IMG/VR virus record: IMGVR_UViG_3300050821_004084
Coordinates: 1 to 40,665 of that record
Source of the DNA: a virus
Reading direction: 5' to 3' (one strand)
DNA: 40,665 nucleotides
Part shown: positions 1-40,665 of the stretch, piece after piece
Position numbering within the stretch: the first letter of the stretch is position 1
Layout: every line of letters starts with the position of its first letter
Notes under the pieces: generated by a model
What the model saw: the letters and a program-made list of their open reading frames with translations, nothing else
The model's database searches: none
What the model was told of the DNA's origin: nothing
Made by a program: the position numbers and the translations under genes

Positions 1-98
1 TCTCGGACAGCTGACAGATCGCGTGAAAGTGAAGAACTTTCGCACTGTCGTCAATGAGCTTGTCGAGCGCGGTGCGTGGGGTAAGCAGCTCGTTGCTC
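1..98. repeat. terminal direct repeat, left copy (circle seam)
   Basis: Bases 1-98 are identical to 40568-40665. The DUF932 reading frame runs across the joint without interruption, so the repeat is most simply the assembly overlap of a circular molecule. It could also be a short physical terminal repeat. The non-redundant length would be 40,567 bp. Confidence 0.95.
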
Positions 99-850
99 AC
101 AACTTGAACGAGATTTATTCTCATCTGAACGGTGATCGTTTTCTCGTTCGTCAAGTGCGCGGCGAAATGCGTGGCTTCTTGTCAGATCAGTTCCGCAGAC
201 TCGACAGCCGTCCGCTACTCGAAGCGTTCGTCGGAGCTATCAAGCGCTTCGGCGCCCGTCCTGTTGACGGGTTCGCGCTTCAGACAAAGATGAACGTGCG
301 AGCTATCCTGCCGTACGTATTCGAACCGTTTCCGGGCGAGATTATGGCATTCGGTGCGCAGCTCACTGACTCAGACTTCGGCGACTCGAAGCTTGCGATG
401 AGCGGTTTTGTGCTGCGCATGTGGTGCACGAATCTCGCAACGACTGAAGACGTACTTTCGCAAGTGCATCTCGGTCGCAAGCTGTCAGACGCAGTAGCGT
501 TCAGTGACCGCACTCTTCAGCTCGACACGCAAGCGATGGCGAGTGCGATCAATGATGTCGCAGGCCATGTGCTTGCACCGCCAGCAATCAATCGCTATCT
601 CGACTTAGTTCGTAAAGCGAACGACGAGAAGATCGAGCCTGCTCAGATCAACGCATGGGCGAAGAAGAACTTGACGAAGACTGAAGCTGAGAAAGCTGTC
701 GAGAAGTTCGCGTCAGCTGATGTTCAGATGTTACCTCCTGGGCAAACCCGCTGGCGCTGGTCGAATGCGCTGTCATGGCTCGCGAATGAAACGACAGACG
801 AGCATCGCAAGCTTGAACTGCAAGACTATGCAGGTTGCGGCCTTGTCTAA
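1..850 (+). CDS. DUF932-like phage protein, C-terminal part (5' end at 40323)
   Basis: The frame enters the window open at base 2 and ends with TAA at 848-850. Joined to 40323-40568 it gives a protein of about 364 residues: 82 from the right end and 282 here. The length and pattern, including an Asp-Tyr-Ala-Gly near the C terminus, match the DUF932 / phage-plasmid-like family, which is widespread in phages and plasmids and has no settled biochemical role. No signal peptide or membrane segment is visible. The gene is first after its own candidate promoter and a strong ribosome site (AAAGGAGAATTAAA before the ATG), so it is probably an abundant early protein. The GTG at 23 is not the real start. 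The family assignment is from memory of the fold pattern and is moderately secure; the joined gene structure is secure. Confidence 0.75.
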   Translation, partial: LGQLTDRVKVKNFRTVVNELVERGAWGKQLVAHNLNEIYSHLNGDRFLVRQVRGEMRGFLSDQFRRLDSRPLLEAFVGAIKRFGARPVDGFALQTKMNVRAILPYVFEPFPGEIMAFGAQLTDSDFGDSKLAMSGFVLRMWCTNLATTEDVLSQVHLGRKLSDAVAFSDRTLQLDTQAMASAINDVAGHVLAPPAINRYLDLVRKANDEKIEPAQINAWAKKNLTKTEAEKAVEKFASADVQMLPPGQTRWRWSNALSWLANETTDEHRKLELQDYAGCGLV

Positions 851-856
851 GCCGAA

Positions 857-896
857 ACGCGGGAGTAACATCCCGCGTCAGAGCGTCATGCGCTCT
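857..896 (+). other. two tandem hairpins just after the DUF932 stop
   Basis: ACGCGGGA (857-864) pairs perfectly with TCCCGCGT (871-878) over a 6-nt loop. One base later AGAGCG (880-885) pairs with CGCTCT (891-896) over the loop TCATG. No T-run follows either stem, so a classical intrinsic terminator is unlikely. The second loop holds the ATG at 888, a possible start of the next gene. Roles that fit are mRNA 3'-end protection, processing or control of translation. Confidence 0.6.
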
Positions 897-1025
897 CTGA
901 AGATGGCTAAAAAGCAAGAGCAGAAACCGAGATGCCCGAAGTGCTCAAGTTTGCTAATATATTTCCGCTCGAAGCTGAAGACATTCATCTGTCGCAGCTG
1001 CGGCAACATCTGGGGTAAATCATGA
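888..1025 (+). CDS. small zinc-ribbon protein
   Basis: About 45 residues from the ATG at 888, or 40 from the ATG at 903. The core holds two CxxC knuckles (CPKC near the middle, CRSC near the end) followed by Gly-Asn-Ile-Trp, the usual layout of a one-domain zinc ribbon. Such proteins bind nucleic acid or protein partners; nothing shows which. The N-terminal stretch is Lys-rich. An in-frame ATG at 828 would overlap the DUF932 gene, and no candidate start has a good ribosome site. The stop overlaps the next start in ATGA (1022-1025), implying translational coupling. Confidence 0.55.
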   Translation: MRSLKMAKKQEQKPRCPKCSSLLIYFRSKLKTFICRSCGNIWGKS

Positions 1026-1594
1026 TCTGCGCTTGCAGTCACGATGAAAGCTTGCACGCAAAAGGTCGTAAGACAAAGACTTCTCAAGTCGAGCGGCTGG
1101 CTTGTACAGCGACAGACGCAGCATTCAAGTTTTGCAAGTGCGAACAGTTTCGCGAAGCACGATCGATCGCGAAAGCATTAAACCCTGAAGAACAGGGAGG
1201 AGTAACAGTCATGGCAAAAGAAAAAGGGCGTAAGTTAGTCCTCTTTGAAGTGACAGCGAAAGACGGGAAAGAACTGCTCGACAAAGACAATCAAACAAAT
1301 GCAGCGATCTTCTATCGCGTGCTCGTTGCTAAAGGCGAAGCAATGCAGCGCACTGCGATCTATGAAGCTGCGAAGTCGAAGTGCGAGAGCGTAGCGGCAT
1401 GGGAACGGCTCGGTCATCAAACTCACGACACTCTTGCGCGGCTTCGCAAGAGCGGGCATGTAAAGCGCATCGAGACACGCGAAGAAGTGAAAGCTGAGAA
1501 GAAGTCCCGCGCCCCGCGCAAAGCGAAGAAGCAAAACGGCGCGAAAGATACGGCAGCGGCAAAGCCTGCGCAGGCGGCAGAAGCAGCGGCGTAG
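1022..1594 (+). CDS. Cys/His N-terminal module plus basic C-terminal protein; probable internal second start
   Basis: 190 residues from the ATG at 1022. The first 45 residues have a CxC...H....H...C......C.C..F pattern typical of short stand-alone phage metal-binding proteins. The rest, from Met-64 (ATG 1211), is a helical domain of about 75 residues that looks like a winged helix (a region around Arg-Thr-Ala-Ile-Tyr, then Leu-Ala-Arg-Leu-Arg-Lys-Ser-Gly). It ends in a Lys/Ala tail like those of DNA-compacting proteins. A strong GGAGGA (1196-1201) lies 9 bases before ATG 1211. The locus may therefore make both a long fusion and a separate basic protein of about 127 residues. The function of neither part is known. 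A hairpin covers the stop codon. Confidence 0.65.
   Translation: MICACSHDESLHAKGRKTKTSQVERLACTATDAAFKFCKCEQFREARSIAKALNPEEQGGVTVMAKEKGRKLVLFEVTAKDGKELLDKDNQTNAAIFYRVLVAKGEAMQRTAIYEAAKSKCESVAAWERLGHQTHDTLARLRKSGHVKRIETREEVKAEKKSRAPRKAKKQNGAKDTAAAKPAQAAEAAA
1196..1213 (+). promoter_or_regulatory. strong internal ribosome binding site and ATG
   Basis: GGAGGA at 1196-1201 precedes an in-frame ATG at 1211 by 9 bases, inside the 1022-1594 frame. It is a stronger ribosome site than anything in front of the ATG at 1022, so it probably drives a separate shorter product. Confidence 0.6.
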
Positions 1595-1602
1595 AGCCGC
1601 TG
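1584..1602 (+). other. hairpin over a stop codon
   Basis: CAGCGGC (1584-1590) pairs perfectly with GCCGCTG (1596-1602) over the loop GTAGA, which contains the TAG stop of the preceding gene. Only a weak pyrimidine stretch follows, so it is a poor intrinsic terminator. It parallels the post-stop hairpins at 857-896. Confidence 0.5.
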
Positions 1603-1606
1603 TCTC

Positions 1607-1679
1607 CCGCGCTAGTTATCCTGCGTCAGTAGCGGAACGTCCAGAACGTACCGAGAACACGCAACTCCGGCTAGCGCGG
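1607..1679. other. 73-base element closed by a perfect 9-bp inverted repeat
   Basis: CCGCGCTAG (1607-1615) is the exact reverse complement of CTAGCGCGG (1671-1679). Inside is a direct repeat of GAACGT (1635-1640 and 1644-1649). The span is non-coding and has the length of a tRNA, but no T-loop, D-arm or anticodon stem can be placed on either strand. It could be a structured RNA or a protein-binding site. Confidence is high in the repeat and low in any function. Confidence 0.4.
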
Positions 1680-1697
1680 CAGTGAGCGACTCTAATT

Positions 1698-1814
1698 ATG
1701 AAAAACTTCGAACGATCTCTGCTCTGTGAGATGTGCCGCCCGAAGTTCTGGGCGCACTGCTTCGTCGGGTTTGTGCTTGTTGTCGCGATGCTGATTATAT
1801 GGTTGGCATTATAA
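1698..1814 (+). CDS. 38-residue single-span membrane protein
   Basis: ATG 1698 to TAA 1812-1814. The first 16 residues are charged and contain a CxxC (Cys-Glu-Met-Cys); residues 18-38 form one long hydrophobic helix (Cys-Phe-Val-Gly-Phe-Val-Leu-Val-Val...) running to the end. This topology suggests a small inner-membrane protein. The ribosome site is weak. It precedes the strong AAGGAG of the next gene. The function is unknown; it could modulate the host membrane or be chance. Confidence 0.45.
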   Translation: MKNFERSLLCEMCRPKFWAHCFVGFVLVVAMLIIWLAL

Positions 1815-1827
1815 AAGGAGAAGTGAA

Positions 1828-2483
<656 letters not shown>

Positions 2484-2487
<4 letters not shown>

Positions 2488-2717
2488 CTCAGTATGATTA
2501 CTCTACTGGCGTACGCCACTATGTGCCGCTCGCTGAACGCACGTTCAAGCCGAACGCGTGCTCGGGCGTGATCGAGACACGGACTGAAACGCCGAGCGTG
2601 CCGTTGTTCTTGCGGTTTACAGAGACAGAATTCCCGCGCGGGACATATTACGAGCTGTGGCGGGGATTAAGAGGGTATCTTGTGATGACGGTATTCGTAC
2701 CGTGGAGAGCGTCTTGA
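2484..2717 (+). CDS. hypothetical protein, 77 residues
   Basis: ATG 2484 overlaps the previous stop (ATGA), so it is probably translationally coupled. The protein has no clear motif: it is rich in aromatic and Arg residues, with a Thr/Pro stretch in the middle and a hydrophobic C-terminal strand. No signal peptide, membrane span or Cys cluster is visible. Codon use matches the neighbours. The function is unknown. Confidence 0.6.
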
Positions 2718-2725
2718 AAGAAGCC

Positions 2726-3046
2726 ATGTTCACTGCAAAGCTCCTCCGAGTGCTGCGTGCGCACGCTGCGCTGCGCGATGCTGTGATCTGGAAGTTGAAC
2801 GACCGCACAACGAGAGGCATACCCGACTTCGTCGTGACGACACAAGAAGGCCGCACAACATGGTGGGAAGTGAAGATGTACCCGAACTATCCGACGAAGA
2901 TTCAAGCGTACTTTCTGAACCGCTTGCGTTTCTCATGGTGCATCTATGCTCACACGCGGTCAGGGGTAAAGATTCCACCATCGGTTAGCATCTTCACGTT
3001 CGATGAGGCGGTAGAAGAAGTCGTGCGGCGGTGCGTCAATGCTTGA
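2726..3046 (+). CDS. VRR-NUC-type PD-(D/E)XK nuclease
   Basis: About 106 residues from ATG 2726. The catalytic pattern is visible: Gly-Ile-Pro-Asp-Phe-Val-Val, then Gly-Arg-Thr-Thr-Trp-Trp-Glu-Val-Lys, then Lys-Ile-Gln. This is the G-(I/V)-P-D ... E-x-K ... Q order of stand-alone VRR-NUC proteins. The family cleaves branched or flapped DNA and in phages often sits beside an SNF2 helicase, as here, where it overlaps that gene by 8 bp. GTG starts at 2702 and 2657 would extend it but increase overlap with the gene before. A role in recombination or resolution of replication forks is inferred. Confidence 0.8.
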   Translation: MFTAKLLRVLRAHAALRDAVIWKLNDRTTRGIPDFVVTTQEGRTTWWEVKMYPNYPTKIQAYFLNRLRFSWCIYAHTRSGVKIPPSVSIFTFDEAVEEVVRRCVNA

Positions 3047-4571
3047 ACTCTACACCCATCAACGTGAAGGCGTCGCGTTCTTAGCACAGCGCAACGCAGC
3101 GATGCTTGCGGACGAAATGGGGTTAGGGAAGACCCGCGAAGCGCTCTGCGCAGCGAAGCAGCTTTTCGACGAGCGCAAGATCGACAGGGTTTTAGTGCTT
3201 GCGCCGGCAGCTGTTCGCTACAGCTGGCTCGAAGAAATCAAGAAGTTATCAGAGCAAAAGTTAGTTGTTATCTGGTGTTCTTATAATGTAAAAGAGCAAA
3301 TCGTCAGCGCGCAGAAGCTTGCTGAATTAGTCAGACAACTCCCGCTGCTTGTTGTCAGTTATGCGCTGCTGCCCCAAGTGAAGCATGTGAAAGCTCTCAC
3401 GAAGTGGTGCGCTAGCGGCTCGACTCTGCTCGTCTGCGACGAATCTTCGTTCTTGAAGAATCGCGCAGCAAAGCAAACTGTCAGCTCTATCGAGATCGCG
3501 CACTCGTGCGCGTATCGCTGGCTGCTGACTGGCACGCCTGTAGCAAACTCGCCGCTCGATCTGTGGTCACAAAGCGTAGTGATGAGTGCCGGCTTGAACG
3601 GGCGAGTGGGTCGAATCGGTGGGCCGCTTGCTCAGTTCAAGTCGTTCTATCAATTCAGGGCGCGCTACGCTGTCTTGAAGCTCACGAACTTCGGTGCTGC
3701 GCGCAGCTTTCAGCAGGTCGTTGCATACCAGAATCTTTCCGAACTTACGAAGCGTTTCGCGCCTTACGTGCTGCGACGGGAGAAGAAAGATTGTCTCGAC
3801 TTACCTGACAAGACTTATGTTGTCAGAGAAGTCGAACTCAATAAGAAGACTTGGGCGATCTATCAAGAGCTGCGCAGAGAAGCGCTGTTAGCGTTACCCG
3901 ACGAAGACGTGAAGCCAGAGCCTAATGCCGCCGTCAGATTGCTGAGGCTGTGCCAGTTAACGAGCGGGCACGTTGGAACAGGTCAGCAAATGACTGATGC
4001 GGAAGAATTTTTACAACAAGAAGGCGGTCGTGTTGGAATATTGATCGGAGCTTCTACGGATGTTTCAAGCGAGAAGCTCGATTTCATCGTCGACGCTCTT
4101 CTCGACGGCGAACTGCGCGACGAGCAAGCTGTGATCGTCTGGACACGCTGGCGACGCGAGCGGGAACGGCTTGTGAAGATGCTGCCTTCTAACAAACTGA
4201 CCGTACTGCAAATCTTCGGCGGCCAGTCACAGAAACAACGCGAGCAAGACATAGCAGCGTTTCAGTCAGGGAACAATCCGAAGCGCGTGCTTATGGCGCA
4301 AGTTCACGCCGGCGGGTTTGGGCTGAACTTGACCGCAGCTTCAACTGCTGTTTACTTGAGCAATACGTTCAGCTACACAGACAGGATTCAGAGCGAAGAC
4401 CGCTGCCACCGCATTGGTCAAAAACGCAGCGTAACGTATGTCGACGTTGTAGCAGTCGGGCCGAAGGGTCAAAGAACAGTCGATCATCACGTCTTGGAAT
4501 GCTTGAGAGCCAAGAAAGACATCGCACAGATGACATGCAGCGCGTGGCGGAGAGTTTTAAGTGATGAGTAA
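3039..4571 (+). CDS. SNF2-family helicase/translocase
   Basis: 510 residues, a full two-RecA-lobe enzyme. Residues 25-32 are Asp-Glu-Met-Gly-Leu-Gly-Lys-Thr (motifs I/Ia of SNF2 proteins). Motif II near residue 131 reads Asp-Glu-Ser-Ser instead of DEAH/DExH. Motif III is Leu-Leu-Thr-Gly-Thr-Pro-Val. The second lobe has Gly-Gly-Phe-Gly-Leu-Asn-Leu-Thr and Asp-Arg-Cys-His-Arg-Ile-Gly-Gln-Lys, the hallmark of SNF2 motifs V and VI. Known SNF2 proteins translocate on duplex DNA using ATP. Overlap with the VRR nuclease suggests that the two act together in phage recombination or replication. There is no primase or polymerase domain. Confidence 0.92.
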   Translation: MLELYTHQREGVAFLAQRNAAMLADEMGLGKTREALCAAKQLFDERKIDRVLVLAPAAVRYSWLEEIKKLSEQKLVVIWCSYNVKEQIVSAQKLAELVRQLPLLVVSYALLPQVKHVKALTKWCASGSTLLVCDESSFLKNRAAKQTVSSIEIAHSCAYRWLLTGTPVANSPLDLWSQSVVMSAGLNGRVGRIGGPLAQFKSFYQFRARYAVLKLTNFGAARSFQQVVAYQNLSELTKRFAPYVLRREKKDCLDLPDKTYVVREVELNKKTWAIYQELRREALLALPDEDVKPEPNAAVRLLRLCQLTSGHVGTGQQMTDAEEFLQQEGGRVGILIGASTDVSSEKLDFIVDALLDGELRDEQAVIVWTRWRRERERLVKMLPSNKLTVLQIFGGQSQKQREQDIAAFQSGNNPKRVLMAQVHAGGFGLNLTAASTAVYLSNTFSYTDRIQSEDRCHRIGQKRSVTYVDVVAVGPKGQRTVDHHVLECLRAKKDIAQMTCSAWRRVLSDE

Positions 4572-4776
4572 ACTAACGCCGCATTGCGGCATGACGCGCA
4601 GCGGCGAAGCGACTGCCGAGCTGTTAGACAGTAAGACTCTCGTGCTGAAAGCTTACGCGAACACTGACGGCTCGAAGCTGCGCATCGTGCTGCCCGAGTT
4701 AGTCAATATGCGGCAGACGTTGATCTCGCCAGATAATCATTTCATCGAGTTTACGAGGGCAAGCGATGGACACTGA
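4564..4776 (+). CDS. hypothetical protein, 70 residues
   Basis: ATG 4564 overlaps the helicase stop by 8 bp; a GTG at 4561 is in the same frame. The sequence predicts a small beta-rich fold (alternating Leu/Val strands such as Thr-Leu-Val-Leu-Lys-Ala and Arg-Ile-Val-Leu). There is no metal site or membrane span, and I do not recognise a family. Its position between helicase and other early genes suggests an accessory role only by association. Confidence 0.6.
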   Translation: MSKLTPHCGMTRSGEATAELLDSKTLVLKAYANTDGSKLRIVLPELVNMRQTLISPDNHFIEFTRASDGH

Positions 4777-4993
4777 ATTCTTAGCTCGACTCAACAAAGC
4801 AGGTGGTCAAGCGATGCTGCCTTCAAGCGCGACGCTCGCTGAGCGCGAAGCGCTCTCTGCTTACGTCGCTAACTTGCGCAAGTTCGGGCACGCGATAGCG
4901 AGTGATGAAGTCATAGAGAGCAACGAGCCGAGCGGTGCGGTTAGGATTTTTCATTATCTCACGTGTCGTGTGTGCCAGAAAGAGGTAGAGTGA
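4766..4993 (+). CDS. hypothetical protein, 75 residues, C-terminal CxxC
   Basis: ATG 4766 lies inside the end of the previous gene (11-bp overlap). The first 50 residues look helical (Leu-Ala-Arg-Leu-Asn-Lys and Glu-Arg-Glu-Ala-Leu-Ser-Ala-Tyr). The C terminus ends with Cys-Arg-Val-Cys-Gln-Lys, a half zinc knuckle whose partner ligands are not evident. The stop overlaps the next start (TGATG). I recognise no family. Confidence 0.6.
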   Translation: MDTEFLARLNKAGGQAMLPSSATLAEREALSAYVANLRKFGHAIASDEVIESNEPSGAVRIFHYLTCRVCQKEVE

Positions 4994-5544
4994 TGGGAAA
5001 ATACACTGCATTCAGGCACAAGCTGCCTGCTTACGAACAGTCGGCAGAAGCAAGCGGCTTAGCTGCTTGGTTCGCTAAAGTCGACGCTTACAAGCAGCAG
5101 CTTGTCGGTGCAGAGAATTTCGAGCATGCGAACGCTGCGTATTTAGCGCGCGAGTATGCAGAGCGCGACGCGAAGAAGAAGCAGTTAGAGGCACTGATCT
5201 CACAGCTAAACATCGAGCTTGAAGCGATCAGTCAGATCGGTGTCGCAGCGCTCGAAGAGAGCGGCACGCAGAAGATCGACCTAGCAGCTGGCGGCAGCGT
5301 CTCGATCAAAGACACGCCGTACTGGTCAATCACTGATCGCGCTGCTGTCGTAGCGTGGCTGAAGAAAAACAAGATGAGCGATCTGCTGACGATCAATTAT
5401 CAAACGCTCAGCGGGCTGTGCAACGAACGGCTCGTGAAAGCCGCAGCAGAAGGCAAGCCGCTCACCGGCATACCAGGCACAAATCCGTTCATCAAGACGA
5501 AGCTCGCGGTGCGTGGCGTCAGTAAGGACAGTGACGAAGAATAA
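4993..5544 (+). CDS. hypothetical early protein, 183 residues, N-terminal coiled coil
   Basis: ATG 4993 overlaps the previous TGA; a longer in-frame start at 4963 would duplicate coding within the neighbour and is less likely. Residues about 20-85 are helical and charged with heptad-like Leu spacing (Lys-Lys-Gln-Leu-Glu-Ala-Leu-Ile-Ser-Gln-Leu). The C-terminal half has a conserved-looking segment (Thr-Pro-Tyr-Trp, Val-Val-Ala-Trp-Leu-Lys-Lys, then Gly-Ile-Pro-Gly) that resembles phage proteins encoded near recombination genes. The function is unknown. The next gene starts in its stop codon (TAATG). Confidence 0.7.
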   Translation: MGKYTAFRHKLPAYEQSAEASGLAAWFAKVDAYKQQLVGAENFEHANAAYLAREYAERDAKKKQLEALISQLNIELEAISQIGVAALEESGTQKIDLAAGGSVSIKDTPYWSITDRAAVVAWLKKNKMSDLLTINYQTLSGLCNERLVKAAAEGKPLTGIPGTNPFIKTKLAVRGVSKDSDEE

Positions 5545-6152
5545 TGGTGGTAGAGCGTAACCCCGCGCAAGATTCAGGAGGAGCGCACGCCGTGAATGTT
5601 GAGGCACTAAACGCCGCTTTCCCACGCTATCCAGTCACGATAGCAGATAAGGGATGGGTTTATGGTGTTTGGTATTGCGGCACGGCTTGGGACCGTGTCC
5701 GCTTACATGGACAGTATCCGCCGACGTTCCTCAAAAGGGCACTGGCGCTATTTCCCGATGTGAAGGACATCCTGCATTGCCCAAGCGGAACAGTAGAGGG
5801 ACCGGGGGTCACAGTGGACCTTGTGCGAGACGCTATCCGCAAGCCGCAGATACAAGCGTGTGCATCGGCCCTGCCTTTCGAGAACGGCAGTTTTGACCTT
5901 TGGCTCGCAGATCCGCCATACACAAACGGCGATTCTGAGAAGTACGGCTGTAAACCGTTCCCGCTTGGCAAGCTGATGAAAGAAGCGCATCGCGTGGTCC
6001 GCATTGGTGGGCATCTTGGCGTGCTGCATACATACTACCCATCCTATCGGCGGAAGGACTGGAAACTTGTGGGATTGATTGCTGTGGTGACGGGCTTTCA
6101 ACGAGCGACAAGGATATTTTCTATTTTTGAGCGGCGTGCCGCCCAGCCCTGA
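5544..6152 (+). CDS. putative DNA adenine methyltransferase, DPPY type
   Basis: 202 residues. The Asp-Pro-Pro-Tyr at 123-126, within Leu-Trp-Leu-Ala-Asp-Pro-Pro-Tyr-Thr-Asn, is the catalytic motif IV of amino-methyltransferases acting on DNA. An upstream Ser-Gly-Thr-Val then Val-Thr-Val-Asp-Leu segment (81-93) occupies the place of the SAM-binding motif I and acidic motif II, in a degenerate form. Ala-Leu-Pro-Phe and Gly-Gly-His-Leu-Gly-Val-Leu-His follow as in small phage MTases. An AGGAGG (5576-5581) before GTG 5592 offers an alternative start 16 residues later. The gene opens a block whose base use differs from upstream genes, suggesting transfer. It may protect phage DNA from host restriction. 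Confidence 0.7.
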   Translation: MVVERNPAQDSGGAHAVNVEALNAAFPRYPVTIADKGWVYGVWYCGTAWDRVRLHGQYPPTFLKRALALFPDVKDILHCPSGTVEGPGVTVDLVRDAIRKPQIQACASALPFENGSFDLWLADPPYTNGDSEKYGCKPFPLGKLMKEAHRVVRIGGHLGVLHTYYPSYRRKDWKLVGLIAVVTGFQRATRIFSIFERRAAQP

Positions 6153-6194
6153 TTCAGGCTCGGGCGCGTGGCGGATTCAGTCGGAGAGAGGGCC

Positions 6195-6470
6195 ATGAGC
6201 CAACAAATTAAACAGGTAACGAAGTGCGAACATTGCGGCGAGCAGATTGCCTTGGACTCGCCTCCGCTTCGCAAGTACTACCGCGAAGGACGCATTGACC
6301 TAGCGGAACATAGTGTTGTGTTGCTCGATAGGCCAGAAAACTCATCCAGTCACGCAGCGTGTTTGGATGGAATCTATTGCGATATGGAATGTCTAGTGGC
6401 GCACATCAAAGAACTACGAAAGAGCGCCCGACCCGTCACTCGGAACAGGCTGGAGGGGGGGGCACGATGA
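6195..6470 (+). CDS. small Cys/His zinc-binding protein, 91 residues
   Basis: ATG 6195 has GGAGAGAG just upstream; nine further in-frame codons exist before it. An N-terminal Cys-Glu-His-Cys pairs with a later His-Ala-Ala-Cys and Tyr-Cys-Asp-Met-Glu-Cys, giving a plausible two-half metal site of the treble-clef kind. The C terminus is Arg-rich. There are no HNH catalytic residues. Its stop overlaps the next start (ATGA). The function is unknown; it belongs to the accessory block of small genes. Confidence 0.6.
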   Translation: MSQQIKQVTKCEHCGEQIALDSPPLRKYYREGRIDLAEHSVVLLDRPENSSSHAACLDGIYCDMECLVAHIKELRKSARPVTRNRLEGGAR

Positions 6471-6598
6471 AAGAGAGTCTTAAATTTCTTGGACTTCTAG
6501 GACTGTTAGGCCTGTGGGCAGTCTACATTATCGGATGTCTGCTTTTGCCAGTGGGCGTGATCTGGGTAGCGATTCACTTTCTAAGGAAAGTTTGGTGA
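6467..6598 (+). CDS. 43-residue membrane protein
   Basis: ATG 6467 lies in ATGA with the previous stop and follows a G-rich stretch that can serve as ribosome site. After a short basic start, nearly the whole protein is hydrophobic (Leu-Gly-Leu-Leu-Gly-Leu-Leu-Gly-Leu, then Ile-Ile-Gly-Cys-Leu-Leu-Leu-Pro-Val-Gly-Val-Ile). This fits one or two membrane spans and a short basic tail. It could be a superinfection or membrane-effect protein; the function is unknown. Confidence 0.55.
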   Translation: MKESLKFLGLLGLLGLWAVYIIGCLLLPVGVIWVAIHFLRKVW

Positions 6599-6652
6599 GC
6601 GGGGCGGAACAGGAGGCAAGGGCGCAATGAGCGAGAAAGGGCGGGGACCGTC

Positions 6653-6760
6653 GTGAGCGATTGCGTGTTCTGGATATTCTGGGCAGGCTTCATAGGATTC
6701 TTTATTGGTGGTTGCTTTGCTCAACAGAGTCTTGAGCGGCAGGGGTGGAAGCGCCCATGA
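6653..6760 (+). CDS. 35-residue membrane protein, GTG start
   Basis: GTG 6653 overlaps the stop of a 9-codon open frame (6627-6656) that follows a good AGGAGG and may act as a leader for coupled translation. The protein begins Met-Ser-Asp-Cys, has one membrane helix (Phe-Trp-Ile-Phe-Trp-Ala-Gly-Phe-Ile-Gly-Phe-Phe-Ile) and a basic tail. Its stop overlaps the next ATG. It is too short for a family call. Confidence 0.45.
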   Translation: MSDCVFWIFWAGFIGFFIGGCFAQQSLERQGWKRP

Positions 6761-7161
6761 GCAAACCCAAAGCTGGCGAGGAACGCCGCTCTAAGCTAGA
6801 AGCGTTGAACGCGGCATTTCGCTGTGCGTACATCGAGTGTCCAGCCCACGTCATTGACGACTTAAAGCGGCGATTCGATGAGTATTTGGCAGAAGTATTA
6901 GTAGCCTCGGCGCTTGCTGCGCCACAGCCAAGCGACCTGCAACGGGCGATGGATTATCTAATCAATGTATACCGCTTCGATGGCGACAATCAAAAGACGC
7001 TTGCCGCCGAGTTCGCCCAAGTCCGCGCTGAGGCCACGGACAAAGTGAGGGCACTGATTGCGAAGTGGCGTGATGAATGCCTAACAATCCTCGGGCATTG
7101 GTCACAAGCAATGAACGATTGCGCCGATGAGCTTGAAGCCGCCCTCGGCAAGGAGACGTGA
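6757..7161 (+). CDS. hypothetical helical protein, 134 residues
   Basis: ATG 6757 overlaps the previous TGA. The protein is predicted to be nearly all helical and charged, with Cys residues scattered rather than clustered. Its end (Cys-Ala-Asp-Glu-Leu-Glu-Ala-Ala-Leu-Gly-Lys) resembles the end of the protein at 7508-7807 (Val-Ala-Asp-Thr-Leu-Glu-Ala-Ile-Leu-Gly-Gly-Lys), hinting at a shared module. No enzyme motif is visible and the function is unknown. Confidence 0.6.
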   Translation: MSKPKAGEERRSKLEALNAAFRCAYIECPAHVIDDLKRRFDEYLAEVLVASALAAPQPSDLQRAMDYLINVYRFDGDNQKTLAAEFAQVRAEATDKVRALIAKWRDECLTILGHWSQAMNDCADELEAALGKET

Positions 7162-7164
7162 CCT

Positions 7165-7326
7165 GTGGCTAGTGCTTGGAGAATCTTTCATATTGATTGG
7201 TATGACGGGCTGAATTGCCCTCATGGTGTTTACTGGCCACTAACTTGGTGTGATGTATGTTGCCTGTGCAAAGCTGTCCGAAAGAATTACAGATGGGAAC
7301 CGCAGCAACTCGTGAGGAAGCCATGA
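7165..7326 (+). CDS. 53-residue Cys-rich protein, GTG start
   Basis: GTG 7165 follows AAGGAG (7150-7155) by 9 bases, an excellent ribosome site that decides this start. The sequence is rich in Trp and Tyr and has Cys-Pro-His, then Trp-Cys-Asp-Val-Cys-Cys-Leu-Cys in the middle, a likely metal-binding knuckle, with a basic C terminus. The TGA at 7324-7326 overlaps the next ATG. It fills the gap between its neighbours exactly and in the same style of overlap, which supports it as real. The function is unknown. Confidence 0.55.
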   Translation: MASAWRIFHIDWYDGLNCPHGVYWPLTWCDVCCLCKAVRKNYRWEPQQLVRKP

Positions 7327-7511
7327 CCTCCGACCAGACCTTCGCCACCGTCGCAATCATCGCATTGCTGTGCTTTGGCTGCGCTGCGAGAAAGCCGATT
7401 GAGAAACCGAAGTGCGGCGACGGCTATTGGAACCCAGAGCGGAAAGTATGTCAAAACGTGCCGTATTGCCCAAACAGCGGTTGTGCGGCAATGCCGGCGA
7501 GGAAGCCATGA
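7323..7511 (+). CDS. 62-residue exported or lipoprotein-like protein
   Basis: ATG 7323 follows GAGGAAGCC. After a short polar start comes a hydrophobic stretch (Val-Ala-Ile-Ile-Ala-Leu-Leu-Cys-Phe-Gly-Cys-Ala-Ala) that could be a lipoprotein signal ending at the second Cys, although the lipobox is imperfect, or simply a membrane anchor. The remainder contains four more Cys, probably disulphide- or metal-linked. Its first codons and ribosome site are nearly duplicated at 7500-7530 in front of the next gene. It may act in the host envelope. Confidence 0.5.
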   Translation: MTSDQTFATVAIIALLCFGCAARKPIEKPKCGDGYWNPERKVCQNVPYCPNSGCAAMPARKP

Positions 7512-7807
7512 GCGACCAGACCTTCGCGGGGATGATTGCCGCGTTGCCACATGAAGGAGTTGGGTGGCATGAAAGGGATAAGCCCGACAAGACTTGCGTT
7601 CGTTGCCAACTGGAAGCCATAGAGACGAGGCTCAGGGGGCTACAACCTAACATGAATGAGCTACGACAGGTAGCAAAGAATTGCTTGACTCGCTGGGCTG
7701 ACCCGCGCAATGCATCGGCGTGTGATGAGCAGCTTCACGTCCCAGAGTTTTACACGCAGATAGTTAAAGTAGCCGACACCCTCGAAGCCATTCTCGGAGG
7801 AAAGTAA
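7508..7807 (+). CDS. hypothetical protein, 99 residues
   Basis: ATG 7508 overlaps the previous stop and sits in the repeated GAGGAAGCCATGA start cassette. It begins Met-Ser-Asp-Gln-Thr-Phe-Ala, like the previous gene. A Cys-Val-Arg-Cys pair lies near residue 35; the rest is helical. Its C terminus resembles that of the 6757-7161 protein. The function is unknown; it is probably part of a set of shuffled small genes. Confidence 0.6.
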   Translation: MSDQTFAGMIAALPHEGVGWHERDKPDKTCVRCQLEAIETRLRGLQPNMNELRQVAKNCLTRWADPRNASACDEQLHVPEFYTQIVKVADTLEAILGGK

Positions 7808-7941
7808 TGCTTAAACTTTGGAAAAAGATTTTCTACAAGATGCCTGTTGGCACAAAACCCGCACAATGCGTGACGGCTGGTAGCGGCAAGATAATTGTAT
7901 TTGACTGGACTGAGCAGGCACATGAAAGGATAAGCAGATGA
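7807..7941 (+). CDS. hypothetical protein, 44 residues
   Basis: ATG 7807 overlaps the previous TAA and has GGAGGAAAG directly upstream. The protein begins with a basic amphipathic segment (Leu-Lys-Leu-Trp-Lys-Lys-Ile-Phe-Tyr-Lys), and the rest is a short beta-like stretch. The stop overlaps the next ATG in ATGA. The tight fit between neighbours supports it, but no family can be named. Confidence 0.45.
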   Translation: MLKLWKKIFYKMPVGTKPAQCVTAGSGKIIVFDWTEQAHERISR

Positions 7942-8780
7942 GCGACGAACTTGGAACGTGTAAGGGCTTTATTCACCCTCACCTTCAACATAAGATATGC
8001 ATAGACTGGAAACCCGTGTCAGTGACTGCCCCGCCAGCCCCGCAGCACGTCGGTACGGGGCCAGGGAACGATGCGGGGATGCCCGAAGTAGTGGATTTGC
8101 GCGACATGGTGAATCTGGCGGTCAACGGGAAGTGCATGGCGTGTGGCTGGCCACTTGCTGAATCGCAGGACAAGGGCTGCATGCAAGGAAACTGTTCTTA
8201 CAGACCGCATGAATCATCGCCAGATTACGCAGGCTGGCATCGCAGGCAACAACTCGCATTTCGATTAAGAATCCAGCCCACAAGCCCAACGAGTGCCCAC
8301 GCTCCCTTTGCGCCGAACGCGAAGCTGCCAACGGGTGGTGATGCCCCCTCTGCGCGAGATGTGGCGTATAAAATCGTTGCAGCTTGGTTGCTCGACGAAG
8401 AGGGAACGGCGGCACAGCAACGCGACAGATTGGTGAGTGATATAACTAAGGCGCTTGTGGAGCGCGAGCAATCCGCGTGGGCACAGGCGGTGGAAAGGGC
8501 GGCGCAACAATCGTTGATAGGTGATTCACAGCGGTTAGGTGAGGGTGAGTTACGTATCAGAATAGCTAAAGAGATTCGCTCCCTCCACCGCGACCAGAAC
8601 TGGCTGGTCGAGCACGATGCGAAAGTGCGCGACAAGCAGCACGGCGATTGCGCCACCATTGCGATAGAGAAAGCGAAAGAGTTTGGCGTTGAAATTAAAC
8701 CTACAAGGGCGCTAGTGGTAGCTGTTGAGCAAGCCTTGACCTCCATCGCAGCGAAGGCGAGGCTGGCGTGTGCCCGTTAG
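7938..8780 (+). CDS. mosaic phage protein with CxxCGWPL zinc motif (Ead/Ea22-like style)
   Basis: 280 residues. Near residue 70 it carries Cys-Met-Ala-Cys-Gly-Trp-Pro-Leu, followed by Gly-Cys and Asn-Cys-Ser-Tyr-Arg-Pro, a four-Cys module seen in variable phage proteins of the Ead/Ea22 kind. A Pro-rich N-terminal part and a Pro/Ala linker surround it. The C-terminal 140 residues are charged helices. Such proteins are typically assembled from interchangeable pieces and lack a known biochemical role. Base use differs from the replication genes upstream. The family likeness is moderate. Confidence 0.6.
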   Translation: MSDELGTCKGFIHPHLQHKICIDWKPVSVTAPPAPQHVGTGPGNDAGMPEVVDLRDMVNLAVNGKCMACGWPLAESQDKGCMQGNCSYRPHESSPDYAGWHRRQQLAFRLRIQPTSPTSAHAPFAPNAKLPTGGDAPSARDVAYKIVAAWLLDEEGTAAQQRDRLVSDITKALVEREQSAWAQAVERAAQQSLIGDSQRLGEGELRIRIAKEIRSLHRDQNWLVEHDAKVRDKQHGDCATIAIEKAKEFGVEIKPTRALVVAVEQALTSIAAKARLACAR

Positions 8781-8816
8781 CTGCTTTACGTTTGGGGAGC
8801 AGATGGCGGATTGGTG

Positions 8817-8924
8817 ATGGAAATTCTGTCTGGCGACCTAACAGCAGCAGACAATGACCCCGACGTGAACGCAGAATTGGCTCACTTGGAGCGCGAAGCA
8901 GCGCATCGAGTTTCGAGGGGTTAA
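8817..8924 (+). CDS. small acidic protein or gene remnant, 35 residues
   Basis: ATG 8817 to TAA 8922-8924. The frame is open back to 8781, directly after the preceding stop, with no good ribosome site for any start, so this may be the tail of a truncated gene at the edge of the accessory block. The sequence is acidic and helical. It is reported because it fills the gap before the next strong ribosome site. Confidence 0.3.
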   Translation: MEILSGDLTAADNDPDVNAELAHLEREAAHRVSRG

Positions 8925-8943
8925 ATTCAAAAGGAGAATCAAA

Positions 8944-9831
8944 ATGAACAAACAAGCTACGAAGCAGCAAGCAGTTAAGCCAGCGCAGCAGAATCAAGCG
9001 ATCGAGAAACGAAGCAGCAACGCGATCACAGAAGTACCAGACTATCTTCGCCGTAAGCCAGGCGTCGGAGCCGCCGGTTTCGACGAAGTCGAGCAAGGCG
9101 ATCTGACGCTACCGCGCCTCGGGTTGTGTCAAGCTCTCAACCCGCAACGCGATGCGACTGACCCGAAGTACATCGAAGGACTTGAAGAAGGCGAGTATTT
9201 CAACTCCCTGACGGGCGAGAACTATGGCGCAGAGGTAAAGATCGTACCACTGCTTTTCTACAAAAATCGCATTTTTTTCCGCGACAAGAAAAAAGGTGGC
9301 GGTATGCTTTGCCGAAGCGATGACATGAAACACGGCTCAGTCGAGCGCAGCGACTACAAAGAAGGCACATACGGCGGTGATTGCTTGACATGCAAGATGA
9401 ATCAGTTCGGCTCTGCGCGCAACGGCGAAGGGAAAGGAAAAGCCTGCACTGAGTTCTATAACTTCCCTTCGCTCGTCGTAATCGAAAACGCTGTGCGGCC
9501 AGAAAACTTAGTCGTTGCTTCGCTGAAGTCGAGCAACGTGCCGGCAGCGAAAGATTGGCTCGCAAAGATGCGGCTTCGTCAGATCGACATGTTCGGCGGT
9601 ATATACGATCTGACAAGCAAAAAAAAGAAGTTTACAGAAGGTTCTGCGTTCGTCACGCTCGTCGAACCGGCCGGAAACGTCTCGCTTGAAATGTATCAGT
9701 CAGCTAAAGTAGCACACGAAGCGATGTCGTCGCTCAGGCGGCAAGGCCGCTTGCATGTTGATGTCGAAGACTTAGAGCCGGGCGCAGACGACCCTGGTGC
9801 AGAAGAAAACGGCAAGAAAACACCATTCTAG
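8944..9831 (+). CDS. conserved phage protein, 295 residues, central Cys cluster; possible ssDNA-binding role
   Basis: A strong leader (AAAAGGAGAATCAAA before ATG 8944), almost the same as that of the DUF932 gene, suggests high expression. Residues 1-35 are Gln/Lys-rich and disordered. The core begins Leu-Pro-Arg-Leu-Gly-Leu-Cys-Gln. A cluster of Cys (Met-Leu-Cys-Arg-Ser, then Gly-Asp-Cys-Leu-Thr-Cys and a later Lys-Ala-Cys) suggests a metal site. The C terminus is acidic (Glu-Asp-Leu-Glu-Pro-Gly-Ala-Asp-Asp) with a terminal Phe, as often seen in single-strand DNA-binding proteins. That role is inference; I do not recognise the family with certainty. Its stop shares CTAG with the convergent gene. 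Confidence 0.7.
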   Translation: MNKQATKQQAVKPAQQNQAIEKRSSNAITEVPDYLRRKPGVGAAGFDEVEQGDLTLPRLGLCQALNPQRDATDPKYIEGLEEGEYFNSLTGENYGAEVKIVPLLFYKNRIFFRDKKKGGGMLCRSDDMKHGSVERSDYKEGTYGGDCLTCKMNQFGSARNGEGKGKACTEFYNFPSLVVIENAVRPENLVVASLKSSNVPAAKDWLAKMRLRQIDMFGGIYDLTSKKKKFTEGSAFVTLVEPAGNVSLEMYQSAKVAHEAMSSLRRQGRLHVDVEDLEPGADDPGAEENGKKTPF

Positions 9832-10376
9832 AAATGAACTGTTATACCGCTACTGACGACAGCGTTTGAAGCATTCGCTGTAGTGCCGGGAAGCGGTTGT
9901 GACGTGAGCACGCCGTTGACGATGCCGCCGTGAAGCCACTGCGCGCAAACGATTTTTGCTGAGACGTTAGCAGAGATCGGATAACTGACGCATGCACCGG
10001 CTGTTTCTGCGATGCGATTGACGCTAAGAGTATTTTGAGTAAGTTTGCCAGCACCGCCATAGACGCTGACAGTGATTTTCGAAGCGTCGAAGACGAGCTT
10101 TGAGCTGATAGACTTGCCGAGCCACGAGCTGAGCGGCTTTGCATAGTTCACTAGCCCGAGCCGTGCAGTAGCAAGATCCGGGATTGTGATTTGCTGATAG
10201 CCGAGCGAAAGCGATTTAGTCAAGTTGAAGTAGCCGTCTGCTATAGAAGCAGGTGTTGAGCCTGATGGCCCCATGAACGAGACAGCGCTGCCTGATAAGC
10301 TGAAGTGCTGCTGCTGAGCTGAGGCTGCTAACGACAGTGAGAGAAAAACAACTGTTATGACGATGATTCGCTTCAT
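9828..10376 (-). CDS. secreted protein, 182 residues, last gene of late operon
   Basis: The start at 10376 is fixed by AGGAGGAAAC directly before the ATG; longer in-frame starts lie inside the neighbour. Residues 1-22 form a classical signal peptide (basic Met-Lys-Arg, hydrophobic core, Ala-Ser-Ala then Gln-Gln-Gln). The mature protein is Ser/Thr/Gly/Ala-rich and beta-like with few charges, reminiscent of an outer-membrane beta-structure. It ends Ile-Thr-Val-His-Phe; a terminal Phe is typical of outer-membrane beta-barrels. Inference: a phage-encoded envelope protein that could alter the infected cell surface. Confidence 0.65.
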   Translation of the reverse strand: MKRIIVITVVFLSLSLAASAQQQHFSLSGSAVSFMGPSGSTPASIADGYFNLTKSLSLGYQQITIPDLATARLGLVNYAKPLSSWLGKSISSKLVFDASKITVSVYGGAGKLTQNTLSVNRIAETAGACVSYPISANVSAKIVCAQWLHGGIVNGVLTSQPLPGTTANASNAVVSSGITVHF

Positions 10377-10390
10377 GTTTCCTCCTGAAT

Positions 10391-11032
10391 TCAAAAACCA
10401 ACCGCTCCGCGTACTTCCCATGCACGTTGAAATAGCCACTGCGCAGCAGCAAGCCACACGTTGCGCGCTTTCGTGTATTGATCAGCGAACTTGTCAGCGA
10501 CGCGCTGAACGTCTTTAGCCGTTGCTTCAGTGCTAGCGCTTATCGTTACAGCATGTTCTGAGAGCGCTTCGACATTCTCTAAGCTCTTCTCTATAGCCGG
10601 GTCGCTGAGTACGCGCCCTGCAGCTCTTATTGCGTTTGCAAGCGCTTCTAAAGAAGGTTGAAGATCAGCTGTAACGCTTGCGACGCTATCAGCGACGCGC
10701 TTTTGACTGCTGTTTAGTTCCGATACTGTCTCGTCAATCGCAGGAAGTGTTCGTTGATGCACGTCGATAAAGACTTGTCTGAGCGAATCAATCGCTGCTC
10801 TGAACGCGCGCTCTGTCTTGCGCGCTTCTTCTGTCGTCGCTCGAAGCTTCTCGCTTTCTGCTGTGCTTGCAGCAGAAAAGTTCCTTGCCGTATCGTTCAC
10901 TTCAGCAAGCACAACATCGCTCATGCGTACTGACAGTCTCACGTCATGAATCAACGCGCTCGCTTGCAGCAGCGCGACGCACGAGCAGAACGTCAGCGAA
11001 ACGATGCAAATGAGCTTGATCGTGTCTTTCAT
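10391..11032 (-). CDS. membrane-anchored coiled-coil protein, 213 residues
   Basis: Residues 5-26 are a hydrophobic N-terminal anchor or uncleaved signal. Residues 35-190 are a long alanine-rich helical region with heptad spacing and many Ser/Thr/Glu, like the periplasmic coils of chemoreceptors. The gene follows the SLT lysozyme in the lysis group. It could act as a spanin-like envelope connector, but no lipobox and no second spanin component are evident. The role is inferred from place and shape only. Confidence 0.6.
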   Translation of the reverse strand: MKDTIKLICIVSLTFCSCVALLQASALIHDVRLSVRMSDVVLAEVNDTARNFSAASTAESEKLRATTEEARKTERAFRAAIDSLRQVFIDVHQRTLPAIDETVSELNSSQKRVADSVASVTADLQPSLEALANAIRAAGRVLSDPAIEKSLENVEALSEHAVTISASTEATAKDVQRVADKFADQYTKARNVWLAAAQWLFQRAWEVRGAVGF

Positions 11033-11050
11033 GTTATCTCCGACTCAGTG

Positions 11051-11482
11051 TCATTGATAATTCACCATTCTTGCTCGCACTTTAGCAGGGTATTCAGCAT
11101 CACCGCCGCCGTTCCATAGCAGCAGCGCTTTGTCTACGTCTCCGCTAGCTTCTTTCAGCTTCAGCGCGAGAAATTGACAGCCGACGCGCAGACCGACATT
11201 TGCAGCGCACAGCATCGGAAACGCCCCTGCATAGCCTACTTCACGAGCTGATTCACCCATGATCTGCATCAAACCCCACGACATTGAACGCGCCCACTCT
11301 TCTGTCGCTGTCAAATGCAGCGGCTTTTCGTATTTCTCATCGAAAGCAGGTTCTGCTCGCAGCGCGTATTGATTCCACAAGCTCTCTTGCTCGACTACTG
11401 CGCATACAAGCACAGGGTCTAAGCTTACTTGCAGAGCTTGAAATTTTGCTTGCGCGACGAGTTGCGGGTCCGGTGGCATCAT
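11051..11482 (-). CDS. SLT-type lytic transglycosylase (endolysin)
   Basis: 143 residues, close to the size of a lone SLT catalytic domain. The Glu-Gln-Glu-Ser-Leu-Trp-Asn segment places the catalytic Glu at residue 33, and Ser-Trp-Gly-Leu-Met-Gln-Ile-Met follows near residue 70, the conserved G-L-M-Q block. Leu-Leu-Trp-Asn-Gly-Gly-Gly near the end matches the Tyr/Trp-Asn-Gly-Gly motif. It cleaves peptidoglycan. There is no signal peptide, so it needs a holin; a small membrane protein is encoded just upstream with 4-bp overlap. Confidence 0.88.
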   Translation of the reverse strand: MMPPDPQLVAQAKFQALQVSLDPVLVCAVVEQESLWNQYALRAEPAFDEKYEKPLHLTATEEWARSMSWGLMQIMGESAREVGYAGAFPMLCAANVGLRVGCQFLALKLKEASGDVDKALLLWNGGGDAEYPAKVRARMVNYQ

Positions 11483-11652
11483 TTGCCAAGTGGCCTTTCT
11501 CTTGCTTCTCTCGCTGCATCCATTTCTATAGTTTCTAGTCTGACAACACGATCGCGCAAGTCTTTTAAGATGTAAGTCCCCATTGCCATCAAGAGAACTT
11601 GAAATGCTTGAAACACTGCGATGATGATTAGAGCTATCGCTTCACCTGTCAT
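11479..11652 (-). CDS. holin-like small membrane protein, 57 residues
   Basis: ATG with first base 11652 overlaps the stop of the gene before it (ATGA), and its TGA overlaps the lysozyme start. Residues 6-29 are one hydrophobic helix (Ala-Leu-Ile-Ile-Ile-Ala-Val-Phe...), followed by a charged helix rich in Arg and Glu and a basic end. One span plus a charged tail, next to the endolysin, fits a class III holin or an anti-holin. The functional call rests on position and topology. Confidence 0.6.
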   Translation of the reverse strand: MTGEAIALIIIAVFQAFQVLLMAMGTYILKDLRDRVVRLETIEMDAAREARERPLGK

Positions 11653-12086
11653 CGCACAGACCTGTCTTGTATGCCGCCGAGATCAGTGCGCTGCAACGGC
11701 TGTGCGGGTAAAGGAATGCCAGTCTCTGTCGGTGGTATCGTTGGCGCTTCGTCAGAACTGCCGTCTGGCAGCACTTTACCGTTCGGCGGGTTGTAGCGCA
11801 GCTTCAGCATGCCGACGCCTGTCAAGATGAACGATTCTCCGACATGCGCAACATCAGAAAGCTGGGTAAATAGACCGCCTAAGATGATCAGAACGATGCC
11901 GAGATGAATCATGTACAAGCCGATCGAGTCGCCCCAATGACGCGAGATAAAATCACCGATGCCACGAAGATGATCTATCACCCGAGCAGGCGGTTTGTAG
12001 AGCAGCAACAGAATGATCGCTGTGTAAAGCAGCAAGTGAAAACTCAAATGCGCTGCTATAAAGCGAGCTAGTGAAGCAAAGTCCAC
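11649..12086 (-). CDS. multi-span membrane protein, 145 residues
   Basis: GTG start at 12086. Two or three membrane helices are visible: residues about 12-30 (Phe-His-Leu-Leu-Leu-Tyr-Thr-Ala-Ile-Ile-Leu) and about 55-75 (Leu-Gly-Ile-Val-Leu-Ile-Ile-Leu-Gly-Gly-Leu-Phe), with a weaker one after. The C-terminal 50 residues are Pro-rich and polar. It lies directly upstream of the holin-like gene, so it may be the main holin or a holin partner; alternatively it is a separate inner-membrane effector. Confidence 0.6.
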   Translation of the reverse strand: MDFASLARFIAAHLSFHLLLYTAIILLLLYKPPARVIDHLRGIGDFISRHWGDSIGLYMIHLGIVLIILGGLFTQLSDVAHVGESFILTGVGMLKLRYNPPNGKVLPDGSSDEAPTIPPTETGIPLPAQPLQRTDLGGIQDRSVR

Positions 12087-12730
12087 AGTGAAGACCTCCT
12101 TGTCATTGTGCCGATGATGCTTGGCGCAGAGCTAGTCGTGCCGCTCGTATAAGTCACAGTAATTGTAGGAAAAGCAGAAACAGCAGCTTCAGCAACGTTC
12201 GAGCCGCTTGAATTAGAAGCCGAGATGAAAACACCGAACGTAGCTGCATTCACGTCAGCTGGTGCAAGAGTTGCGCCCCAAAGGTCGGTTGTCGAACCAT
12301 AGTTCTGAACGACATAAGAACCGTATGGCCAAACTAGAACGCTTAAATGATCAGTTCCAGTTACAGTAGCTCCGTCTTTCGTCAGAAAGACGTGGTTATC
12401 GACCGTTGTTGACGGGTTGATCGGCCCGCCTTGCCGGCTGATTGAAACTTGCACGCCGACGATCGTCGAGCCGACAGGAACTGCGAAGCCGAAGTTCGTA
12501 AGCGCAAGATAATCGCTCACGCCGCCGCTTACAGCGATCGGATATGCAACAGAGAAATTACCAGAAAAGCAAGCGTTTGACGGGTTTGTCCATACTTTTC
12601 CGCCCGTGATGACAACGTCAGCGCCAGTGCCGCAATTCTTCGCCCCAGTAGTGCCAGCATACACTGCGAACGCGCACAGCAAAACAACGAGCGAGATCGT
12701 AATTATGCGTCTAGCGTGCTTGCGTCTCAT
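12068..12730 (-). CDS. secreted virion-associated or surface protein, 220 residues
   Basis: The start at 12730 sits in ATGA with the upstream stop; an in-frame extension to 12829 has the composition of a shadow frame. Residues 1-25 form a signal peptide (Met-Arg-Arg-Lys-His-Ala-Arg-Arg, hydrophobic core, Val-Tyr-Ala). The mature part is low in charge, rich in Ser/Thr/Val/Gly, and beta-like, with two Cys. Adjacent genes are a fibre protein and lysis proteins. It could be a fibre accessory or an exported surface protein; I recognise no family. Confidence 0.6.
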   Translation of the reverse strand: MRRKHARRIITISLVVLLCAFAVYAGTTGAKNCGTGADVVITGGKVWTNPSNACFSGNFSVAYPIAVSGGVSDYLALTNFGFAVPVGSTIVGVQVSISRQGGPINPSTTVDNHVFLTKDGATVTGTDHLSVLVWPYGSYVVQNYGSTTDLWGATLAPADVNAATFGVFISASNSSGSNVAEAAVSAFPTITVTYTSGTTSSAPSIIGTMTRRSSLWTLLH

Positions 12731-13842
12731 GGCACTGTCGCATTCAACTGAACTGTCACGCGCGTGACTGTCGTCGCGCTGTTCACTGTGAACTGAATGA
12801 AGCTGTTCGCCAGTATCGCAGTGAACCATTTCGTAAGAGTCAAATTTTGATTGTTTTGCTGCGTCACGAGCGTCGGGCGATCAGTTCCGCCGTTCGTGTC
12901 GATGCTGTTCGCTGTCGGGAAGTTGGAATATAATCCGCTGCCAACTTCAATGACTATCGAACCAGATTGATCGGCAAGAATTGTCCAGCCGGTTATCGTG
13001 CAGTTGAAAGGAACGAGAATGTAACCCTTAGAGCCAGTAGTAATCACAGCACCGGCACCGTCGATGATGAACGGTATGCCGATAGTTCTGCTTTGCCATG
13101 TAGCTGTTGTAGAGCTTGTAGCTGTCGGGATTTGACCTGTCGTTGGAACGCCAGAGATTGTAACTCCATTCAGCGATGTTGTCGTCAGAGTGCCGCCTGT
13201 AATAAGCGGCGCTGTCAGCGTCTTGTTCGTCAGCGTTTGCGTGTCTGCTAGGCGGACGAAACAATCCCATACTGTAGTGAACGAGCGAAAGCACGGTATG
13301 TCGCTGCGATAATCGACAAGGCCAGCAACGCCAGTCGGGTCTGACGTAACGCCGGCAAACGTGATCGATTGCGTGCCTGTAACGACTTGAAACGCGCTGA
13401 CGTTGTCTTGCACCCATTGCTGCGCACCGCTAGCGCAATTCACACCACCGCTGCTGAAGACGCTTATCTTGTACTCTTGATTCGCGAGATAGATTGTCGC
13501 GCGACCTGCTGCGTCTAAGATGATCGGATTAGTATTCTGAACAATCCCGTTAATGTCGACGTATGTCGCAGCAGGTGTTGTTGTGCCAGCATTGTACGTA
13601 AAGACGCACCCACCAGCGAGCGGCGTGCCGTTCTGATCGCTGAACTGTATGCGCGGCGTCGGAGTTAACGCGACTGGTACTTGTGCAGCTAAGTCTATAG
13701 GAATCAATAAGATAGATAGCAGCAAGATAGATGCTAATAGAAAACGCTCGAAGTACGAGACGTTTCTTGAGAAATAACGCGCCACCGAGCTTCCCATTGC
13801 TAAATTCGCTAGTTCTACGAAGCTTCTTGAACGTGTTTTCAC
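12727..13842 (-). CDS. tail-fibre-like protein with N-terminal signal peptide
   Basis: 371 residues from a GTG that overlaps the upstream stop (GTGA). A hydrophobic stretch ending Leu-Ala-Ala-Gln at about residue 54 looks like a long signal peptide; an internal ATG at residue 16 would shorten it. The next domain (Ile-Gln-Phe-Ser-Asp-Gln-Asn-Gly, Gly-Gly-Cys-Val-Phe-Thr-Tyr, then Ala-Gly-Thr-Thr-Thr-Pro) is a beta-sandwich type often found at the base of phage fibres. It is followed by Asp-Ala-Ala-Gly-Arg-Ala and repetitive Thr/Leu-rich beta stretches, ending in a compact Thr/Val-rich domain. Its likely role is host binding. The signal peptide is odd for a virion protein. Confidence 0.65.
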   Translation of the reverse strand: MKTRSRSFVELANLAMGSSVARYFSRNVSYFERFLLASILLLSILLIPIDLAAQVPVALTPTPRIQFSDQNGTPLAGGCVFTYNAGTTTPAATYVDINGIVQNTNPIILDAAGRATIYLANQEYKISVFSSGGVNCASGAQQWVQDNVSAFQVVTGTQSITFAGVTSDPTGVAGLVDYRSDIPCFRSFTTVWDCFVRLADTQTLTNKTLTAPLITGGTLTTTSLNGVTISGVPTTGQIPTATSSTTATWQSRTIGIPFIIDGAGAVITTGSKGYILVPFNCTITGWTILADQSGSIVIEVGSGLYSNFPTANSIDTNGGTDRPTLVTQQNNQNLTLTKWFTAILANSFIQFTVNSATTVTRVTVQLNATVP

Positions 13843-15779
13843 GGGTTAGCTCTCCTGAACAGCTCGTCAGGCTGCGCTAAGCGCTGCCCAGTGACGGGGG
13901 AAGTCACTTGCTGCGCAAGCGATGCAGGCAACGCAGCAAACGGCGTCGTGCGCACAGCAGGCACTGCACGTGCAGGCAAGTATGACAGCGCGTCTCTCGG
14001 CATCGAGAGCTTCGCTGCTGCTGACATTTTAGCTTGATTCCAAAAGCCGAGCTGGCTGATCGAAGATGCCGCCCCGCCCGTACCTGAAGGGTTAGGGTCA
14101 TACTGCAATCTGTTCGCGAGATCAGCTTTCAAGTACAGTTCTTTTACTTCTGCAGGCGAGAAGAGCGCTTTCAAGTAAGCATCATCGTAGCCGCCAAGAC
14201 CGTCGTGCGCAATGCGAAAGCGCGAGCGCGCGATGTCTTGAATGACTTGCCGCTTGAGCGGTTCTAGCGCAGCAGTCATACCTTCATTTTTCAACAATTC
14301 GATGTCAGTAGCAGGCGCGTTCGAGAGTTGCGCGACGATCTTCGTCGGGTCGCGCTGATTGATTATCTTATAGAGCGGCGACTTCACATCGCCGTACTTC
14401 TGCTTGTAGTCTTTCCAACCAGCGTTTGCGGCTTGCCAGTCGTCTGAAGCACCTTTAGCTGCTGCATGCGCATCGAGCGCAGAACTTGCTGAGTTTTCCA
14501 TCTTTTGATACGTTGCTTGCGTCTTGTCAGGCAAGCCTTCTGTATCGCCGAGATCGCGAAAGAACTTTCTCAGCTGAATCGTCTGCGCTACTGTGGGAGC
14601 AAAACCTTCTGGCTTGCCACTCAATAAGTCTTCGACGACTGCGCGCATCGAGCGCGGTGTTTGCGCGAGTATCGCGTCTTCTGCGCCGATTGGCAGATCG
14701 CCTTTAATGCCGTTCCATGCTTTAGAGATCGAAGCACCGTTCATCTTCGAGTCCATCAAATAATCAATCTTGTCGTAATTCTGCGCAGCATTATCATGCG
14801 CGACGCTGCGAGCTGTTTTTGCAATGCGGTTGATCGTCTCACCTGCTTGCTCGCTAGATAGCCCCATACGTTTTGGATCAACATTGTCCATGAAACGGTT
14901 TACAGCAGCACCGAACTTCGCGCGATTCTCTGCAAGCGCTGCAGCTAAATCTTTCCCGCCTACTGCTGCTGTAGTGCCAGCTTTCTGCAAGTTCTGCGCC
15001 ATCGCGTCTTCAGTGCCTTGACCAGGGGTAAGATTGATTCCTTCGTCGTGAGCGTGCTGTAAGACTTCGCGCGGCGTGTTCGCTAGCGCAGGCTGTATCG
15101 CGCCGCCCGCTCGCGGCGCGTCAGCTTCTGCTGCAGTGAGAGAACGGCCGAGCGCTGATTCGACTGTCTTAGCAGGAGAAACGCGCGACCAAACAGATTC
15201 CCCAAACTTTCCTAAGAATGGCAGCGAAAGCGCAGCAATATCAGTAGCCGCTGCACCTGCAGCAGCAGTAGGATGCTCTTCAGCTTCACGCGCGCGGCTT
15301 TTCAAAGCTTCTGCTGCGCTAGCAGGTGATGGCGGCGTATAGCCTGCAACAGAAGAAGTCTTCGTCGGGTCACCGAACAAAGCACTTTCGCCGAAAGCGC
15401 CTTTGAACAAGTTCTTCACTTCGTCCCATGAACGGCCGAGAAAACTCGTCGGTGTAGCTGCTTGCGGGTTTGCTTCTGCGTACGCGCGTGAGAATTTTTC
15501 GACATCGATCTTGTTGAAATCGTCCGTTGAGAGCTTGCCGTAGTTTTCGAACAGCGTCTTCGAAAGGTCTACGCTGCGCGGGAGTGCGTATCTGTCTTTG
15601 AGATCGTTCCAGTAACTGTCAGAATTAGAAGCACTAGCAGAAGAAACGGCCCCGCCATGCTTAGCAATAAGACTGTCGAAGTCCACGCTGCTGCTTCCAT
15701 CGCCAGCTGGCGGAGCCGCCGTCCCGCCGTGCTTCGCGATGAGCGCATCATAATCAACAGTTTGCGTTCCGTTCGCCAT
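13839..15779 (-). CDS. DNA ejection protein candidate (P22 gp16 position)
   Basis: 646 residues, third of three consecutive large Ala-rich soluble proteins placed as the gp7/gp20/gp16 ejection proteins are in P22-like phages. The N terminus has a duplicated motif: Val-Asp-Tyr-Asp-Ala-Leu-Ile-Ala-Lys-His-Gly-Gly (residues 8-19) and Val-Asp-Phe-Asp-Ser-Leu-Ile-Ala-Lys-His-Gly-Gly (about 32-43). Long helical regions follow. No lysozyme or protease motif is visible. Such proteins leave the capsid with the DNA and help it cross the envelope. The call is from position, size and composition rather than direct similarity. Confidence 0.65.
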   Translation of the reverse strand: MANGTQTVDYDALIAKHGGTAAPPAGDGSSSVDFDSLIAKHGGAVSSASASNSDSYWNDLKDRYALPRSVDLSKTLFENYGKLSTDDFNKIDVEKFSRAYAEANPQAATPTSFLGRSWDEVKNLFKGAFGESALFGDPTKTSSVAGYTPPSPASAAEALKSRAREAEEHPTAAAGAAATDIAALSLPFLGKFGESVWSRVSPAKTVESALGRSLTAAEADAPRAGGAIQPALANTPREVLQHAHDEGINLTPGQGTEDAMAQNLQKAGTTAAVGGKDLAAALAENRAKFGAAVNRFMDNVDPKRMGLSSEQAGETINRIAKTARSVAHDNAAQNYDKIDYLMDSKMNGASISKAWNGIKGDLPIGAEDAILAQTPRSMRAVVEDLLSGKPEGFAPTVAQTIQLRKFFRDLGDTEGLPDKTQATYQKMENSASSALDAHAAAKGASDDWQAANAGWKDYKQKYGDVKSPLYKIINQRDPTKIVAQLSNAPATDIELLKNEGMTAALEPLKRQVIQDIARSRFRIAHDGLGGYDDAYLKALFSPAEVKELYLKADLANRLQYDPNPSGTGGAASSISQLGFWNQAKMSAAAKLSMPRDALSYLPARAVPAVRTTPFAALPASLAQQVTSPVTGQRLAQPDELFRRANP

Positions 15780-17267
15780 TTACTTGATGCCTGCTTCTTT
15801 CTTGAAATTATCAAGCGCAGCTTGAGTAGGAAAGCTGACAGGACCTTTTCCAGGTACGTTAACAGTAAAAGCACTAGCGCCACCTCCCCCTTGCTGCGCT
15901 GGCAGCTTCGCAACATCTTTCATGTAATCCATTTCTGAAAGCACACCTGAGCGCAGCGCTTCACCGTTCATCTTCTTGGCGTTCGCTAAGTCTTCGAAGT
16001 GTTCTAAGAGAAAAGCTCCGCCACGGCTGCCGACGTGAGCTTGCATCAATTTCGTAGTGCTCAACCCCATCTTCGCGCGCAGCGCGTTGTATTCAGCGTC
16101 ACCGACGCCAACTTTACCGGTGACGAATTCGTTCCAGCGCGAAGCGATCGCTCCGAGTTTTCCTTCGCTATCTAAGCGATTAATGAGTTGCGTGATGCCC
16201 ATTTTGTCTGGCGGTGTATCTTTTTCAGTTCCCGGCTTATCGGCGAGTTTTAGCCAATCGCGCGCTGCTTGCGATTTATTTACGAGATCAGTATCGGCCT
16301 TCATCGTACCAGTTAAGCCCATCTTTTTTGCATCAGCAGTAGAAACGAGCACTGTATTCCCGCTAGCATCTTGACCAACAACAGGCTCGTTGCCGAGTTT
16401 CTGATCGCGGTCAGCAGCGCTGTCTTTCGCGAGTTGCAATGTTTGTTCTCTGATGCTATTAGAAAGTTTCAGTTGCGCTTGAGCATCTTTGTGATTCAGC
16501 TTAGTAGCTTGCGACTGTTCTGTTTGCTGCATGATTTTTTCGATTCTGTCAGCGTCTTTTTGCGTCGCGTTGTCTGGCAGCTTGAATGCCGAAGGAAGCG
16601 GCATGCCCGGATTCATCTGCTGAAAGCGCAAAGTCATGCCATCGTTGAGTTGACTGACCATGTTTTTAGCTAGCGGCTGCTCACCTTCGGGAACTTTTCC
16701 AGCAGTTTTCATCCTGGCTTGAGCAGCGAGGCGCGCCGAAGTCCCGGCAAGATTCGCCCCGATAGCATCGAAATTCTTAGGATCATACTCTTGCGGAAAC
16801 TTCGATACGTCAAGACCTGGAACCATCGCAAGGCTGTTAAGCGATGTCTTGTACGCCGCCGGACGGTCTGCTTCAGGAAGCGCCGCGACTGAATCATGCG
16901 CTTGCAGAATAGCATCGTTTTGCGTTTGCATGTTTTCAAGCTGCGTTTTCGTAAGCGATGCTTCTTTTTCTTTTTGCCCGAGAATTAGCGTATGAAGATT
17001 GATCAAACTAGCCGGAGATGCGCCTTGATCTGCTGCATCGTTGAAAGTCTTGTCTAAATCCCCTTTGTTCTTCTTGTACGAATCGCTGATGATTTGCTTG
17101 TCTTTGACTTCTTGTTGCAAGAGTTGATTCTGCAAACCGCTGCGCTGAATCTCTTGCTGTTGCAACTGCTGACCGCCGATCATGCTCTTTACAGATAGCG
17201 CTTTAGCGTATTGATCGAGTGGATTCTCCGGCGGCCTGATCGAAAGTGCTGGTAGAGGTATGCCCAT
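15780..17267 (-). CDS. DNA ejection protein candidate (P22 gp20 position)
   Basis: 495 residues; the gene lies directly between the two other ejection candidates, with no spacer before 15779. The N-terminal 130 residues are Gln-rich helices (Gln-Gln-Leu-Gln-Gln-Gln-Glu, repeated) with coiled-coil character. The middle is polar helix; the C terminus (Phe-Pro-Thr-Gln-Ala-Ala-Leu-Asp-Asn-Phe-Lys-Lys) is a short conserved-style motif found at the ends of many phage internal proteins. There is no membrane span. Function is inferred from gene order. Confidence 0.65.
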   Translation of the reverse strand: MGIPLPALSIRPPENPLDQYAKALSVKSMIGGQQLQQQEIQRSGLQNQLLQQEVKDKQIISDSYKKNKGDLDKTFNDAADQGASPASLINLHTLILGQKEKEASLTKTQLENMQTQNDAILQAHDSVAALPEADRPAAYKTSLNSLAMVPGLDVSKFPQEYDPKNFDAIGANLAGTSARLAAQARMKTAGKVPEGEQPLAKNMVSQLNDGMTLRFQQMNPGMPLPSAFKLPDNATQKDADRIEKIMQQTEQSQATKLNHKDAQAQLKLSNSIREQTLQLAKDSAADRDQKLGNEPVVGQDASGNTVLVSTADAKKMGLTGTMKADTDLVNKSQAARDWLKLADKPGTEKDTPPDKMGITQLINRLDSEGKLGAIASRWNEFVTGKVGVGDAEYNALRAKMGLSTTKLMQAHVGSRGGAFLLEHFEDLANAKKMNGEALRSGVLSEMDYMKDVAKLPAQQGGGGASAFTVNVPGKGPVSFPTQAALDNFKKEAGIK

Positions 17268-17272
17268 ATAAG

Positions 17273-18070
17273 TTATACGTTCCCTTGCTGATTTTGCTGC
17301 GCCATAAGCTTTTGCATCAGTTCTAAACCGCTCAAGTTCGAAATAGTCGAGCCGAAAGCGTTCGCAGCGCCAGCGTAGCCTGAAGCTGTAGCTGCAGCTG
17401 CGTTCTGAATGTCTTGCCCTTGCTGCGCGCCTGTCGTCAAGTTGATGTTTGAAACGTTGCTTGCAGCTTGCTGACCGAATAATCCTGTTGTCGTCGCAGC
17501 TTGCTGACCTGCACCAGAGATGCCTGCCAGCCTGTTGTACGTGTCTGTCTGATTGTTTCTAAACTTTTCATACGCAGTTTGATACTGCGTCAGCGCGTTC
17601 GAAAATACGTTCTGATAATTAGACGCCGCCAAGCCTTGACCGAACTGTTCTACGCCGCGAAGCGTGCCGCCAGTAAGCAAACCGCCGCTAGCTGCTGCTG
17701 AGTTTTGAAGTGCGCGCTCGCCTTCTTTGAACTGAAACTGATAACCGGGCGTTGCTGCAGCTTCTGCTGCTGTCGGGGCTTTGAACGTGCCAGTCCACGG
17801 CGAGAGCAAGCCTTTTCCGGGCGTCGAGAGAAGCCCGCTTAGCGTATTGATCGCACCTGTGCCGGCTTTGAGCCACGGTTGTTCTCGCGCAACGTTCTCA
17901 GAATAGACTTGCTTCTGAAACGCGAGAGATTGATCTGCTTCTTCTTTTTGCAGTTGCGCAGCTGACTTCGCTGCATCAGCTTGCGCGCTACTGCCGGCGA
18001 TAGAAGCAGCAGCGCCACCAACACCGCTAGCGATCGCGCCGATACCAAGAGCTGTCGTTAGAAACGGCAT
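17273..18070 (-). CDS. DNA ejection/transfer protein (P22 gp7-like)
   Basis: 265 residues. It begins with a Gly/Ala hydrophobic stretch (Gly-Ile-Gly-Ala-Ile-Ala-Ser-Gly-Val-Gly-Gly-Ala-Ala), then a Gln-rich coil. It carries the pattern Pro-Gly-Tyr-Gln-Phe-Gln-Phe...Glu-Gly...Ala-Leu-Gln-Asn-Ser-Ala-Ala-Ala-Ser-Gly-Gly, typical of phage DNA-transfer proteins. The C terminus is Ala/Gln-rich. These proteins are packaged in the capsid and enter the host envelope during DNA delivery. It is the first of the three-gene ejection set. Confidence 0.75.
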   Translation of the reverse strand: MPFLTTALGIGAIASGVGGAAASIAGSSAQADAAKSAAQLQKEEADQSLAFQKQVYSENVAREQPWLKAGTGAINTLSGLLSTPGKGLLSPWTGTFKAPTAAEAAATPGYQFQFKEGERALQNSAAASGGLLTGGTLRGVEQFGQGLAASNYQNVFSNALTQYQTAYEKFRNNQTDTYNRLAGISGAGQQAATTTGLFGQQAASNVSNINLTTGAQQGQDIQNAAAATASGYAGAANAFGSTISNLSGLELMQKLMAQQNQQGNV

Positions 18071-18086
18071 AAATAATAAACCAGTC

Positions 18087-18542
18087 CTACTTCAACTCCT
18101 TCAAGTATTTCACTTCCATCTTGCGAAACCCGAAGCGCTCGTAGATTGCGCCGATCTTGTCGTCAGGCGCTGAGACTTGAAAATCTCGACAGCCAAGCTC
18201 GCGCGCGATACGCTCAGCTTCCCACAAAAGCTGAATGCCAGCGCCGCCTTTGCGGTAATCTTTTTCGACAAACCACATCAGCTCGTCTGCTGTAACTGTG
18301 CCGCTGAATGGATGGGCAACGATGAGCATGCCAAAGACGCCCGTTATGCGGGCAGCTGCGCCGTCGTTCGAATGTTCTTCCCACAATAGAATATTGCCGC
18401 CGCCGTGTATAAGTTGAAGCGCAAGCTCGTACGTCTTCTTCGGATTATCTACAATCACACTAGCGTACGGGCCGTCGATGAGAGACTGAGAGCCAAGCTC
18501 ACAGATGCGCGGCACATCGGCAGATGTTGCTAGACGAATCAT
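18087..18542 (-). CDS. GNAT-family N-acyltransferase, coupled to an ACP gene
   Basis: 151 residues, a full single GNAT domain. It starts Met-Ile-Arg-Leu-Ala-Thr-Ser-Ala-Asp-Val-Pro (first strand and helix) and has the pyrophosphate-binding loop Arg-Lys-Gly-Gly-Ala-Gly near residue 97, within Asp-Tyr-Arg-Lys-Gly-Gly-Ala-Gly-Ile-Gln-Leu-Leu. It ends with Ala-Ile-Tyr-Glu-Arg-Phe-Gly-Phe, the usual last motif. The family transfers acyl groups from CoA, and in some branches from acyl-ACP, to amines. Its ATG overlaps the stop of the acyl carrier protein gene (ATGA), so the two are made together; acyl-ACP is therefore a plausible donor. The acceptor is unknown. Phage GNATs also occur as virion or host-modifying proteins. 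Confidence 0.85.
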   Translation of the reverse strand: MIRLATSADVPRICELGSQSLIDGPYASVIVDNPKKTYELALQLIHGGGNILLWEEHSNDGAAARITGVFGMLIVAHPFSGTVTADELMWFVEKDYRKGGAGIQLLWEAERIARELGCRDFQVSAPDDKIGAIYERFGFRKMEVKYLKELK

Positions 18543-18787
18543 CGCGGGTGCGCCTCAATATACTTCACAACGTCTTGAACTGTCAGAATCTTCTGCATGT
18601 CGTTTTCTTCGAGCGTGAGACCGAATTCGCCTTCTATCTCCATGACTAAGTTCAGCATTTCAAGAGAATCAGTCACGAGCGAAACGAGCGTTGTCGAAGC
18701 TTTCAGCTCTTCGACAGCGACGCCTGTCTCTGATGAGACAACTTCTCTGACGCGCGCTAGAACGCTTGAAGCGTGATGCGTTTCCAT
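18539..18787 (-). CDS. acyl carrier protein
   Basis: 82 residues, the normal ACP length. The ATG at 18787 has GGGAAG upstream; a longer frame to 18916 is shadow. Asp-Ser-Leu-Glu puts the phosphopantetheine-bearing Ser at residue 41. Flanking helices match the family: Val-Arg-Glu-Val-Val, Thr-Gly-Val-Ala-Val-Glu-Glu-Leu before it, and Leu-Val-Met-Glu-Ile-Glu-Gly-Glu-Phe-Gly-Leu after it, then Leu-Thr-Val-Gln-Asp-Val-Val-Lys-Tyr-Ile. The host 4'-phosphopantetheinyl transferase would have to activate it, as none is encoded here. It overlaps the preceding gene by 31 bp and the GNAT gene by 4 bp. An ACP in a virion gene cluster is unusual. Confidence 0.9.
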   Translation of the reverse strand: METHHASSVLARVREVVSSETGVAVEELKASTTLVSLVTDSLEMLNLVMEIEGEFGLTLEENDMQKILTVQDVVKYIEAHPR

Positions 18788-19008
18788 TGATTCTTCCCTG
18801 TACTTACATACAGATAATTCTGATCGAAAGCAAACGCGCCGCCGCTCGCTATCGTTACGATCGACGAAGCTGGCGGCGGATTCGCGTTTGCTGGAAATTT
18901 TAGAGTTGTCCACCAATTCACAAACATTTGCGCCCAGCCGGAAATGAACGCGCCTTTCTCGTCGAGCGGCTTCGTGTTCAATGGTGCAGGCGATACGGCT
19001 AGCGGCAT
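18757..19008 (-). CDS. hypothetical small structural-region protein, 83 residues
   Basis: ATG 19008, just after the gp10-like stop. It begins with a Pro-rich arm (Met-Pro-Leu-Ala-Val-Ser-Pro-Ala-Pro-Leu), then Trp-Ala-Gln-Met-Phe-Val-Asn-Trp-Trp-Thr. It ends with a beta-like part (Gly-Gly-Ala-Phe-Ala-Phe-Asp-Gln-Asn-Tyr-Leu-Tyr-Val) that ends Trp-Lys-Arg-Ile. Small proteins of this type commonly follow tail genes in podoviruses. It may be a minor virion part or a short tail-needle accessory; I do not recognise it firmly. Confidence 0.6.
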   Translation of the reverse strand: MPLAVSPAPLNTKPLDEKGAFISGWAQMFVNWWTTLKFPANANPPPASSIVTIASGGAFAFDQNYLYVSTGKNQWKRITLQAF

Positions 19009-19009
19009 G

Positions 19010-20587
19010 TTACGCCACCTTCCCAAAAGTCTTGACGAGCCGCTCTTGCGCTGCGTAGCCAGGTTGAGCGTCTAAGTAGCCTTCGACGAGCCGCCACGGT
19101 ATTGGGTCTGTCGCCGACAGTTCGAACACCATGCCGGTTTTCGAGCTTCCCATGCGGCTGCGGCGAACGCGCTTGCGATACTGACCTGCTTGCCCGCAAG
19201 GTAATTCGTATTCATTTGACCATGTCTTAGAGTAGTCTTTCGAGAAGCGCAGCATCAAGAGCGGGTCGCGAGCATTGCCAGCACCGTCTAGCAGCGGAGG
19301 TTGCGGCCCTAGCCCAGTCTCAACGTCGACGTGAAGCTCGCTGTAGAACATGCGCTTGAACTCAAGCCCGACGTGCGGTGCACGGCGGATACGCTTTATC
19401 GGATTGCCGAAATCGTCGGCGAACTTCCACGCGCTGCCTGAAGCTATTGGTATCGACTGCTGATAGATATTCCCCGAGCCGGGGTCGCCTATGAGATGCT
19501 TCGAGAAAGCGAAAGCGTGATTCGCGCTTTTGTGGGCAGAGAAAAGACCAGTCGAGATGTTCCAGTATGCGCGCTCGTGCCACATGCCAGTTGCTGTATC
19601 GTACGCCCAAGTCTTTTGAGCAGTTGGGAATTGAAAGACGACGAACGTGTGACCATCTTCTTCGTAACTGTACGCGACGCAATCTGAAAGCGTACTACCA
19701 CTGCGCACGTAGCCTTGAAGCGCATTTTCAACAGCATGATTCGATACGCGAACAGGCGTATAACCTGAAGCGCGGCGGACGATGCCGCCGCCACGCTCTT
19801 CTTGATCGAGCCAAAAAACAGAATTGTCAGCACGGCAAAACCCATTGACGCTGAGAGCACCGTTCTCGATCGTGCCGCTCGGGTCTACGTCGAAGATGTT
19901 AAGCCCGCCTGAATCGTAGTAGACAGTCGAACGCTTGCGGCCTAAAACCCACAAGCGGCGCTGATTCTCGCAGATCGATTGCACGTTGTCAGAAAAAACG
20001 CTGACGACGATGATGTTCAATGCAGGCCAGCTCGTCGCGTCTAACGGCGTCGAAAGATAGATCGTCTGAGAATTGCGCAGTAGCACGATGAAGAAGCCAT
20101 CGATATACTCGACCATTGATGGGTTGCCGATAGCGCCGCCGGGTAGCGTGAAGTTAGCATTAGGGATTTGAACAAACGTACCGGCAACGCCATTACCAAG
20201 AGCGCGATTCGCTTGCGTTTGAAGCTGATAGACGTAGAGATTGCCGCCTGCTGCGATGAGCAACTGCTGTGGCGATGCAACCATCGAAGCGGGAAGAAGA
20301 TCATTTGTGACTTGCGCGATGATGTTAAACGTGCCATTTGCAAACAGCTCGACGAAGTTCGTGCTGCTGACTTCGAAGCAACGAGAGTTGATCTCAAGCT
20401 TCGCGCGGGACGGCCCGCCGCCGGGTATCGTGTAAGCAATCGACGTGCCCGGTGTAGGATAGAGCGCTGCAGCAGACTTGCCTTTCTGACTCTCGATGAA
20501 CTCGACGTACCAGTTGCGTGTCAACTGACAGTCTGCTACAAGCGATTGCGATTGATACGTCGGGCCGATAAGATCGAAGCGCGCCAT
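19010..20587 (-). CDS. P22 gp10-like packaged-DNA stabilisation / tail hub protein
   Basis: 525 residues. The start Met-Ala-Arg-Phe-Asp-Leu-Ile-Gly-Pro-Thr-Tyr and the following Cys-Gln-Leu-Thr-Arg-Asn-Trp-Tyr-Val-Glu, then Leu-Tyr-Pro-Thr-Pro-Gly-Thr, match the opening of gp10-family proteins. The body is beta-rich with propeller-like repeats, including Arg-Arg-Leu-Trp-Val-Leu-Gly-Arg-Lys-Arg-Ser-Thr-Val-Tyr-Tyr. It closes with a conserved Arg-rich stretch. The family plugs the portal-adaptor tube after packaging and anchors the tail needle. It sits downstream of the adaptor gene, as expected. Confidence 0.78.
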   Translation of the reverse strand: MARFDLIGPTYQSQSLVADCQLTRNWYVEFIESQKGKSAAALYPTPGTSIAYTIPGGGPSRAKLEINSRCFEVSSTNFVELFANGTFNIIAQVTNDLLPASMVASPQQLLIAAGGNLYVYQLQTQANRALGNGVAGTFVQIPNANFTLPGGAIGNPSMVEYIDGFFIVLLRNSQTIYLSTPLDATSWPALNIIVVSVFSDNVQSICENQRRLWVLGRKRSTVYYDSGGLNIFDVDPSGTIENGALSVNGFCRADNSVFWLDQEERGGGIVRRASGYTPVRVSNHAVENALQGYVRSGSTLSDCVAYSYEEDGHTFVVFQFPTAQKTWAYDTATGMWHERAYWNISTGLFSAHKSANHAFAFSKHLIGDPGSGNIYQQSIPIASGSAWKFADDFGNPIKRIRRAPHVGLEFKRMFYSELHVDVETGLGPQPPLLDGAGNARDPLLMLRFSKDYSKTWSNEYELPCGQAGQYRKRVRRSRMGSSKTGMVFELSATDPIPWRLVEGYLDAQPGYAAQERLVKTFGKVA

Positions 20588-21406
20588 CTAATATTGCACC
20601 CAAGTTAAAAACCCAGCGACAGTCGACGTGACAGTACGAACGCACAGCGCTTGCCCGGCGGGAGTTATCAGCGGTCCTGTGCTGGATATCGAAAGTGGTA
20701 TAGAAACAACTGCTGCAGCAGGCAACGTCGCAGCGCCAGTCAGCGTAGTGATGCCGGTAGCACAGCTAGAACCTGTACCGTAAACAAGATCGACGCTGCC
20801 TGCTGTAGCAGTAGAAGGAAAAAACGTCGTCGAGCACACCCTGATTTTTGTCGTTCCAGAAAGAGCGACTACTTGCGTAACAGTCGACACGACGCTAAAC
20901 GTTGCAGTGTTCGGACAGTAGAAATAACGGTCCCACGTTGCGCCGTTAAATGCAAAAGTCCCGAACGATGGCAATACCGAGTTAGAAGCTGCATCGCTAG
21001 AAGCATGAGCAGCACCAGCGGCTAGGCCGGCCTGCATGTTGATGAAAGCTATCCCGCTGACGAACGAAGAACATCGAATGCGGAAGTCGCTCATCCCGGC
21101 GATTTCGTACGTTGTCAAGCCAGCAGAAGACAGCGAAGCTACGTTTACGAACGTGCTGCCACCGTCGTTAGATTCTTCAACTTGAAGAGTTTCTGAAAAC
21201 GTTCCGATGATGTTGACAGAAATAGAGCCGACGTTGAACGGCAAACGCATCCACACACAAGCTTGCGCAACAGAACAGTTCGTCGACGAAGCAGAGATCG
21301 GCCCGCCGAGCGGATTAGTAGCAACGCCGACAGTCTGTTGCGCTTGAACAAGCAAGAAGCTGGCGATTGCGAGAAGTAAAATTACAATGGCGAATGTGCG
21401 TTTCAT
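20588..21406 (-). CDS. secreted beta-rich protein, 272 residues
   Basis: The signal peptide is clear: Met-Lys-Arg, a long Leu/Ile/Ala core, then Val-Gln-Ala followed by Gln-Gln-Thr at about residue 22. The mature protein is Ser/Thr/Val/Ala-rich with few charges and several Cys, consistent with a disulphide-bonded beta fold. It lies directly upstream of the gp10-like gene (the stop is immediately followed by the next ATG). It could be a fibre or decoration protein or a protein exported to the cell surface. No catalytic motif is visible. Confidence 0.65.
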   Translation of the reverse strand: MKRTFAIVILLLAIASFLLVQAQQTVGVATNPLGGPISASSTNCSVAQACVWMRLPFNVGSISVNIIGTFSETLQVEESNDGGSTFVNVASLSSAGLTTYEIAGMSDFRIRCSSFVSGIAFINMQAGLAAGAAHASSDAASNSVLPSFGTFAFNGATWDRYFYCPNTATFSVVSTVTQVVALSGTTKIRVCSTTFFPSTATAGSVDLVYGTGSSCATGITTLTGAATLPAAAVVSIPLSISSTGPLITPAGQALCVRTVTSTVAGFLTWVQY

Positions 21407-21948
21407 TGTGTTGCCGCCTCCATTTTCAAATAAATGTCATACCAATCTGTTACGATCTCAGCTTGCGCTTCTGCGAGCGAGATCGCACCGCTGCAAACTT
21501 GAACGTGCAACCAATTTTCTACTTTGTCTTTCTCGCGTGCGCCCGGTCGCGGCTCGTACGGCTGTGGCCATTCGTTCTTGATGTCGTTTGCGCCGCCAAG
21601 CTCTAGCGGAACCAAGTGATCGATTTCGCAGCATTTGCCTTTGACTTTCACAGCGCCGTATAGTTTATAGACTGCTTGAATGCCCGGCAATCTGTATTGA
21701 CGTGTCGAGCCACGATTACAGACAAAGTACGTATCGCTTGTAGCTACTTTGCCCGGCGTCACAGCAGGATCAGGCAACGCAGCAGCTCCATGATGGCGGT
21801 AGCGCGCTTGCTGCGCTGAAGAAACAGTTGCGAGAAGCGCAACAGCTGCAAGCAGCCTCCAATGCTTCACTGTTAGAAGCGCCATACTGCATCCCAAGTT
21901 TTTATAGTGCGCAGTCATCGTCACTTCTCGCAAGATCATTGTGTTCAT
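21403..21948 (-). CDS. secreted HNH-type nuclease
   Basis: 181 residues from 21948, with likelier internal starts at 21918 or 21885. A signal peptide ends Val-Ser-Ser-Ala then Gln-Gln. The catalytic part has Cys-Glu-Ile-Asp-His-Leu-Val-Pro-Leu-Glu-Leu-Gly-Gly-Ala-Asn-Asp-Ile-Lys-Asn: an acidic-His pair and a following Asn in the usual HNH spacing. It is followed by Trp-Pro-Gln-Pro, Lys-Asp, Glu-Asn and a Leu-His-Val-Gln-Val-Cys block typical of small secreted HNH proteins. It cleaves DNA by family. The export signal suggests action in the periplasm, perhaps on DNA of competing phages. Confidence 0.72.
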   Translation of the reverse strand: MNTMILREVTMTAHYKNLGCSMALLTVKHWRLLAAVALLATVSSAQQARYRHHGAAALPDPAVTPGKVATSDTYFVCNRGSTRQYRLPGIQAVYKLYGAVKVKGKCCEIDHLVPLELGGANDIKNEWPQPYEPRPGAREKDKVENWLHVQVCSGAISLAEAQAEIVTDWYDIYLKMEAATQ

Positions 21949-21951
21949 GTT

Positions 21952-22791
21952 CTATCTGCTCTCACCTGTTCTGTAATTGAACGAAGCGCGCGGCTTTGCA
22001 GTCGATGGCGAGCCGAAGTCGTCAAGCGAAATGCGTGGCGCTGCTGAGTTCACGCCTTGTATAGCTTGACGAGCTTTCAATGCAGCAGCTACAAGTACAG
22101 CGCTTGGCTGCTTCTCGAACGACGGACAGAGCAGTTCTGCAAGCGTGAGCGTCAACGCAAGCTCGTAGCCCGGCGGCGCTGCAAATGCTTGCGTCAGCAA
22201 GACAGCGCCTTGCAGTATCGTTTCGATCTCGAACTCGACTCGATAAGCGAAATTCGGCACAGGCCAGAAAAACAGCGCGCCGAGCGGCCAGTCGGGGCGG
22301 TAATAAAGATCAGTCGGCAGGGCAGTCTGTATCGTCTGCACGCGCTGCTTTGCCCACCAATCTTTGTCGCGCATTTCGAGCGGAAATCGCACGATCGGAT
22401 TCGTGTTCGACAGCAATATGTTCGCAGAACGTATGCGGACTGGCCGCTCGTTGATGACTAAAAATGACGGCGCAGGCGCTGGTGCTATTGCCGGCGGTCC
22501 GATCGTGTGCGGTGAAAGCGCTGGCGTAAGTATGAAATTAGCGCCATTGCCTACCGGGGCAGGTGGCTGCGCGCTGATCAAATCAGAAGCAAAGCTATAG
22601 ACTTGCTGCGTGTTCCAACTATCAACAAGCTGGCAGAACTTCGAGAGCACGAATGCGATCTCTAACGCATCAGCTTGCTCGCCCGGCGCAGTGACGTTGA
22701 TCTCATAGAGTGCGTTGAGACAGACTTGACCGACAGTGTTCGGCCCCGGTGGTACAGGGTTTGTCGGTACGGGACCTGGTATTACTGGCAT
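21952..22791 (-). CDS. head-tail adaptor / tail accessory factor (P22 gp4-like)
   Basis: 279 residues. After a Pro-rich start come Cys-Leu-Asn-Ala-Leu-Tyr-Glu-Ile and a helix with Trp-Asn-Thr-Gln. Later come Arg-Pro-Val-Arg-Ile-Arg-Ser-Ala, Lys-Asp-Trp-Trp-Ala, Leu-Pro-Thr-Asp-Leu-Tyr-Tyr-Arg, Leu-Phe-Phe-Trp-Pro-Val-Pro, and Pro-Pro-Gly-Tyr-Glu-Leu-Ala-Leu, in the order seen in adaptor proteins of this group. They bind the portal ring and close the head. It overlaps the HTH gene by 10 bp. The family call is from pattern and gene order. Confidence 0.75.
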   Translation of the reverse strand: MPVIPGPVPTNPVPPGPNTVGQVCLNALYEINVTAPGEQADALEIAFVLSKFCQLVDSWNTQQVYSFASDLISAQPPAPVGNGANFILTPALSPHTIGPPAIAPAPAPSFLVINERPVRIRSANILLSNTNPIVRFPLEMRDKDWWAKQRVQTIQTALPTDLYYRPDWPLGALFFWPVPNFAYRVEFEIETILQGAVLLTQAFAAPPGYELALTLTLAELLCPSFEKQPSAVLVAAALKARQAIQGVNSAAPRISLDDFGSPSTAKPRASFNYRTGESR

Positions 22792-23006
22792 TCAATTTCC
22801 TTCCAATGCTTGCCCATCTCGAACGCCAACTCTGTCAGATCACGCACGCCAAGAATGCGATATGTTGCTTCCACAAGCTGCATTATCCTGGTGCGGCTGA
22901 TTCCTAATTCTTGACTAACTGCAAATAGTTTCATGCCGTTCACGACGCGCAAATAGCAGATCTTTTTCTCTCTGTCAGTCAAATCGTTCCAACGCCAACT
23001 GCTCAT
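22782..23006 (-). CDS. LuxR/GerE-type helix-turn-helix protein, 74 residues
   Basis: Essentially one LuxR-type DNA-binding domain. Leu-Thr-Asp-Arg-Glu (residues 9-13) opens it, then Ser-Gln-Glu-Leu-Gly-Ile-Ser (turn and start of the recognition helix), and Ile-Leu-Gly-Val-Arg-Asp-Leu-Thr-Glu-Leu closes it. There is no sensor or receiver domain. The ATG overlaps the upstream stop and the stop lies within the start of the adaptor gene, so the gene is locked into the late operon. It could regulate late transcription or a host regulon. A transcription factor in this place is unusual. Confidence 0.75.
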   Translation of the reverse strand: MSSWRWNDLTDREKKICYLRVVNGMKLFAVSQELGISRTRIMQLVEATYRILGVRDLTELAFEMGKHWKEIECQ

Positions 23007-23707
23007 TGAAAACTTGAACTGGCTGCTTTCACTTTCGGTTGCGTCGGCGTGCTAGTAGCCTTAAAGAACGTTGCAGAGAATGTGATCTCGGAAATCGACG
23101 GAGCCCAAATAGTCACAAACGGCCAGTCGATAAAGTTGAACGGCATCGCAATGCCATTCCATTCAAGATCAGTTTCATAAAGCAACGCCGGGTCGAGCGC
23201 AAATGCACCGACTGCATTCCCTGAGCCATCAAGAGCAATAGTTAATGCAGGTATCTTGCTAGACGTTCCATTTGGCTGTGGGATTATCTGATTAATGATT
23301 AAACGCACTGGCGGTATTGTATTGTCGTCATAAGTTACAAAAGCTAGCTTCACAATGAGAGTTGGAAGCGGTGGCGGGGGTGGTGTAGATGCAACTGTAA
23401 GTAGCGCAGTCGTCGAATGTGCGCTCGGTTGTGCAGGCGTACAGTTATAAACTACCGCTCCATAGCGCGCGCCGTTGTCGGTTATTAGTACGGCTGGCGT
23501 CATATAGCTCAGGAGATTAAGACCGCCTTTTATATTGACTCCATTCTTTTGCCACATCACGGTGCAAGACTCGCTTACTGCGAGCGTGATCGTGAACTGC
23601 GCAGTCTGCCCGACGCTAACGGTTTGTGGCTGCGGCTGCTGTGTTATAAGCTGTGCGCGCAGTCTTGGCGCAAGGAGCAGTAAAACAAATACGAACAATC
23701 GTTTCAT
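23003..23707 (-). CDS. secreted Ig-like domain protein, 234 residues
   Basis: Signal peptide Met-Lys-Arg-Leu-Phe-Val-Phe-Val-Leu-Leu-Leu, cut probably after Leu-Arg-Ala before Gln. Residues about 20-110 form an immunoglobulin-like domain: Gln-Thr-Val-Ser-Val-Gly-Gln-Thr-Ala-Gln-Phe, then Cys-Thr-Val-Met-Trp-Gln-Lys-Asn-Gly, Cys in the partner strand, and Ala-Leu-Leu-Thr-Val-Ala. A short Pro-run then links to a second beta domain. Ig-like domains on phage particles bind carbohydrate. Here the export signal leaves open surface display on the cell. It lies just after the tailspike gene. Confidence 0.7.
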   Translation of the reverse strand: MKRLFVFVLLLLAPRLRAQLITQQPQPQTVSVGQTAQFTITLAVSESCTVMWQKNGVNIKGGLNLLSYMTPAVLITDNGARYGAVVYNCTPAQPSAHSTTALLTVASTPPPPPLPTLIVKLAFVTYDDNTIPPVRLIINQIIPQPNGTSSKIPALTIALDGSGNAVGAFALDPALLYETDLEWNGIAMPFNFIDWPFVTIWAPSISEITFSATFFKATSTPTQPKVKAASSSFQ

Positions 23708-23718
23708 GGAATCACCAT

Positions 23719-26700
23719 TTAATCCACTACGTCCACAATCAACTGCCGTCCTGTGGCTACGTTACTCGCACTCGCTGCTGTAAAGGCGACACTAACTTGC
23801 AAAAAGTTCTGCGCCGTCAAGTCTATCGCGCTCGGACTACCGCTGATAGTTGCTGTATTGCCGTCCGCGAATACACCTTCCGCCGCTGTCGTGAGTGCTG
23901 AAATGTCAATGGTCAAGTTGCCGTGAGCCTCGGCAGCGCTCGACGCACCAGCCGTTGTCGTTGACGCCATAATCTGCACGTTGAACGGGTCATTCGTGGC
24001 TTGAATCCCGGCAAGTGCTGTCGAACTAATATTGACGAGCGTGGCGACGTTGCCGCTCGCACAGCCAGACACTGAGCATAACTTAATTTTGAGCGTCACT
24101 GCCGTAGTAGAAGCGGCTGGCGTTGAGTACACGCCTGCTGTCTGAATCATCAGCGTCTTGCCGACAGCGTTGAGCGTATTTGCAGGGATAGTGCACGCCT
24201 GCATATTCTGGTCAGTTGTGACGGAACCACCGGAGGTTGTGACTGGCGTTACGTTTACGCAAGTGAAGCCGACAGGCGGGGAGCCTGAATCAACTAGCTG
24301 GCCAGTAGCGTTAATTTTTACGCTGTCTCCTGCCGTCAGCGTCCCGGTAGTCGCGGCAACAGTGCAAGCCGCTCCCGTACAAGTGGCGGAATCTGCAAAA
24401 TTATAATCCCGCGATGTCGCCCCACCAGTAAACGACCCAGTTAACTTGCCGCAGTTCTGTAAGGTGACAGTAGCGCAGTGAAAAAAAATGTTGCCAGAAC
24501 TATCCACCCACCCTATCGCCAATCCAGCGCCGTTGCCGAATTGCGTCCCTCCCGTGCCCGTGCCATTCAGGACGTTAAGTGTTACTGCTCCCGTGCTGGC
24601 AGAGTTTAGTCTAGTCACTCCGGCACTGCTTGCATTTTGAAAAAACTGTAGGCGGTTGACGTTGTTAACTCGGTCAAAAACATCGAAGACGTTGCCAGAA
24701 TCCTTATCTATTGACCACTCTTTTGTGCCGCGGTCCAGGAGATAGAGACTTGCACTCTGAGTCGCCGTCGAGCCGGAATCAAGGTCGATGGCCTCCATAG
24801 CATTGTCTTGCTGATTTTTTACGAGTAGCGCAGTGTTGGCGGCGTTCGGGCGAATCCACAGTTGGTTCCAGTCAATCACCATCGGATAGAAGCTAGCGCT
24901 GGAATCTCCGCCAAAGTGGTAGAGTGGGAGATACGTCTTTGCCGATTCACTGAATCCTGAAATACTATTGCTGACGGTCGTGCCCGTACCGCTCTGGCGC
25001 ATGTTCTGAAAAGTTAGGTTCGCGGATTTACCAGCAGAGGCCTGGGTAATGCCAATCAGCGTGTCGGTGTTTTGCGTTGCGCTGGCTATCCCGGCGAAAT
25101 TGTAGTTGTTGGCATCAGTCATCTTGAAGTGAGTTGAACTTCCGTTCAACTGATTCTCTGTGTAGAAGCCCGTAACAGAGCCACCAAAGATTGCCCCAGA
25201 GCAAGTCGCTCCTTGGCCATTGACTTCAAATAGTGGTAAGCCAGAGGCGGGGTGGTTGGCTACTCCTCCTATGACCGAGATGGGAAGAACGCCAGCACAG
25301 CTGCCGGATGTCGCGGTGATTTTCCAGGGCTGGTTCCCGGCGTTGTAATTGCCGTCAGACCACATATTCGTGAGCACGATTGGGCCGACCACGGCATTAT
25401 TGCCGCCGACATTGTTCGAGGCCACGCGAATCCCGATGGTGTTGGCAAAGTTGAAAAATTGTGAATTGTCCCACTGGTTCATCGAAGAGATGCCTTCGAT
25501 GTTGAGGAAGGCGACAGCGGGCGAGCCTGTCCCGACCGTTCCCGTAGGGCAGCCCTCGCCGAAGATATGGCTCATGTAGCCGTATCCCTGCTGCGCACTG
25601 AGTCCTTCAACGGTGCTGATGGCGCTCCCTGTGATGTTCGCGCTGCAACCAAGTTTTATATACGCGCCACCTGTGCGACTGCCGCCGATGGCTCCATTGT
25701 TCGCGCCGACGAGCGCCGAAGCGTTGTGAATGCCCAGGAAGTAAGCGTGCGCGGTCGAAGTGTTGTCGAGCCACTGGTTGCCGGGATGCAGTTCGACAAC
25801 AGCCGTTTTCGTCGCGCTGCCGATGTCCACCAGCCCCGGAGATGTGTCTGTGGCGTTGTCTGGGCAAGTCAAGATGAAGCCGCCCTGCGTCGCATTTGTT
25901 TGAATATCAGAGAGCGCACTCTCGATTGTTGGAAATCGAAACCCAGCGCCAGCACAGTTCCAGCGAGAATGGTTTATTAGGCCAAACTTTAGGTCATCGG
26001 CCCCAGCCGCAGCAGCATTGTTAAATGTGGTAAGTCCCGTCGCCGTGAGGTTGCCGGTGATCGTAACAGGGCCAGTGTGATTCTCTGGTCCTGTTGAAGT
26101 CAGTCCGTTCGGAAATACTGGCGAACCAGTAGCCGTACCACCGCCTGAAGTGCCAAGTCCGATTGTAGCATTAGTATATGTGAATGTAGAACCACCATTG
26201 CAGCCGGGCGTTAAGACGACGAACGAACCGTTATAACCACTGACGCCAACGCCAGAGATCGTAACAGCTTGATTCGTCGTGAACGTGCACGTCGCTGTCG
26301 TCGTGATCGTTACTGTGTTGCCGCTCTCTGTAGCGCCAGTCGGCGCGCTTGCGATCGAAAACGCTACGCCAGAAATAGTGCTAGGCGTGATAGACATGCC
26401 AGTAGGAACACCAAGGCTGACGACGTACGGGCCAAACGACTGACCAGTCGAGACAGTGATCGTGTAATCAAACGTGCCAGCACCGATATAAAAGCCGTAA
26501 TTGCCTTTCGCATCGCTTGTCGCAACACACGTAGAAGTGCCGTCAAGAACGACTTGCGTCGCCGTAGAGCATGGCGTCGCAAGCGTTACGTCAGTGTATG
26601 TGTTGACTTTGTTCGTGCACGGTACTGCATTTGCCGGATGCGCGCAGACGGCTAAAGTGCCTTGCGCTGTAGAGATCGGGCCGGCGGTGACGAGCGAAGA

Positions 26701-26796
26701 AGAGACTGTCGAAGGGCCAACGCGAAAGCCTTGAGCGTTAGATACAGCACTGCATGCGAAGAGCAGCAATGCTCCGAAGATGAGCCGCTTTAGCAA
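23719..26796 (-). CDS. large tailspike/fibre protein with signal peptide, TTG start
   Basis: 1025 residues. A TTG with the ribosome site GGTGG is the start; the first 22 residues are a signal peptide (Met-Leu-Lys-Arg-Leu-Ile-Phe-Gly-Ala-Leu-Leu..., Ser-Asn-Ala then Gln). Next come a small beta domain with Cys and Thr/Ser/Gly repeats. The centre (about residues 270-620) has Phe-Pro-Thr-Ile-Glu-Ser-Ala-Leu-Ser-Asp-Ile and many Gly/Asn turns, as in pectate-lyase-like beta-helix spikes. The C-terminal part has further repeat and trimerisation-like beta stretches. No catalytic residues can be named. The likely role is receptor binding or capsule degradation. The middle of the gene has visibly different base use. 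Confidence 0.68.
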   Translation of the reverse strand: MLKRLIFGALLLFACSAVSNAQGFRVGPSTVSSSLVTAGPISTAQGTLAVCAHPANAVPCTNKVNTYTDVTLATPCSTATQVVLDGTSTCVATSDAKGNYGFYIGAGTFDYTITVSTGQSFGPYVVSLGVPTGMSITPSTISGVAFSIASAPTGATESGNTVTITTTATCTFTTNQAVTISGVGVSGYNGSFVVLTPGCNGGSTFTYTNATIGLGTSGGGTATGSPVFPNGLTSTGPENHTGPVTITGNLTATGLTTFNNAAAAGADDLKFGLINHSRWNCAGAGFRFPTIESALSDIQTNATQGGFILTCPDNATDTSPGLVDIGSATKTAVVELHPGNQWLDNTSTAHAYFLGIHNASALVGANNGAIGGSRTGGAYIKLGCSANITGSAISTVEGLSAQQGYGYMSHIFGEGCPTGTVGTGSPAVAFLNIEGISSMNQWDNSQFFNFANTIGIRVASNNVGGNNAVVGPIVLTNMWSDGNYNAGNQPWKITATSGSCAGVLPISVIGGVANHPASGLPLFEVNGQGATCSGAIFGGSVTGFYTENQLNGSSTHFKMTDANNYNFAGIASATQNTDTLIGITQASAGKSANLTFQNMRQSGTGTTVSNSISGFSESAKTYLPLYHFGGDSSASFYPMVIDWNQLWIRPNAANTALLVKNQQDNAMEAIDLDSGSTATQSASLYLLDRGTKEWSIDKDSGNVFDVFDRVNNVNRLQFFQNASSAGVTRLNSASTGAVTLNVLNGTGTGGTQFGNGAGLAIGWVDSSGNIFFHCATVTLQNCGKLTGSFTGGATSRDYNFADSATCTGAACTVAATTGTLTAGDSVKINATGQLVDSGSPPVGFTCVNVTPVTTSGGSVTTDQNMQACTIPANTLNAVGKTLMIQTAGVYSTPAASTTAVTLKIKLCSVSGCASGNVATLVNISSTALAGIQATNDPFNVQIMASTTTAGASSAAEAHGNLTIDISALTTAAEGVFADGNTATISGSPSAIDLTAQNFLQVSVAFTAASASNVATGRQLIVDVVD

Positions 26797-26799
26797 AGC

Positions 26800-27312
26800 T
26801 TACGCCACCTTTCGGCTCTTCTTCTGCTGCTTCTCTTCTTCAGCTTCTACTGGTTGCGCAGTTGTCTCAGCTTCTTTGAAGAATTCTTCTTGCTGAGCTG
26901 CGTCGAGCGAATCGAGAAACTCAGCAGCTTCTCTGAGCGTCTCGACAGCTACATCGTTCGAGCGCAAAAACGCAAGATGATGATTGTAAACGCGAAAGCC
27001 GCTCTTCGTGAATACTTCGTTTAGCTTTGCGCGCCAGTCTTTCGGGCGCGCGGCTGGCGTTTCAGACCACGCAACACCGAGCGCGTCTTGCTCTTCGCGC
27101 GAAGCGACAATCTTCGTCAAACCGCTGACGTGATAGACGCATTTCGGGAACTCTGCCGGTGCAGGTCGGACGTAACCAAGATCCTGTACACCCCTGTGCA
27201 GCGGATGATTCTGAAGCGGCACGAACGTCTGCGGTCCGCTTGTGTTCTTTCGCGCCATGAAATCGCGGAATGCAGAAAGCAGCTCTGCATCAGTTTGTAA
27301 AGTTGAAGACAT
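26800..27312 (-). CDS. hypothetical structural-region protein, 170 residues
   Basis: The strong leader AAAAAGGAGAACGAACG before the ATG indicates high expression. The N-terminal half has Pro-Lys-Cys-Val-Tyr-His-Val-Ser-Gly and a later Ala-Leu-Gly-Val-Ala-Trp; the C-terminal half is helical and acidic, ending in a Lys/Gln-rich tail. Similar small proteins follow capsid decoration genes in other phages. There is no signal peptide, unlike several neighbours. The role is unknown; it may be a minor head or tail component. Confidence 0.6.
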   Translation of the reverse strand: MSSTLQTDAELLSAFRDFMARKNTSGPQTFVPLQNHPLHRGVQDLGYVRPAPAEFPKCVYHVSGLTKIVASREEQDALGVAWSETPAARPKDWRAKLNEVFTKSGFRVYNHHLAFLRSNDVAVETLREAAEFLDSLDAAQQEEFFKEAETTAQPVEAEEEKQQKKSRKVA

Positions 27313-27342
27313 CGTTCGTTCTCCTTTTTGAAGCGAAACTTC

Positions 27343-27786
27343 TTATGTGAAAGTCACGCCGCTCGAAGCGATGACGTGCCAAACGCCGTCAACTGCGCGA
27401 AGCGTCATGCCTGCACCGCGAAAAGCTGCGAACGTCGCTGTCGTCTTCAGCGCTGTGCCGTTAGCGAAAAGAGCTGTCGCTGTGACAACGTGCGCGAAAT
27501 TCGTATCAGACCAGATGTTGATCGAGAGATTGTCGTCAACTTCTGCTGTCGGCGCTGTCAATGTGATCGCATCTGCGCTGCCAGTATCGATGATGTAATT
27601 ACCAGCAATGTGCGGGTTGATTGCGTCCGTAGTGCCAGTAAGCAACGTTATACCGCCTTGAAGCGAATCCCCGTCGATGATGTCTTGCTGAGAATCTTGC
27701 GTGTAAGCGCCGCCTGTTGTGCGCGCCGTAATGCCACGCGGGCCTTGAAGGATACTCGGAACTAAAGGCGTTTGAATCTGAGTCAT
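27343..27786 (-). CDS. capsid decoration-like protein, 147 residues
   Basis: It follows the coat gene region and has the strong ribosome site AGGAGAATGAGAAA. The N terminus is flexible (Gln-Thr-Pro-Leu-Val-Pro-Ser). The rest is a small beta fold with Gly-Asn-Tyr-Ile-Ile-Asp, Ile-Thr-Leu-Thr-Ala-Pro-Thr and Gly-Val-Trp-His-Val-Ile-Ala at the end, typical of phage head decoration or trimeric fibre-tip domains. Gene order favours decoration. There is no signal peptide. A hairpin separates it from the gene before, so its mRNA level may be set independently. Confidence 0.6.
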   Translation of the reverse strand: MTQIQTPLVPSILQGPRGITARTTGGAYTQDSQQDIIDGDSLQGGITLLTGTTDAINPHIAGNYIIDTGSADAITLTAPTAEVDDNLSINIWSDTNFAHVVTATALFANGTALKTTATFAAFRGAGMTLRAVDGVWHVIASSGVTFT

Positions 27787-27810
27787 TTTCTCATTCTCCT
27801 AAGAAAGTGA

Positions 27811-27836
27811 GGGGCTGCCGGTACAGGCACAGCCCC
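27811..27836 (-). terminator. hairpin between late genes, possible leaky terminator
   Basis: GGGGCTG (27811-27817) pairs with CAGCCCC (27830-27836), with CC-GG pairing further in. In the leftward transcript the stem is followed by a moderately T-rich stretch (CACTTTCTTAG). It may partly stop transcription or mark an mRNA end after the coat-gene region, as in many phages. Confidence 0.5.
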
Positions 27837-27857
27837 CGCGTTATGTAAACCGCTTGT

Positions 27858-28763
27858 TTAGTACGACGCCGAAAACTTCAACGTTGAAGCGTTCCACGTG
27901 TAGCAGAGCGTCTTGCCGATGACTGCTGTCGTTGCAGCAGCGATGTTGTTCGTCGCTGTCGTCGTAAATGCAGCTGTCGGATAGATGCAGAACGAGCCTG
28001 AGCCGGTAGCCGTATTGTTGAAGCCAACGGGCAGCGTCCACGACGTGATCGCGTTCGTGCCGCTGACGCGGAAGTACGGCCCTTGTACGGCAGTAGCGCC
28101 TGCTACTGACGCAACTGTGCCGAAGTCAGCAGAGTTAAGCGGTGAGAGTGGGTTCGAGAACCACGGCACGTACGTCAGCGTTGTCGGTGAACAAGCCCAC
28201 ATTGCGCCGCTGCGGACGTTGAGCCACGGGAAAGCGAACTGCCCGGCGACAGTACAAGCCGTGCCACCAGAAACACCGGCACCGCCTTGCGAAAGCACGG
28301 TGCCAGGGTCGATATTGTAGAACCACAGCGCTTTTCCGTACAGCACCATCGAACCAGAAGCATGCGATGTCGCTACTGTCGAGTTGTAACCGCGAATTAC
28401 GTAAGCTGCAGTGCCGTTAATCTGAATGACAGCCATTTCTTCGCGATCGACGTAAAGTGCCCACAAGTTCTGCACGTTTAACGTCGCTGTTGGGTTGAGC
28501 GTGTAACCGGTGATTCCCGTAGCCGAAGCGAGCTGGACAAGCCCGTACGGTACAGGGGAAGGAGCAGCACCGCCTGTCACAGCGCCGCTGCTTGACGGTA
28601 CAGGTACTGCCGCCGACAGCGTCGTCTGAACAAGCAAGTTTTGCTGCGCCGCTGCTGGCCCGATTTGCAAGAACAAATCGAACAAGCCGCCGTCGAAGAC
28701 GTGATTGCAAGCGATGAACGCAACGATCAACGCTGCTCTGATGATGTATTTTTTGATGTTCAT
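27858..28763 (-). CDS. exported structural-region protein, 301 residues
   Basis: The start at 28763 is one base past the coat-gene TAA; GGAGCG lies before it. Residues 1-45 form a long hydrophobic signal (Ile-Ile-Arg-Ala-Ala-Leu-Ile-Val-Ala-Phe-Ile-Ala ... Pro-Ala-Ala-Ala then Gln-Gln). The mature protein is Ala/Thr/Val/Gly-rich beta, with Ile-Arg-Gly-Tyr-Asn and Trp-Ala-Leu-Tyr-Val segments, and two or more Cys. Its position right after the coat gene suggests a highly expressed product. Either an unusual head fibre or an abundant exported protein would fit. I recognise no family. Confidence 0.65.
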   Translation of the reverse strand: MNIKKYIIRAALIVAFIACNHVFDGGLFDLFLQIGPAAAQQNLLVQTTLSAAVPVPSSSGAVTGGAAPSPVPYGLVQLASATGITGYTLNPTATLNVQNLWALYVDREEMAVIQINGTAAYVIRGYNSTVATSHASGSMVLYGKALWFYNIDPGTVLSQGGAGVSGGTACTVAGQFAFPWLNVRSGAMWACSPTTLTYVPWFSNPLSPLNSADFGTVASVAGATAVQGPYFRVSGTNAITSWTLPVGFNNTATGSGSFCIYPTAAFTTTATNNIAAATTAVIGKTLCYTWNASTLKFSASY

Positions 28764-28764
28764 T

Positions 28765-30012
28765 TTACGCTCCACAGATTCTGACAGCGCAGCTGTCTGA
28801 GTAGAGTTGGCCGAAGCCGAAGACGCTGTCCCATCTGTTAATCATCTTCGACTGTACTGGGTCGAACATTCTGACGAATCGCAGCGCAGCCCTTGTTTCA
28901 GGATCGCGAGTCTGCGATGTCATCTCAGTCGCGCGCGGCTCTTCTAGCTTCACACCGGCAAAGCCGAAAGCATCGCCGTGAATGACAAGCCCTTGCGCTG
29001 ATGTTTTTCCGTTCGGTGCCGCCGTTCCGGGCCACAGTGTGATCGCCGCCGCGTTGACTGGCACTGCGTCGACGTTCTGATACTGCGAACCGGGGCCGAA
29101 GATAGCCGGAGAGATAATCAAGAAGTCAGCAGCAGCGCCGCCGCCTGCCGCGATGAGCGGCTGCAACACGACGAACTGCTTCAGCGTCGTCGACAATGTG
29201 CGACGAGTTCTCGGGTTGACTTGATTGACGTTCGCAATGCTGATCACATCGCCAGCATTGATGTTGTCGGCGGCTGTCAAGTTGACGCCGAGTTGGTTGC
29301 CGCCGTTGTTCACGTTCGTTGTGTTGACAGTGAACGCACCTGCGACAGTGCCGGCAGTGAAACGCCACAACGACATGCATTCATAGACATCAAAGCCATG
29401 AAGCTTGCCGAGCGAGCCTTCTTTGAACTGTTTCGAAATGTCGTCTTGCGGGTTAAGCAGCGTCTGCAGTGCAGGCACCATTGCTGTCGAGAATTGTGGC
29501 GGTATGCACAACGACTTCTCGCCGCCTGGCGGACAAGCAAGCTCAAACAAGCGCTGTCGCGCTTGCGCGAACGTTGTGACCGTGTTCGGATCGATACCCA
29601 GCTGGCCGACGATGTTGTTCGTGTTCAGCATCGCGAAGTTCGCAGCACGGCTGTCAACTTCTTGCGCCATCTGCGCTACTGCAGGTTCGAGATACTGTTT
29701 TCTGATTTCCTCTTTCGAGCGCTCCATGTTCAGTGCTTGCTCGAACGAGTCCCATTCGAAGTCGACGCCAAGAATCTGATTGCAATTCACTGTCGTCGTA
29801 AGGCGGTTAATGCCTTGCGGGTTGTAACCGAGGCCGTCACGGATCAAGAAAGATTGCGGAATCTTCACTTGCGTGACTGAACCGATCGGAAACTCTTGCT
29901 CGAACTCTTTCTGCCACTCAGTGTTGAAGCATGCAACGACTTCGAGTTTGTTGAGCAAGAGCCGCAGGGCGTCCATTGAAACCCATTGCGGAAATGCAAA
30001 CGTGTTTGGCAC
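28765..30012 (-). CDS. major capsid protein (P22 coat family)
   Basis: 415 residues, close to P22 gp5. The C-terminal signature is visible: Arg-Asp-Pro-Glu-Thr, Ala-Leu-Arg-Phe-Val-Arg-Met-Phe-Asp-Pro-Val, then Asn-Arg-Trp-Asp-Ser-Val-Phe-Gly-Phe-Gly-Gln-Leu-Tyr and Cys-Ala-Val at the end. The N terminus (Leu-Leu-Asn-Lys-Leu-Glu-Val, Val-Lys-Ile-Pro) fits the HK97-fold arm. A Gly/Asn-rich Thr segment around residue 220-260 is a candidate inserted domain. It lies after portal and scaffold, in canonical order. Confidence 0.92.
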   Translation of the reverse strand: MPNTFAFPQWVSMDALRLLLNKLEVVACFNTEWQKEFEQEFPIGSVTQVKIPQSFLIRDGLGYNPQGINRLTTTVNCNQILGVDFEWDSFEQALNMERSKEEIRKQYLEPAVAQMAQEVDSRAANFAMLNTNNIVGQLGIDPNTVTTFAQARQRLFELACPPGGEKSLCIPPQFSTAMVPALQTLLNPQDDISKQFKEGSLGKLHGFDVYECMSLWRFTAGTVAGAFTVNTTNVNNGGNQLGVNLTAADNINAGDVISIANVNQVNPRTRRTLSTTLKQFVVLQPLIAAGGGAAADFLIISPAIFGPGSQYQNVDAVPVNAAAITLWPGTAAPNGKTSAQGLVIHGDAFGFAGVKLEEPRATEMTSQTRDPETRAALRFVRMFDPVQSKMINRWDSVFGFGQLYSDSCAVRICGA

Positions 30013-30017
30013 TTCTT

Positions 30018-31094
30018 TCAGCTCGCTTTCTTTTTGCGCCAGTCGGCTTCGTTAGCAGCCTTCTTGAAGCGCGAGAAATCCCCTGCTTGAGTCGCAGCTT
30101 CTTCTTCATCAACAGGGGCTGTTGCCTTGCCTCCTATCGAAGAGGCTGGTGCTGGTGCACCTGTTACTTTTGCTGTCGGCGTAGCAGAGCTTTCAGCAGA
30201 TTCTTTCTTCAATGCAGGCGATGCAGACAGTTTTTCTTCCAATCGAGTAAGCTCGCGAGCAGCAGCGAAAGCATTCAACGCTTGAATACGCTCGACTTCT
30301 TCAGCTCGGCTGGCGAAGTAGTACAGCAATTCGCCGCCGATCTCGGTGTCGACGAGCCAAGCATCGATCATGCCGTTCGTTTTGATCAGCTTCAGAGCAG
30401 GCGCGTTGAAAGTCGTGACAGTCTTACCGTCTTTCTGTTCTTCTTTGACTTGCACGACTTCCCTGAAATCAGCGTGCTGCTGCTCTGCGATCTTCAGAGA
30501 GTTCGAAACGCGCTTCTCGATCAGCTGATTCTGCTCTGCAACGCGGCGATCGTTCTCTTCTTTCGCTACTTGCTTGCGCACGTCAGAAGTGACTTTGTCG
30601 GTCAACCACTTTTCGCGCGCTTCTTCGAACGCTTCGTCTGTCGCATACTTCGCTTGCCCAGTCTTTTCGTCTACGTCGTTGCGCAACGGCTTCGGTGAAA
30701 CATCATCTTTCTTCACCGCTATTGGGGCTTGACGTTGCAGCTCTTCGAGCTTCGCTTTCAGCTCTTTATTTTCTGCAACTAAATCCCTACCAATGCGCGT
30801 TCTTGCTTGAGGCTCTGATTTATCTGCGACTGCTGACTTCGCAGGCTCTTCCACCTTAGCAGGTGCAGCTTTTTCAGGCGTTGACGAAGCGCCATCAGTC
30901 TTAGAATCTTTTGTTTCAAGCTTCCTTTCTTCAATTTTCTTTTCTTCAATTTTCTTCTCAGCCGATTTCTCTTCCGGCAAATCGCCAGTTTGCCGCCATT
31001 TTGTGCGTTGCGTTGGCGTAAGCGAAGCTAGAACTTCTGTTCCAGATTGTTCAGTCGTTGATGAATCGACTGTTACTGCTTCTTTACTGTCCAT
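30018..31094 (-). CDS. scaffolding protein
   Basis: About 358 residues from the ATG at 31094, chosen because GGAG lies 7 bases before it (an in-frame ATG at 31100 is too close). Highly charged, Lys/Glu-rich helical protein with Ala/Pro linkers; a coiled coil at about 105-130 (Glu-Asn-Lys-Glu-Leu-Lys-Ala-Lys-Leu-Glu-Glu-Leu). The basic C terminus (Ala-Asp-Trp-Arg-Lys-Lys-Lys) matches the coat-binding end of P22 scaffolds. It sits between portal and coat genes. It helps procapsid assembly and is absent from mature virions by family. Confidence 0.85.
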   Translation of the reverse strand: MDSKEAVTVDSSTTEQSGTEVLASLTPTQRTKWRQTGDLPEEKSAEKKIEEKKIEERKLETKDSKTDGASSTPEKAAPAKVEEPAKSAVADKSEPQARTRIGRDLVAENKELKAKLEELQRQAPIAVKKDDVSPKPLRNDVDEKTGQAKYATDEAFEEAREKWLTDKVTSDVRKQVAKEENDRRVAEQNQLIEKRVSNSLKIAEQQHADFREVVQVKEEQKDGKTVTTFNAPALKLIKTNGMIDAWLVDTEIGGELLYYFASRAEEVERIQALNAFAAARELTRLEEKLSASPALKKESAESSATPTAKVTGAPAPASSIGGKATAPVDEEEAATQAGDFSRFKKAANEADWRKKKAS

Positions 31095-31145
31095 CACCAT
31101 GCTCCATAGATGAGCTGCGCTGCGCGCATTTACAGCTTGTGAGTA

Positions 31146-31349
31146 CTACAATTTATGCGACGCTTTGTACGGATCAGCGCCGTGCAATGCGCGGGCTGTC
31201 TTCTTGACGTGCCCGAAGTGCTTAGCATTGATCTCGCCAACTGCTTCGTCAGGGTTGTGGCCTGGTACTGCGCCAGCATGCCCACCAGCAGCGCCGCGAG
31301 ACTTCGGGCGTTTTTCCATCTTCACTGCTTCTTCTTTCAGTCTAGCCAT
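31146..31349 (-). CDS. hypothetical protein between portal and scaffold, 67 residues
   Basis: The start at 31349 has a strong GGAGGAGG upstream and lies just past the portal stop; the in-frame extension to 31622 is portal shadow. The sequence is Gly/Lys/His-rich (Arg-Gly-Ala-Ala-Gly-Gly-His-Ala-Gly, His-Asn-Pro-Asp-Glu-Ala-Val-Gly-Glu-Ile-Asn) and may be largely unfolded alone. Small proteins of this kind are frequent in this place in podoviruses. The function is unknown. Confidence 0.65.
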   Translation of the reverse strand: MARLKEEAVKMEKRPKSRGAAGGHAGAVPGHNPDEAVGEINAKHFGHVKKTARALHGADPYKASHKL

Positions 31350-31350
31350 T

Positions 31351-33483
31351 TCAGCTGATACCTCCTCCACCGTTGCTTGTACTTGCCGCCGCCGTTGCTG
31401 CAGGTTGCGGCAAACTCGCAGCATGCGCTGCTGTTGCGCGCTGCTGTTCTGCTTCATGAGCGATCGTCGAGTGATCATGCGCAGCATCGAAGATTGCTTG
31501 AATTTTCTCCATCTCGTTTTGAAGAATCGTTTCTGCTTGATCGCGTTGAAGCGAAGCTTGCGCGACGACGAGCTTTGTCTGCTCTTGCATCGCTGCGATC
31601 TTGAGCTTAACTTCCCCGTCAAGCATCTTTGCTGCTTTCTCTTGCTGCAACTGCGCGATCACTTCTTGCATCGCTTGAATCTGCTGCTGCGCTTGCGCGA
31701 TCTGCGCCTGAGCAGCTGCTGGCAATGGTTCTGCCCCCTCTTTTTGCGCGAATTGCGGCGGCGTCAAACGATCAGCAATCTGATTCCCGATCGGCCCTAA
31801 GTTGCGCATGCGCACGATCAAATCGCCGATGAGCGGGAAAACGCCTTGTATCTGCGCGAGCGTATCAGCAAACTTAGCTACTTCTTCGCGTTGCGAACTG
31901 TCTGACGGCCCGACGATGATCGTTACATCGTGCTCACCTGCATCTTGCTTATTTTTCGAATTGGCAGGGTCTTTTACCCGTGCAACGTAGTGCGTGCCGT
32001 CTTCTGCGCGAGCAGGTATATCTCTCGCCGTATCGACGATTCTGTCGTACAAGTCGTCGAGCTGACGACCGACGTATGTGATTGAACGCTCGAAATTGTC
32101 GATGAAGTGATACGAGCCGACAGCGCGCTCGCCTTGAATGCGTTCGAGCGCGACGCCGCTCTTTTCGTTTGCGCGCTGCGCTGCTGTCGGAAGCGGCGAG
32201 ATGCCCATTGCTTCCATGATCGCACGATCATACGAGTCTTTCAGCACAGCGTAAGACTGGAAATTCGGAATGAACGGCACCCGCTTCGGCTCTACAGAAC
32301 CAGGCTGAAAACCTTCTGGCACATCATATTCGACAGCAGCTTTCGGAACTTCGTTCAACTCTTCCCAATCTTTCCACTGTTGACTAAACATGCCGCGTGG
32401 CCCCATCAGCGGTGAACGTGGCGACATCTTTGCTTCCGCCATCTCTTGCGAAGCGTAATAGTTCAGCGCACGCTGCGGGTCACGCGCTCGCCGTATGAGT
32501 GAAAACAGCTTGCGCACAGAGCCGCTACCTTCATCGACGAAAAGTTCTTGCCCCCAGAACGGGATGATCGGTATCCACTGACCGGGCCAGCCTTTGCCTT
32601 TGCGCGGGTCGTTCGTTTCTAGCACTTCGACGCCGTTCAGCACGTACTGCACGATGCGTCTGTCGCAATAGTCGCGCGACTTTAAGATGCGCTTCGCGTC
32701 AAACTTGTCAGGCAACTGATCGCTTCTCATGACGCGCGTATCGCCATGATCTATGTCGACTAAGTGAAGCTCGATGTCTTCGCGCACGACGCGCCACCAT
32801 GAAGCGACTTGCACTTGCTTCGGTTTTATCCAGTCAGGCGCAACAGCCTGAATGTCATCAGCGAATATTTTGATCTCTGCTCTCGGATATTTTCTCTTGA
32901 ACGAATCGTGAGAAATGAAATCTATCTCGAAGCAATCGTCAGCATCTGAGCAGTCGTAATACTTGCAGTCAGGGTCGTACAATATCGTGTTCGCGTTGAC
33001 GATCGGAACGATCTTAGCGCTCAAGTTGAACGACTTCGCACTTTCGTAGAAAGTTTCTAGCTTGCAAAAGCCGTACGAAGCGCCGACCATGCCTTCGAAT
33101 GCAGTGACATATGCTGTCTGCGCTTGCGAGATGTACTCGACGCCGCGAATCCAGTCGGCGCGAAGCTCTGCGGTTTTATCGTTCGCGCCTGCGCCTTTCG
33201 GAAGCACTGAAACAGCGCGCTTGTTCTGACGCACATCATTCACGACTTGATTCAAATACTGCGAGAGCTTGTCAAGCTCAAGCATCGGCATGTGCAGCTT
33301 CTTGCGCTGCGCTTTTTCACGCTCGTCCCACGTATCACAGGCGCGAAACTTCATGTCTACGTCGTGCTGCTCGCGAATGTCGCGCCAGCGTTCGTAGCTG
33401 TATTTAAAACGCTCGCGCGCTTCGCAGAGAAACGGGCTTTTCTCTGCTGTTGAAGCTTGCGCTGATGCGAGACGCTTAGGCAT
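31351..33483 (-). CDS. portal protein (P22-like)
   Basis: 710 residues, the same size class as P22 gp1. The N-terminal part has Tyr-Glu-Arg-Trp-Arg-Asp-Ile-Arg-Glu-Gln-His and Val-Val-Asn-Asp-Val-Arg-Gln-Asn-Lys-Arg; then come Trp-Pro-Gly-Gln-Trp-Ile-Pro-Ile-Ile-Pro-Phe and Arg-Ala-Arg-Asp-Pro-Gln-Arg-Ala-Leu-Asn-Tyr-Tyr, all standard in this family. The last 180 residues are a Gln/Ala coiled-coil barrel like the long C-terminal helix of P22 portal. It forms the dodecameric DNA channel. Gene order (terminase, portal, scaffold, coat) supports the call. Confidence 0.92.
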   Translation of the reverse strand: MPKRLASAQASTAEKSPFLCEARERFKYSYERWRDIREQHDVDMKFRACDTWDEREKAQRKKLHMPMLELDKLSQYLNQVVNDVRQNKRAVSVLPKGAGANDKTAELRADWIRGVEYISQAQTAYVTAFEGMVGASYGFCKLETFYESAKSFNLSAKIVPIVNANTILYDPDCKYYDCSDADDCFEIDFISHDSFKRKYPRAEIKIFADDIQAVAPDWIKPKQVQVASWWRVVREDIELHLVDIDHGDTRVMRSDQLPDKFDAKRILKSRDYCDRRIVQYVLNGVEVLETNDPRKGKGWPGQWIPIIPFWGQELFVDEGSGSVRKLFSLIRRARDPQRALNYYASQEMAEAKMSPRSPLMGPRGMFSQQWKDWEELNEVPKAAVEYDVPEGFQPGSVEPKRVPFIPNFQSYAVLKDSYDRAIMEAMGISPLPTAAQRANEKSGVALERIQGERAVGSYHFIDNFERSITYVGRQLDDLYDRIVDTARDIPARAEDGTHYVARVKDPANSKNKQDAGEHDVTIIVGPSDSSQREEVAKFADTLAQIQGVFPLIGDLIVRMRNLGPIGNQIADRLTPPQFAQKEGAEPLPAAAQAQIAQAQQQIQAMQEVIAQLQQEKAAKMLDGEVKLKIAAMQEQTKLVVAQASLQRDQAETILQNEMEKIQAIFDAAHDHSTIAHEAEQQRATAAHAASLPQPAATAAASTSNGGGGIS

Positions 33484-33661
33484 TCGCTACTCTCTGCCAT
33501 GTGACAACTACAGGGCCGAACGGGCCTTCTACAATCACTGTCGGTATCGCTGCTTGCAACAAACTGTAAATGATGTCAACGAATTGCGGATGATCGAGCG
33601 GCACGCCGTGATAGCTTATTGCCATCCATCTGTAACGCTTGTAAGGTATTGCGCTTCTCAC
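33476..33661 (-). CDS. hypothetical protein, 61 residues
   Basis: GTG start at 33661 overlaps the previous TGA (GTGA), and the stop overlaps the portal start by 8 bp. There is a basic aromatic N terminus (Tyr-Lys-Arg-Tyr-Arg-Trp-Met-Ala) and a beta-like middle (Thr-Val-Ile-Val-Glu-Gly-Pro-Phe-Gly-Pro-Val-Val-Val). No motif is recognised. Close packing with real genes on both sides supports coding. Confidence 0.55.
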   Translation of the reverse strand: MRSAIPYKRYRWMAISYHGVPLDHPQFVDIIYSLLQAAIPTVIVEGPFGPVVVTWQRVANA

Positions 33662-33885
33662 GCACGCCTCCCGGCGATGAAAGCTTGCGTGTCGCGCTTC
33701 GACGCTTTGCGCTTGCGGTATTGCGGCTTTTTATGCTCAGGCAGCTTCTTCTCTTTCGTCGCCGCGAAGTCATGCAACTGGCTTTTCGACATCTTCAGCA
33801 CGCCGCGATTCTTCTTCGACACAGCAGACGGATGATGCTCTGCTATTGCCATCAACTGACGCTGCGCTTTAGACGTGGCTGGCAT
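33658..33885 (-). CDS. DUF3008-like small basic protein, 75 residues
   Basis: Starts Met-Pro-Ala-Thr-Ser-Lys-Ala-Gln-Arg, near identical in style to the DUF3008 opening, and continues with a Met-Ser-Lys-Ser-Gln-Leu-His-Asp-Phe-Ala block, then Leu-Pro-Glu-His-Lys. Family members are common in phages and their role is unknown. Very Lys/Arg-rich, so nucleic-acid binding is plausible. Confidence 0.7.
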   Translation of the reverse strand: MPATSKAQRQLMAIAEHHPSAVSKKNRGVLKMSKSQLHDFAATKEKKLPEHKKPQYRKRKASKRDTQAFIAGRRA

Positions 33886-33887
33886 CG

Positions 33888-34016
33888 TTATGTCTCGAAT
33901 CCTTCACAGCACTTCAAGAACCACAGCCATTCGCAGCGCCACATGAACATGTAACCGACGTGCGCGTTGTGCATGACGAGATGAACGCGCAAACGCTCTA
34001 CACTACTAGCTTTCAT
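33888..34016 (-). CDS. hypothetical protein, 42 residues
   Basis: The ATG at 34016 overlaps the previous stop in ATGA; the stop TAA lies two bases before the next ATG. The protein has Val-His-Leu-Val-Met-His-Asn-Ala-His-Val-Gly-Tyr-Met-Phe-Met-Trp-Arg-Cys-Glu-Trp-Leu-Trp, then Cys-Cys near the end; the aromatic and Cys/His content suggests a small metal- or membrane-associated protein. It exactly fills the gap between its neighbours. Confidence 0.5.
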   Translation of the reverse strand: MKASSVERLRVHLVMHNAHVGYMFMWRCEWLWFLKCCEGFET

Positions 34017-34288
34017 AGCTGCGCTTTCTCTTTCGCTGCAACGTTTTCTTCTGTGCCTGCAGCTGCTTCTGCGTCGAGCTTGATATTGCCGTGCTTGACG
34101 ATGTGATCGACGAGCTTCGAGCCTTCTGAAGCGCCGAAGACATGATGCTCAGTCGGGTGATCATAATGCGTAAAGACGTGATGAACGACGTGACCGCCGT
34201 TCTCACCTTCGTGCAATTCGAGATGCGAAAGCTGCTTCGGAGCTTTACGCTGCTTCGGCGTCGCCGCCATCACGTCAGATTTTGCCAT
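34013..34288 (-). CDS. His-rich phage protein, 91 residues
   Basis: The ATG at 34288 lies inside the end of the GroES-like gene. The core reads His-Leu-Glu-Leu-His-Glu-Gly-Glu-Asn-Gly-Gly-His-Val-Val-His-His, then Glu-His-His-Val-Phe-Gly and His-Ile-Val-Lys-His-Gly, a pattern I associate with small conserved proteins in phage head-gene clusters. His spacing could bind metal. The C terminus is Ala/Glu/Lys-rich. The function is unknown. Confidence 0.6.
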   Translation of the reverse strand: MAKSDVMAATPKQRKAPKQLSHLELHEGENGGHVVHHVFTHYDHPTEHHVFGASEGSKLVDHIVKHGNIKLDAEAAAGTEENVAAKEKAQL

Positions 34289-34568
34289 TCAGCACCACCT
34301 TTGCGAGCAAATTTTCTTCTCGCATCAAGAAAACATGCTCACCTTTGTATTCGAGCGCTGCGCCGCCGTAACGCTGACTCAGCACGATGTCACCGACTCG
34401 CACGTCACTGACTTCAGGCCCAACAGCAACGACACGCGATAATCTCGACGGCTCTGCTGCTTGGCTTGGCACGATGATTCGTGGCTCAAGCTGAAGCGCT
34501 GCGTTTCTGCACTCGTCAGCGAAAGCTTCAAGCTGCACCCAATCTTTTCTCAGTCGTAATTCGCGCAT
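34275..34568 (-). CDS. GroES-like (Cpn10) co-chaperonin fold protein, 97 residues
   Basis: The C-terminal 60 residues match the Cpn10 barrel: Arg-Val-Val-Ala-Val-Gly-Pro-Glu-Val, Val-Arg-Val-Gly-Asp-Ile-Val-Leu, Tyr-Gly-Gly-Ala-Ala-Leu-Glu-Tyr, and Phe-Leu-Met-Arg-Glu-Glu-Asn-Leu-Leu-Ala-Lys-Val-Val. The N terminus differs: a charged 25-residue extension precedes Leu-Glu-Pro-Arg-Ile-Ile-Val, and the region where the GroEL-binding mobile loop would lie is short. T4 gp31-type co-chaperonins help fold capsid protein through host GroEL. Whether this one still binds GroEL is uncertain. It overlaps the gene before by 41 bp. Confidence 0.75.
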   Translation of the reverse strand: MRELRLRKDWVQLEAFADECRNAALQLEPRIIVPSQAAEPSRLSRVVAVGPEVSDVRVGDIVLSQRYGGAALEYKGEHVFLMREENLLAKVVLNGKI

Positions 34569-34716
34569 CTTTCCTCTTCATTAATCTGCGGCGATTCTCG
34601 ATGTGATCGAGCGTGCCGGGCGCATTGACAAAACAAGGCAATGTCTTCATCGCGTTCAGCATCAGTAGTTTCACGACTAAATCACTTACCCTTTCTTCTC
34701 GAAAAGTTTGCACCAC
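34528..34716 (-). CDS. hypothetical protein, 62 residues or shorter
   Basis: GTG start at 34716 with GGAGG close before it, giving 31 bp overlap with the HiPIP-like gene; a GTG at 34674 would give 48 residues with no overlap. The protein has Met-Lys-Thr-Leu-Pro-Cys-Phe-Val-Asn-Ala-Pro-Gly-Thr-Leu-Asp-His-Ile and a very basic C terminus. It overlaps the GroES-like gene by 41 bp. Coding is supported only by the gap it fills. The family is unknown. Confidence 0.4.
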   Translation of the reverse strand: MVQTFREERVSDLVVKLLMLNAMKTLPCFVNAPGTLDHIENRRRLMKRKDARITTEKRLGAA

Positions 34717-34880
34717 GCCTCCGCTGCGATCTCACCTTTCACTCTGCTGCACGAAGCAGGCTGCTCGAAATACGCGCAAACGCCACAGTGATCTGCTGCG
34801 CTAGCTTTTGCTTCATACTCAGCTGCACGCTTTGTGATCTTGACGACGCGTTGCTGACCGACATGAGCTGCGACATCCAC
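34686..34880 (-). CDS. small four-cysteine protein, HiPIP-like pattern, 64 residues
   Basis: The C-terminal half reads His-Cys-Gly-Val-Cys-Ala-Tyr-Phe, then Ser-Cys-Ser-Arg-Val-Lys-Gly-Glu-Ile and Ala-Trp-Cys-Lys-Leu-Phe-Glu. The spacing (CxxC, C, then Gly-x-Ile...WC) resembles the cluster-binding part of high-potential iron-sulfur proteins, which recur as short genes in phage head clusters. An Fe-S cluster is therefore possible, though zinc binding cannot be excluded. The N-terminal part is Ala/Lys-rich and lacks a signal peptide. Confidence 0.6.
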   Translation of the reverse strand: MDVAAHVGQQRVVKITKRAAEYEAKASAADHCGVCAYFEQPASCSRVKGEIAAEAWCKLFEKKG

Positions 34881-34886
34881 ACCCTG

Positions 34887-35036
34887 TTATCGCCTCGTCA
34901 GCTTTCCGCCACTCGTCTTGCGGCTATTGTGCTTCGTGTGTTTGCGCGAAAACTTCGTGTTCTTCAGATCGCGCTTCGCAGAAGGCGGCAACGTCACATT
35001 TGCAGCGGCTGACATGAACCCTTTGTGTGCTCTCAT
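34887..35036 (-). CDS. small very basic protein, 49 residues
   Basis: ATG at 35036 (or 35015, giving 42 residues). Lys/Arg-rich end (Arg-Lys-His-Thr-Lys-His-Asn-Ser-Arg-Lys-Thr-Ser-Gly-Gly-Lys), probably unstructured and nucleic-acid binding. It lies between the terminase and the Cys-rich gene and fills that gap. It is too short for family assignment. Confidence 0.45.
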   Translation of the reverse strand: MRAHKGFMSAAANVTLPPSAKRDLKNTKFSRKHTKHNSRKTSGGKLTRR

Positions 35037-35054
35037 GTTTTTAGTGCTCTTATC

Positions 35055-36413
35055 TTAACTCCACGCGCTTACAGGCCTGACAGCCGGCGCTTGCTCTCTC
35101 GGCTTCTGAAGCTCGCGTATCGAAACTGCAAGCGTTCTGAAAGCATCTGCATCGTGCGAAGCCCAATCGTGCAACGGCTTTCTCGAATACGTTCGCAGCT
35201 CGTTGTCGTACTCGTACTGATACGAACGCAGACCGCGAAGACCGACAGTTTGCTTCGTAGCAGGCAGTACATAGTTGCATCTCTCGCTGTCGAAGTAACA
35301 TTTAGCGAGCACTGCCCTGACAGCCGCAATACCATCTTCGACGCTGAGTTGCTTCGCGCAACGCACGCGATCGCGGCCGAAAATAGCACCGAGCTGTTCT
35401 TGGATAGACCGGCCACTGCCTAGCTCGCGCGCAGCGCCGTCCCACGGAAGGGTGTGCATCGAGTAATGATATTCGCGCTCTTGCAGCTGCTTGACGTAAT
35501 ACGCAAGCGACTCAAGCTCACCTGCGACGTAATCAATCACCCGATACTCCATTGGAAACGATTGCGCCATCCAGATTCGCGTGTGAGCAGGGCCGATGTC
35601 CCAGAACGTCTGCACCGGCTTCGTCGGGTCGTACGGCACGCGGGCCGTCAGCCGCCCTTGCTGCTCTGCAAGCTGAAGCTCTTTCTTGTAGACAGCACCT
35701 TCGACTGTAGAGCGGCACGTGCCTTCATATATGTGCTGGCACTCGTCATGATCTCTGCGCAGTAGATCGTCGCGCTCTTTCTTCAACACGTCAGGGAAAA
35801 AGGGATTGTCGTGCCAGTTGACGAATACGACTTGCGAACTTTGCGGCCTGTTCTGCTCCACTGCAAACAGCTTGTAAACTTCATCGTCTTCGAATTCGGG
35901 GTTAAAATCAAACCACAACTCACTGCCATACTTCTTATCTTTGATGACGATGTCTCGACGCAGTGTAGGGAAGACGACGTTCAACGAACGCTTCGACATT
36001 GCTTCAGCTTGCGAACCCCAAGCGATGTGAACGCCTTCGTAACTTTTCAAGTTGTCGACTGATTGACGAACGCCGGCAAAGAAAAACTCAGTGCCGTTCG
36101 CGCCGATGATGTTCTTTTGCTGAATGCGATAAAACGAACTGAGTTGAAGCAAACGAATCTGATCTGTCAAGAGCTGATGCACAGACTCTTCGATCGAACG
36201 CATCGTCTCGCGATAGCATAAGACGCGAATGCCGTCACGACCGTACTGCTCTGACCAGCCGGGCCACAACAGATCGGGTTGCTTGCCGATCAGCAACAGT
36301 GCACGGGCGATCGACCACGACTTTGCAGAACCTCTGCCGCCGTATGCGACTTTGTAGCGAGACGGCGTGAAGAGAAACTCCAACTTCTCAGGGAATTCGA
36401 CGTTAACCAGCAT
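35055..36413 (-). CDS. terminase large subunit
   Basis: 452 residues from ATG 36413, which overlaps the small-subunit stop by 11 bp; the frame further upstream is a shadow. The Walker A loop is Gly-Gly-Arg-Gly-Ser-Ala-Lys-Ser (25-32). The Walker B region reads Ile-Ala-Trp-Gly-Ser-Gln-Ala-Glu-Ala-Met-Ser, where Glu-Glu is usual. The nuclease domain has Phe-Trp-Asp-Ile-Gly, Leu-Pro-Trp-Asp-Gly, and His-Asp-Trp-Ala-Ser-His-Asp-Ala-Asp-Ala-Phe, the three acidic centres of the RNase-H-like fold. It drives ATP-dependent DNA packaging and cutting. Confidence 0.93.
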   Translation of the reverse strand: MLVNVEFPEKLEFLFTPSRYKVAYGGRGSAKSWSIARALLLIGKQPDLLWPGWSEQYGRDGIRVLCYRETMRSIEESVHQLLTDQIRLLQLSSFYRIQQKNIIGANGTEFFFAGVRQSVDNLKSYEGVHIAWGSQAEAMSKRSLNVVFPTLRRDIVIKDKKYGSELWFDFNPEFEDDEVYKLFAVEQNRPQSSQVVFVNWHDNPFFPDVLKKERDDLLRRDHDECQHIYEGTCRSTVEGAVYKKELQLAEQQGRLTARVPYDPTKPVQTFWDIGPAHTRIWMAQSFPMEYRVIDYVAGELESLAYYVKQLQEREYHYSMHTLPWDGAARELGSGRSIQEQLGAIFGRDRVRCAKQLSVEDGIAAVRAVLAKCYFDSERCNYVLPATKQTVGLRGLRSYQYEYDNELRTYSRKPLHDWASHDADAFRTLAVSIRELQKPREQAPAVRPVSAWS

Positions 36414-36744
36414 CTTTAGATCGCTTGTTGACGAAAGTGATCGTGTGCTCGACTGGGCCACCGTCTTCGCCTGTGTGCTCGATCTGCTGCTTGACAGGCC
36501 CATCAGTGCGATCAGCAAGCTCGCGAAGATGGGCAACACTGCCGCGCTTCGACTGAGCGAACGCAGCTTTAATAACAGCTGGCACGTCTTCTGGATGTTC
36601 TTCGATGTGTTTTCTGATTGCTTCGAGAAATGGTTTGCTTTTTGGACGCCCAGTCGTTGAGCGGCGCGGATCATCAACGCCAGTAAACGGCTTAAGATTC
36701 GCAAGCTGCTTCGCTCTGTTCTCGCTCTTTCGAGAGAGAGCCAC
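36403..36744 (-). CDS. terminase small subunit candidate, 113 residues
   Basis: Starts at a GTG, first late gene, immediately upstream of the large subunit. The N-terminal Leu-Lys-Pro-Phe-Thr-Gly ... Gly-Arg-Pro-Lys-Ser-Lys-Pro-Phe motif is that of the DUF5681-type proteins found at the terminase position. Residues about 38-80 form helices (Ala-Ile-Arg-Lys-His-Ile, Val-Ile-Lys-Ala-Ala-Phe-Ala). It recognises the packaging site by analogy. A large inverted repeat lies 28 bp upstream of its start. Confidence 0.75.
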   Translation of the reverse strand: MALSRKSENRAKQLANLKPFTGVDDPRRSTTGRPKSKPFLEAIRKHIEEHPEDVPAVIKAAFAQSKRGSVAHLRELADRTDGPVKQQIEHTGEDGGPVEHTITFVNKRSKDAG

Positions 36745-36771
36745 ACTATGCTGTCTCCGATTGTAGGGGTG

Positions 36772-36810
36772 CGCGCGGCGAACAGTGCAGGATTAAACCG
36801 TCGCCGCGCG
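36772..36810. repeat. 10-bp perfect inverted repeat upstream of small terminase
   Basis: CGCGCGGCGA (36772-36781) is the exact reverse complement of TCGCCGCGCG (36801-36810), with a 19-base loop. It lies 28 bp before the small-terminase start, in its upstream leader. Candidate packaging-initiation site, 5'-UTR hairpin, or operator; no T-run follows, so a terminator is unlikely. Confidence 0.7.
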
Positions 36811-36911
36811 GCTTTGAGTGTCGAAGAGAATCAAGTACGCTAGTCACGTTAGCTAGAGAAGCTACGCGCAGCGCTTCGAGTAAGTCTAGCGAAATCGCGT
36901 TCGAGCAAAGT

Positions 36912-37070
36912 GCTTACAATTCCCCCGCGGGGGGAGTGCGTGCAAGCTAAAGTACATGTAAGCGTATGTAAGCGTAATAGTACTAAGTCCTTTATATAGA
37001 GAGCTTTCTCTCTCACACACTGTCGCTTTTGCTTACATGTAAGCACTTCTCTAAAACGTCATTTGCTTAC
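36912..37070. promoter_or_regulatory. cluster of six GTAAGC/GCTTAC operator half-sites
   Basis: GCTTAC at 36912-36917, 37031-37036 and 37065-37070; GTAAGC at 36958-36963, 36968-36973 and 37039-37044. The pair at 36956-36975 is an exact tandem of ATGTAAGCGT with 10-bp spacing, one helical turn. Sites at 37031-37044 form the perfect 14-bp palindrome GCTTACATGTAAGC. TACATGTAAGC occurs twice (36953, 37034). This is the layout of binding sites for a ribbon-helix-helix repressor, and such a gene starts at 37165. Confidence 0.7.
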
Positions 37071-37164
37071 AATCGCTTCTTAGAAACGAGCAGTAAAAAT
37101 AGTACTTTACTTCTTCTTTTATTTAATATAGAGTGCGCGTTTTTACGTCAAGAAAGGAACGTGA

Positions 37165-37347
37165 ATGGGAAACGCGCCGCAGCGCGGAAAGTCTATAGTC
37201 ATCAACCATCCTCCATTAGAGCTTCGCAAGCGCATCGAGGCCGAAGCTGAGCTGCAGAATCGCTCGATCAATAATCTCCTCATAGTCATATTAACGAAGT
37301 TCTTTCGCTCTGTAGATCAGCAAGAGGCGGGGCATGCCCAAAGATGA
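37165..37347 (+). CDS. ribbon-helix-helix (Arc/MetJ-type) regulator, 60 residues
   Basis: The ATG has AAAGGA upstream. A short strand (Lys-Ser-Ile-Val-Ile-Asn-His-Pro) is followed by two helices (Leu-Arg-Lys-Arg-Ile-Glu-Ala-Glu-Ala-Glu, then Asn-Arg-Ser-Ile-Asn-Asn-Leu-Leu-Ile-Val-Ile-Leu). This is the Arc layout, including the Asn-Arg-Ser-(Val/Ile)-Asn turn seen in Arc. Such proteins bind DNA as dimers at short repeated sites. It is the first gene of the rightward unit, beside the half-site cluster; it probably represses its own unit and perhaps the divergent late unit. Its stop overlaps the next gene. Confidence 0.82.
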   Translation: MGNAPQRGKSIVINHPPLELRKRIEAEAELQNRSINNLLIVILTKFFRSVDQQEAGHAQR

Positions 37348-38632
37348 GCGCAAGAAACGAAAGTCCGTTGAACAGCAGCCTGAAGTTGAAGAGCAGCTTT
37401 GGCCGGCAGGCGAGCACGCAGCTAAGCCAGAAAAGCTATTCGAACTCGTCGAAGAGCTTGCAGAGAAAGAGACGCGCGAGCGCGTCGAGAAGCTCGAAAA
37501 TGAATACGAGAAAGCGAAGAAGATTGCCGAGTCGAACGGCGATGTTGGCCTACAAGACATGCCTGAAACAGTGCTCGACGGCCGTCTCGGTGAAATCTGC
37601 GAGCGTTACATGCTTTTAGGGAAGCGCTTCCCGTTAGCGTATGCATGGCCTGCGCTATTGGCTGTTGCTTCGGCTTTAGCGCCTCGCTACACAGCGAAGC
37701 AGCAGTTGAATCTCTACTGCGCGCTTGCTGGCCCGATACATAGCGGCAAATCGCAAGCGATTGAAGCAGCGCAGCAGTTGTTATCGATAGAACAGCCTGT
37801 ATTACTAAACATCATGGCAGGTAGCGCAGAAGCTCTCGTCAGAAAATGCAAAGACGCAGAAGCAAAGCCGCGTCTTTTTTCCCCCGACGAGTTAGGTCAC
37901 TTACTTGAAAAATCTCACATCGAGAATGCTTCGTTTCCGTATTTGCTGAACCGCGCTTTTTATTCGACTGCGTTCGAAGTTCACATGGGGAGAAAAGAAG
38001 TTGCGCAATTCAACGCTTCGCTTTCGATACTCGGCGGTCTTGTCGATTCGCGCTTCGAAGATTTATTCTCACACTCGACGACAGGCGGCTTATATGATCG
38101 CTTTGCGTTCGGAGCTTTTCCGGGCGGTTTCAAATTCGATTATTTTCCATTTGAAGCCCGCGCAGCTGATTATGAAACGAAAAGTGTTTACATACATGAA
38201 GACGTATGGGTCGAGAAAGCCGCTTGGCTCGTTGAAGACAGCGAGCTTGAGCCACGCGTCGTAGAGATCGCGATACGCGCTGCTGCTGTGTGCGCAGCGC
38301 ATGACGGTCGCACGCTTCTGACAGCTGCCCAACTTGCGCCAGCACGCGCTTTCGCAGAATATCAGAAGCGCATACGCAGACTATTGAAGCCGAACGAGGG
38401 TGAGAACCTAGAAGGTAAGATCGCACTGAAGATTCTCGCTTATCTCAAGCGCTACGAAGGCAAGTACGTCGCGAAGCGCAAACTGCTCATGGACATCGGT
38501 GCGTACCGCAGCGGGCCGTCGGTCGCCGAGCGCGCGTTGAGCGTGCTGCACGCGAACGGCGATATAGAGATCACGAAAACGCGGCCAGTGCTTGTGCGAT
38601 TACTGATCGAAGACGAAGGAGAACCTGCATGA
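37334..38632 (+). CDS. DUF3987-like P-loop ATPase
   Basis: 432 residues. The Walker A is Gly-Pro-Ile-His-Ser-Gly-Lys-Ser (133-140); a Leu-Phe-Ser-Pro-Asp-Glu-Leu (181-187) forms the Walker B. The N-terminal 70 residues are charged and coiled. After the ATPase core come Asp-Arg-Phe and a C-terminal winged-helix-like part (Ile-Gly-Ala-Tyr-Arg-Ser-Gly-Pro-Ser-Val-Ala-Glu). Similar phage and plasmid proteins (DUF3987) are associated with replication initiation or primase-helicase work. It overlaps the RHH gene by 14 bp. Alternative: a related bacterial-defence type ATPase. Confidence 0.75.
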   Translation: MPKDERKKRKSVEQQPEVEEQLWPAGEHAAKPEKLFELVEELAEKETRERVEKLENEYEKAKKIAESNGDVGLQDMPETVLDGRLGEICERYMLLGKRFPLAYAWPALLAVASALAPRYTAKQQLNLYCALAGPIHSGKSQAIEAAQQLLSIEQPVLLNIMAGSAEALVRKCKDAEAKPRLFSPDELGHLLEKSHIENASFPYLLNRAFYSTAFEVHMGRKEVAQFNASLSILGGLVDSRFEDLFSHSTTGGLYDRFAFGAFPGGFKFDYFPFEARAADYETKSVYIHEDVWVEKAAWLVEDSELEPRVVEIAIRAAAVCAAHDGRTLLTAAQLAPARAFAEYQKRIRRLLKPNEGENLEGKIALKILAYLKRYEGKYVAKRKLLMDIGAYRSGPSVAERALSVLHANGDIEITKTRPVLVRLLIEDEGEPA

Positions 38633-38874
38633 AGTGCTCTAGCGACCCAGCTTGCGTCTTCCCTGCTGTTTCGCGTGCCGGCAGGTGTGCTCATCACGAG
38701 CGCGACTTCATAGAAGCTGAAGCGCGCAGCATGACAGTTGCGACAGTAAATGCGATCTATGTGATGGGTGAGTCTGTCACGCAGCGATGGCGCAATCAGC
38801 GTAGCTCGAAAGCGAAGAAGCTGACAAAGAATCAGCTCGGCGAAAGCGAGCTATCGAAGCGAGCGAAGATATGA
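38629..38874 (+). CDS. small protein with N-terminal Cys/His motif, 81 residues
   Basis: ATG 38629 overlaps the previous stop. The first 25 residues read Cys-Ser-Ser-Asp-Pro-Ala-Cys, then Gly-Arg-Cys-Ala-His-His, a likely zinc site (C...C...C..HH). The rest is helical and basic at the end (Ser-Ser-Lys-Ala-Lys-Lys-Leu). It may bind DNA or the neighbouring ATPase. The stop overlaps the next ATG in ATGA. The function is unknown. Confidence 0.6.
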   Translation: MKCSSDPACVFPAVSRAGRCAHHERDFIEAEARSMTVATVNAIYVMGESVTQRWRNQRSSKAKKLTKNQLGESELSKRAKI

Positions 38875-39149
38875 TCGAAGCGCTGTATTTGCTGACGCAG
38901 GGAGGTCCGTACGGATATAGATGCAAAACTTGCGCGCGCGTTGTGCGCACATACAGAGGCATGCAGATGCACGCGCTTAGAGTTCACGGGCTGAAAGCCC
39001 AGATGGAGTTGTTCGATGAGCAGAAAACACAGCGAGAAGCAAACGCTGAATATGTTCGAGCTGCAGAGCAACTCAGAGAGTGCGGGCGTAGAGAAGTCAC
39101 AAGCGATCTCTTCGCTGCCGCAGAGCAGCTCGGCGATAGAAAAGATTGA
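38871..39149 (+). CDS. C2H2 zinc-finger protein, 92 residues
   Basis: Residues 15-40 contain Tyr-Arg-Cys-Lys-Thr-Cys-Ala-Arg-Val-Val, then Met-His-Ala-Leu-Arg-Val-His: a canonical C-x2-C...H-x4-H finger of classical length. The C-terminal half is a charged helix. Phage C2H2 proteins are rare but known; this one could bind DNA. The final 134 bases overlap the start of the methyltransferase gene in another frame, and both frames look coding. Confidence 0.72.
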   Translation: MIEALYLLTQGGPYGYRCKTCARVVRTYRGMQMHALRVHGLKAQMELFDEQKTQREANAEYVRAAEQLRECGRREVTSDLFAAAEQLGDRKD

Positions 39150-40224
39150 CCCGCTTCGTTGCCCGAAGTGCAGTAGTCGATCTCAGCCGACAGCGCATCC
39201 TGTCGAGCATGCAGGCGCGACACGCTATTGCATCGTTTGCGTCGAAGCAGACGGTGAGCCGTACTACTTCACGCCTGAAGCTGATGCGCCTAGCGATAGT
39301 GATGAACTGATCGAAGTTAGCGCTTCGAAATACGATCAAGAGAAGTTATTTAATACGCCTGTCGCTGAAGCGAAAGGTAAAACAATCGAAAGTCTTGAAT
39401 ACTCACGTGAAAAGATCACAGAAGTCATGCGCAGATTCAATGGTGATCTACCGCAAAGCATCATGAAAGCAGACAAGAAAAGCCGACCCGGTGCTGACTT
39501 GGCGGCAGGCTCATATACAGCGAATGAGAAATACACTGGCGCATTTGCGAAATCTTCAAGTGGCGCGCGTTACGGCGCGCTGTCAGCGTTCCCGCAGAAT
39601 ATCGGTCGTGCCGTAGTAGAGCTTTACAGTGAAAAAGGACAGACAGTAGTAGACCCTTTCGCGGGTCACAATTCGCGAATGGAACTCGTCATCCGCTCAG
39701 GTCGAAATTATATTGGCTGTGACGTTTCAGCAAAGTTCATGCAATTCAATCGCGAGCAGCGCGAGAAGCTGTTGCAAGAATTCCCTGAAGCACAGATCGA
39801 GCTTCACGAGATCGATTCGCGCAAGATGAGCGACTGCGTCGAGCAATGGGTAGGAGATTTTACCTTGACCAGTCCGCCGTATTACAACATTGAAGATTAC
39901 GGTGATGAACATGCACAATTAGGTAAAGCGGAATCGTATGCAGAGTTCTTGCGTTCGCTTCGCAAAGTCGCAGAGCAAAATTTCAGAGCGCTGAAGAGCG
40001 GTGCATATTGCTGCTGGTTTGTAAACGACTTCCGCGATGATGGCGTTTTTAACCCCTATCATATAGACACATTCAACATGCTCATTGCAGTAGGCTTCGT
40101 AGCTCACGATATGATGATCGTCGACTTCGGTGTCTCGTTCGGACAGTGCTTCCCTGCTCAAGTCGTTGAGCGACGCATACTACCGAAACGACATGAATAT
40201 TGCATTGTGATGCGTAAGTTGTAG
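39016..40224 (+). CDS. DNA methyltransferase (N4/N6 class) with N-terminal zinc ribbon
   Basis: 402 residues. ATG 39016 has GGAG 7 bases before it; ATG 39052 is an alternative. Cys49/Cys52 (Arg-Cys-Pro-Lys-Cys) and Cys72/Cys75 form a zinc ribbon. The catalytic domain has Val-Asp-Pro-Phe-Ala-Gly (motif I, 212-217) and Thr-Ser-Pro-Pro-Tyr-Tyr-Asn (motif IV, 285-291), the SPPY form typical of N4-cytosine and some N6-adenine enzymes. The C-terminal part retains Arg-His-Glu-Tyr-like motifs. No restriction enzyme is encoded nearby, so it is probably a protective orphan methylase. Confidence 0.85.
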   Translation: MSRKHSEKQTLNMFELQSNSESAGVEKSQAISSLPQSSSAIEKIDPLRCPKCSSRSQPTAHPVEHAGATRYCIVCVEADGEPYYFTPEADAPSDSDELIEVSASKYDQEKLFNTPVAEAKGKTIESLEYSREKITEVMRRFNGDLPQSIMKADKKSRPGADLAAGSYTANEKYTGAFAKSSSGARYGALSAFPQNIGRAVVELYSEKGQTVVDPFAGHNSRMELVIRSGRNYIGCDVSAKFMQFNREQREKLLQEFPEAQIELHEIDSRKMSDCVEQWVGDFTLTSPPYYNIEDYGDEHAQLGKAESYAEFLRSLRKVAEQNFRALKSGAYCCWFVNDFRDDGVFNPYHIDTFNMLIAVGFVAHDMMIVDFGVSFGQCFPAQVVERRILPKRHEYCIVMRKL

Positions 40225-40245
40225 AAAACAAATAGGATATAGTTC

Positions 40246-40322
40246 TCGACACACACTCACTCTTTTATGCTAGACTGTTCTCCGCAGCGCGGTTCAACCG
40301 CCCTGACAAAAGGAGAATTAAA
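40246..40322 (+). promoter_or_regulatory. candidate promoter and strong ribosome site of the DUF932 gene
   Basis: A TCGACA (40246-40251) lies 19 bases before TAGACT (40271-40276), which carries the extended -10 element TGC. The same 8-mer GCTAGACT occurs on the opposite strand at 36883-36890, in the control region ahead of the late genes. A 5'-leader hairpin GCGGTT/AACCGC and a strong AAAGGAGAATTAAA precede ATG 40323. The promoter call is weak by consensus; the ribosome site is secure. Confidence 0.5.
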
Positions 40323-40665
40323 ATGATTCATCATGACGCAAGACCGTACGCAGTTGCAGTCAGTGAGTCAGCAGTAAAGTTTCAGACGAAGATCGAAGAA
40401 ATGATTCACAACTCAGTGACGCGCGTGCAGCGAGTGATCGAGCAAGTCGAGAATGATGTACCCGAAGATATGATCGTTACAGGCCATACACTGCGCTTCA
40501 ACGCGAATCACGATATGCTTCAGATCATTCCGAAAGACAGTGCGCCGCTCTCGATTCACAAGCACGCTCTCGGACAGCTGACAGATCGCGTGAAAGTGAA
40601 GAACTTTCGCACTGTCGTCAATGAGCTTGTCGAGCGCGGTGCGTGGGGTAAGCAGCTCGTTGCTC
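40323..40665 (+). CDS. DUF932-like phage protein, N-terminal part (continues at base 1)
   Basis: ATG 40323 is fixed by the strong ribosome site. The frame is open to the window end and passes the seam in phase: codon 82 (GCT) ends at 40568, the base equal to position 1, and codon 83 starts at base 2. The joined product has about 364 residues and is described at 1-850. This N-terminal part has an amphipathic helix (Glu-Glu-Met-Ile-His-Asn-Ser-Val) and a beta stretch (Leu-Arg-Phe-Asn-Ala-Asn-His-Asp-Met-Leu). Confidence 0.8.
   Translation, partial: MIHHDARPYAVAVSESAVKFQTKIEEMIHNSVTRVQRVIEQVENDVPEDMIVTGHTLRFNANHDMLQIIPKDSAPLSIHKHALGQLTDRVKVKNFRTVVNELVERGAWGKQLVA
40568..40665. repeat. terminal direct repeat, right copy (circle seam)
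   Basis: The exact copy of bases 1-98 described above. Drop one copy when counting genes or length. Confidence 0.95.

Follow-up and report, generated by a model that had tools for sequence, protein, structure and literature searches.

A conserved gene pair for an acyl carrier protein and a GNAT-fold acyltransferase in the DNA-injection gene block of uncultured short-tailed phages

Results

The ACP and GNAT genes

The window, by which we mean the whole 40,665-nucleotide stretch of viral DNA that was analysed (IMG/VR record IMGVR_UViG_3300050821_004084), carries a gene for an acyl carrier protein (ACP) followed directly by a gene for an acyltransferase of the GNAT fold, both on the minus strand (Table 1). 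Both open reading frames are complete: that of the ACP runs from an ATG at 18787 to a TGA at 18539-18541, and that of the GNAT from an ATG at 18542 to a stop at 18087, with the tetranucleotide ATGA shared between them, in agreement with the translational coupling proposed in the first-pass annotation. The ACP start is in turn nested within the last 31 nt of the upstream gene for a small protein of 89 aa, and the same overlap is found in 10 of the 12 junctions measured in this phage group. Because of the 31-nt nesting on one side and the ATGA on the other, the ACP gene is locked between two overlapping neighbours.

Table 1. Genes of the ACP-GNAT locus and its neighbourhood in the window
Feature	Position	Strand	Size and remarks	Basis
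646-aa protein, P22 gp16 slot	13839..15779	-	646 aa	PHROG 770 DNA transfer protein, 6.7e-8
495-aa protein, P22 gp20 slot	15780..17267	-	495 aa	position only
gp7-like DNA-ejection protein	17273..18070	-	immediately 3' of GNAT	PHROG 598 DNA ejection, 3.6e-29
GNAT-fold acyltransferase, type I	18087..18542	-	151 aa	Pfam, PHROG 1249, AlphaFold2
ACP	18539..18787	-	82 aa, Ser41 in DSLE	Pfam PP-binding, PHROG 5934
Small protein, tail-needle (P22 gp26) slot	18757..19026	-	89 aa	PHROG 17312 tail protein, 6e-4
Head-closure protein Hc3, P22 gp10-like	19010..20587	-	neighbourhood anchor	PHROG 578, 2.9e-77

The identification of a complete ACP with a modifiable Ser41 is borne out by the Pfam PP-binding model (PF00550), which the protein matches with E=1.4e-11 and 44.9 bits, passing the curated cut-off of 20.8, as well as by PHROG 5934 (acyl carrier protein; 1.4e-11). 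Ser41 lies within TDSLE. The protein falls under every cut-off of the NCBIfam ACP models, and for this reason we regard it as divergent. Among the 24 aligned ACPs, the phosphopantetheine Ser is present in all and the Asp before it in 23, the D-S pair is invariant in an alignment of 12 ACP sequences, and the net charge of the aligned proteins ranges from -6 to -12. The ACP of contig L106 (positions 425-685) has I-A-S-L in the place of D-S-L, with the Ser retained and the usual Asp gone; the GNAT of this contig has no P-loop of the usual form and groups in the tree as sister to ACP-less GNATs, and L106 possibly represents a decaying pair.

In scans of whole records, each of 11 records that carry the ACP gave a single PP-binding match, and 23 records picked for the absence of an ACP at the GNAT site gave none. 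A record-wide search for a phosphopantetheinyl transferase (PPTase) found none in 19 records with the pair, as expected from the proposed dependence on the enzyme of the host; absence of genes is weak evidence here, because several of these records are fragments.

The GNAT exceeds the curated cut-offs of the Pfam families Acetyltransf_7 (1.1e-6) and Acetyltransf_1 (1.2e-6) and is matched over its whole length by PHROG 1249, annotated as 'acetyltransferase' (E=2e-18). We distinguish type I, the kind found in the window, from type II, a second GNAT subtype paired with an ACP; the two share about 20% identity and are related with an hhalign probability of 98%. AlphaFold2 models of the window GNAT (pLDDT 95.3) and of a type-II GNAT (pLDDT 93.1) were compared with known structures. 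The model of the window protein has the GNAT fold, with GNATs as the top PDB matches (Z 16-17), and the closest folds of the GNAT models are those of ordinary members, namely SSAT, YncA, RimI, NatA/NatC subunits and aminoglycoside acetyltransferases. The CoA P-loop (Q/R-x-x-G-x-G/A) is intact in the window GNAT as R97-K-G-G-A-G102, and irregular or absent in most type-II GNATs. Given this fold and motif, the enzyme may well use acetyl-CoA. Kinship to LuxI, FeeM or HlyC is not supported: the LuxI, FeeM/N-acyl amino acid synthase and HlyC/RtxC-type Pfam families give no match to the window GNAT at E<=1, and no LuxI, FeeM or HlyC-type chain is found among the best 50 fold matches of the GNAT models. 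The earlier suggestion that this GNAT takes acyl-ACP is therefore not established, in view of a model like those of acetyl-CoA-dependent GNATs, a preserved P-loop and the lack of such Pfam matches.

The virion gene neighbourhood

The ACP-GNAT pair shares its strand with the genes for the terminase, portal, scaffold, major head protein, Hc3 and gp7-like ejection proteins, which agrees with the placement of the pair in a virion gene cluster. The window follows a P22-like order of head closure, small protein, ACP, GNAT and gp7-like ejection protein, the order in P22 being gp10 (Hc3), gp26 (needle), gp14 (151 aa), gp7, gp20 and gp16; because the two orders match, the GNAT occupies the slot of P22 gp14. 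The phages of this group are uncultured and short-tailed, and the cassette lies within the block of genes for the DNA-injection machinery. No PHROG or Pfam family matches the protein in the gp20 slot. The same is true of a virion-block protein of 1025 aa encoded at 23719-26796 of the window.

Distribution and conservation of the pair

Profile searches of viral contigs with Hc3 and with the GNAT recovered 80 loci each, in which ACPs were called with purpose-built ACP models; alignments of all the ACPs and all the type-II GNATs were too divergent for such searches, and a narrower type-II set succeeded. The first-pass annotation had called for a search for the pair in other phage genomes, and the pair proved to be conserved in 27 contigs, 26 of them viral contigs from IMG/VR (the window included) and one from a bacterial genome of the class Terriglobia. 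The ACP is directly 5' of a type-I GNAT in 10 contigs and of a type-II GNAT in 16, among which three pairs are identical. In 14 of 24 distinct pairs the two genes overlap by 4 nt, the others having a longer overlap or an uncertain start. When type-II GNAT loci were searched for independently of the ACP, an ACP was directly upstream in 13 of 13. Among the recovered viral loci we found no ACP without a GNAT. On the other hand, many type-I GNATs of related phages are without an ACP, which implies that a carrier is not indispensable to the GNAT step, and inspection by eye of seven such GNAT-only loci revealed no obvious ACP remnant. A tblastn search with three ACPs against 50,697 records of phages, made to find cultured phages with the pair, gave either no match or remote ACPs only.

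Two kinds of alternative arrangement were noticed at the same place. In several ACP-less relatives a gene for a DUF6445 protein of about 200 aa adjoins the GNAT gene among the ejection genes; it lies downstream of the GNAT in L061 (8585-9214), L118 (3423-4031) and L137 (3423-4034) and upstream in L029 (8214-8804), as identified with Pfam PF20043 in L061 and L029 and by eye in L118 and L137. Here a different second gene accompanies the GNAT. Contig L017 has a third, shorter GNAT (7819-8199) and no ACP, and its Hc3 is about 66% identical to that of the window. The start of this GNAT gene sits 31 nt inside the upstream gene, at the position of the ACP start in the other phages.

A type-II GNAT is present in 1 of 399 genomes of the class Terriglobia (Acidobacteriota), to which a Candidatus Acidiferrales MAG belongs. 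The phage-like contig concerned (L207; contig 79 of genome G404, positions 1-20000) encodes Hc3, ACP, type-II GNAT and gp7-like proteins, with a 4-nt overlap between the ACP and GNAT genes and an ACP barely above the Pfam cut-off (21.3 versus 20.8 bits). It points to hosts in Acidobacteriota, a tentative link given that the contig may have been binned wrongly.

Both genes of the pair are under purifying selection. Compared with the nearest relative of the window, dN/dS is 0.20 for the ACP, 0.10 for the GNAT, 0.10 for Hc3 and 0.15 for the gp7-like protein. The sister contig shares 76% identity with the window in the ACP and 81% in the GNAT. This constraint and the presence of the pair in 27 contigs mark it as more than a chance arrangement.

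Co-evolution of ACP and GNAT

Distances between ACPs correlate with those between their GNATs (24 pairs; Mantel r 0.69, p 1e-4), and the correlation persists when the divergence of Hc3 is removed (20 pairs; partial Mantel r 0.60, p 0.0002). At the second residue after D-S-[LM], all 14 of 14 ACPs that partner a type-II GNAT have Phe, against 0 of 10 that partner type I; the rows are not independent, so that such counts overstate the number of events. Hc3 of the window is 65-69% identical to that of seven type-II phages and 32-51% identical to that of four other type-I phages (the sister contig excluded), yet both ACP and GNAT of the window belong to type I, from which it appears that the cassettes have been swapped between phages as units. 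In a tree of type-I GNATs, built quickly and with many weak forks, the presence of an ACP requires 3 changes, against 9 with shuffled labels.

Discussion

Translational coupling, conservation as a pair and the correlated divergence of the two proteins make it highly probable, in our opinion, that ACP and GNAT are functional partners. A co-evolving, dedicated acyl carrier points to chemistry that involves an acyl thioester, and suggests an acylation step late in infection by these phages, whose substrate is perhaps the virion itself. The ACP and the GNAT would then form a dedicated acyl-transfer pair, produced together with the ejection proteins late in infection, as the position of the genes leads us to presume. 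The PPTase of the host would charge Ser41, and host metabolism, by way of fatty-acid synthesis or an acyl-ACP synthetase, would acylate the holo-ACP; the modification of Ser41 and the identity of the acyl chain are both things that we infer. From the pantetheine arm, the GNAT could then pass the acyl group on to an amine. Granted the partnership, we consider it somewhat more probable that the ACP is the acyl donor than that it is not, because of the precedents of SbzC/SbzI, FeeM and HlyC. Against this direction stand the CoA P-loop kept by the window GNAT and its best structural neighbours, which use acetyl-CoA. Partnership and donor role taken together, with the target left open, come just short of an even chance.

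A free-standing metabolic or signal module is not supported: the GNAT is a usual resident of the virion and ejection block of podoviruses, which favours a late target connected with the virion over a lipid or a quorum signal. The acceptor would most likely be a virion protein of the adjoining ejection block, and, if the partners act with the ACP as donor, the chances that the target is a virion protein are evenly balanced, judging from gene position and presumed late expression. The gp7-like protein is a candidate target and the 495-aa protein in the gp20 slot would be a second one. It is tempting to consider that acylation lets the ejected proteins sit in the host membrane. The complete scenario, in which phage ACP and matching GNAT lipidate an ejection protein during assembly and thereby make the injected channel membrane-active, remains on the doubtful side.

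Several other roles can be considered for the pair. The ACP might be a structural or regulatory partner whose binding lends stability to the GNAT or to an ejection protein as the virion assembles, in the way the mitochondrial ACP acts as a structural partner in other complexes, the GNAT being either acetyl-CoA-dependent or a non-enzymatic assembly factor. This would agree with the annotation of the slot proteins P22 gp14 and T7 gp13 as morphogenesis or internal virion proteins, with the CoA P-loop retained in the window GNAT and with the existence of relatives that have the GNAT alone. However, conservation of the Ser in all 24 aligned ACPs goes beyond purely structural need, even if an acylated ACP can be structural too, and we find this role unlikely. 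Alternatively, the GNAT could work in the opposite direction and load the ACP, charging its thiol from acyl-CoA, with host enzymes using the product; polyketide synthases have GNAT loading domains, both the P-loop and the ACP serine are intact in the window, and the co-evolution is silent on the direction of transfer. Nonetheless, among the genes examined there is no further enzyme to use the loaded ACP, and most type-II GNATs have an irregular P-loop, which leaves loading distinctly unlikely.

The remaining alternatives place the pair in small-molecule or primary metabolism. An ACP together with a GNAT is the arrangement of FeeM and of SbzC/SbzI, and the pair might make N-acyl amino acids or a signal akin to homoserine lactones, as do FeeM and LuxI; yet the window GNAT lacks any match to the LuxI or N-acyl amino acid synthase families (E<=1), has just 151 aa and is encoded among virion genes, so that this function seems quite improbable. 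Phage ACPs have also been proposed as auxiliary metabolic genes, for instance that of R22Y (PMC11705849), and the ACP could accordingly feed host fatty-acid synthesis, its proximity to the GNAT being incidental. That would be very improbable for an ACP that adjoins a GNAT in 27 contigs, co-evolves with it beyond phage kinship and has diverged from host ACPs.

If the preferred reading, an ACP serving as acyl donor to its GNAT, is correct, the phage ACP gains a rationale other than host fatty-acid metabolism. Proteins of the GNAT superfamily, or annotated as acetyltransferases, adjoin virion and ejection genes in many podoviruses, and the reason for their retention among the injection genes also becomes directly testable.

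Comparison with known systems

Phage-encoded ACPs have been described as auxiliary metabolic genes in R22Y (gp30) and in Rhodobacteraceae prophages; unlike the ACP of the window, these are not described together with a GNAT or an ejection block in the portions of those reports available to us. In a study of Acidobacteriota viruses, the predicted genes likewise include one for an acyl carrier protein (PMC11924767).

Enzymes of the GNAT kind with a carrier protein as donor are exemplified by SbzC, SbzI and FeeM (PMC6331615). They resemble the system described here in that the acyl carrier protein with which the GNAT works is encoded in its own cluster, but differ in belonging to biosynthetic clusters with adenylate-forming enzymes rather than to virion genes. 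HlyC and ApxIC use acyl-ACP as the donor to acylate lysines of a protein, the fold of ApxIC is GNAT-like, and enzymes of the HlyC type are devoid of CoA-binding elements (PMC8339906); they show no Pfam relation to the window GNAT, which retains the P-loop.

Among virion genes, P22 gp14 (DUF2824, PHROG 651, head morphogenesis) occupies the corresponding slot, with the needle gene on one side and gp7 on the other, and, like the window GNAT, has 151 aa; P22 differs in having no ACP at this site. Comparison of the window GNAT with gp14 gave an hhalign probability of 0.2% from shallow alignments (three gp14 rows), and PHROG 651 weakly matches (E 0.22) only the same-slot protein of another phage. 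With respect to T7 gp13, there is no PF11090 match, and the hhalign probability is 0.1% against a single sequence. As these profile comparisons, with their shallow alignments, are without signal, we claim a correspondence of position only.

GNATs at comparable positions are found in Pam1, in a metagenomic phage and in a vibriophage. In the cobaviruses, the GNAT near the virion genes has been put forward as the counterpart of T7 gp13 and given a proposed part in morphogenesis (PMC6775973). Both the cobaviruses (SIO1, ICBM1/2) and Pam1 have a GNAT of PHROG 1249 at a position similar to that in the window, and the window GNAT matches SIO1 and Pam1 in tblastn; the difference is that neither the Pam1 nor the SIO1 record contains an ACP anywhere. 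In the literature searched, which left most subscription journals outside, no description of a conserved ACP-GNAT pairing among virion genes came up. GNATs at such positions in podoviruses are already known, and it is the ACP partner that constitutes the new part.

Follow-up and report, generated by a model that had tools for sequence, protein, structure and literature searches.

The Arc and Mnt proteins of the short-tailed phage P22 are small RHH proteins that control the immI antirepressor region via short operators. The alpha protein of phage P4, a primase-helicase, binds its origin through a C-terminal domain and is paired with short repeated sites. The origins of SaPI and PICI elements contain several short iterons in two sets around an AT-rich stretch, and the initiator helicase, which is sometimes fused to a primase (Rep or Pri-Rep), is encoded adjacent to them (PMC6092414, PMC7581432). 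In the E. coli PICI origins that have been compared, two iteron sets always surround the AT-rich region (PMC6092414), and the iterons are read by the C-terminal domain of the SaPI Rep protein (PMC7581432). In the CopG-RepB operon of pMV158 (PMC5717011) and the ORF56-ORF904 operon of pRN1 (PMC4234260), a small repressor is encoded first and the replication protein second, with CopG being an RHH protein.

The locus described here is located in a window of 40,665 nucleotides, which is the whole stretch of DNA that was analysed, and which belongs to a tailed soil phage with a P22-like portal. Like the SaPI and PICI origins, it has short repeated sites in two sets around an AT-rich stretch, with a candidate initiator helicase encoded next to them. 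Like the operons of pMV158 and pRN1, it has the gene for a small regulator first, followed by that for a replication protein. The organization that we propose, in which a C-terminal domain binds short repeated sites at an origin, is that of P4 alpha. The small regulator is RHH-like, and Arc and Mnt are RHH proteins of the phage whose portal this one resembles.

The divergent region and its repeated sites

A 98-bp exact direct repeat is present at both ends of the contig (1-98 and 40568-40665), and the contig is therefore probably complete. It closes on itself, with one early gene crossing the join (from 40323 onward and continuing at 2-850). The genes form two blocks, one running on the minus strand from 36744 down to 9828, and the other on the plus strand, starting at 37165, crossing the contig join, and ending at 9831. 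The minus-strand late block carries a probable terS, terL, the P22-like portal gene, and head, tail, and lysis genes. The plus-strand early block carries genes for the RHH protein, a 432-aa ATPase, a methyltransferase, a SNF2-type helicase, and others. The 420 bp between the blocks (36745-37164) are the sole divergent point of this two-operon genome, and promoters for both blocks are therefore expected in this gap. The first-pass annotation had likewise called the region divergent. A TerL search of genome contigs returned zero relatives and hence no link to a host. Elsewhere in the late operon (18087-18916, minus strand), a small acyl-carrier-protein-like gene sits beside a GNAT-like acetyltransferase gene, both recognized by eye, and these would represent unusual cargo for a phage.

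No part of the genome is richer in AT than this gap at any window size tested (60-200 bp), and the minimum of the cumulative GC skew (36592) lies close to the gap. Both properties also fit plain divergent transcription and promoters. We set GC skew aside as evidence for an origin, given that it is confounded with gene orientation. The features of the region are as follows.

35055-36414, minus strand: terL (Terminase_3), with an ATG start
36403-36744, minus strand: small gene upstream of terL with a GTG start, probable terS and first late gene, assigned by position and sequence with no family hit
36759-36811, minus strand: GC-rich hairpin in the terS leader, immediately upstream of the gene
36912-36918, plus strand: array site 1, GCTTACA, left set (exact match)
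36956-36975, minus strand: array sites 2 and 3, left set, a 10-bp direct tandem reading ATGTAAGCGT twice on the plus strand and GCTTACAT on the minus strand (exact match)
36985-36998, no strand: AT box AAGTCCTTTATATA in the middle of the array, with one site set on either side, candidate melting site and/or late promoter
37030-37045, no strand: array sites 4 and 5, right set, a perfect 16-bp palindrome TGCTTACATGTAAGCA (exact match)
37065-37071, plus strand: array site 6, GCTTACA, right set (exact match)
37106-37134, plus strand: candidate early promoter TTTACT-N17-TAGAGT (TTTACT at 37106-37111, TAGAGT at 37129-37134), from a loose matrix scan
37165-37347, plus strand: gene for the 60-aa RHH (Arc/Mnt-like) regulator, first early gene, with weak profile matches
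37334-38632, plus strand: gene for the 432-aa DUF3987/primase-helicase-like ATPase with a C-terminal winged helix, the proposed reader of the array

The first-pass annotation had reported six GCTTAC/GTAAGC half-sites in about 160 bp, and all six are present as exact matches, at 36912 (+), 36958 (-), 36968 (-), 37031 (+), 37039 (-), and 37065 (+), with a span of 159 bp (36912-37070). An A follows GCTTAC in every one of them, and thus the repeat unit is at least GCTTACA. Three such sites flank the central AT box on each side. The 10-bp tandem had also been described correctly, as had two A/T-rich −10-like elements (TATATA, 36993-36998; TATAGA, 37127-37132). The palindrome is real, but its earlier description as a 14-mer (37031-37044) was too short by one base on each side. 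Likewise, the sites do lie upstream of the Arc-like gene, though the array ends about 95 bp short of its start codon, and the encoded small protein is indeed RHH-like, with the profile matches being weak.

Six copies of GCTTACA in the 420-bp gap were equalled in none of 500 dinucleotide shuffles when scored over all 7-mers, and in none of 300 shuffles in a second run. A sliding scan with 300-bp windows identified this array as the strongest 7-mer cluster of the whole genome, and six of the eight genomic matches to [CT]GCTTACA[AT] are inside the array region. GCTTAC alone is frequent in the rest of the window (33 observed versus 19.6 expected), yet the count of half-sites elsewhere revealed no other such cluster. 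Mere occurrence is common, and only the clustering is special.

The strong GC-rich hairpin in the terS leader has counterparts in two related phages (L003 and L004, see below) whose sequences differ, and each is better than about 97% of shuffles. This element possibly serves to control the late genes from their leader.

Arrays in related phages

TerL searches, for which 35058-36407 served as the terL query, yielded close relatives of the window. Nine viral contigs that share this gene, giving ten phages with the window included, carry an array at the same place and with a similar layout, but with a different motif. Across the family, a core of 5-9 bp occurs in both orientations, with 5-10 sites per phage spread over 143-226 bp, and an AT box is found inside the array of every relative examined. 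Two site sets flank this box in L003, L004, L011, and L031, much as in the window, whereas they are unbalanced in L006 (one site left, seven right), L027 (one and six), and L034.

The L004 array has five GCGTAC (TGCGTAC) sites in similar places, including a 10-bp tandem, and has no GCTTACA. A 10-bp tandem again occurs among the CGTAC sites of L003, a contig that ends inside the RHH gene and before the replication gene. The remaining motifs are AAGAGTAC in L006, AAGAGTGC in L014, CGTCAAAACG in L011, L027, and L031, and TGTAGAA in L012 and L034. In L034, the 6-mer GTAGAA occurs seven times, a count reached in 1 of 300 shuffles. The top 7-mer of L012 is the same as in L034, but the array of L012 taken by itself falls short of significance (140 of 300 shuffles). 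Clustering of short repeated sites beyond chance, as is characteristic of iteron-type origins, is therefore found in the window and in relatives such as L034. More distant relatives of the CHC2 and Prim-Pol proteins (about 28-54% identity) are accompanied by none of these arrays, and the pattern extends no further than the close family within these comparisons.

The replication protein is visible in nine of the ten phages and is of four types. A DUF3987-like protein is encoded in the window and in L004, where the counterpart has 425 aa and 65% identity. A Prim-Pol+AAA_25 protein is encoded in L006 and L014 (75% identity), a CHC2/Toprim+AAA_25 protein in L011, L027, and L031 (55-68% identity), and a Prim-Pol+VapE protein in L012 and L034 (68% identity). 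The motif groups coincide with these groups in all nine phages, with four motifs for four protein types. Co-variation of the sites with the encoded initiator, a further mark of iteron-type origins, is thus present in these nine phages.

The small regulator shows a different distribution. L004 has an RHH gene in the syntenic position, and its product is 41% identical to that of the window. The same place is occupied by HTH_17 proteins in L006/L007, L014, L011, L027, and L031. L012 and L034 have neither an RHH nor an HTH gene there, and their first early gene codes for a DUF3223 protein. As an observation in its own right, the HTH_17 genes that replace the RHH gene in L006, L011, L014, L027, and L031 are AlpA/excisionase-like, and the TerL proteins involved are 65-86% identical. 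In the Gram-negative PICI of one study (PMC6092414), the genes of the element are activated by AlpA.

L011 separates the two candidate readers. Its HTH protein is 62-65% identical to those of L006 and L014 and only 34-35% identical to those of L027 and L031, but its array and replication protein are those of L027 and L031. Moreover, the recognition helix YTRVHLYNLI is identical in L011 and L014, whose array motifs are unrelated. The pairing of the window with L004 is compatible with co-variation of motif and regulator, whereas the wider family is discordant. The decisive contrast comes from one phage (L011) and one pair (L012 and L034) among the ten, and in the window/L004 group the RHH and replication proteins change together, such that the two readers are inseparable there.

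TerL relatedness is likewise discordant with the motif. L012 and L027 have TerL proteins that are 91% identical and motifs that differ, whereas those of L006 and L014 are 66% identical and the motif class is the same. Therefore, the early module moves independently of the late genes. Within this module, the array stays with the replication gene despite the promoter and the regulator gene that lie between them.

The candidate early promoter of the window was recovered by a looser matrix scan after a stricter promoter/terminator scan had given nothing. Equivalent TTKACW elements are present at the same place in L003, L004, L006, L011, and L014. In these phages and in the window, the exact array sites end roughly 15 to 45 bp 5ˊ of the promoter. 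No exact site overlaps the best promoter match, and the gap in the window is about 35 bp. A simple repressor of the early promoter would not be expected at such a position, but the AT box in the middle of the array may act as a second promoter that is regulated. Separately, a block like GACGAGAGTAAGCGCTA in the left part of the gap is conserved among L004, L006, and L014 despite their different array types. Because it is kept between such phages, it is a separate element, perhaps part of the late promoter.

Candidate readers of the array

Because its motif tracks the replication protein across related phages and does not track the small regulator, the array is more likely to be a replication start site than a repressor switch. 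Specifically, we assign a probability of roughly 0.55 to the reading that it is an iteron-type replication origin, located in the divergent early/late control region and bound by the winged helix of the 432-aa protein. This domain spans residues 354-427, with a Z score of about 10 in a structure model that is poor outside the C-terminus. The DUF3987 match of the L004 counterpart scores 25.9 bits, which is below the Pfam cut-off of 27, and the helicase assignment is weak. A search with the 432-aa protein returned only L004 among viral contigs and zero matches among phage records.

From these comparisons we infer how such an origin might operate. The helicase-like early protein would bind the three GCTTACA sites on each side of the AT box via its C-terminal winged helix, and oligomers would assemble on both site sets and melt the AT-rich DNA that separates and adjoins these sets. 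Since promoters serving both operons surround the sites, binding of the initiator would probably also affect transcription. A bolder version of this proposal, which we regard only as a tentative idea, is that the early/late switch consists of the replication initiator itself. Iteron binding would then both start replication and change transcription, and the array and its initiator would be exchanged as a cassette among phages that share late genes.

The foremost alternative, which we consider doubtful, is the one put forward by the first-pass annotation, in which RHH dimers bind GCTTACA cooperatively and switch between early and late transcription. A variant of it is autorepression of the early operon by these dimers. 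The RHH gene is adjacent and first in its operon, and sites spaced by 8 and 10 bp are appropriate for RHH dimers. In addition, the change of one base in the array of L004, which retains the 10-bp tandem, accompanies a change in the predicted base-contacting residues of the RHH protein as judged from the alignment (S10/V12/N14 in the window and P/L/R in L004). That annotation had also expected the half-sites to be conserved wherever the RHH gene is. By letter they are not conserved in L004, but this mismatch does not decide the matter, because a concerted one-base change is also expected from co-evolution with the RHH protein. What speaks against the RHH protein as the reader is that arrays of the same layout accompany HTH_17 proteins or no such regulator, that the motif follows the replication protein, and that the conserved early promoter is downstream of the exact sites and free of them. 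Of the earlier early/late switch reading, the divergent position and a plausible RHH regulator stand, whereas the assignment of the RHH protein as the reader lacks support. In agreement with the same annotation, no CI/Cro protein or integrase was found among the window proteins scanned against PHROGs, which were a subset of the ORFs.

The identity of the regulator itself comes from weak matches that agree with one another in being Arc/Mnt-like. In a search of solved structures, the best match to the 60-aa protein was Mnt (E=0.26), and the single match among phage records was an Arc-like repressor of Rhodococcus phage ReqiPine5 (E=0.06). Among viral contigs, the single sequence retrieved nothing and the two-sequence alignment retrieved only L004. 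The AlphaFold monomer is one long helix and speaks neither for nor against an RHH fold. We propose that this protein, encoded by the first gene of the operon, is probably a regulator of the replication operon in the manner of CopG or ORF56, and not the main reader of the array. Perhaps it acts on the array region too.

The last suggestion can be extended to a shared target, in which both proteins use the region and replication is coupled to the early-to-late change. For example, the iterons would be occupied by the replication protein, with the RHH protein binding a subset of them or a small operator of its own close to the early promoter. Operons that combine a small repressor with a replication protein are known (CopG-RepB of pMV158, PMC5717011; ORF56-ORF904 of pRN1, PMC4234260), and all promoters of this two-operon genome must be located in the gap or nearby. 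However, no second conserved motif was identified beside the early promoter, and we judge this arrangement improbable. Still less probable is that another early protein or a host factor reads the array. What was observed for the replication gene is co-inheritance, in a comparison that covered part of the early genes, but a single host factor poorly explains four unrelated motifs among phages whose TerL proteins are mostly 81-91% identical. Chance clustering, despite the mild over-representation of GCTTAC across the window, is rejected by the absence of an equal among 500 shuffles for the 7-mer, by the status of this array as the sole such cluster in the genome, and by the comparable arrays in relatives.

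A guess about a repressor has thereby become a testable claim about where replication starts in an uncultured phage family. Four initiator types, each matched to a different set of iterons, also occur naturally in these phages, whose late genes are shared. This series should be useful for studying origin recognition by initiator helicases and the movement of origin cassettes between phages. Should transcription also be under the control of the array, replication would be tied to the passage from early to late expression in phages for which no switch is known.

Comparison with known systems

Several differences distinguish this locus from the systems that it resembles. In P4, the protein family and the motif are different, and the origin is not known to lie in a divergent promoter region between terS and early genes. 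Arc and Mnt act through short operators, whereas the present locus has a six-site array next to replication genes. In the CopG-RepB and ORF56-ORF904 operons, the repressor targets the promoter of the operon, with the origin lying elsewhere, whereas the sites described here are upstream of the promoter core.

The SaPI and PICI origins are just 3ˊ of rep, whereas this array is 5ˊ of its operon, in the divergent promoter region of a tailed phage whose genome is probably complete. Given this difference in position relative to rep, we do not file the array as a SaPI/PICI origin, but only as one that would work like it. The 432-aa protein is likened to Rep by its design and not by sequence homology. 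On balance, the array would work most like an initiator-specific iteron origin, and its placement, where the early and late operons of a tailed phage diverge, is unusual.
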